In this document: in pieces, positions 1-35,049 of the stretch
How the letters are laid out: each line of letters begins with the position of its first letter
How positions within the stretch are numbered: position 1 is the stretch's first letter
Virus record (IMG/VR): IMGVR_UViG_3300021364_000081
Coordinates: 1 to 35,049 of that record
Length of the DNA: 35,049 nucleotides
Reading direction: 5' to 3' (one strand)
DNA from: a virus
The notes under the pieces: generated by a model
What the model was told of the DNA's origin: nothing
The model's database searches: none
Seen by the model: the letters and a program-made list of their open reading frames with translations, nothing else
Translations under genes and position numbers: made by a program

Positions 1-3000
1 TTACATCAGTTACTTCGTTGCCAGTAACAATAATATTTGCTTTTACACCAGTACCAGATCCACCAGTTAGAGGAACATCGAAGTATTGACCATTTGTAAA
101 TCCAGAACCACCAACAGAGATGATAATGTCATCAACGAAGTTACCTTGAGTGAAGGATGATTCAAAGATCATTGGAGATTCGCCACGCTCGAACTCAATG
201 ATCGTTCCAGTTGGAATTGTGCTAGTTAGTGGATTATTGAGTGAGATAGTGGTTAGACCACCAACAGTTACAACACCTGTGATATTTGTATTTGCTTGAA
301 TACCAACAACAGTAGGTTGAACTTCATGTCCGACAAGTACATCAGAGTTGGTTGTGAATACCAACTGAGAAGAACCAGAACTTGCAGAACTATAAAGTTG
401 AGCGAAGTACCTTGTTTCAGAACCTTTGATAGACTGAACTGCGAGGGCGAATGAACTGTCACCTCTTAAGAAGGTGAAGGAGTTTGCAGCGCCACTGTTT
501 GCAAGTCTGTCTGTGTTGATAGTACCAGATTGGATATCATTAGCAGAAATTTGGTTGGAAGATAGAGATACCCAGTTGTTGCTATTATCAGCAGATGTGT
601 TAACAACACGGTTGATATTAACCGTTACTGCAGGTACATCACTGCTGTCGATAGTATCAGTATCTTCAATAGCAATGTTGTTAACAATGTCACCATATAG
701 TCTGCTCTCAATCAAGCAGTTACCTGTTGCTTGAGTACCAGATCCAGCAGGAGCAGAGAAGGTAACGGTAGGAGCAGAAGTATATCCCAAACCACCCTTA
801 TAACCATTGAAAGCGATGATTGTTACAGTAACAACCTCACCATTAGCAATGGTACATTCCGCAGCTGCTGCAACAGCACCTAGACCAGGAGATCCACCAG
901 AGAAACTGACAGTTGGTGGTTGAGTATATCCAGAACCACTATCAGTAATATTGATTTGATAAACAACACCAGTTCTATACTCGGTTGCTTGAATTCTACC
1001 ACCAGAGACACTACCAGTGAAGATATCATTCAGAGTAAATTGGATTGTTGGATCAGGAGCAAATCCTAGGAACAAACTATCCAAATCATTGTTTAGAATG
1101 AAGGAGGATTGGATATCCTGTTGGATCGCAATATCACCAGCAAGTGCGCCTTCGATAGAAAGTCTCTCTGCCTGATCGGCAACAGTAAAGACTTGGAACG
1201 GACGTAGAGCAGGGATCTGATCAAGAGAGATCTTACCACTATCAGTAAGTTCAACCAGTGCTCTAGGAACTGCGTTCGTAGAGTATGGTTTGTTGATGTA
1301 AGGTCCAAGGTTGTTAGTGATGAAGTCCTTAACCGCCTTCTGAGTTGGGATCTTACTGTCAGAAGAGTTAGCACCACCAAGTGTGTTGGATGCGTCGAAA
1401 CCAGTAACAACAACGTCGCCACCCTTCAGTTTCAAGAATTCAACTTCAGAGATAGTAACAGTACCAGTAAAGGTAATAGCACCAGTTCTGTTTTCAATCT
1501 TAGCGAATGTACCAACCTTAAAGTCACCTAGTTCGTCAGTACCAGAGACATAAACACGACCATAAAGTTCAGATACTTGCTCATTTGCTTCAACCTTAGT
1601 ACCACCGTTTTCTGGTAGTGCTAGGTAGTTAGTACCAGAACCTGCGAATTCCCAGGTGTGAGAGGAGGAGTTAACAATCGATGGTCTGTGTAGTTTGATT
1701 GTTGCACCTTGCAGAGAAGATGTAGAAACTGCCTGACCAGTTGAAATGTCTGTAAGATCCATAGGATCTCCAGTACCATTATCAAATGTAAGTTGTGCAG
1801 CGAAAGGAGGACCAACAGTAACACCAGTGATTGCATCAATGAAGTATTCAATATCTTCGTTGGTGTTTCTATATCCGTCAATCTTAGCAATGTAGTGCTC
1901 AAGAGGTTCTCTACCAAGACCACTAACTGTTAGAATAGTTCTACCAGTTGGTGTAGAAGAAACGTTGGTAATAGTCGCTTGGTCAAAGCTGTAGCATTCT
2001 TCTCTATATCCATTTGCTCTAAGTGCAAATTGACCGAAGTTAGTAGCAGAGTTGGTAATAGATGCATAACCACCACTTTCACAGAAGACACCATCAGCAC
2101 AGAAGATAACGAAGACCGAAACCAACTGAGTGTAACCATCGTTGATAACCTTATAACCTGTACCACCAAAGGAGACAATCGTGAATGCCGCAGCAACCAT
2201 CGACTTACCTTGGTTCGGGAACGATGCTGTTCCGTCTAGTTCTAGACCAGGGAAAGGACAGTTAGGTTGCTTGACCTTAGAACCGTCAATTAGAGCACCG
2301 CCACCACCTAAGAAGGAGATAACAGATGCGTTCTGAGTGTATGGTGATGCTTCAATGATTGGGAAGTCATCAAAGTCGCCGCGAATAGCAACTCTCTGAT
2401 TATTTTGATCATAAGCAAAACTATCAGGATATGTTCTGATCTCAGTGGTATCGAATAGAGTACCGTAGTTATAAGTTGTAGATCCAGGTTCTGTACCATT
2501 TGTAGGATCAGTAGCATACTGAAGGATGCTGTCAAGCAGATCCATTTCAGTATCAATGGTAGCAGCAACGTTTGCACATGCAGGAGCACCACCAATAGAT
2601 GCATATGCTGCAACTGAATTGTCGTCAGTACGCTTGAATGTATGTGCAGACTGTGGAAGATGCTTGACCGAGTTTGCTAGAGAACCTTGGTATACATGAG
2701 TAGACTGTGGTTCATGCTTGATTGCATTAGCAGTAGCACTTACAAATGTATGTGCCGAAGTATCAGAAGATGTACCAACTTGAAGCGTGAAGGTTCCATC
2801 TTGACGCTTGACACTGCCTGCAGCAGCAGAAACAAATGTATGTGTAGATGTATCTCTAGGAATTGGTAGACCAGTAATCTTGAAAGTATCAGTAGTTACA
2901 TCAGAAATAGCAAACCATCTGCCACTTGCATATTCGTAATTACGTGGATATGTATGCTGAGTTACGTTGTTGTCTAGAGTGCAAGTAAATGTTAGAGCAC

Positions 3001-6000
3001 CATCATCAATTTTGATATAATCACCATTAGACCATCCATGACCTGCTAGGGTAAAAGTGATCTCTCCTAGAGCAGGATCATAATCTGCATCAGTAATAGT
3101 ATGTGATGTAGAACCAACACTTTGGATAGCAATAGACTTACCAGCAAATGGATCTTGTCCAGGACGTGGATATGTCTTAGGATCGCTAGGATCAGTTAGG
3201 CAAGTGAAGGTGAAGGAGTTGTCTTCTAGAACAACGCCACGTCCAACACCCAAACCATGCTGTCCAACTGTGACTTCCATGATACCAGTTGTTGGATCAT
3301 AGGTAGCACCTGTTGGTGTGAAATACTTGTTAGGACCAGACTTGCCTACATTTAGAGTAATTGTCGTATCTGTTCTAGATACGATTGGCATAGATCTGCC
3401 AGAGTATGGATCAATACCAGAACGAGGATAACTCTTGACTGCATCAAAGTTATCCATTGCACAGGTGAAGCTCAATGCACCGTCAGATAGAACGATGCCT
3501 TCACCAACACCCAGATTGTGTGTACCAATTGTGATGTCCAGCAAACCAGTTGCGGGATCATATGATGCACTAGTTGGTGTAAATTGCTGATCAGCAGCAG
3601 ATGCACCAACGTTTACTGTAATAGTATTTGTTGTAGTTCCAGTGATAGCAAGAGTATTGCCATATGCTGGTTGTCCAACCGCAGGTAAATAATGCTCAGA
3701 CCTGTTGCTGTCCATTGCACAGGTGAATACAAACGATTCTGGTGCAAGTCTTAATGCTTCGTTTGTAGACAATCCATGAGCAGTTGCAGTAGTGATTGTG
3801 AAATCACCGTTTGCAGGGTTGTATGTTGCGTCAGTTGGAGTGATTAGTTGTAGAGGGGCAGAACCAGGATCTACTAGGATGTTCCAATCAACAAACTTAG
3901 GAATATCAGATGTTGTATCTACAGTGTCATAGATGATGATTGTTCCATCAGTCTTTGCACTTACAAAAGAGTGAGCAGACTGTGCTGTTCCGCCAGTTGG
4001 AACTGTGCAAGTTACTGTAGTGCTACCACCAGAGGTATTTACATTTGTGATAGCATAGTCTTTACCGAAGTTAGAATCAAATCTTTCTGGAGATGCGTGA
4101 CTACCGCCACCATTGTCAGTACAACTGAAAGTTAGAGCACCTTCTGTAAATGCAATTCTGTCATTGGTAGTAGGTGCGCCCTGAGTTGGAGTTGGGAACG
4201 TTACAGTTACCGTACCATTTGCAGGATCGTATGTTGCGGTGGTTGGTGTTAGGTCAATATAGTTACCCGTTGTCCAGTTACGCATCGCAGCGGTTGCATA
4301 ACGTGCAACTTGAGTGAATGCATATCTTGTGGCACCAATCTCTCCAGCAGGAATACCAGTTAGTGCAGCACCACTGTAGTATGCCTCTGCTTGTGTTAGA
4401 ATACCAGCGTTACCACCAAGTGCCAAGTCTCTTGTTAGACCCTTGAGGATGTAACCAATATCTCTACGGCACTTTCTCTCATCAATATTGTTTAGACCTA
4501 GAGAAGGATATGCTGCAATAGCATCCTTGTATGCCTGATCTGCAATAAGATCTTTGTTCCTTGCAATCAAGTATGCAGCATCTAGATATGTTCCAGATGT
4601 GTCATTTGCAACAACATCAATGAACAAATATGTTAGTGTATTGATTGCACTTTCTACGTTTGCACAAGCAACACCAGTTTGTGGATCTGGAGCAGTAGAA
4701 GTAATTACACTATCATCAAAATATCTTGTGATGCTAGAATATACAGGAGTGTAAATTGGTTCAGTAGGAATTCTGGTTCCAGTTCTCCAGTTACACATTG
4801 CGAAGACTGCTAGTTCTCTAGCATATTCCATCGCACGAACGGTTTGAATGATCTCGTTATCTACAAGACCAATCTTTGCACCAACAATATACTTCTCACC
4901 TGCTTCAATAATGTTGTGGTTAGAACCAAATTCAAGGTCACGACATAATGCATTCAAGAAGTGAACAATATCTTGACGGCACTGATCGTCGTCTACTGGA
5001 ATACTGAAACTTGGATATAGTTTCTGACCATTAGAACATTCTACTAGAATGTTATCAAGTCTTACTGTTTCATCTTCTAAAGCAGGAATTGCAACAGCTG
5101 TAGTAATAGTTGCTTCACCAGTTACGGTGTTATCATATACAAAATTTGTAATGTTGTAAGAATTTCCACCATATGTTACTGTACCACCACTTACATAAGT
5201 ATGCTCGAAAGTGGATGCACCGAGGAATACCTTGAAAGTTTTTGCAGTGCTGTCTAGATCATAGACAGAATAGTAATACTTAGCAAACTCTGCATTTACT
5301 TTTCCTACAACTTCATCAGCAATGAAGTCTCTGTTGTTACGGATGAAAGTAACAGCATCTTGATATCTTCTATCAACAGGAGAAGAAACTGGGAATTTGT
5401 TTGGAGAGTTGAGTAGCGATAGAGTAACAGTCTTTGTATAAGACTTTGCTACTGCAAACTGACCTGGGTCATAGTTAGCATTTGTTAGAGAAGCTGCCTT
5501 CTTTGGAATAACAAATCTTCTAGAACGACCATCAGCATCTTCAATAACTTTATAAATTCTCTGCTTACCCATCAAGAATGATAGGTCAGGAGAAACAGTA
5601 GAAAGACCAGAGATTTCAATCTCTTGACCTTCTTTAAAGTTGTGAGTGTTTTGTCTACCAACTAGTTCGTTGGTGTAGAATACAATACCACCAAGATCTT
5701 CTGCGTTACCAAACTGTGCATTTTGGAAACCGCCAGTAGCAACTGCTGCTTGACCTTGCTGTGAGAAGTCAATTCTTACAATAGGTACAGTTGTAGTGAT
5801 ATCTTCATCAACAGATACAACTTCACCTTCTGCTCTGATCGACTTGAGATCGGTACTGTCAAATGTGAACTCAGTAACAGATGATGAGTAAATGTTATAT
5901 GATGTCCCAGTTCCATTTTCTGGAATTGTTGGACTATTCAGAATTGGTACAAGTAGAACATCCCAATAAGTAGGAGAGTTGTCACTATTGATAGATGCAA

Positions 6001-7708
6001 CTTCGTAGAAACCAATAGAAACACCACCAGTAGTTGCAATTTCAATTTTTGTGCCAGGTGGAATTTCAGTTAGAGGACTTTGATACGCTCTAATTGTATT
6101 AGCATCTGTAGAACCAGTGACCTGAGACGCACCATTACCAACATCACCACCAATATCAGAACCTCTAGAAGCAGAGGTGATATATCTAAATTGTTCACCA
6201 GCAACGAAAGAACCACTGGATAGTCTTACATCAATAGTACCACTAATGTATGCACTAGCACCAGTAGTCTCAGCGAATGCTACATCAACAATATTTGCTC
6301 TAGCACCAGTGTTAACACCAACAACTGTTAGACCACTAACAAGTCCTTGTAAACCTGTGTTCTGTTGGAATGTAACACGGAACTGTTCTGGTCCAAAGAT
6401 TTGATGACCAATTGGGAATGTAGTTCCAAAATCACCATTAGCATCATAGTCAACTTGGATTTGCTGTTTGTCGTCAAAGACCATAGCAAAGTCCCAAGTG
6501 GAAACTGCGTCTCCATTGGAATCAATCTTATCTCTGTAAGTAACACCAGTAACGTAGTTCTTATCACCAAACTTAAAGATGTGCTTACCTGGGTTATTAG
6601 GTCTGATAATTACCAGACGAAGGTTGTCACCAACAACAGATGCATCAGGTGGTAGAGAGATTGGGTTATCTTCTACATAATCACCACCAGAGACGATCAG
6701 TGTTTCTTTAACACCAGGAGTTGCCCACGCTAACTGCGCTGCTTTCTTAATCGTTCTAACTGGGTTAACTGCCGAACGACCATCGTTCAAGTCAGAACCA
6801 ATCTGAGACGAAACATAAATTCTACCACCAACGTCATTCGTTGCTAGGTTTAGAACATATTCTGTGGTTGCAATCTTATCAGATCTATCACCTAGTAGTG
6901 GTGTAATAGATCTTGGGAATACACCAGAATCTCCAGTATCGTTATATTTGAATGCATTTGGATCTTCTACTCTGAAACCAATATGCTTAAAGTTAACCTC
7001 TCCATTGAGGACTACGCCATCTTTATGTTCAGGAGCAGTGTCACCTGTTTGTCCGCTGTTTAGCGCCTGATACATGTTGTTACCGAAATAACGGTAACTA
7101 TCTTTTTGAAGAATAACGTTTGAAGACCACGGAATACCCGTGTTATTCGCATATGTTTTGAGGTTTGGACCTCTAAAGTTTGCGTCTGGAGTAACAAAGT
7201 TGTCAATATCCAGGTTTAGAATTCTCGCCGTGTCGGAAATAATCGACGTAGAGGTTCTAATAGCACCGTTAATATCAAGTTCAAAGTCAACCGTGTCAAG
7301 AACTGCAGTACCTTCTGCACCACTACCATTACCACCAGTAATTGTAACTTGTGGTGCTGAGCTATATCCACTACCAGGATCATTAACTGCAATACTTACA
7401 ACTCTGCCATTGAAAATAAAAGCAGATGCTAGTGCTTGTGTGCCACCAACTAATTGTGGTGGTCCAACCGTTACAGAAGGTGGTGTAGTATAACCAGTAC
7501 CACCTGTGACAACATCAATGTTATTGATCCTTTCGCCCGTTCTGTTAATACCAACACGGGGCAAATTTGTAGCATCGTCTAGTTGAGTTCGTAGAACTTC
7601 TCGTTCATCCGCACCCGCGCCGCTACGAATTGTGAATTCATTTTCACCGATAAAAGCGGGTTTTCCACCCTTGATAAACTCTTTATCGGAATTAATCTGA
7701 AAACTCAT
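1..7708 (-). CDS. Giant tail spike/fibre-like virion structural protein (C-terminus off window)
   Basis: The gene starts with ATG at 7708 and stays open to the left edge, giving 2569 complete codons. A GxGY beta repeat lies near residues 65-120. A right-handed beta-helix start follows at about 290-400 (GSDLNDG, then VVGDNL, RPNNPG and YVTGVTYRD). Two copies of a helical CxRD module begin near D779 and D1043. Tandem 87-residue repeats run from 1154 to about 1615, and short HTF repeats lie at 1623-1700. A second beta-helix segment (SFLGGGGALIDG, SMVAAAFTIVSFGG, CESGGYASITNSATNFG) is near 1790-1870. A conserved stretch (IPTQKAVKDFI, LTDSGKISLDQIPALRPF) is near 2100, and more GxGY and VGM modules run to the edge. 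Such proteins are known in cyanomyoviruses as virion structural proteins. A receptor-facing spike or fibre is inferred; no catalytic site is visible. A CTAAATA late motif precedes it by 35 nt. Confidence 0.85.
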   Translation of the reverse strand, partial: MSFQINSDKEFIKGGKPAFIGENEFTIRSGAGADEREVLRTQLDDATNLPRVGINRTGERINNIDVVTGGTGYTTPPSVTVGPPQLVGGTQALASAFIFNGRVVSIAVNDPGSGYSSAPQVTITGGNGSGAEGTAVLDTVDFELDINGAIRTSTSIISDTARILNLDIDNFVTPDANFRGPNLKTYANNTGIPWSSNVILQKDSYRYFGNNMYQALNSGQTGDTAPEHKDGVVLNGEVNFKHIGFRVEDPNAFKYNDTGDSGVFPRSITPLLGDRSDKIATTEYVLNLATNDVGGRIYVSSQIGSDLNDGRSAVNPVRTIKKAAQLAWATPGVKETLIVSGGDYVEDNPISLPPDASVVGDNLRLVIIRPNNPGKHIFKFGDKNYVTGVTYRDKIDSNGDAVSTWDFAMVFDDKQQIQVDYDANGDFGTTFPIGHQIFGPEQFRVTFQQNTGLQGLVSGLTVVGVNTGARANIVDVAFAETTGASAYISGTIDVRLSSGSFVAGEQFRYITSASRGSDIGGDVGNGASQVTGSTDANTIRAYQSPLTEIPPGTKIEIATTGGVSIGFYEVASINSDNSPTYWDVLLVPILNSPTIPENGTGTSYNIYSSSVTEFTFDSTDLKSIRAEGEVVSVDEDITTTVPIVRIDFSQQGQAAVATGGFQNAQFGNAEDLGGIVFYTNELVGRQNTHNFKEGQEIEISGLSTVSPDLSFLMGKQRIYKVIEDADGRSRRFVIPKKAASLTNANYDPGQFAVAKSYTKTVTLSLLNSPNKFPVSSPVDRRYQDAVTFIRNNRDFIADEVVGKVNAEFAKYYYSVYDLDSTAKTFKVFLGASTFEHTYVSGGTVTYGGNSYNITNFVYDNTVTGEATITTAVAIPALEDETVRLDNILVECSNGQKLYPSFSIPVDDDQCRQDIVHFLNALCRDLEFGSNHNIIEAGEKYIVGAKIGLVDNEIIQTVRAMEYARELAVFAMCNWRTGTRIPTEPIYTPVYSSITRYFDDSVITSTAPDPQTGVACANVESAINTLTYLFIDVVANDTSGTYLDAAYLIARNKDLIADQAYKDAIAAYPSLGLNNIDERKCRRDIGYILKGLTRDLALGGNAGILTQAEAYYSGAALTGIPAGEIGATRYAFTQVARYATAAMRNWTTGNYIDLTPTTATYDPANGTVTVTFPTPTQGAPTTNDRIAFTEGALTFSCTDNGGGSHASPERFDSNFGKDYAITNVNTSGGSTTVTCTVPTGGTAQSAHSFVSAKTDGTIIIYDTVDTTSDIPKFVDWNILVDPGSAPLQLITPTDATYNPANGDFTITTATAHGLSTNEALRLAPESFVFTCAMDSNRSEHYLPAVGQPAYGNTLAITGTTTNTITVNVGASAADQQFTPTSASYDPATGLLDITIGTHNLGVGEGIVLSDGALSFTCAMDNFDAVKSYPRSGIDPYSGRSMPIVSRTDTTITLNVGKSGPNKYFTPTGATYDPTTGIMEVTVGQHGLGVGRGVVLEDNSFTFTCLTDPSDPKTYPRPGQDPFAGKSIAIQSVGSTSHTITDADYDPALGEITFTLAGHGWSNGDYIKIDDGALTFTCTLDNNVTQHTYPRNYEYASGRWFAISDVTTDTFKITGLPIPRDTSTHTFVSAAAGSVKRQDGTFTLQVGTSSDTSAHTFVSATANAIKHEPQSTHVYQGSLANSVKHLPQSAHTFKRTDDNSVAAYASIGGAPACANVAATIDTEMDLLDSILQYATDPTNGTEPGSTTYNYGTLFDTTEIRTYPDSFAYDQNNQRVAIRGDFDDFPIIEASPYTQNASVISFLGGGGALIDGSKVKQPNCPFPGLELDGTASFPNQGKSMVAAAFTIVSFGGTGYKVINDGYTQLVSVFVIFCADGVFCESGGYASITNSATNFGQFALRANGYREECYSFDQATITNVSSTPTGRTILTVSGLGREPLEHYIAKIDGYRNTNEDIEYFIDAITGVTVGPPFAAQLTFDNGTGDPMDLTDISTGQAVSTSSLQGATIKLHRPSIVNSSSHTWEFAGSGTNYLALPENGGTKVEANEQVSELYGRVYVSGTDELGDFKVGTFAKIENRTGAITFTGTVTISEVEFLKLKGGDVVVTGFDASNTLGGANSSDSKIPTQKAVKDFITNNLGPYINKPYSTNAVPRALVELTDSGKISLDQIPALRPFQVFTVADQAERLSIEGALAGDIAIQQDIQSSFILNNDLDSLFLGFAPDPTIQFTLNDIFTGSVSGGRIQATEYRTGVVYQINITDSGSGYTQPPTVSFSGGSPGLGAVAAAAECTIANGEVVTVTIIAFNGYKGGLGYTSAPTVTFSAPAGSGTQATGNCLIESRLYGDIVNNIAIEDTDTIDSSDVPAVTVNINRVVNTSADNSNNWVSLSSNQISANDIQSGTINTDRLANSGAANSFTFLRGDSSFALAVQSIKGSETRYFAQLYSSASSGSSQLVFTTNSDVLVGHEVQPTVVGIQANTNITGVVTVGGLTTISLNNPLTSTIPTGTIIEFERGESPMIFESSFTQGNFVDDIIISVGGSGFTNGQYFDVPLTGGSGTGVKANIIVTGNEVTDV
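2590..2842 (-). repeat. Short HTF(V) repeats following the 87-residue array
   Basis: HTFVSA, HTFVSA, HVYQGS and HTFKRT begin at residues 1623, 1653, 1671 and 1689 (spacing 30, 18, 18). Each is followed about 9 residues later by a (N/G)(S/A)(V/I) segment. At the DNA level a short acaaatgta-like word recurs on the plus strand. A further HSFVSA copy sits inside 87-residue unit 1. Confidence 0.8.
2867..4249 (-). repeat. Tandem 87-residue repeats in the left-edge giant
   Basis: Five units open with T-P/I-T-x-A-x-Y-(D/N)-P-x-x-G and continue through a hydrophobic strand, F(T/S)C, mostly a YP(R/A) turn in units 2-5, and an ITVNVG-like strand. Unit starts are residues 1154, 1290, 1377, 1464 and 1537. 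The 1290-1377-1464 spacing is exactly 87 residues; the first unit is longer and the last shorter. Each unit has one conserved Cys in (F/S)xC. Confidence 0.88.
4270..5374 (-). repeat. Two copies of a helical CxRD/GGN module in the left-edge giant
   Basis: Copy 1 opens DRRYQDAVTFIRNNRDFIAD (D779) and resumes at YPSF, then C910 in CRQDIVHFLNALCRDLEFGS. About 90 residues of beta-type sequence (TFKVFLGASTFEHTYVSGG) lie between the two parts. Copy 2 is uninterrupted: DAAYLIARNKDLIADQAY (D1043), YPSL, then C1080 in CRRDIGYILKGLTRDLALGG. Both continue to a (Y/F)AR...A..A(M/F)xNW end. Confidence 0.75.
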
Positions 7709-7743
7709 GGTGTTCCCGTGCCCTTGACTTTTTTCCTATCTTA

Positions 7744-7750
7744 TATTTAG
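7744..7750 (-). promoter_or_regulatory. Putative T4-type late promoter (CTAAATA)
   Basis: The minus strand reads CTAAATA in the 44-nt gap between the 166-residue gene and the giant left-edge gene. Its 3' end is 35 nt before the ATG at 7708, the same distance as for the CTAAATA motif upstream of the DUF4815 gene. T4 late promoters are a single -10-like TATAAATA box read by gp55-bearing RNA polymerase, and cyanomyoviruses use close variants. Confidence 0.6.
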
Positions 7751-7752
7751 CA

Positions 7753-8253
7753 TCAAGCCCAGTCGATACTTATAACTTGAGTTTGTGCAATCCACTTAAT
7801 TGTGTTGGTTGTACCTGCTCTGGTAGTATTATAGCTAAATGTGTTTGTACCACCAAGAGGATCGATATTCCAAGTTTGTCCATTGGGAATATCATCTTTG
7901 ATAACAGTAGTCAACGTTGATAGCAGTGATGTTGCTCCAGATGCATTACAGAACAATGCTGTTTCCAATTTAGCATTGTAAATCTGACCGAGAGGATTTA
8001 CTGCAATAATATTTCCAGTGATAAAATTAATTGTGTTGTTACCAATATCAATCAACGTACCATTATTGTCCAACTGAAGGACAGCGGTGTTAATACCCCT
8101 TAATATGTACTGTGTACAAGAGCTATCAGTATACGATGAATTTTTAAGTTCAAAGCTGTTAAAATCTTTTCCGTTTCGCAACTCATCGACAACCGTAGTT
8201 TTATCGATAGAAAAACCACCAACGGAATCAAAATTTTCTATTGTAGTTGCCAT
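7753..8253 (-). CDS. Conserved 166-residue cyanophage virion-associated protein of unknown function
   Basis: The protein starts MATTIENFDSVGGFSIDKTT and ends in ISIDWA. The opening resembles a conserved protein I recall from the structural cluster of T4-like cyanophages, where it has no assigned role. No signal peptide, membrane segment or catalytic motif is visible. The sequence alternates hydrophobic and polar residues, rich in N, T, G and I, consistent with an all-beta fold. The ATG at 8253 lies only 2 nt after the TAA of the upstream tail-fibre-like gene, so the two are very likely co-transcribed and translationally coupled. Two Cys (in DSSCTQY and ALFCNASG) are present. A small structural or fibre-accessory role is inferred from position only. 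Confidence 0.8.
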   Translation of the reverse strand: MATTIENFDSVGGFSIDKTTVVDELRNGKDFNSFELKNSSYTDSSCTQYILRGINTAVLQLDNNGTLIDIGNNTINFITGNIIAVNPLGQIYNAKLETALFCNASGATSLLSTLTTVIKDDIPNGQTWNIDPLGGTNTFSYNTTRAGTTNTIKWIAQTQVISIDWA

Positions 8254-8255
8254 TT

Positions 8256-11200
8256 TTACTTCTTAGTTACGTGGGAAACAAATGTGAATGTAACAGTGTT
8301 GGTATCAGGAACATCTGCACTTAGAACAGTATTAATCCTTACCTCATTTGTAGCGGGAACATACTCAACAGTAGCATCAAATAGTTTGATACCTGTTCTG
8401 AGGTTACCATATTCTGTATGATACACATCAGTGCCATCGTCAGTCATAGCGAATTCAATGAATTCTCTATCTCCGCTGTTGGTATTTATTGCACAGACTG
8501 TTGTCTTAGCAGCACATGATGTTGTGCTAGAGTAAATAACAGAATTTCCTTGATCTGTTGTTCCTTTGACTAGACTATAATCTTGAGATCTAATAATACA
8601 ATCTTCCAGTTCAACAGTCTTAAGATCATTCTTAAGTAGAGTTAGTCCTGTGAAATTACCTCCACCAAATCCAGTGTTAAATCCAACATCACCATCACTA
8701 GTAAGTCTGATAACTGGATCAATTGTAATACCAGCAGAGATACCAATATCAAACTTTGCTTTACTTGAATGTAGGAAAGTAGTATCTGCTACAGTATTGT
8801 CAAGAGTAGTTGCAGCACTATCAATTGTGAGTAGCGAAGCGGTAACTTCTAATTCATCAGATGTTACTGATCTGATAGTATCAATGCTGTAGAAATCCAA
8901 TGCTTGCGTTGTGAGCTGCATTGTGTTGTTGCCATCATTATAGAAGAACAGAACGTTCTCATTGGCACCAGGAGCAGTCTCTGGGATAATGTAAGTATTT
9001 TGGTCAACGTCTTTGACGCCACCGAGAGAACCCCAGTTATTTCCATCATATCCCTCAAATTGACTGTCAGTTGAGTTAAATCTAATAGCACCTTGTGCTT
9101 CAGCACCTCTATCACTAGTACCACCAACAGGTAGAACAAGAGTAGATGTTGCATCAATTTCAACTCTCTTTCCAGCGTTAGGTCTGATAATTAAATCGTT
9201 AACGTCTGTAGAGATTGCATTGTTGCTCATACGGAGTTCACCGTTGACAACAAAATCTGTAAGACCTAGAGGATCAATTCTAAATTCAGATGTTTCTTCA
9301 ACAGTGATTGCGTCTACTGCTGTGTATACCCAACGTAGAGTTGCAGATCCGTTGGTAAAGTTATTTCCAGAAGTATCTCCTGGTTCAGAACCAGAAGTTG
9401 CGGTAACACCTGCTACCATTACTTCATAGATGTCATTCTTCCACTTGAGATACGCACCAACTAGTACAGGTGTATTAGCAGTCCAGTTGACATATGCTGG
9501 TGCAGCAACGTTGTTAGAACGCATCTTCTTAACGTTCTGGAACTCCATGTGGAATGGAGAGAACTTCATTGTATTAACAGCGTTGTTGTAGAACCACAAC
9601 GTGTTATCGTTTGCGCCAACAGTTTGTTCTGCTAGGATATATGTGTTACCGTCTAGGTCACGAACACCACCCAAGGAAGACCAGGACTGGTTAGCACCAC
9701 TGTAACCCTCATATTGATTAGTCTCAGTGTTGAAACGAATAGCACCATTACCATCAGTTGCAACAGGGAAGTTGGGTCTTGCTGCACTATCACCTGAAGG
9801 AATAATAATAGACGTTGCAGCAGAAACTCTTACGTTTTGACTTGTCGATGCATCAGGAGTAAGAGTTAGTTCTTCACCATTAATAGAAGAAATAACATTT
9901 TCAGAAATTCTTGTCTTCTCATTGACTTCAATCAGAGAAGTTGTCTTGATATAACCAGTGCTATCTAGATTACCATCAGTATCAATGGTAATATCATCAT
10001 TAATCGCAAGATCAGTACCACCAAGAGTTAGACTACCAGCAGCAGTAATAGTTAGGTTTGGTGCTGTTGCAAGAGTTGCGATTGCCGATGCATTAATATT
10101 ACTACCATTAATAGTTGTCGCTGTAAGAGCACCAGCAGCAGCAAGATTAACGTTTGTTGCGTTAATCGTAGTGCTCGTTAGAGTTGGAATAGTAACAAGA
10201 TCAGTTGCAACATCAGTCTCAATCAAATTTAATGTTTGTACTGAAGTTACGGAAATAGAAGCACCAGAACCAAATACTCTTGGGTTATTTGGATCAATAG
10301 TGATAACTGCTTCCAAATTATCTTCACCGCCCATATTAGGGTGGATCGTACAATAATAATAAAGAGGAGATGCTGTAGTTTCTGTTACTTTGAATTCCGC
10401 AGAGTTACCTGTTCTCGTAACACCCTGTGTATATTCAGTACCACCAAAGTTTAGAATGGCACTACCAGCAGCAGTTGGTGCTGCACTAAGTTGAACAGAG
10501 GATGAGTTAGGAACTGCAATGACTGTGGTTCCTGCAGGAATTGCGTCAGTTCCGCTGATGTAGAGAACTTGCATTCCAACCTGAATGCCAGTAGAACTAG
10601 AAACAGATAGAATTGTATTTCCAGAAGATAGAGTTGCTGTTACATTCTCCACCAAACTTGGAGAGAAAGGACCGTCTCTAAATTCACTTAGAGCAAATAC
10701 ATGACTTCCTTCATAATTGAAGACATATGTGTTACCAACATATAGTGTTAGATCTGGAATATAAGCTCCATCTATCAAGAATTTGAGATTACTTTCTGCA
10801 GCAGTTAGAGTTAGTGGATTTGCACTGTTGCTAGTTCTTACAACCTGACCTGCTGAGTAGTTATCATTGCTGGCAATAACACCAGTAATTTGAGATCCAT
10901 CATCTAGAACCTCATAGATAACTTGATCTGTGCCAGCATCACTTACCCCAGATGCTGTAACGGTTGTAGTTCCAGATGTTCCAGGTACGTTTGCAGTGAG
11001 ATTATCATTTGCAGTATATCCATAACCTCCAGATGTAAAGTTAACTGCAGCTACCTCACCTTGGTCATCGATGTCTACATCAGCAACAGCGCCAGTTCCA
11101 GTACCACCAGAAAAAGAAACTCCAGTGACTACTCCTTCGGATCCTCCTGTGCCTGGTGTTACGATATCAGCAGATTCAATAGCACCACCATAAGTTCTGA

Positions 11201-12557
11201 TCGTATTCGATGTTGTGAAAGCACCCAATGCTGCTGTGAATGATAATTTAACACCATCAATAGATGTTACAGCATATACGATATCTTGTACCAGATCTGC
11301 AGGATCAACTCCAAGAGTGTCACCTTCAAAATAACCAACACCACCATTAGAAATGGTAACTGTATTGATAGCACCTAGAGAACTGATGGTATAGTTAAAT
11401 GCTACACTCTGGTTGCCATATGGTGGAACAGCAGTAAATGTAGCAGAACCAGCTGTAGTTGGTGTATCTGACAAAGACATTGACCACTGCTGGGTGTCTG
11501 CGTTAAATTGTACATTAGCAACTGTAGTATTGGCAGCAAGAGCACCAGTTCCAGTAGCAGTAATTGGAGAACCATCTACAAGATTTAATGCATCGGTTGC
11601 TGTAATATTAACCTGGCTAAGTGGATTTCCATCTTCCGAATCAATTGTCGCACTGAAAGTATATGGGGTAGGTAAAGTTAAAACATCACCAACTGTATAT
11701 CCAGTTCCATAACCAGCAAAACTAAAATTCTCAGTGTCAACAGATCCAGGATTGTTGTTAACTGTAAATACAGCACCAGAACCACCACTAGTTTGTGTTA
11801 CATCATTCTCATCCTGATATTCCATATCAGCATTGATTGGAACCAGATTATCCGCATTTGAATAACCAGTTCCACTGTTAGTAATGGTTACGATTGTTAC
11901 TTGTCCTTGGTCTACTGTAATAGACGCAACAGCACCTGTACCTGTGCCACCCGACAGTCCAACATCATCATAACTACCATCTTCATACCCAGAACCATTT
12001 GCAGTGATCGTTCCAGCAATAGGGAGAATAGTAATGTTTGCTGTTGTTCCAGATCCAGTTCCACCTAGTAAATTGACGGCAGAATAAGTTCCTGCTACCA
12101 TACCAGCACCAGCATTAGTGATGCTACCTATGAATGATAGAACCTCAATAGTAGCAGCAGCATTTCTACCAGTACCACCTGTTAGAAGAATATCGTTATA
12201 TGTTCCTGCCTCATATAAAGAACCAGGACTAGTTACTGAAATATCAGCAGTTGTTAGAAAATTCTTTTGTACAAAACTATCACCATAAGTTTTGTATCCA
12301 GTTGGTGTAAAGTCAGCATATTTTTTACCGCCACCAACGACACCAAGAGTTCCTACTTCTACTTTGTAGAGACCTAGGTCTTCGTCGTTTGTATATGCTA
12401 AACTTGGAGAGGTGATGCTACCATCACCCAGTTTTAAGATGCCAGTCGATAGGTCACTACCGCCCTGTGCAACGTTGAAAATTTGTGTACTGATCTCATT
12501 AATTTTGACCCTTTGCTGTTCAAAGGTATCAGTACGTGCTACATTAATTGCTGGCAT
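8256..12557 (-). CDS. Tail-fibre-like virion structural protein with embedded cupredoxin domain
   Basis: This 1433-residue protein starts MPAINVARTDTFEQQRVKIN, a start I recall from cyanomyovirus structural proteins. Three GTY/GSY repeats begin at residues 118, 156 and 194 with an exact 38-residue period, followed by further GxGY units to about 540. A cupredoxin-like domain (about 580-750) carries H619 (GSHVFALS) and C736-H739-M742 (CTIHPNM, the amicyanin spacing), interrupted by about 70 residues of a VGM-type beta module. Residues 770-900 are short beta repeats (TINATN, LTLTPDA). Two related blocks begin GAIRFN at 938 and 1156, each continuing through EGY, LGGV(R/K)D and NTYI. The C-terminus is a conserved beta region ending VTFTFVSHVTKK. 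The start overlaps the preceding small gene by 14 nt, implying coupling. Fibre or baseplate-decoration identity is inferred. Confidence 0.85.
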   Translation of the reverse strand: MPAINVARTDTFEQQRVKINEISTQIFNVAQGGSDLSTGILKLGDGSITSPSLAYTNDEDLGLYKVEVGTLGVVGGGKKYADFTPTGYKTYGDSFVQKNFLTTADISVTSPGSLYEAGTYNDILLTGGTGRNAAATIEVLSFIGSITNAGAGMVAGTYSAVNLLGGTGSGTTANITILPIAGTITANGSGYEDGSYDDVGLSGGTGTGAVASITVDQGQVTIVTITNSGTGYSNADNLVPINADMEYQDENDVTQTSGGSGAVFTVNNNPGSVDTENFSFAGYGTGYTVGDVLTLPTPYTFSATIDSEDGNPLSQVNITATDALNLVDGSPITATGTGALAANTTVANVQFNADTQQWSMSLSDTPTTAGSATFTAVPPYGNQSVAFNYTISSLGAINTVTISNGGVGYFEGDTLGVDPADLVQDIVYAVTSIDGVKLSFTAALGAFTTSNTIRTYGGAIESADIVTPGTGGSEGVVTGVSFSGGTGTGAVADVDIDDQGEVAAVNFTSGGYGYTANDNLTANVPGTSGTTTVTASGVSDAGTDQVIYEVLDDGSQITGVIASNDNYSAGQVVRTSNSANPLTLTAAESNLKFLIDGAYIPDLTLYVGNTYVFNYEGSHVFALSEFRDGPFSPSLVENVTATLSSGNTILSVSSSTGIQVGMQVLYISGTDAIPAGTTVIAVPNSSSVQLSAAPTAAGSAILNFGGTEYTQGVTRTGNSAEFKVTETTASPLYYYCTIHPNMGGEDNLEAVITIDPNNPRVFGSGASISVTSVQTLNLIETDVATDLVTIPTLTSTTINATNVNLAAAGALTATTINGSNINASAIATLATAPNLTITAAGSLTLGGTDLAINDDITIDTDGNLDSTGYIKTTSLIEVNEKTRISENVISSINGEELTLTPDASTSQNVRVSAATSIIIPSGDSAARPNFPVATDGNGAIRFNTETNQYEGYSGANQSWSSLGGVRDLDGNTYILAEQTVGANDNTLWFYNNAVNTMKFSPFHMEFQNVKKMRSNNVAAPAYVNWTANTPVLVGAYLKWKNDIYEVMVAGVTATSGSEPGDTSGNNFTNGSATLRWVYTAVDAITVEETSEFRIDPLGLTDFVVNGELRMSNNAISTDVNDLIIRPNAGKRVEIDATSTLVLPVGGTSDRGAEAQGAIRFNSTDSQFEGYDGNNWGSLGGVKDVDQNTYIIPETAPGANENVLFFYNDGNNTMQLTTQALDFYSIDTIRSVTSDELEVTASLLTIDSAATTLDNTVADTTFLHSSKAKFDIGISAGITIDPVIRLTSDGDVGFNTGFGGGNFTGLTLLKNDLKTVELEDCIIRSQDYSLVKGTTDQGNSVIYSSTTSCAAKTTVCAINTNSGDREFIEFAMTDDGTDVYHTEYGNLRTGIKLFDATVEYVPATNEVRINTVLSADVPDTNTVTFTFVSHVTKK
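8900..9750 (-). repeat. Internal duplication of a ~218-residue block in the tail-fibre-like protein
   Basis: GAIRFNTETNQYEGYSG starts at residue 938 and GAIRFNSTDSQFEGYDG at residue 1156. Each is followed by a W-x-S-LGGV(R/K)D-x-D-x-NTYI stretch, then GAN(D/E)N and FYN(N/D)..NTM. The 218-residue offset indicates an ancient tandem duplication. The copies have diverged at the DNA level. Confidence 0.8.
10332..10703 (-). other. Cupredoxin-like type 1 copper ligand set, split by a beta insertion
   Basis: His619 is encoded at 10701-10703, and Cys736, His739 and Met742 lie in CTIHPNM at 10332-10352. Type 1 copper proteins bind copper through His...Cys-x2-His-x2-Met in the amicyanin-like arrangement, and YYYCTIHPNMGG matches that loop. 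The 116 residues between H619 and C736 exceed the usual distance because a module (about 635-705, with a VGMQV core) is inserted before EYTQGVTRTG. Copper binding is inferred. Confidence 0.65.
11864..12206 (-). repeat. 38-residue GTY/GGTG beta repeats
   Basis: Three units, AGTYNDILLTGGTG, AGTYSAVNLLGGTG and DGSYDDVGLSGGTG, begin at codons ending at 12206, 12092 and 11978. The period is exactly 114 bp (38 residues). Related units occur in the gp7-position protein, in gp8 and at the left edge of the window. Confidence 0.85.
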
Positions 12558-12750
12558 TTTTGATTAACTCGCGCAGAAGGGACTTTATTTCAGAGACTTC
12601 ATTCTTCAATGTATTTATGTCCTCTAACGCGGAACCTAGCTGCAAAGATTTCCTCCTTGCAGCTATTGCAGAATCGTCCAAATTGATGATGGCACCTGTG
12701 TTTTTGTCTCTTACGAGACCATCATGCCCTTCAACCTTGATATGCTTCAT
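12544..12750 (-). CDS. Small coiled-coil-like protein, 68 residues, unknown function
   Basis: From the ATG at 12750 the protein reads MKHIKVEGHDGLVRDKNTGA and ends LLRELIKNASN. The front half (VRDKNTGAIIN) resembles a short protein family found between structural genes of T4-like cyanophages. The back half (ALEDINTLKNEVSEIKSLLREL) has heptad-like leucine and isoleucine spacing, suggesting a short coiled coil. An in-frame TTG at 12774 would add 8 residues and overlap the upstream gene's stop. ATG is preferred because it lies 10 nt after that stop and matches the MKHIKVEG start I recall for the family. Neither start has a clear ribosome-binding site. Its stop overlaps the next gene's start by 14 nt. 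A fibre-assembly accessory role is possible but unproven. Confidence 0.7.
   Translation of the reverse strand: MKHIKVEGHDGLVRDKNTGAIINLDDSAIAARRKSLQLGSALEDINTLKNEVSEIKSLLRELIKNASN
12612..12619 (-). promoter_or_regulatory. Possible late promoter (CATAAATA) inside the small gene
   Basis: The minus strand has CATAAATA, a match to the NATAAATA late consensus, 54 nt before the ATG of the tail-fibre-like gene. It lies inside a coding region and its spacing differs from the other late motifs here, so it may be chance. Confidence 0.25.
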
Positions 12751-12760
12751 GCGCGGAAAA

Positions 12761-15700
12761 TCAGAAGGATGCAACAGCGCGAATGTCTTGGACCTTAGGA
12801 GCGAATGCTGGGTCTACGGACTTCATAACAATCTTCACTCCAAACGAGGAGAATTCAGGTAGATCAGAGACACTGTACTTGAATTCTTGATAAGAAGATT
12901 GCTTTTCAACAGTACCAGAGATGCTATTCTCGCTAGTCGCAAGTTCTAGTACATCTGGTGAACCATCTGTATTGAAGTATACCCAATCAATATCATCAAA
13001 GTTCTCCTGACTAGACGCTTTCTTAATTCTGTAAAGAACTCTGATGTTCTCAGTTTCTTTTACATTAACTGTTAGTCTAACATCAATAGATGTTCCAGGA
13101 TTACTGATACCGATTTCCTTAGTTACATACTTAGCAACAGAAGAACTGTTCTTGGAAGTATCTTCTGCAACGAAGTCAATACCATTAGAGTATGTCAAAG
13201 TTCCTACTTCTAGATATCCAGCTTCTTCAGCAGGTTGATTAGGATAAGAAATAATATCACCAACTCTAAAGATATCAGCAACTTGATCCGCAACTACAGA
13301 GTTTCTAGAGAACAATGCATTGTCTACAATTCTTCCAGTGTAGTCATTTGCTAGAGGTTGAACATCAGTTCTAACTCTGAGTTCTTGTGTCTTGCTATTC
13401 CAGATAACTGCTTTACCAGTAATCTTATTGTCGTAAGTCTGAGCAGTATTAGATGGGTTACGTGCAATGATTGTAGCACCATCATTAATATCAAATAATA
13501 GTTCAGATGGATTAGAATCTACAGTAACTGAAGTCTGACTTAGTTGGTTTCCAAGAGTAACAGTTTCTCCTTTTTGGAAGAACTGCTGCGTCTTGACCTT
13601 GACATATACAACAGCACCATTTATTCTAGCAATAGTACCAGATGCCTTGGTTGTTTGACCTTGAATAGTCTGGTTTGCTTGGATTTCTGTTCCACCAGCA
13701 AGTTGGAATTGATAGATTGGATAGAACTTAACAACCTGATCTCTTCTACCAAATCTATTTTCTTTACCAGAAGCATTTTCAATTCTGCTGCTAGAGGTTT
13801 TAACAGTAGCATTTCCTAGATCAACTACTGGAGATAGATGACTTACTGTAGAAGAAATAACCATCTGATACTGTAGGGAACCCTCAGTAATATTATTGAG
13901 AGTTTCATTAATATCAGAAGCAATCATCTTCTGATTTGTGAAATATTGTGGTTCATTTAAGAACGCTCTCTCAAATGCTGATTGATCGTAAGAGTTGTAA
14001 TTTGTAGTAGCAGAATCTACAGGGATTACATCAGTTGTCTTAACAGAACATTCTAACTTAGTGCCAGTGAATGATAGATATCCTACTTGTGGATATAGAG
14101 TTTCAAACTTTCTATTGTAAGTGGCATAAACATTATCGCCACCACCAAAAGAGTTTGCAGAAGCATCAGTAACAGAAGTAATATTGTAAGTATCAATACC
14201 ACTGTTGGTGATTTGGAAGAGTGTGCTATTCAAAGCAGCAGATGTGATACCACCTGTTTCTTTAGCACTTCTGTAGTAAACGTAAGATTTACCACTGTCT
14301 TCAAAACCATTGTCTCTATGAGAAACTTTTAAGATGCCGTTGTTGTTCTTGAATAGCAATGAATTTGCATTGCTATTTGCACTAGCATTAGTTTCAAATG
14401 GATTTGATTTGAGTAACTCATAACCAAGAGACTTATTCTTGAGTTTCAGTGTAGCAGGTCTTGTGATATCAAACTCTGCACGATACATCTTGAATTTTAG
14501 ATCTTCAAAGATATCTTCTTGCCAACTCTCAGTATTTTGAGACTTGTAAACAGAACCTAGAGCAGGTTGTGTGGTGATAACAGTGCTTGTAGCAATATCA
14601 GTCTCACCTAGTCTAGACGCCCAGAGTTTGTAGTCAGTAGAATCTGTCTCTACAACTAGAGCATACTCTGTATCATTTTGTAGATATACAGGATAATCAA
14701 ACTTAAAGTTTGTTGGTGTGGTAGATTTTGTAACACCCTCTCTGTCGATTGAAACACCCATTCTTACTGCAGGTGTGTCAATCTCAATAAAGGTTTGGAT
14801 TTCACATCCACCTGCACCATTACCAATACCTTTGACAACAACAGAAGGTGGTTCAGTATAACCAAAACCACTTAGAGAAATCTCAGTGTTGTAAATTTTA
14901 CCACCAGAAACTTCTACTCTTGCTGTTGCAGTAGAACCACCAGGAAGTTGTGGACTTTCAATAGTTAGAATTGCACTGTCATAATTTTGACCAGGGTTTG
15001 TCACCTTGATATCAGACAACTTACCACTGTCTTTTGCAATTGTTAGTTTTAGATTAGTGCCGTCCGTAGCATTTGATAATGTGACAGAAGGAATTGATAG
15101 ATCTTCATTCTGCACAAAAGATTTACCGTTATGGTTGCTAAGAACAACAGTGTATACTTGCTCATTAGTCAGACTATACTTACCAGATGCAGTTGCAACT
15201 AGTTCTACATTGTTCTTGTCAAAGATTTGTAGAATAGGACCTGAAGCAGCAGAAGATAAACCAGTTACATTCTCACCTTTGTAAACAGCAACATCACCGT
15301 TTGCATAGCACTTGAGGAAAGTGTTTGGTGGTAGTGTTTTCTCGGATCCAGGAACAATGTTCTTTCCTGGTTTTTCTGCATCTACATTAGTGATATATGT
15401 TTTGATTGGTACATTTGTACTCTTCTTGCTGAAGAATAGATCTAGACCAGTAATAAAGCATCCGCCCTCTAGGTTCTCAACCTTAAAGGTTTGTGCAAGT
15501 GGATTAGGTCTTACAGGATTATCAGTATTGCTTTCGATCAACTGAACACCTTCGTTAGACTTAAAGTAAGAAGGTCTTGTAGATACAATGCTAGAAGGAT
15601 TTTCTGGCAGGACACCAGTAGCATAATACTTAACTTCAGTATAGCTATCTACATCTTCTTTTGCTTTATTTGAAGAACTGGATGTAAATCTGAATGTTAG

Positions 15701-18700
15701 AATACCAGAAGTGATTGATACTTCTTCAGCATCTGTATCATATCCAACTGTATCGATATCACCAGTCCATGTTGCATTCTCTAGTGGTGGATAACCAGCA
15801 GGAAGAATGATTAGACCAGAAGCATTACCATACTCATCAGTTGTGATAGGACCGTTGAATGCAGACAAAGAGTTACCAGCAATACCAGTAAATCTTAGGT
15901 CTGGGTTTACCCAACGATCAATTTTTCTACCCTCAAGGAATACATACATCCTTGTATTGGGTTTCATTCTTCTGATTACAAACTTGACAGGGGTGCTTCT
16001 TGCATAGAATGACAAAGCAGTAGAAACAATATTGCCATTGACTGTCTTAGATTGAACACCTTTACCAATATCATTGTTTTGAGGACTGATGTTGGAAGAA
16101 CTAGAGATAGCAGCACTTTCTACAGTTGCATTTGCTTGCTGAGTATTGATTTCACCAAGAGAATTAATTGCAGTAAAGGAAGGTGCTGTTCCAACCCAGT
16201 TAACAACAAAAGAGTTGTGGATACTAGAGAACGCTTCCTCAACACTATCTTTTGCTAAGAAAATGTTGAATAGAGTTGTGTTTGTATCTACGATGATTGG
16301 TTCTTCTGTTTGATCATACCACTGATCAATAGAAGGAGAAACTTCACCATCACCAACGTATTGTAGAACAACGAATGGATTTGGATTGAGTTCTTTAGAT
16401 GCAGATGGATTACCTAGTAGTTCTAGATCTGTATATGGTAGAGATACAAGACTTCCTGTTTTCTTATAACCAGAAACTGCTCTCTGATCTTCTCTAGTAT
16501 TAATTTCTACAAGAGAAATACTATCTTCTTTAGATTGTGGACGCAATACAGACTGTTGAGGATCAATAGCACATACATGATCCAAAGACTTGAGATTGCC
16601 TCTGTGTGCTTCAAAGTTATCAACAAAGAAACCAGACTTAAATCTGTCTAGACCAACACTATCCTTGACCTGCATATTGAGAGCTTGTTGCTCAAGAATG
16701 CTGAGTGTGGTATAATATTCAAGACGTTCAATGCGTTTCTCCAGTTTACCAATATCACGCATTGTGTAGCGTCTATTGTCAACGGGGGTAATTCTCACAT
16801 CTTTGCTTGTCTTTGTATATGCAGGAATATATGCATAAAAGAGAGCGACTGCATCTTCAATTGGATCTGGCTTTGTTGGGTTCAAAGAAGAATTACCCTC
16901 CTTCACAACAAAGTCACCCTTTTGTGTCAAGAACACACCATCAATACGATCAAGATATTGAACCTGACTGAATGAGAATGTATACTCAAGATTAGAATCA
17001 GGAGCAGGGGTGCTAGCAATAACAGATCCATTGCCTGCAAAAGATCCTTCGGTTACTTCTAGTAGAGACTTATCGAGATAACCTGGGATGATAGCATTGA
17101 CATCAACCTTTGGTCTGAAGTCAATTACGTTCTTAAGTTCAATGTTACCTAGAACTGCAGAGTTGAAAGAAGGAATTTCGTCTTCAGTAACACCTGCTTC
17201 ATGTAGATAACTGTCAATAGTAACGAAGTCTCCTTGAGATTGCTGGAAGTAATCAAATGCAATAACAAGTTGACCACCAGCAGATTCAAATCCAGGTTTT
17301 AGGACAATTCTAGATACCTCATAAATGGTATCTCTCTGACCATCATCAAAAGTATATCTGGATGTTACATCTGTACCAGACACTAGGTTACCAGCAGTAT
17401 CAACCTCAGGTGGTTGAGATGGAGTACCTTCATAAACATATCTGAGTTTGAATACGTCAGAGTATGATAGAGTTTCAATAACCTCTGTATCATAATCTGT
17501 TCCTCTCAAAGGAATAACGCGGTCACCAGATGCAGTAACAACAATTCTCTTGTTTCTTACAGCAGTCTTAAGTCTTGGTTTTGCGTTAGATACTTCTAGA
17601 GTTGCAGTCAACTTGAGTTTAGGGAAGTCACCATTGCTAGGAATAGTACCAAAGTAACCTTCGCTCAATGCTAGACTAATAGATCCAGATGTTAGACCAC
17701 TAGCAGTATCTGTAGCAGAAGTAATAGATACAGAATCTTCGGGAATATAAATGATATCTCCCTTGGCGATGTTAGGTGCATCACCTGGGTCAAGTACAGT
17801 TACAATATAATTTGCTTCAGTAAATGCAGCAAATCTTTGTGTACCGAATGGCAACTGTGCAGCAAATGTAATTAGACCACCACTAGAAGAAGCAGTAGTA
17901 ACAAAATCTCTACGGAAGTAATACTTAATCTTAGTATCGTCACCACCAGCAGAGATCTTTTCTACTTGTTTGCTACCTGTTGGGAACAATAGTGTGCCAC
18001 TTGTAGTATTGACACTCTTTGGACGCAATCTTACAATACTTGTGTTAGTAACATTGCCAGGAAGAGCAGTATCTAGATAAATTCTAGTCTTAGCAGATCC
18101 AGCAGGAGTTGTAGCATATTCTACGAGAGCTCTGACTAGATTATTGTCATCATCAGAGAACTGAACAAGATCGCCAGGAAGAAGTAGACCAGCAGCGTTT
18201 GCACTGAAACTTGTAGATTCTACAAACATCGTGCCTTTAGTTCCAAAGAACGTAAAGTCTGTTACATTAGAAATCTCAGAGTATTCCTGATTATCTACTA
18301 CTAGATCACCACTAAACTTGTTACCACCACCAGATCCATAAGAAGAACCAATAGACTTAACATTATTTGGTGTGTATGTTGTTACACTATTTCTGAATAG
18401 AACTGCACGAACTTCAGCAGCACCAGAACTATCACCAGAACCAGCAATTACAACTTCAGGTGGTTGAGAGAACTCAATATTTCTTAGAGCATTTCTATTA
18501 TTGATGTCAACTTTATAGACAGCAGAACCATATACAACTGCGTCTAGTTTAGAAGAATCGTAAGTAACACCATTCAATTGAACAGTTGCACCGCTAGTAT
18601 ATCCAGATCCTCTCTTGAGAGTGATGAAGTGGGAAATAGTATTGTCTTTTGCAACTTTTACAGTCTCACCACTTTCAGATCTAATTGTTTCACCAGATTT

Positions 18701-20854
18701 AAATTCACCAGATAGTGTCTTAACGAAGAGTTGATTATCTGTGGAATATACACCAGATGCTGTACCTTCAATAACACCATATGCACCACTGTCTAGACCG
18801 AAGATATATTTACCTTCTTCAAATGCAGCAGGAGTTGGTTCAGATTCTAGTAGGATCTTGGTGAAGAACTGAGGATCAAAATACGCAAATTTGAAAATAC
18901 TATTATATGTCGCTGCACCACCTGCAAGACGACCTTTAGATAGAATGATATCGCTATCAGAATTGAAACCAGCACCTCTTTGCTCTAGTGAGAAATTGCT
19001 TGGTTTTACCTTACCAATAACAGGTGTGATAGAATTTCTGTAGTCTACGATCTCACCCCAGTATGGGAATGGATCTGCTTGTGATAGTGCATCATTTTCA
19101 CTGAGGAATAGTGTTCTCTTCTTGGTAGGATCACTATCATCATAATCAATCAAAAGATTTTCAATCTCTGCCTTGTTACCAAACACAGTCAATTCTAGGA
19201 ACTGCTGGTTTACGTTGCTATCAATGCCTGGTCTGTTGATTGTAGCAAAAGATAGTGTCTTTACAGAACCAACACTCTGACCAAAACCATTATCAAGTCT
19301 TGTCTTAATGAAATAGATTTCACCATAATCAGTTTGGAAGTTTGCATCAGTGATGGAACCTAGTGTTGGTTGACCATTCAAACCATTTACTTTAATAGTA
19401 ATAGTTCTGATTGCATCATTTGGAGTGAAGGAAAGACCTCTTCTAGCAATAGTTTGTCTGTGATCTGTTGATCCTTCAGTTCCATTTAGACCGATAGATC
19501 CATCTGTGAATGTTTGATATAGGAATACATCAGGATATGCAGTTAGATCAGAACCTTCTTTGTTTAGAGGAATACTACCATATACATTAGTAACGTTGAG
19601 AGATGGTAGACCTCTTGTTTTGAGAGTTACATTGTCACTAGAAAGACTTTCTCTTGCTTTGTTGATCTCAAGATACTTAGTTTCTTTATTGACAATTTCA
19701 TATCCTTTAACATATGCCTTACCAGGACCAATGCTAGCAACCATTTTTCTGGAAGCTTCACTAGCAGTGTATCCATTGTATAGACCAAACTCATCAGCAC
19801 CATAAATGCCTTTGTTGTTGTCTTTCTGCGCCCACTCGCGCATATCAACACTAAAGTTATCAACAACATAATCACCACTCTCATCAAATGTTCTACGAGC
19901 AAGTGTTTGCTCAAGAACACTGAAGTCAGATGGTGATACTTTTCTCTGTACAACTCCTCTCTTAACCGTGAGTAGTTGAATAAAATTCTTATCAGTGATT
20001 GCACCAAGTGCAAACTCTTTGATTTCTAGACCAATCTTTAGTCTATGTGCTCCAGGTGCGGTGTAGTTGGAAGATCCAATTGCATTATCATATAGAGATA
20101 CATCTGCTTCAGGTGTTACAATCTCTTCTTTAATTGTAAATCCAACTTTTGCGGAGGGTTTGTCGTAATATTCGTCAATAACGAGGAGTTGCTCATCGTT
20201 ACGAACAAAATAACCATTAACAAAATAGATACCCTCTTCTACTTTTACAGCAGAACCAAATCCCATTGCAGGACTTTCTAAAGATGTTGTTTCTCCAGTA
20301 TCAGGATTAGTAACATCAATGCTAGTTGGGAGGACGCTACCGTCCGTTCCAACAACTAGAAGGGGTGTATTGATACCATTTACTACCTCTAGCGTCTCAC
20401 CCTGTCTAAAAGTGGGTTCTGTGTTAGAATTACCACTGTTTAGATAACTAACAAAAATAGTATCAGCGGTTGCTTCTGTTGCTAGTTTTGTAGCAAGTAC
20501 ATTCGCCAAAACGCCAGAAGTCAAACCTCTTAACTGCTGACCGACTAGTTGCGAAATATCATACTTTTTGTATACCAGACTATCTCCTTCTGAGATTGCA
20601 ACCTCAGAAACAGAAGATAACTTAACGTAGTCTAATTTCGTATTAAGACCTACCTCACCAGGGATTACCTGTTCGCCCTGCTTGAATGCATATTTACCAA
20701 AACTCTCTAATTGATTTTGGAGAATAGATTGTACTTGGGTTAATTCCCTACCTTGGATCGAGTAACCAGGACGGAATAGAATCTTATAAAAATTCTTACT
20801 CGCGTCAAAGTCCTCATAATAAGGATTTACATTGAGGTTAGTCTTCTGTGGCAT
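12761..20854 (-). CDS. Giant DUF4815-type virion structural protein, 2697 residues
   Basis: The N-terminus (NPYYEDFDASKNFYKILF, then PGYSIQGRELTQVQSILQNQ) matches the DUF4815 family of phage structural proteins. A conserved core near residues 1359-1420 (RRYTMRDIGKLEKRIERLEY, then VGLDRFKSGFFVDNF) includes a probable coiled coil. A phage-tail region follows with RRMKPNTRMYVFLEG near 1635 and PLAQTFKVENLEGG, FITGLDLFF near 1785-1805. Inserted GxGY beta repeats are visible (for example around 1960-2020, GFGYTEPPSVVVKG). The C-terminus is VKIVMKSVDPAFAPKVQDIR. A GGAG ribosome-binding site lies 4 nt before the ATG, and a CTAAATA late motif 35 nt before it. The gene follows gp8, where T4 has gp9 and gp10, so it may play the peripheral wedge or fibre-connector part. 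That equivalence is inferred from position, not shown by sequence. It is very long for the family. Confidence 0.85.
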   Translation of the reverse strand: MPQKTNLNVNPYYEDFDASKNFYKILFRPGYSIQGRELTQVQSILQNQLESFGKYAFKQGEQVIPGEVGLNTKLDYVKLSSVSEVAISEGDSLVYKKYDISQLVGQQLRGLTSGVLANVLATKLATEATADTIFVSYLNSGNSNTEPTFRQGETLEVVNGINTPLLVVGTDGSVLPTSIDVTNPDTGETTSLESPAMGFGSAVKVEEGIYFVNGYFVRNDEQLLVIDEYYDKPSAKVGFTIKEEIVTPEADVSLYDNAIGSSNYTAPGAHRLKIGLEIKEFALGAITDKNFIQLLTVKRGVVQRKVSPSDFSVLEQTLARRTFDESGDYVVDNFSVDMREWAQKDNNKGIYGADEFGLYNGYTASEASRKMVASIGPGKAYVKGYEIVNKETKYLEINKARESLSSDNVTLKTRGLPSLNVTNVYGSIPLNKEGSDLTAYPDVFLYQTFTDGSIGLNGTEGSTDHRQTIARRGLSFTPNDAIRTITIKVNGLNGQPTLGSITDANFQTDYGEIYFIKTRLDNGFGQSVGSVKTLSFATINRPGIDSNVNQQFLELTVFGNKAEIENLLIDYDDSDPTKKRTLFLSENDALSQADPFPYWGEIVDYRNSITPVIGKVKPSNFSLEQRGAGFNSDSDIILSKGRLAGGAATYNSIFKFAYFDPQFFTKILLESEPTPAAFEEGKYIFGLDSGAYGVIEGTASGVYSTDNQLFVKTLSGEFKSGETIRSESGETVKVAKDNTISHFITLKRGSGYTSGATVQLNGVTYDSSKLDAVVYGSAVYKVDINNRNALRNIEFSQPPEVVIAGSGDSSGAAEVRAVLFRNSVTTYTPNNVKSIGSSYGSGGGNKFSGDLVVDNQEYSEISNVTDFTFFGTKGTMFVESTSFSANAAGLLLPGDLVQFSDDDNNLVRALVEYATTPAGSAKTRIYLDTALPGNVTNTSIVRLRPKSVNTTSGTLLFPTGSKQVEKISAGGDDTKIKYYFRRDFVTTASSSGGLITFAAQLPFGTQRFAAFTEANYIVTVLDPGDAPNIAKGDIIYIPEDSVSITSATDTASGLTSGSISLALSEGYFGTIPSNGDFPKLKLTATLEVSNAKPRLKTAVRNKRIVVTASGDRVIPLRGTDYDTEVIETLSYSDVFKLRYVYEGTPSQPPEVDTAGNLVSGTDVTSRYTFDDGQRDTIYEVSRIVLKPGFESAGGQLVIAFDYFQQSQGDFVTIDSYLHEAGVTEDEIPSFNSAVLGNIELKNVIDFRPKVDVNAIIPGYLDKSLLEVTEGSFAGNGSVIASTPAPDSNLEYTFSFSQVQYLDRIDGVFLTQKGDFVVKEGNSSLNPTKPDPIEDAVALFYAYIPAYTKTSKDVRITPVDNRRYTMRDIGKLEKRIERLEYYTTLSILEQQALNMQVKDSVGLDRFKSGFFVDNFEAHRGNLKSLDHVCAIDPQQSVLRPQSKEDSISLVEINTREDQRAVSGYKKTGSLVSLPYTDLELLGNPSASKELNPNPFVVLQYVGDGEVSPSIDQWYDQTEEPIIVDTNTTLFNIFLAKDSVEEAFSSIHNSFVVNWVGTAPSFTAINSLGEINTQQANATVESAAISSSSNISPQNNDIGKGVQSKTVNGNIVSTALSFYARSTPVKFVIRRMKPNTRMYVFLEGRKIDRWVNPDLRFTGIAGNSLSAFNGPITTDEYGNASGLIILPAGYPPLENATWTGDIDTVGYDTDAEEVSITSGILTFRFTSSSSNKAKEDVDSYTEVKYYATGVLPENPSSIVSTRPSYFKSNEGVQLIESNTDNPVRPNPLAQTFKVENLEGGCFITGLDLFFSKKSTNVPIKTYITNVDAEKPGKNIVPGSEKTLPPNTFLKCYANGDVAVYKGENVTGLSSAASGPILQIFDKNNVELVATASGKYSLTNEQVYTVVLSNHNGKSFVQNEDLSIPSVTLSNATDGTNLKLTIAKDSGKLSDIKVTNPGQNYDSAILTIESPQLPGGSTATARVEVSGGKIYNTEISLSGFGYTEPPSVVVKGIGNGAGGCEIQTFIEIDTPAVRMGVSIDREGVTKSTTPTNFKFDYPVYLQNDTEYALVVETDSTDYKLWASRLGETDIATSTVITTQPALGSVYKSQNTESWQEDIFEDLKFKMYRAEFDITRPATLKLKNKSLGYELLKSNPFETNASANSNANSLLFKNNNGILKVSHRDNGFEDSGKSYVYYRSAKETGGITSAALNSTLFQITNSGIDTYNITSVTDASANSFGGGDNVYATYNRKFETLYPQVGYLSFTGTKLECSVKTTDVIPVDSATTNYNSYDQSAFERAFLNEPQYFTNQKMIASDINETLNNITEGSLQYQMVISSTVSHLSPVVDLGNATVKTSSSRIENASGKENRFGRRDQVVKFYPIYQFQLAGGTEIQANQTIQGQTTKASGTIARINGAVVYVKVKTQQFFQKGETVTLGNQLSQTSVTVDSNPSELLFDINDGATIIARNPSNTAQTYDNKITGKAVIWNSKTQELRVRTDVQPLANDYTGRIVDNALFSRNSVVADQVADIFRVGDIISYPNQPAEEAGYLEVGTLTYSNGIDFVAEDTSKNSSSVAKYVTKEIGISNPGTSIDVRLTVNVKETENIRVLYRIKKASSQENFDDIDWVYFNTDGSPDVLELATSENSISGTVEKQSSYQEFKYSVSDLPEFSSFGVKIVMKSVDPAFAPKVQDIRAVASF

Positions 20855-20858
20855 TGTA

Positions 20859-20862
20859 CTCC
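20859..20862 (-). promoter_or_regulatory. Ribosome-binding site of the DUF4815 gene
   Basis: GCGGAGTACA precedes the ATG at 20854, with GGAG 4 nt upstream. It is the clearest Shine-Dalgarno sequence in the window and supports this start. Confidence 0.6.
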
Positions 20863-20889
20863 GCCAAATCGCTAGTATCTAGTCCCTAG

Positions 20890-20896
20890 TATTTAG
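20890..20896 (-). promoter_or_regulatory. Putative late promoter (CTAAATA) for the DUF4815 unit
   Basis: CTAAATA on the minus strand lies just downstream of the gp8 terminator, with 35 nt between it and the ATG at 20854. The terminator-then-promoter order marks a transcription-unit boundary. Confidence 0.65.
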
Positions 20897-20903
20897 TAGA
20901 GTT

Positions 20904-20931
20904 AAAAAAAATCCCCCGAGTGATCGGGGGA
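20904..20931 (-). terminator. Rho-independent terminator after gp8
   Basis: On the minus strand an 8-bp stem (arms 20924-20931 and 20912-20919, containing CCCCCGA and TCGGGGG) with a 4-nt loop is followed by eight T (20904-20911). It starts 20 nt after the gp8 stop. The U-tract exists only in the minus orientation, so it serves gp8 transcription. Confidence 0.92.
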
Positions 20932-20951
20932 CTTAATAATATGTATTTTAA

Positions 20952-22772
20952 TCAGAATTCAATAACAAGTTTGATATCTTCAATCTGGTCAGGAGCACGA
21001 GTGATTAGTCTTCTGTTTTCAACGTAGATGATTTCACCAGAGTTATTCTTGATTTCAGCAGGTGCGAGACCAGAAGCGAAAGTAGAACCAACTAGGGAAC
21101 CATTGTAACCAGTTTGTACGCTACCAGAAGCAGTAGAACTTTCACCAGTGATTGGGTTTGCAGAAGATGCAAATGGTCTTACAACACCAGCATCGAGGTG
21201 TGCATCATTGGTTTGGATGTACTTAAGAACACCAGCGGTTGTAGAACCTGCATCTAGTGTCCAAGAAACAACTGTACCATATGCTGTACCACCAGCAACA
21301 GTCTGTTGGATCTTCTCGTCAATCGAGTAATCAGCAGTTGCACCAGTGATCTTCACTGCCTTAAGACCAGAAACTGTGTCATCAGTGATGAAGTTGGTAG
21401 AACCTTGCTCGATAGGATCAGCAATAATACCGATACGACGGAAGTCGTTATCAACAGGGAAGTCACCAGAACCTTCAGAATAGGTGAGGCGGATGTTGGT
21501 CATCACGCGCTTACCGTTGAGTTCTGTTTCATGGTCCGAACCATGACCACCTAGAGGAGGCATGATTACTTCGAGAGCACCGCTTGCACCACCTGGGGTT
21601 GCAACACCGCTGCTTAGACCAGCATCAGAGAAGAGGTTGCCGTTATCTAGAAGAACGTTACCATAGGTGTAACCCGATCCACGTGCTTGGATCGAAGCAG
21701 ATGTGATTGTACCAGAACCGTTAGTAACGAATTGTACAACACCACCAGAACCATCGCCCTTGATACCAGAGTATAGAGTTTGAGAAGCAGGAAGACCAGT
21801 ACCAGCATCTTCGATGACAACAGCATCAACTGCACCGTCAACTACCTGACCTACAACACCAATTCTGGATGCATCAGTAGGTAGAACGATTGGCATGAAG
21901 TCAGAAGAAAGGAACTTAATGACATCATCAGTTGGGATGGTGTACATATACTTCCAAACGTAACCAGCACCAGTGGTCTCAGTGTAAATACCACTTGCAG
22001 CATCATAGTTTGCTGCATCCTTGATTGGTTCTTCGGTTGCGTTTTGACCAGTAGCGTTAGAAGGATCTTCGCCGTTGAAGAGGCACTTGAAGACTTCATA
22101 TCTGGAGTTCATTACATAGAACTTCGCTTCAGAAATACTTGTTTGACCAGTAGCGGTAGACTTACCAATTGCACCACCACCAGAAGGAGTGTCAGAATAA
22201 TCAGGCTTCCACATGTCAAACTTAGGGTTGACTGCGGTGTTCCAGTTATAACGACGGACTACTGTTCTTGCAAATGCATCAGTAATACGCTTAGCAGCAA
22301 TTAGTTCGTCATAGATTGCTACCTTTTCTGTCTGGTTATCTAGAGGAAGAGGGGGAAGATCCTCAGTTGCATAACGGTAGATGCCTGCTTTTGCAGTAGC
22401 ACCTGTGTCGGATCCACCAGAACCACCTGTTGCACCAGTACGGCACTTGAGGTCAGCTGCTAGGGAAGGAGTGGAGTTAACACCGTTGCTACCAAAAACG
22501 TCGGTCAGAAGGAGGGCACTATCATAAACAGCAGCAATGGTTGCGCGGAAGGTGGTGGAACCATATGTTCCTACATACACTTCATCGCCAACGGTAAAGG
22601 ATGTCGAACCCTTTGAATAGATCTCAAGATATGCTCTCCAAGGTTGTGGACGACCCACGAAGAAATACATTCTTGTTCTTTCTGCCGAAGCAGCGGATGG
22701 TCCCTCTGTTAGAGATTCTAGGAATTGCTTCGCGTTAAAAATACGAAACTTATCAGAAATAATAGCAGCCAT
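20952..22772 (-). CDS. 8: Baseplate wedge subunit gp8 homologue, enlarged
   Basis: This 606-residue protein resembles T4 gp8, a wedge component that bridges inner and outer baseplate parts. Shared landmarks, from memory of T4 gp8, are the N-terminal SDKFR with MYFFVGRPQPW, the RRYNW segment near 165, FYVMNSRYEVFKC, GYVWKYMYTIP, NDFRRIGIIADPIEQ, and the C-terminal GEIIYVENR, ITRAPDQIEDIKLVIEF. T4 gp8 has 334 residues. The extra length comes from inserted beta material: about residues 55-120 (FTVGDEVYVG), a GxGY repeat near 310-370 (GTGLPASQTLYSG, GSGYTYGNVLL), and about 450-560 (GTAYGTVVSW). Three late-type motifs precede it and a strong terminator follows, so it appears to be its own transcription unit. 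Identity is strong; the function of the insertions is unknown. Confidence 0.9.
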   Translation of the reverse strand: MAAIISDKFRIFNAKQFLESLTEGPSAASAERTRMYFFVGRPQPWRAYLEIYSKGSTSFTVGDEVYVGTYGSTTFRATIAAVYDSALLLTDVFGSNGVNSTPSLAADLKCRTGATGGSGGSDTGATAKAGIYRYATEDLPPLPLDNQTEKVAIYDELIAAKRITDAFARTVVRRYNWNTAVNPKFDMWKPDYSDTPSGGGAIGKSTATGQTSISEAKFYVMNSRYEVFKCLFNGEDPSNATGQNATEEPIKDAANYDAASGIYTETTGAGYVWKYMYTIPTDDVIKFLSSDFMPIVLPTDASRIGVVGQVVDGAVDAVVIEDAGTGLPASQTLYSGIKGDGSGGVVQFVTNGSGTITSASIQARGSGYTYGNVLLDNGNLFSDAGLSSGVATPGGASGALEVIMPPLGGHGSDHETELNGKRVMTNIRLTYSEGSGDFPVDNDFRRIGIIADPIEQGSTNFITDDTVSGLKAVKITGATADYSIDEKIQQTVAGGTAYGTVVSWTLDAGSTTAGVLKYIQTNDAHLDAGVVRPFASSANPITGESSTASGSVQTGYNGSLVGSTFASGLAPAEIKNNSGEIIYVENRRLITRAPDQIEDIKLVIEF

Positions 22773-22808
22773 GGTGTTCTTTGTCCGACGTTATGTTTGT
22801 GCCTGAGT

Positions 22809-22822
22809 TATTTATATTTATA
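22809..22822 (-). promoter_or_regulatory. Double T4 late promoter (TATAAATATAAATA) for gp8
   Basis: Two overlapping perfect TATAAATA boxes (22815-22822 and 22809-22816) sit in the 56-nt gap between the gp7-position gene and gp8. The nearer ends 36 nt before the gp8 ATG. TATAAATA is the canonical T4 late promoter read by the gp55 sigma factor with the gp45 clamp. Confidence 0.8.
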
Positions 22823-22825
22823 CTG

Positions 22826-22832
22826 TATTTAG
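22826..22832 (-). promoter_or_regulatory. Additional CTAAATA motif overlapping the gp7-position stop codon
   Basis: CTAAATA on the minus strand overlaps the TAA stop at 22829-22831, 53 nt before the gp8 ATG. It may be a further late box or simply part of the AT-rich junction. Confidence 0.35.
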
Positions 22833-25800
22833 TCAATTGTAAATGGGATTACCTCATCGCCAGTTGATGGGAAACCATCACCTCTAACTTTAGTCACACC
22901 AGTGAATGTTGTAGCATTCTTGCCAGTGTATACAAAGACGGAGGTAGTGCCAGCATAAATTCCATTATTCACCTTAACCAAAATGTGTCCAGTAGTTGGG
23001 AAGTAATTCGTCGAATTGACATCTAACTCACCGTTGATATCAATACCACTAGTTGTGATGGTGACTGGGTTTTGGATCGAAGGAGGCATCAAGATAAACT
23101 TGGTTCCGTCTAGTGCAAACGAAGAATCTCCTCTCTCAACAAAGTCTCTAATGGAGATTGATGGGAAGTAGAAGTCAAAGTCAGCAATGGTCAAACCAGA
23201 TACACCAGCAGTACCAGAATCAAAGATACCATCACGGTGACTGATTGTAAAACCAGCGTTTGTTTTTGCGTATACACCAACAAATGCTGCAAATGCTCCA
23301 AAGATAGCGTTTACAATCTCAATTTCACTTCCACCTCTCTGTACGACAGAGTAGAGACCTTGATTATCTACAAGATCAACTAAACCATTTAGTCTTGTGG
23401 AAACTGGATCAGTAAAGAATGCAGTCTCTTCATAACCATCAACTGCACCGCCAGGTGGTAGATCGAAGAAGAATTCAGATCCTGCTTTAGTAACAGTAAG
23501 TTCTACTCTTTCTGTTACAAATTCAGAAGTCATAGACTGAACTGTAGCAACAATCGCTGTTGCATTATGCTGAAGACTGGACTGTGTAATATTTGCTTCA
23601 TCAACATCATAAACTTTCTGAGTATCAACAATAACCTCTGTAATTGTAGAAGTGCTCTGAAGTTGTACTTGTCCAACTGCTACAGTCGATGTAGATTGTA
23701 GAGTTACAACAGGAGCAACATATTGTAGTTGTCTCTGTCTATCTTGACCAGTTCCTACAGTTCCAGATGCAGCAGAGACTGCAACCAACTTGCTCTCGCT
23801 CTCAACCTGAGCAACAGCAGCAGATACTGAAGTGATAGGATCTGGGAGTTGTCTTAGGAATGTACCAGCAACCCATGCTTGAGCAGTGGTTCCTTCTTGT
23901 CCTCTCTGGACTTGGAGGAAACGATCACCAATCTTACGATAGTAGAATACAGTCTCATCACCAATCAACAGATAACCAGATGACTTGAATTTACTGGTGT
24001 CTGCAATGTAAATTACATTTTCTGTTGGATCTAGGTCAACCTGTAGATAAGCACCAGTTGTATAGTATTCAACATTAGATAGTGCATCGTTAGGAATGAT
24101 ATTCTCGAACGTTGTAACATACTTGTTAACAAACTGTACAACAGATGTACTCTTAATTGTATCTACGCTAGTAGCAAATACATTAACAAATTGTAGATGA
24201 TCCTTAGTAACCTCAACAGTTTTAACTACTGGTGCTTGTTTTGTGAACTTTTCAAATCCTACTTGAGCAAGATCATCTCCAACTTGTTCTGCTTCTGGAT
24301 ATACATGACTGATAATATCATCTGTCTCAGCATCCACAGGACTGTTCATGCTGATAGCAGCAATACCAGTAATATTGTTGAGACCTGCTACATTCTGAAC
24401 GTCAACATCAACAACAACGTTGATTTGACCATAAGGTACGACAGGATTGACACCTGCCTTAACAATAGAAACACCAATGTCTCTTTCTGTTAGGATGTCA
24501 TATCTACGTGCTACGATTACCTGAGGTGCCTTGGTATAACCAGAACCACCATCAATTAGATCAACACTGATAACTTGTCCTTTTTGTACAAGAACATTCG
24601 CTCTAGCACCGCCACCATCACCATTTAAAGGTACAAATTTAAGAACTGGTGGTGTATAATATTGGTATGCAGTAGGTTGTGTGATAGGATCATAACTACG
24701 TTGGTTCCAAACGAGGTTGGTAACAACACCATTCTCAATTTCAGCAATTACTGATAGACCCTCACCTCTGGTAATACCAACATAGTTTTCGATTTGAACA
24801 GAACCAAACATCTCATGAGATGTCTGCTTACCGTCTCTACCTTCTCTAGAAGTTGCTTTTTCTGGTAACTGTTTAATTTCACGGAATTTATCTTCGCCTT
24901 CCAAACGAACTTTATCTTTGTTTGCAAGATATACGAATGGATTTCTATAAGACTTACCAATAAATGTTCCAAACCACGATGCATTGTCATCGGTAAGTAG
25001 TTTTCTACCTAGATCATCTCTATCGAAGTTAGAAATAGTAACAGAAGTATAATCTGATGTACTGATTGTGTAAATTCTATCAGGTCTTTCTGCGACTACA
25101 AACTTAAGATCGAGACCCGCCTCTATGACTGGGTTTTGAGACTTGAGGTTCCATACAGCATCAGATCCATTCCAATAAACATTGGAAATTTCACCAAGCA
25201 CATTGTATGTTCCATTTGCTCTTTGTTGATATACATTGATAGAACTACCAACTTTATCACCCATCCAAGTGTATGAAGAATATGCATCCCAGACAGAAGA
25301 AGAAAGTCCAGTAATTGTAAAGGTAGCTCTACTAAAGTAAGCGTCAGGAGCATAATCATAGATGCTCAAGATTGATCCAACATCTCTACCAAAGAGATAT
25401 CTCATATCAATCTTCATTTCCTTCTTGATTGGATTTTTGAAGAAGATATTTGGACCAGATACAGTGTAAGAATTCCCCTCTCCCTCTTGCTGTAGTACAC
25501 CATCAAGGAAGACATAAAGGTTTTCAGGTGCTTCAATATTTTGTACCGAGTTGTCCAGTACATCCAAGATTAGGAAAGGACCACCTCTCTGATCATTGAC
25601 TAGTGCGTAATCAATAGTAAGTCTCTTATAGTTACCAACACCAAGACCGACTAGTTTCTCAACTGCGGTTGGTTCGCCAATACTCTTAGCACTAAAGTCT
25701 TGATCCCAAATTGGTGGAACATCAAACTTAATTCTGTTTGGAATAACTTCTTTATCGATGAAGTATGCATCAAACAGTGGATAGTCTTCCGTATACTTTG

Positions 25801-28800
25801 GTTTTTGTAGTACAGCATTTAGAGATAAGAACAAGTTCTCCTCTTCTTCTAATAGTACGTTTGTACCATCTTCCCAGTAGAGATCAAATTCTTTGGTTTC
25901 ACCATCAATAAAGTCAGGAAGTGTTTTGATAACTGCTTCGCGATTGATAACGTCGTCAATGTTATCATATAGTGAATTGATACCAGAGATGACATCCTCA
26001 CACTCTTGTAGAGGAATGTTTGGATCAAGAATGATATTGTAATTAGAATATGTAAGAGATCCTGTGTATGCACCAGATCTGTTAGGATTGATTGAAGTCT
26101 TAGGCACAGCACCCTTTCCATTAAGTAGAATGTCCTCAACAATTCCATAGAAATTATTCAGTGATGCTTCTACTTCAGCACATACAGGAGTTACGTTATC
26201 TATGAGAACATCAGGATCTGTGATTGGTCCTTGATTTCTCATAGCAGCAATCATTTGGTTCTTAGCATACTCAAATGTTGCTAAGGTTTCTGTCAATTCG
26301 TTGTTGACAAAATCTAACTTTTCAGATTGTGGGTACTTAGCACTTTGATAGTAGAACCTTCCAAAATCAACGACTTGCTCGTTACCACCTAACTGAAGAT
26401 GGTAAACGATGGCATCAACAAAATATCCAACATCACGCTTGCACTTAGTCTGAATATCATAAGTTCCACCAGGAGCAAAACCAGAAATAGTAAAGATTGC
26501 AAATGGTGTTAGTGCAAAATCACCTTCTTCAACAATATTGACAGCAATACATCTTCCTTCATCATCAAACTCTGCCTTTGCTGTTGGTGTAAACTGGTAA
26601 GAACCAGTAAGCCATGAGAGATTAACAACTGCTGTTTCTGGATCATGACCATAACCTGGGTTCGAGACAGTAAAAGTAGTTTTCTTTTTAACACGGCAGT
26701 TTGCGTCTAAGTCAGATACTGCATTACCACCAATACCACGAATGTAACCAATTGGAACTCCAATATTAAATTCACCAGTTTCAGTGATCCAAATATTACC
26801 AATTCTCTTACCAAGAACAATCTCTGCTTCAGCGTTACCAGCAATAGTAATTTCTTTATTGGAGTAGTTCTCTTGTTCTACATATGTCGTCTGCTCATTA
26901 ACAGTAAGTTCACGATATCTTTGACCGATGATATAACCAGTAATAGTAATACTAGTAACAGCATCACCAGTGACAACAGCAGTAGCAGTAAGACCAGACA
27001 TGTCACCACCAAGTGTGACAGTTGGTGGATTGGCAGGATCATAACCACTACCACCATTGGTGATATTGATCTGTTTGATGTAACCATTCAGTTCTAGATC
27101 AGCACTAAGTTCCCAACCAGTACCAGTCTGATTAGTTGGACTTACTACAGTGTTAGCAGCAGGGAAGACATATAATGTAGGAGCAGTTTCATAACCGTCA
27201 TTCTTGTCTTCACATAAGTATGCTGAGCTCTGATTGTTTGTAACAACTTCACCTTTTACAATTTGTACCGTACCAACATCTAGATAACGTGATACATTTA
27301 ATGTTCCTTGTGCCTGAACTCTTGTACTGGTGGGATCTTCCCAATTTAAAGAAGGATAAGCAGTCTTTGCCCAATCAACAGAAGATTGTTTAATCCATTC
27401 TTTGTTTGAATGAATTAAAGTAGAAGCATCATAGTATGTGCCGTTGTTAAGACCACTCAAGGAGAATGTTACTTGGTCGCTACCAGAGAAGGAAGTTGGA
27501 GTTGTAACAGTAACACCAGGAGGTAGTTCATAAGTATCACCAACAGGAACCTGACCAGTATTTGTAGGAACAGATCCTGTAGTTGCTGTGCCACTTAGAG
27601 AAGTGATACCAACAGGAGCACCGCCGCCACCACCAGAGTTAGCAAGTGCAGCATGACTTACTGTTATTTGAGTAGCATTGTCAATAGAAATAATCTTTGT
27701 GTCTTTAGGGAATGCTCTACCAGAACTGACATACATTCCAACAGCAACATTATCTGTAGAAGAAATCGATACAATTCTGGAACCTTGTAGATAAGATGCA
27801 GCAGTATCTGTGTAATCCCAATTTCTAGTTGCAAGTTTTGCTAGTCTTACAGCGTATGCAAAAATAGCAGAACTCTCAGTTCTGTAATTTTGAATGTATA
27901 GATACTGATCGTCTTCATCAAAGAGAGAAACATAATCAACAGTTTTGACATTACCACCAAATCTAACATCATGATCTAGTGCTTTCAGAATTGCTCTGAT
28001 GTTTTCTTGGTAATCATCAGTTTTTGTACTCCAATCTAAACCAGGGTAAGTTAGTTTTGCCCACCCAATTGTTTCCTCAATAATAAAGTCAATATTTCTT
28101 TCAATTTGATTTGCAGCGTCGATGTATCTGCCATTACGCTGGAAAATATTTCTTAACTTTTTAAAGTGTTTGTTATTATACTGATTATCCTTAAATGCAA
28201 TGTACTTCGCATAGAAAGTGACACCCTTATATTCAGACAAATCTGTTTGTGCTTCACCAGTCTGCTTAGCAGAAGGACCTAATGGTGCTTCACTAAATGT
28301 AATTTGTGTTCCACTAATAGTATAAGAAGATCCTGGTTCTTGTAAAACACCATCCAAAGTAACAATCAAATTATTTGCACTATATGGAGTAAATGCTTGA
28401 CCTAGTTCATCCAACAATGTGAATGTTTTTCTTCCAACTGTTTCAGCTCCACCTGTGTAAGAAGCACCAGTTGCATCTACACCATTTACACCATCGAATG
28501 GTTCTTGTAGTTTTACTTCAAAAGCACGTAGTTCGTTGAAGTTAAACTCAGAAGATGCTGCAGCACCAACACCTCTACGAATTCTCTGGTTCTCAATCTT
28601 CTGGACAGTTTGAGTAAGAGTTTGTTTAGTGCTCTCAATCGTAATCTTATTCTTGTTTGGATCCCATAGTTGAATGACGGAGAAGTGAGATGCCTTTGGC
28701 ATTTCTTCTGGCATTTCGGTAGAAGCAGTTCCCTCTACATCAACTTGACCAAATAGTTGGAAACCAGCAGGGTGTGTGGTAGACTTGATAAGTTCACGCC

Positions 28801-31800
28801 ACTGATTGATTGGTGTCTTAGACTTAACAACGTAAGAATAATCTTGATAGAAATAACTATCGACAATCTTCTGGTTTGATACACCCAATCTACCACGATC
28901 AGTTCTAAAGAAACCTAGGTTGTCATAGAAACTTGTAATCTGCTCTTCAAATGTAGTAACAAATACAGATTTGAGTGTAGCAGTAACTGGTGTGACATCA
29001 GTCTGGAAAGACATGTTCTGTCTGAAGATGCCAGTGATGTTTTCAACCTTGAGTAGGTTAGAACCTTTTCTCCACTCAACAACTCTTGCTCTTGCTACTT
29101 CAACATTATCAATAATCTGTTTGATGGTCTCACCCTTTCTAAATTGTCCAGTAGCATTCGTGACAACAAAGATAGAATTGGATTGGAAGGTAGAACCAAC
29201 AGTTTTGTCTAGGTGGAATGCGCCACCATTGTTAGAAACAGTGATACTCTTTGGCAAACCAATGGTCTGACTTTCTGCATATGCAGCAACATTACTTTCT
29301 ACAATCTCAATGTCAGGTGCAAAGGTGTAACCTCTACCAGGAGTTTTGACTGTGATGGAGAAGATTTGTCCTTGTCTTACAATGATGTCAAATGTTGCTC
29401 CAGCACCATCACCATTAGTAATTACAACTTTTGGATTTGAGTAGTTGGAACCTTTATTTGTAATATTAACACCAGTAATAGTTTTAGATGCGGTATCATA
29501 CAATACAGTAGCAGCACCTTTATAATCAGGTGTAGGATCTACACCTACAACAATAGGAACTTTCTTATAATTCAGTCCAAGGTTTGTGACCGCAAATCCA
29601 TTGATCTCACCAATAGAGAACTCACCAGTAGTAGTATAAGAAATGGATCCAGAACCATCCCAAAGAGGCACACTAGGTACATCGTAGACAAAACGATTAG
29701 ATGTGACATAGTTTACATTCTTAACTCCTTGTAGTGGATCAGTGATAACTTTTAGATATGCATCATCAGACTTAACAATATTCTTTCTATCATAATAGTA
29801 GAAGTTTGTGAAATCTGTTCCTACTTTTGTTTGATAATTGTTAGTAGCAAGTCTAGAACCAAATCCAAACTTAACATCTGTAAATGCGCCAGCATTACCA
29901 GGAAGTATGGTGCTAGCAGTCTTTTCTACAGTCTCAAGGTTAAAGTTCTTACTAGGTGACAAATCAAAGTAAGTCCCAGTCATAGAAGAGTGAGACGTGT
30001 CAAACTTATACTTGTAAAACTCCTGAATATCAATGTTTGGATTAGGAGTGAAAGTAGTATTATCTTCAGAGAATTCAAATTTGAATTCTAGAGGACCAGC
30101 AGAGTTTACACTAACAAGTCTTGCTGGAGTGCTGCTATCAAAGAAACTAGAAGTTTGAGCAACTTCGTTTGCTGTTAGTACAGTTGTAGTATATGGGTAT
30201 GTGATAATAATTTTCTGAGTGTCTCTGTCATATGACTGAACACGTCCAGAGTTAGCACCAGAGAAAATCTGGAAGTTAGAATTGAAATTGTATTTTGCTT
30301 TGTATAATTGTACTGGTTGATTATCGTAATGATCTTTATCAACAGTATTTTCTCTAGCTCTAACTACAGTCAAAGATCCAGATGCAACAGCAGTGACTTC
30401 CATGATTTCATCACCAACTGTAATCAAGTCACCATTTGCATAACCAATAGTGCTATCAACAAAGAGGGTAGTCTCTCCTGCTGCTAGACCTACATGGTCA
30501 ATGTACAGTGTAAGACGTTGTGTGCTAGTAGAAGCACCAGATCTCTCTAAAGTTTCATCAGCAATTCCTAGATAGTCTGCCTTAGCATATCCAGAACCTT
30601 TTGCTTGGATCGTAACACTAGTAACTCGACCAGAACTAGCAACTACAATGTTTGCAGTAGCGCCTGTACCAGATCCACCAGTCAATGCAACGTTATTATA
30701 TGTTCCTGCTGTATAGTCAGCACCAGCATTTAATAGTTGGAACCTACCAATACCAGTATCCTTAACCTCTGTGTTAACAATAGGTGCAATCAGAGTTGCT
30801 GTTTGATACAGTCTTTTTCTTAGATAATAAGTCTTAAGTTTATTTGTATCGTCTGGAGTAATTGAAATATCAACCTTATCACCAATACCAAGACCATGTG
30901 GTGCATCAGTCTCAACCAATGCTACACTTTGATTAACATCAAATGGTTCTAGATTATCACTCAAAGAGGTAAGTGTGACAATTCTAGATCCAACAGTGTT
31001 GAATAGATTACTAGAACGAATAAAGTAATCATCGTTTACTACCCAAGTTCCACTAGTAACCTTGATCTTGACTACGTTTTGCTTAGAGGTTCCTTCTAGA
31101 ACTTCACCAGTAGCAACAGGATCGCTTTGACCATCTGTAAGACTGAGGATTGCACCTTCAGTATAAGAACTGTTCTGATCTAGAAGAATAGTAAATGTTT
31201 TGATGTCAGCAGAGAACGTTCCTGTTGTATCGAATGTACCATTTACATTCTTGAGAACAATAACGTTATCACTAGCGACAGTACCAACGATTTCACCAAA
31301 AGCACCAGAAGATGGTTGTCTTAGTGTATCATCAGCAAATAGATATGCAGTTTGAATTGTAGTCAACTTGACTACTTTTCTTTCTTTTGATTCTAGGTAA
31401 GTTACACCTTTTCCTTTAACACTAGAAACTAGTGCTTCAACTTCAGAACCTTCTGTTCCTTCATTGTCAAAATATACTTTAGAGTTAACAGAGAAGTTCG
31501 CAGAAGAACTTTCAATAGCAACACTGTCAACTGTACCTGGCGATACATCAGAAATTTGACCGATGAAACCCTCGCCGTTTCTTGGCATTCCTGCCGTAAA
31601 GAACCTTCTCGCTTTCTTTGGTATTTCTAACTGACTGATATTAGAGTTGTAGTTACTGTCAACAGGTAGAGAATAGAAGTTAGCACCTAGAAGGTATGGG
31701 AATTGCGGTACTTGATTGCTATCAATAGTAATGAAATAAGCATAAGTTCCTTGCGGAAATTCTGGGGTAACACAAAATCTTCCATTGTTTTCGTCTAGAG

Positions 31801-34276
31801 AACCACTTTTGTGCGTGTACTCGTAGTCGTCAATGAATGTGCCTAATGGATACTTGTTAATAGCAGGACCGTTTGAACGAGATCCTTTAATGGCATAACT
31901 AGAAGACATTCTTCTAATTGCAGAAGTAGCATCTAGTGGATTGAGATAACCAAACGGACCATAGATTGGATTGCCATCATAAGCAAAACCAATGATTGGA
32001 GAGTGAGTTTTAGTTGCTGGTTCTGTTCCAGCAGAATTGAGGTTGTCGTTTAGAGCAACACGCAATGCTTTTGGGTTTCCAAGATAACCATAACCATACT
32101 CTAGGACAGGGTTATAGTTTTGGAAGATGTAACCATTTTCTGTATCTAATTGTGCTTCATTCTTTTTGTATCTGTTAAAGTTCCATTCCTTAAGTTCAGG
32201 AATACCTGTTGCACCTTCACCAACAGGAATGATATCAACAATTACAGTATCTTGATTATAGAAGTTGCCTTCATCAATTTTTTCAAATCCAGTGATCTCA
32301 CCATCACCACTTACAACAGCATTGTAAGTAGCAAATCTACCACGACCAGCATTATCTCTAATTCTTACAACAGGTGGTGAAGAATAATATTCACCAGGAT
32401 TGTCAATCTGTAAACTAGTAACTTTACCACCAGTTACAATAGCACGCACTTCTGCTCTTCTACCAGATGTAATTGTAATCTCTGGAGTGATTGGGTAGAT
32501 GTCATTAGTATCAACGATGATGCTTTCTACAACCTGACCAGCAAGAACTGCTCTTGCTTTGTTAGGAACTTGATCAACCAATACAAAAGGTGGTTTTGCA
32601 TAACCTCTACCTTGAGTATTGACACTAATTCTTTCTAGAACACCAAATCTGATGCTCTCTGTATCTCTGTAACTGTAAGTACGAACACCATTCAGTAGAA
32701 TACCAGTATCTGCTTTTGGTGTTTTGTATCTTTCGGTTGTAGTTGTTGCTTGCTTTCTAATAATACGAAGAATATCTTGATCTAGAAGTTCTTCAGTAAT
32801 ATTACTAGTACCATCTAGGATCTTGTGTGATGGATAACTAGACGATGTGATATAATAGTATTGATCATCCTCGTGAATAGAGGTAACATCTGTTGGGATA
32901 CCTCTGAGACCCGTTGCTATGACTGGGTTTGTAGGGGCGCTAACGTTTCTGCCCTGACTGAGCAACCAGCGAGTTTCATTAGTTCCTACTTTTACAATTC
33001 TAGGATCTGCAGTTTCAAATCCAGGTTTTGATACTTGGATCTTGTCGCCAACGTTAGAATATGGTTTACTGTCTGCAGTATCTAGGTTGTATACAACACC
33101 TAGGGTCAATAGACTGACTCCAGTACCACTTACAGTTACTGGTTTGTATACGTTTGTTCCTCTTGGGTGTGAAATAGCAGTAGACGCCTGTCTATCTCTG
33201 ATAATAAACTGAGTTGCACTCCTCTTAATAAAGGTAATGGTCTCTGTTCCAATCAGAATAGAACCTTCAGCATCCCAACCAATAGCAGAGAAGACATCAA
33301 CTCTATCTCCAGTGCTAGCAGTGCCAGGTAAATCTTTGGTTAGTTCAGTCTTAGTAGAGATGAAGAATTCACCATTGACTGTTTCTGGTGCTAGGACAAT
33401 ATTCCATACTGGTTCACCATCTCTAGTGCCATCAGAATATACGTTGTCTACTACAGCAGAAGCATAACCATACTCTGCAGTTGCTTGCTGTACAATCTGT
33501 TTACCGATTAACGCTTTTGGATCTCCAGATACAACAGAGCACTTAAGTGCATATACATTGATCCAGTCTGCATTAGAAGACTTGTATGTGTAATCTTTTG
33601 GTTTGTATACTTCAGGTTTGTTGTTGACATCCTGTGCAACAATCGTGTTGAAGATAAACTTGATAGAACTATTAGTTCCTTTTGCCTTATAGAACTTTTG
33701 GATGTTCTTGATAAGGGTTCTCTTATCGATCTCACCCTTGAGATACTTCTCAGGGAATGATCCGAGGTATTGTGCCTCAAAATTCTTGACTAACGCATAG
33801 AGGAATAAGTTACTTACGTTATGTACTACAGCACCACTAGAATGGGTTGCTGCCTCTGTGCTTTCAAATTTGGATGCTTCGTATAGATCACCTAGGGAAG
33901 TGTTGCCGCTGACGCCCCTAGAGCAGTCTCTGAACTCAGTATTAGTCCTGGTAGCATAGAAGATGATCTCGTCATCAATTCTGATGTAACCATTTTTCTT
34001 TGGGAATGACTGTGCATCCTCTACAGTAATAGTTGTTGCATCAATAGCAACGTCTGCTGTTAACTTATCATTCTGCTTGAGAAGATTTTTCTCGTAGTAA
34101 TCAATGTCAGCATACTTTTGAATGTTATTAATAACATCCAATGTGCCACCTTGCACTTCCTGTGCTTCGTAATACTTCTGTACAAACTTACTGAAGAGTT
34201 CGTATTCAGATGTAATAAAAGCAGGAAGCTGCGATTCGATCAGAGTGGAAATTCTCTTAGTCTTTACAGCAGGCAT
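22829..34276 (-). CDS. Giant gp7-position baseplate wedge protein with YHYH domain, 3815 residues
   Basis: The N-terminus (MPAVKTKRISTLIESQLPAF, then FSKFVQKYYEAQE and NIQKFYKAKGTNSSIKFIFN) is a conserved start I recall from large cyanomyovirus baseplate proteins. A first DDEI module lies near 78-125 (RIDDEIIFYATR); others lie near 1265-1300, 3430-3475 and 3745-3810. A YHYH-family domain is at about 740-870 (H758, then GFAYDGNPIYGPFGY, NNGRFC, TPEFPQGTYAYF). GxGY beta repeats recur. Helical modules start at D2053 and D2283; the second is split by about 300 residues and resumes at C2612. A Gly-rich linker lies near 2215. A Q/S/T-rich region (LQSTSTVAVGQVQLQSTST) is near 3540. The stop of gp6 is 5 nt upstream, so they are co-transcribed. 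T4 gp7 is 1032 residues and initiates the wedge; equivalence here rests on position between gp6 and gp8. Confidence 0.85.
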   Translation of the reverse strand: MPAVKTKRISTLIESQLPAFITSEYELFSKFVQKYYEAQEVQGGTLDVINNIQKYADIDYYEKNLLKQNDKLTADVAIDATTITVEDAQSFPKKNGYIRIDDEIIFYATRTNTEFRDCSRGVSGNTSLGDLYEASKFESTEAATHSSGAVVHNVSNLFLYALVKNFEAQYLGSFPEKYLKGEIDKRTLIKNIQKFYKAKGTNSSIKFIFNTIVAQDVNNKPEVYKPKDYTYKSSNADWINVYALKCSVVSGDPKALIGKQIVQQATAEYGYASAVVDNVYSDGTRDGEPVWNIVLAPETVNGEFFISTKTELTKDLPGTASTGDRVDVFSAIGWDAEGSILIGTETITFIKRSATQFIIRDRQASTAISHPRGTNVYKPVTVSGTGVSLLTLGVVYNLDTADSKPYSNVGDKIQVSKPGFETADPRIVKVGTNETRWLLSQGRNVSAPTNPVIATGLRGIPTDVTSIHEDDQYYYITSSSYPSHKILDGTSNITEELLDQDILRIIRKQATTTTERYKTPKADTGILLNGVRTYSYRDTESIRFGVLERISVNTQGRGYAKPPFVLVDQVPNKARAVLAGQVVESIIVDTNDIYPITPEITITSGRRAEVRAIVTGGKVTSLQIDNPGEYYSSPPVVRIRDNAGRGRFATYNAVVSGDGEITGFEKIDEGNFYNQDTVIVDIIPVGEGATGIPELKEWNFNRYKKNEAQLDTENGYIFQNYNPVLEYGYGYLGNPKALRVALNDNLNSAGTEPATKTHSPIIGFAYDGNPIYGPFGYLNPLDATSAIRRMSSSYAIKGSRSNGPAINKYPLGTFIDDYEYTHKSGSLDENNGRFCVTPEFPQGTYAYFITIDSNQVPQFPYLLGANFYSLPVDSNYNSNISQLEIPKKARRFFTAGMPRNGEGFIGQISDVSPGTVDSVAIESSSANFSVNSKVYFDNEGTEGSEVEALVSSVKGKGVTYLESKERKVVKLTTIQTAYLFADDTLRQPSSGAFGEIVGTVASDNVIVLKNVNGTFDTTGTFSADIKTFTILLDQNSSYTEGAILSLTDGQSDPVATGEVLEGTSKQNVVKIKVTSGTWVVNDDYFIRSSNLFNTVGSRIVTLTSLSDNLEPFDVNQSVALVETDAPHGLGIGDKVDISITPDDTNKLKTYYLRKRLYQTATLIAPIVNTEVKDTGIGRFQLLNAGADYTAGTYNNVALTGGSGTGATANIVVASSGRVTSVTIQAKGSGYAKADYLGIADETLERSGASTSTQRLTLYIDHVGLAAGETTLFVDSTIGYANGDLITVGDEIMEVTAVASGSLTVVRARENTVDKDHYDNQPVQLYKAKYNFNSNFQIFSGANSGRVQSYDRDTQKIIITYPYTTTVLTANEVAQTSSFFDSSTPARLVSVNSAGPLEFKFEFSEDNTTFTPNPNIDIQEFYKYKFDTSHSSMTGTYFDLSPSKNFNLETVEKTASTILPGNAGAFTDVKFGFGSRLATNNYQTKVGTDFTNFYYYDRKNIVKSDDAYLKVITDPLQGVKNVNYVTSNRFVYDVPSVPLWDGSGSISYTTTGEFSIGEINGFAVTNLGLNYKKVPIVVGVDPTPDYKGAATVLYDTASKTITGVNITNKGSNYSNPKVVITNGDGAGATFDIIVRQGQIFSITVKTPGRGYTFAPDIEIVESNVAAYAESQTIGLPKSITVSNNGGAFHLDKTVGSTFQSNSIFVVTNATGQFRKGETIKQIIDNVEVARARVVEWRKGSNLLKVENITGIFRQNMSFQTDVTPVTATLKSVFVTTFEEQITSFYDNLGFFRTDRGRLGVSNQKIVDSYFYQDYSYVVKSKTPINQWRELIKSTTHPAGFQLFGQVDVEGTASTEMPEEMPKASHFSVIQLWDPNKNKITIESTKQTLTQTVQKIENQRIRRGVGAAASSEFNFNELRAFEVKLQEPFDGVNGVDATGASYTGGAETVGRKTFTLLDELGQAFTPYSANNLIVTLDGVLQEPGSSYTISGTQITFSEAPLGPSAKQTGEAQTDLSEYKGVTFYAKYIAFKDNQYNNKHFKKLRNIFQRNGRYIDAANQIERNIDFIIEETIGWAKLTYPGLDWSTKTDDYQENIRAILKALDHDVRFGGNVKTVDYVSLFDEDDQYLYIQNYRTESSAIFAYAVRLAKLATRNWDYTDTAASYLQGSRIVSISSTDNVAVGMYVSSGRAFPKDTKIISIDNATQITVSHAALANSGGGGGAPVGITSLSGTATTGSVPTNTGQVPVGDTYELPPGVTVTTPTSFSGSDQVTFSLSGLNNGTYYDASTLIHSNKEWIKQSSVDWAKTAYPSLNWEDPTSTRVQAQGTLNVSRYLDVGTVQIVKGEVVTNNQSSAYLCEDKNDGYETAPTLYVFPAANTVVSPTNQTGTGWELSADLELNGYIKQINITNGGSGYDPANPPTVTLGGDMSGLTATAVVTGDAVTSITITGYIIGQRYRELTVNEQTTYVEQENYSNKEITIAGNAEAEIVLGKRIGNIWITETGEFNIGVPIGYIRGIGGNAVSDLDANCRVKKKTTFTVSNPGYGHDPETAVVNLSWLTGSYQFTPTAKAEFDDEGRCIAVNIVEEGDFALTPFAIFTISGFAPGGTYDIQTKCKRDVGYFVDAIVYHLQLGGNEQVVDFGRFYYQSAKYPQSEKLDFVNNELTETLATFEYAKNQMIAAMRNQGPITDPDVLIDNVTPVCAEVEASLNNFYGIVEDILLNGKGAVPKTSINPNRSGAYTGSLTYSNYNIILDPNIPLQECEDVISGINSLYDNIDDVINREAVIKTLPDFIDGETKEFDLYWEDGTNVLLEEEENLFLSLNAVLQKPKYTEDYPLFDAYFIDKEVIPNRIKFDVPPIWDQDFSAKSIGEPTAVEKLVGLGVGNYKRLTIDYALVNDQRGGPFLILDVLDNSVQNIEAPENLYVFLDGVLQQEGEGNSYTVSGPNIFFKNPIKKEMKIDMRYLFGRDVGSILSIYDYAPDAYFSRATFTITGLSSSVWDAYSSYTWMGDKVGSSINVYQQRANGTYNVLGEISNVYWNGSDAVWNLKSQNPVIEAGLDLKFVVAERPDRIYTISTSDYTSVTISNFDRDDLGRKLLTDDNASWFGTFIGKSYRNPFVYLANKDKVRLEGEDKFREIKQLPEKATSREGRDGKQTSHEMFGSVQIENYVGITRGEGLSVIAEIENGVVTNLVWNQRSYDPITQPTAYQYYTPPVLKFVPLNGDGGGARANVLVQKGQVISVDLIDGGSGYTKAPQVIVARRYDILTERDIGVSIVKAGVNPVVPYGQINVVVDVDVQNVAGLNNITGIAAISMNSPVDAETDDIISHVYPEAEQVGDDLAQVGFEKFTKQAPVVKTVEVTKDHLQFVNVFATSVDTIKSTSVVQFVNKYVTTFENIIPNDALSNVEYYTTGAYLQVDLDPTENVIYIADTSKFKSSGYLLIGDETVFYYRKIGDRFLQVQRGQEGTTAQAWVAGTFLRQLPDPITSVSAAVAQVESESKLVAVSAASGTVGTGQDRQRQLQYVAPVVTLQSTSTVAVGQVQLQSTSTITEVIVDTQKVYDVDEANITQSSLQHNATAIVATVQSMTSEFVTERVELTVTKAGSEFFFDLPPGGAVDGYEETAFFTDPVSTRLNGLVDLVDNQGLYSVVQRGGSEIEIVNAIFGAFAAFVGVYAKTNAGFTISHRDGIFDSGTAGVSGLTIADFDFYFPSISIRDFVERGDSSFALDGTKFILMPPSIQNPVTITTSGIDINGELDVNSTNYFPTTGHILVKVNNGIYAGTTSVFVYTGKNATTFTGVTKVRGDGFPSTGDEVIPFTID
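26230..28120 (-). repeat. Two copies of the helical module in the gp7-position protein, the second split
   Basis: Copy 1 starts at D2053 (DAANQIERNIDFIIEETIGW) and runs through YPGLDW to ILKALDHDVRFGGN ending at N2109. Copy 2 starts at D2283 (DASTLIHSNKEWIKQSSVDW) and reaches YPSLNW (W2312). About 300 residues of GxGY-type beta sequence follow before KCKRDVGYFVDAIVYHLQLG at C2612. It ends with FEYAKNQMIAAMRN. Confidence 0.75.
31690..32060 (-). other. YHYH-family domain within the gp7-position protein
   Basis: About residues 740-862 contain GFAYDGNPIYGPFGY, LDENNGRFC, TPEFPQGTYAYFITID and FPYLLG, the landmarks of YHYH domains. The eponymous YHYH is YAYF here. The family is usually a stand-alone or secreted bacterial domain of unknown function and also occurs in marine phage structural proteins. 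Confidence 0.7.
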
Positions 34277-34281
34277 TTACT

Positions 34282-35049
34282 TTACTCTTTGTATGCAGTG
34301 AACGAGGAATTCGCAACATCAACGTCAAGATAAACCTCGCGGAGTGCCTTGATATCATTAGAAAGGGGTTTTACTCTAACAGAGATACGGTTATCGAAGA
34401 AGCTGCCCTTAATGATAGTAAGGGCATATATTTTCAGTTCACCTTTGACATAATCAATTTCGCCAACTTCGCTGTCGAGGACAACTTTTTCACCAGTTAC
34501 GCTATCTAGTCTATATAGGACGATTTTGCCCCCCTTGTCCTCCAGATAAACGTCAAAATTAGGGTATTCAGTAACCCTAAAGCCAGTAGACGAAAGAACA
34601 GGATCGTCGCAGTCAACGTCGAACGCATTTTGGAAACATACTTCATAATAGAACGTGGAATTAAGTTGAGGAATGAAATCTTTCCTCATGGTTACTTCGG
34701 TTAGGTTTGAGTTAATTGCACGATCTGCATCATCAATAACTGCTACTGCTTTACTGTATCTAAACTTACCATTGAACTTCTCAGTATCACTAGTATCAAG
34801 ATAAGACTGCACCGCACCAATCACCTTGTCTCTAATCTGAGCAGGTGTATCATCAGTTTTGTTTCTATCATAATAAATCTTGCTTGTCAACTCAACATAC
34901 AGAATTGAAGGGTCAACCAGTCTTGGTTCGATAGATGCAACAACATACTTCTCAAGTTCTGTAACAATTTCGTTCTTAGTCAGTGAAGTAAGGTAACTTG
35001 CATCTTTTGGTTTCAATGCAATGAAGACTTTACCGTATTGTGGAGGATC
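34282..35049 (-). CDS. 6: Baseplate wedge subunit gp6, C-terminal part (N-terminus off window)
   Basis: The frame is open through the right edge, beginning DPPQYGKVFIALKPKDASYL, and yields 255 residues before TAA. This is the C-terminal region of a gp6/baseplate J-like wedge protein. The PQYGKVFIxxKPK segment and the following LVDPSILYVELTSKIYYDR and NGKFRYSKAVAVID stretches match what I recall of cyanophage gp6. In T4, gp6 dimers form the continuous ring that holds the wedges together and opens during sheath contraction. A TTG at 35016 is in frame but lies inside the conserved region, so it is not a real start. The gene order gp6, gp7-position, gp8 supports the call. Only the last part of the gene is visible. 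Confidence 0.82.
   Translation of the reverse strand, partial: DPPQYGKVFIALKPKDASYLTSLTKNEIVTELEKYVVASIEPRLVDPSILYVELTSKIYYDRNKTDDTPAQIRDKVIGAVQSYLDTSDTEKFNGKFRYSKAVAVIDDADRAINSNLTEVTMRKDFIPQLNSTFYYEVCFQNAFDVDCDDPVLSSTGFRVTEYPNFDVYLEDKGGKIVLYRLDSVTGEKVVLDSEVGEIDYVKGELKIYALTIIKGSFFDNRISVRVKPLSNDIKALREVYLDVDVANSSFTAYKE

Follow-up and report, generated by a model that had tools for sequence, protein, structure and literature searches.

Does the baseplate region of a cyanophage encode a virion protein with a type 1 copper site, and if so, what would a metal do there? The question arises from four residues encoded in the window, which is the whole stretch of DNA analysed here, a 35 kb IMG/VR virus record (35,049 nucleotides). 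Its minus strand holds a T4-like cyanophage baseplate region, with the end of gp6 and with 3815-aa, gp8-like, 2697-aa, 1433-aa, 166-aa and 2569-aa tail-fibre proteins. The residues belong to the 1433-aa protein, which a sequence-only reading of this DNA had called a phage tail protein with a complete amicyanin-type copper ligand set. The protein is more aptly described as a virion protein encoded in the baseplate gene cluster (phrog_6005), and is best explained as a giant, beta-repeat-rich component of the baseplate or tail-fibre network of a T4-like cyanophage.

The ligand set and the parts of the domain

The features considered are the following.

8256..12557, minus strand: 1433-aa virion structural protein (phrog_6005) with the domain; open frame from ATG to stop, phrog_6005 at 1619 bits, orthologs annotated as virion structural protein
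10659..10802, minus strand: cupredoxin-like domain, first part, residues ~586-633, holding H619; hhalign to the compact family
10446..10658, minus strand: inserted beta module of ~71 aa, residues ~634-704 (S634-F704); alignment gap versus compact relatives, Foldseek match to 8eci_1, absent in the S-WAM2 ortholog
10308..10445, minus strand: cupredoxin-like domain, second part, residues ~705-750, with the ligand loop YYYCTIHPNMGG; alignment to compact relatives and ortholog columns
10701..10703, minus strand: H619, first equatorial ligand; covaries with C736 and H739
10350..10352, minus strand: C736, thiolate ligand; position checked, present or absent jointly with H739 in 91/91 orthologs
10341..10343, minus strand: H739, second equatorial His; position checked, co-conserved in orthologs
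10332..10334, minus strand: M742, axial ligand; Met or Glu in all orthologs with the Cys and in none without it

In the translated open frame (8256-12557, minus strand), H619, C736, H739 and M742 lie at exactly the coordinates given by the sequence-only reading, so that His, Cys, His and an axial Met occur in type 1 copper order. The C-x2-H-x2-M spacing is that of amicyanin, where the loop is C-T-P-H-P-F-M, and a C-x(1-4)-H-x(1-4)-[MQ] motif is found nowhere else in the seven main window proteins. Cysteine and histidine are rare in the 1433-aa protein (4 and 6 residues in total), and the proposed ligands include the first of these Cys and the first two of these His. H619 and H739 are the only His of the domain, which thus lacks the paired His-x-His motif by which tail-fibre HxH iron sites are recognised.

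What had been overlooked is the beta module between H619 and C736. Because of this insertion, the two residues are 117 residues apart in the window, versus 50 in compact relatives. The module matches a chain of Arthrobacter phage Bridgette (8eci_1; Foldseek probability 1.00, 33% identity over 70 columns), and it recurs in the same 1433-aa protein (residues 315-375; 11433-11615, minus strand) and in the 3815-aa protein (residues 2137-2212; 27641-27868, minus strand). Apparently, it is a repeat unit shared around phage baseplate proteins. The 3815-aa protein also has a weak, partial match to the cupredoxin-like domain itself (residues 1413-1468; 29873-30040, minus strand; i-E 0.004); a C-x-H-x-M motif is absent from that protein.

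A domain family of marine phages and bacteria

Cupredoxin-like domains of the window type form a family that is widespread in marine phages and bacteria. Phage relatives and a scan with the pattern YYC..H..MGG, which matched at least 120 stretches, define a compact domain of ~100 aa with the consensus 'NKYxIDG..Q.TL.L.EG.TYxFDxSDSSNSGHPLRFSTT.DGTH..GSEYTTGVT...TxIxV..AP.LYYYC..HSGMGG'. The window copy is this compact domain, split after residue ~633 by the ~71 inserted residues: alignment by hhalign of 40 interrupted with 38 compact sequences (probability 99.7, E 7e-27) leaves a single main gap and has the H/C/H/M residues in register. In the S-WAM2 ortholog (L019, ORF residues 380-540) the domain lacks the inserted module and has lost every ligand, and this stripped copy is the sole remaining member of the domain family there.

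Bacterial relatives are marine, and are small secreted proteins with a signal peptide, or lipoproteins; the closest are found in SAR86, Cellvibrionales and other marine heterotrophs. Five of the bacterial proteins (L346, L351, L377, L381 and L382) carry one to three domain copies behind a signal peptide or lipobox. Some of the matches in bacterial genomes may be phage contigs. Judged by their sequences, the SAR86 and Cellvibrionales proteins constitute a putative exported cupredoxin family that is not registered in databases. The 1433-aa window protein does not match Pfam PF00127 (Copper-bind) at E 1, and the window domain with its insert removed, used as a Pfam query, matches nothing. Ten of 25 compact relatives match PF00127 at E<=1 (best E 0.0032); on re-scanning, compact relatives score 13.5-15.6 bits, below the cut-off of 21.2 bits, and the compact family does not reach the cut-off of any Pfam cupredoxin model. 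A scan of the domain family against NCBIfam gave nothing, and direct sequence searches of the PDB gave no significant match. A different cupredoxin-like domain, ending in ...YYYICQFHGGMVGQI, occurs in 671-977-aa proteins of the same cyanophages (L401, L404, L406, L409, L431-L437) and scores near the Pfam plastocyanin cut-off.

Predicted fold

AlphaFold was run without templates on a compact relative (mean pLDDT 97) and on the window domain (mean pLDDT 88, with core blocks at 95-98). A Foldseek search with the window model returned mainly relatives of the insert, in phages Bridgette and phi92; because the insert dominated these matches, the compact relative was used. Its best 16 matches in the PDB are without exception copper proteins from the cupredoxin/multicopper-oxidase superfamily, headed by rusticyanin (E 2.5e-4, probability 1.00, TMq 0.54), with nitrite reductase and AcoP placed near and amicyanin at ranks 46 and 50; the TM values of these matches are only about 0.5. 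In BFVD, a 1497-aa virion structural protein from phage ACG-2014e can be superposed on the compact model (rmsd 1.6 over 176 columns); gaps are counted among these columns, which agrees with an insert in the ACG-2014e protein. This protein shares its annotation with the ortholog from the near phage ACG-2014i and is probably itself an ortholog of the window protein. The structure prediction that bears on the sequence-only reading is in its favour: AlphaFold and Foldseek predict a cupredoxin beta-sandwich for the compact relative, to which the window domain is homologous by hhalign. The predicted architecture is thus that of the blue copper proteins known from photosynthesis.

The ligands are kept or lost together

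Relatives were fetched with the half upstream of the Cys alone, the motif being excluded, and the best 80 were kept, representing 76 distinct sequences. All 76 have the His and, downstream, C-x2-H-x2-M, with Met in 76/76; as these sequences are close to the query, the count tests co-occurrence rather than the far edge of the family. The ligand motif is thus not due to chance, as relatives chosen blind to it invariably possess it.

A broader set comprised 91 distinct orthologs, found mainly via the C-terminal 260 residues, with some phage records and motif-scan matches added. Of these, 63 have both C736 and H739 and 28 have neither, without a single discordant case, and H619 is kept in 63/63 orthologs with C736/H739 and in 7/28 without them. 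In a covariation analysis the three pairs among H619, C736 and H739 occupy ranks 1-3 of 14,209 column pairs, with phi 0.82 for the H619 pairs (ranks 2-3). The axial residue follows: where the Cys is kept it is Met (20) or Glu (43), and orthologs that have lost the Cys show Ala, Leu, Ser, Ile or Phe instead. The Glu form (43/91 orthologs, including L148, L151 and L197) has a longer loop, His...Cys-x5/6-His-x2-Glu. From its sequence, this Cys-His-His-Glu set would resemble nitrosocyanin or a zinc site, and a different metal may be bound. Known cupredoxins tolerate exchange of the axial residue between Met, Gln and Glu with H, C and H retained.

The co-conservation of the four residues, on which the sequence-only reading depended, is thus seen in both sets, and in the orthologs it extends to joint loss. 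Together with the amicyanin loop spacing and the predicted cupredoxin fold, it argues that the ligands have been read correctly as a putative amicyanin-type set. That the type 1 copper-type site is a selected unit is strongly supported, and its being kept or lost as a whole in related viruses suggests that the virion binds a metal there. Joint loss and covariation also lend indirect support to the idea that the ligands would lie near enough to share one metal. The site is dispensable, since the ligands are gone from four related short orthologs that possess no second domain in the same protein, and since the S-WAM2 copy is stripped.

A second domain upstream

Most of the longer orthologs (1600-1835 aa) possess an uninterrupted copy of the domain at residues ~260-410, with a ligand loop of C-x2-H-x2-M or, in eight orthologs, C-x2-H-x2-Q. 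The interrupted domain is canonical in 18 proteins that have no upstream copy and in two (L155, L157) whose upstream copy has lost its His and Cys, while none of the 63 proteins with an upstream site is also canonical in the interrupted domain; three non-truncated proteins have the Glu form alone. Two canonical sites in one protein thus occur in 0/90 cases (Fisher 2e-14) and, after thinning, in 0/47 (1e-9), values that are inflated by relatedness. Tree contrasts yield only 5 supported independent pairs, of which 2 are opposite, 0 the same and 3 without difference (p 0.5).

One reading of this pattern is that a baseplate copper centre under selection moves between the two cupredoxin domains of the protein, so that a chain never has more than one canonical site and the remaining copy either decays or becomes the longer-loop Cys-His-His-Glu form; virions would then be copper proteins in which metal acquired at lysis tunes host attachment. 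We regard this as a tentative and doubtful proposal. If true, virions would be of importance among the copper ligands of the surface ocean.

What the site may bind, and what for

We favour, as moderately probable, an explanation in which residues ~586-750 form a cupredoxin module, split by the insert, with a type 1 copper-type site of amicyanin spacing. H619, C736, H739 and M742 are predicted to bind one copper per chain. Virions assemble in the cyanobacterial cytosol, which contains almost no free copper, and because of this the metal would most likely be loaded at lysis or later, the source being copper released from the host or present in seawater. Its most likely role would be to stiffen a host-facing module at the baseplate edge, so permitting stable and correct surface recognition or presentation, with the inserted module displayed from the loop after H619.

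The same lack of copper in the cytosol can be turned against this explanation. The metal site may be real but filled by zinc, another or a varying ion, with a purely structural role, and the replacement of Met by Glu in 43 orthologs, with the longer C-x5/6-H-x2-E loop, creates a Cys-His-His-Glu set that suits zinc. The window, however, retains the Met, a poor zinc ligand, and the short loop, as do all 76 relatives chosen blind to the motif with respect to the Met; moreover, the other axial variant upstream is Gln, as in stellacyanin-type copper sites. We consider a zinc or other non-copper site unlikely. A step further, the domain could be an inert cupredoxin scaffold, its ligands being relics or core residues with metal binding gone. 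Phage proteins of such size can employ the cupredoxin fold in this way, and the 28 of 91 orthologs that keep the fold without the ligands demonstrate that its retention is independent of metal. Relics would be expected to drift singly, but C736 and H739 always go together, and the axial position of copies with the Cys varies only among Met, Gln and Glu. The pattern of co-loss therefore argues against an inert scaffold, to which we assign a low probability.

A more active role would be that of a redox or copper-sensing device, in which the baseplate would be triggered, or permitted, to open when the site exchanges electrons or binds copper at the host surface. Type 1 sites are adapted to electron transfer, the Met/Gln/Glu axial variants would set the potential, and the protein is encoded in the baseplate cluster. 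Neither a partner nor a conserved path is seen, however, and some phages of the same kind have lost the site, so we think such a device very improbable and prefer a metal-stabilised, host-facing module over redox or sensing functions. As to origin, capture of a host plastocyanin (petE) and its fusion into a tail gene might be suspected, given that 16 of 18 complete cyanophages encode a plastocyanin-like PF00127 protein of 109-129 aa. Yet the loop is C-x2-H-x2-M and not C-x2-H-x4-M, and the nearest cellular relatives are the marine heterotrophs named above, which makes capture extremely unlikely. Origin from the phage plastocyanin was rejected for want of profile similarity (hhalign of the compact family versus phage petE, probability 3.4).

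Significance and comparison with known systems

To our knowledge, the metals of phage tails have so far been mainly iron held by HxH motifs, and no report of cupredoxin domains in virion proteins was found in the literature searched, which comprised papers readable without subscription. If the site is real, phages that abound in the ocean would have, in a baseplate protein, a type 1 copper-type site kept by selection, and this would represent a new class of virion metal site. It lies in a cupredoxin domain family common to phages and marine bacteria, which is unnamed in Pfam and NCBIfam. The co-loss pattern already argues that selection acts on the four residues jointly, and the question that it raises is testable: do cyanophage virions contain copper, and is it needed for attachment?

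With amicyanin (PDB 2gb2, 3ply, 4p5r) the window domain shares the order His...Cys-x2-His-x2-Met, the short loop and the predicted cupredoxin fold. It differs in being part of a virion protein and in being split by an insert, and no sequence relation was found past the motif (phmmer and profile searches of the PDB gave no amicyanin homology). Rusticyanin (1rcy) and the cupredoxin domain of three-domain NirK (2dv6) are the best fold matches of the compact relative (TM ~0.54), but these are secreted cellular electron carriers or enzymes. Nitrosocyanin is a red copper protein with a Glu ligand that comes from elsewhere in the chain; its Cys-His-His-Glu identity is like that of the Glu-variant orthologs, whereas the window protein has Met.

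Among phage proteins, the plastocyanin petE is a cupredoxin encoded by the same phages as the window-type domain, but it is a free-standing metabolic gene product with a signal peptide and C-x2-H-x4-M, while the virion domain has C-x2-H-x2-M. The Bridgette chain 8eci_1, with the PDB molecule name decoration protein, has a fold like the inserted module but, unlike the latter, is without a surrounding cupredoxin. T4 gp37-type tail fibres possess HxH iron sites that have been discussed for host attachment (PMC11705849); like the putative window site, these are metal motifs in a phage tail protein, but they differ from it in fold, ligands and metal.

Follow-up and report, generated by a model that had tools for sequence, protein, structure and literature searches.

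A phycobiliprotein-like module as the probable structural scaffold of giant baseplate and tail-fibre proteins in marine cyanophages

Four helical modules in two giant genes

The window analysed here, an IMG/VR virus record, is 35,049 bases long. Its seven minus-strand genes include the end of gp6, a giant of 3815 aa in the gp7 position (P0001) and gp8, and the rest of the window holds two further large structural genes, a 166-aa gene and a tail-fibre giant of 2569 aa that is incomplete at the left edge (P0002). By gene order comparison the window agrees with the marine cyanophages S-WAM2, ACG-2014e, Syn1 and S-RSM4. The giants occupy the slot between gp6 and gp8 and the downstream tail-fibre position, as do the baseplate and tail giants of the Kyanoviridae. 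The order gp25-gp6-giant-gp8, common to the named cyanophages, relates P0001 to T4 gp7, to the PHROG baseplate wedge and to the cyanophage "virion structural" giants (phrog_4406 and phrog_5342, entries without any domain identity). Unlike the cyanophage giants, T4 does not have the module described below. Given their annotation as structural proteins, the module-bearing giants are presumably part of the virion. P0001 also carries a YHYH domain (residues 698-857, PF14240, E 4e-32). In S-B43 (MN018232.1, 124319-137726) the gp7-position giant is broken into parts of 2162 and 1392 aa on opposite strands; the 1392-aa part starts within the same module and looks inverted or misassembled.

An earlier sequence-only reading had proposed that four copies of one helical module occur in two giant genes. 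Our profile of 107 positions, grown from one whole copy, recovered exactly these four in P0001 and P0002, two of them split, with domain E-values of 7e-10 to 4e-37. The N-halves of the split copies are significant by themselves (7e-10 and 1e-10). The best match to the same ORFs reversed was 0.084, and the profile found no further copy in any other window ORF of at least 150 aa. The features are as follows.

27818..28132, minus strand: copy 1, whole, P0001 2049-2153 (profile match 110 bits)
27338..27442, minus strand: copy 2 N-half, helices A-B, P0001 2279-2313, ending YPSLNWE (35 bits, profile positions 1-45)
26453..27337, minus strand: copy 2 insert in the helix B-E loop, ~295 residues, beta-rich, P0001 2314-2608 (orthologues exist without it)
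26234..26452, minus strand: copy 2 C-half, P0001 2609-2681, with KCKRD at the Cys84/Asp87 position (68 bits, profile positions 39-106)
26441-26443, minus strand: codon of Cys2612 of copy 2
26114..26188, minus strand: copy 2 helix H, the last helix, P0001 2697-2721, PVCAEV with Cys2699 at the Cys153 position (helix-H profile E 4e-9)
5273..5368, minus strand: copy 3 N-half in the tail-fibre giant, P0002 781-812 (profile match 39 bits)
5021..5272, minus strand: copy 3 beta insert in the B-E loop, P0002 813-896 (net 90 residues against the profile; strands at 44-130 of the AF2 fragment)
4787..5020, minus strand: copy 3 C-half, P0002 897-974, QCRQD with Cys910 (profile match 81 bits)
4619..4672, minus strand: copy 3 helix H, P0002 1013-1030, VACANV with Cys1015 (helix-H profile E 5.9e-11; model helix 248-265)
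4274..4594, minus strand: copy 4, B-E loop whole, P0002 1039-1145, KCRRD with Cys1080 (profile match 122 bits)
2585..4273, minus strand: copy 4 G-H loop insert, ~560 residues, five ~80-aa beta-repeat units found by the unit profile, P0002 1146-1708
2516..2584, minus strand: copy 4 helix H, P0002 1709-1731, PACANV with Cys1711 (helix-H profile E 2e-6)

In the profile search the N-half of copy 2 reaches P0001 2279-2323, the two parts of copy 3 span P0002 about 781-834 and 891-974, and the distance from copy 4 to its helix H is 564. The landmarks reported earlier for copy 2 are exact, with YPSLNW ending at W2312 and C2612 lying within KCKRD. The span given for the module in P0001, 26230-28120, widens to 26114-28132 when it takes in copy 1 and all of copy 2, last helix included. 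Similarly, an uninterrupted copy does exist in the left-edge giant, at residues 1039-1145 rather than 1043-1147. The split copy of that giant, our copy 3, was said to hold about 90 foreign residues slightly earlier in the module. The net insert is indeed 90 residues, and it starts before the YPSL-like motif, which recurs on the C-half side (LYPSFSIPV, residue 897). In the tail-fibre giants of S-WAM2 (864-942 of a 3226-aa ORF) and S-PM2 (858-976 of a 3340-aa ORF), two or three extra copies of the N-half only (helices A-B) lie in tandem ahead of the full module, and similar partial matches occur in several other records.

Relationship to the phycobiliproteins

The first hint of identity in the window is a sub-threshold Pfam match to Phycobilisome (E 0.086 and 0.16), for which two copies score 13.2 and 12.4 bits against a PF00502 gathering cut-off of 22.2. 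Against 177,635 PDB sequences, copy 4 as a single query places phycobiliproteins at ranks 1-14 of 26 (best E 0.0018). With a profile of 24 diverse copies the best 60 of 149 matches are phycobiliproteins or their derivatives (best E 3.3e-6). Of these 24 copies, 11 give a PF00502 match at E<=1 (best 4.8e-5). In a search of 22 phage records, 18 match PF00502 at E<=0.1, eight of them above the curated cut-off and all within giant ORFs. The 22 comprise a first set, in which all 14 of 14 cyanophage records matched and eight exceeded the cut-off, and a second set with four matches in eight, those without a match being T4, HTVC008M, P-SSM2 and S-SKS1. Profile-profile comparison with hhalign gives a probability of 97.8 for host alpha chains and 24 for host beta chains alone. 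The motifs DAxNxIxxN and KCxRD are shared in register; outside helices A, B and E the sequence similarity is not strong. Among the phage copies themselves, 23 have 28-41% identity to the first.

Judged by these sequence comparisons, the helical module is homologous to the phycobiliproteins, an identity absent from the sequence-only reading. We found no description of this domain in the phage literature that was searched. In view of the PDB sequence searches and the structural alignments, we reject an unknown, novel helical fold.

The predicted models have a globin-like fold with helices A, B, E, F, G and H. The AF2 model of copies 3 and 4 (pLDDT 78.8, pTM 0.76, with pLDDT below 50 in the first 10 residues) places the beta insert between two helical stretches. 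When it is compared with solved structures, 50 of the 50 matches listed are phycobiliproteins (Z 13.7-15.4, 138-160 residues aligned), and the aligned region starts in the N-half, spans the insert and ends in the last helix, over ranges such as 3..266. The fragment model of copies 1 and 2 is poor (mean pLDDT 57, pTM 0.39), with the ~295-residue insert itself unmodelled. For copy 2 with its insert, the 50 matches listed are again all phycobiliproteins or phycobilisome chains (Z 13.2-14.7), and the alignment takes in both halves, over ranges such as 242..685. Thus, in the models, the split halves of copy 2 and of copy 3 each align across the insert onto one solved domain, which answers the earlier question of whether the halves pack together. 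In a viral library there are 20 matches at E<=0.001, and those named by organism are Synechococcus phages or uncultured phages.

Helical bundles can reach middling structural scores by chance, and plain Foldseek against the PDB gave no match at E<=0.001 (best 0.045, the top three rows being phycoerythrin). Both points would suit a convergent likeness, with the split representing two unrelated half-domains. However, independent sequence searches rank phycobiliproteins at the top without structural input, the two motifs are shared in register, and every phage match is confined to cyanophages. We therefore consider convergence very improbable.

By tblastn with the consensus, 406 of 50,697 phage records match, and the names of all 406 are Synechococcus, Cyanophage, Prochlorococcus or, in one case, Marine virus. 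The profile finds modules in 22 of the 27 records examined and none in P-SSM2, S-SSM7, S-SM2, pelagiphage HTVC008M or T4. The restriction to viruses of cyanobacteria is a host tie that we count towards the likeness. In a module tree 30 of 30 phage copies fall on one side with full support, subject to a long-branch warning and to some mis-sorted host alpha and beta labels. A genome scan with a single-protein query, which carries little weight, found no cellular relative of the module.

The module has the same helix order and modelled fold as phycocyanin, phycoerythrin and allophycocyanin (PF00502), and the DAxNxIxxN, YP, KCxRD and helix-H Cys motifs align. It differs from them in being part of giant structural proteins thousands of residues long, where it occurs as tandem and split copies with large beta inserts. 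It starts at helix A, the N-terminal helices X-Y of phycobiliproteins not being seen, and its models have ~10-17% identity to solved chains in structural alignment. The phycobilisome core-membrane linker ApcE likewise has a phycobiliprotein-type domain in a large protein, though it is a host photosynthetic protein and has no phage-type beta-repeat arrays. Engineered proteins derived from phycobiliproteins, such as smURFP, show the fold outside light harvesting, but they are man-made and are only weak matches in the PDB. The PB-loop of ApcE has a mechanical job, membrane anchoring, according to PMC11006782.

Inter-helix loops as insertion sites

Copy 2 was described as cut by beta repeats. The insert is beta-rich and shows weak similarity to beta repeats at other places in the giants of the same phage (P0001, P0002 and P0004; E 5e-3 to 2e-7 with composition correction off). 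A single profile joins the split halves, the N-half matching positions 1-45 and the C-half 37-106. Of 42 related contigs gathered by a match to the neighbouring copy 1, 36 have an uninterrupted copy 2 and three a split one; in one the contig end cuts its N-half, and in two it is lost to truncation. A separate search with copy 2 gave a fourth contig with a split copy, and the insert is thus present in the window and four other contigs. The alignment gap is exact to the residue, opening after the W of PSLNW and closing just ahead of KC. Because orthologues carry copy 2 uninterrupted, we regard its split as a real insertion. The insert is confined to the window and its close relatives, as might be expected of an assembly chimera. 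Yet the four other contigs come from other samples and hold it in frame, at the same residue and with 59-99% identity. These independent contigs rule out a chimera, to which we give virtually no weight.

The tail-fibre giant shows the same behaviour on a larger scale. We compared 71 tail-fibre giants chosen for a split first copy, a sample that includes near-identical contigs and is not fully independent. The extra length in the B-E loop is 89-98 residues in 36 of them, 509-519 in 33 and 934 in two. The short (~90), ~515 and ~934-residue forms contain 0, 4 and 8 beta units of ~80 aa, respectively, all integer numbers. In both the short and the long forms, a conserved beta domain of ~67 residues adjoins the C-half, and so the long forms add units beside this domain. 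Since 36 of the 71 have no long array, no fixed arm is required. In S-WAM2 and S-PM2 the tail-fibre copy is uninterrupted, with zero beta units. The inter-helix loop is thus a recurrent insertion site, as had been suspected, with orthologues that lack an insert and inserts of several sizes. There is also a second insertion site, absent from the sequence-only reading, namely the loop that links helix G of the following copy to its last helix. It is filled with the same ~80-aa unit, with 0 to 12 units across the fibre proteins and five in the window.

Taking these results together, we favor a phycobiliprotein-like domain of globin fold that was captured, duplicated in giant baseplate and tail-fibre proteins and used there as a structural scaffold, a reading we hold to be very likely. 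The fold would have been captured from a cyanobacterial host, probably long ago; we infer both this direction and a single capture event. Duplication would then have taken place inside the baseplate (gp7-position) and tail-fibre giants of marine cyanophages. As a compact helical scaffold, the module would let the chain exit at the helix B-E loop, or at the second site, the G-H loop, to make beta-rich domains or arrays of ~80-aa units and then return to complete the same helical domain. Gain, loss or lengthening of arms would in this way leave the helical core undisturbed. Because the ~295-residue insert is modelled with low confidence, we put forward only conditionally the earlier suggestion that beta domains project from the module. 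Potentially, the arms extend from the virion and serve host contact or reach.

These findings give a name and a fold to domains whose annotation, across hundreds of cyanophage records, is merely "structural" or "tail fiber". They show the reuse of a photosynthetic antenna fold in phage structural proteins, and loops that are repeated landing sites for beta-repeat arms offer a concrete route by which tail proteins could grow and diversify.

Bilin-attachment positions and the CpeT lyase

The Cys of CxRD aligns with Cys84, which is Cys82 in the numbering of beta-phycocyanin; the start of DAxNxIxxN corresponds to Asp39 and Asn47. The CANV Cys of the last helix falls on Cys153; this is the least secure match, its register resting on an hhalign stretch without confidence and on matching helix-H ends in the model. 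According to PMC6614406, the bilins of beta-phycocyanin are attached to Cys82 and Cys153, and one bilin is contacted by Asp39.

Conservation at these positions is high. Cys84 and Asp87 are present in three of the four window copies (not copy 1), and in non-redundant copies the two positions are kept in 35/39 and 37/41, respectively. The Asp39 position is kept in 29/31 copies. Where helix H can be seen, the Cys153 position is retained in 146/149 copies; in the window, a Cys lies in helix H of copies 2, 3 and 4. In clustered copies Asp87 accompanies Cys84 in 46/46 and is found in 4/10 without it (Fisher p 6e-6, on the assumption of independent clusters, which holds only partly). Retention of Cys84 likewise goes with that of Arg86 and Tyr72. 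In the same clustered copies Asn13, Asp5, Ile17, Gly61, Asn62, Ala103 and Asp56 show no such link. In P-SSM4, a Prochlorococcus phage, the Cys84 position is lost in all three scored modules, and P-HM1 keeps it in 5/5.

One explanation is that the fold is purely structural and that disulfides, either inside the domain or linking subunits outside the cell, account for the retained cysteines. The medium around a virion is oxidising. A cysteine at position 84 is frequently accompanied by one at position 153 (both in 32 of 56 clustered copies, with no helix H seen in 21), and two P-SSM4 copies have neither cysteine. Against this, three clustered copies have the helix-H Cys but not Cys84, and a P-RSM4 copy keeps Cys84 although its following helix has no Cys. 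The joint loss of Asp87 and Arg86 with Cys84 would also go unexplained by a disulfide, and the two bilin sites of phycocyanin are far apart. We consider disulfides a minority explanation, somewhat doubtful but deserving attention.

Alternatively, the modules may be functional bilin-binding phycobiliproteins, with a linear tetrapyrrole put on Cys84 and/or Cys153 by phage or host lyases, a reading compatible with the scaffold. A pigmented baseplate and tail fibres could then act in light sensing, photoprotection, stabilisation or contact with the host antenna. The conservation of Cys84, Asp87, Cys153 and Asp39 is in keeping with this, as is the co-retention of Cys84 and Asp87 where most structural columns have no such link. 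So is the T-type lyase CpeT (PF06206), present in 19 of 22 module-bearing records and in 0 of 5 without modules. T-type lyases serve Cys153, according to PMC10452541. Eight records have a third module-bearing giant with a full-length CpeT gene 1.0-4.1 kb upstream; in S-WAM2 and Syn1 this giant is annotated as a short tail fibre protein. In the other 11 CpeT records the lyase gene lies tens of kb away.

Several observations weigh against bilin binding. In copy 1 of the gp7-position giant, DYQEN replaces CxRD, and position C42 is Y or F, never Cys, in 46/46 distinct orthologues. Only some copies retain Arg86. Tyr72 is lost along with Cys84, and the co-loss may thus not be limited to bilin contacts. 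No S-type lyase was found in the 27 records. S-B43 and S-SKS1 keep both cysteines in their modules without CpeT. In a gp23 tree the CpeT-free P-SSM2, S-SSM7, S-SM2, S-B43 and S-SKS1 form one clade, and the CpeT-module link may therefore be one event. In this tree the longest-ORF rule very likely took wrong ORFs for S-SZBM1 and S-WAM1, and those two rows are uninformative. Cargo genes commonly insert in tRNA regions, which also counts against a CpeT link. P-SSM2 and S-SSM7 have no module by profile despite carrying pebS and ho1 (Table 3 of PMC3037559). Strict coupling of the module to phage bilin synthesis is rejected by these two phages, and strict coupling to CpeT by S-B43 and S-SKS1.

On balance, bilin binding seems unlikely. 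We view with equal reserve the fuller proposal that cyanophage virions are pigmented, bilins being attached to baseplate and tail-fibre domains by the phage's own CpeT or that of the host. If it were true, the phage CpeT lyase would modify the phage's own particle and not the host antenna. PMC3037559 calls the purpose of cyanophage bilin genes a mystery, and one idea about it, a bilin on the phage's own proteins, becomes testable here.

P-SSM7 gave no CpeT at E<=0.001 in our search and is listed in Table 3 of PMC3037559; Syn1 CpeT shows the reverse mismatch with the same table. Between CpeT and the third giant, S-WAM2 (17190-33280) has only tRNAs and two HNH genes, and across S-WAM2 and Syn1 this interval holds tRNAs and HNH or 2OG-oxygenase genes.
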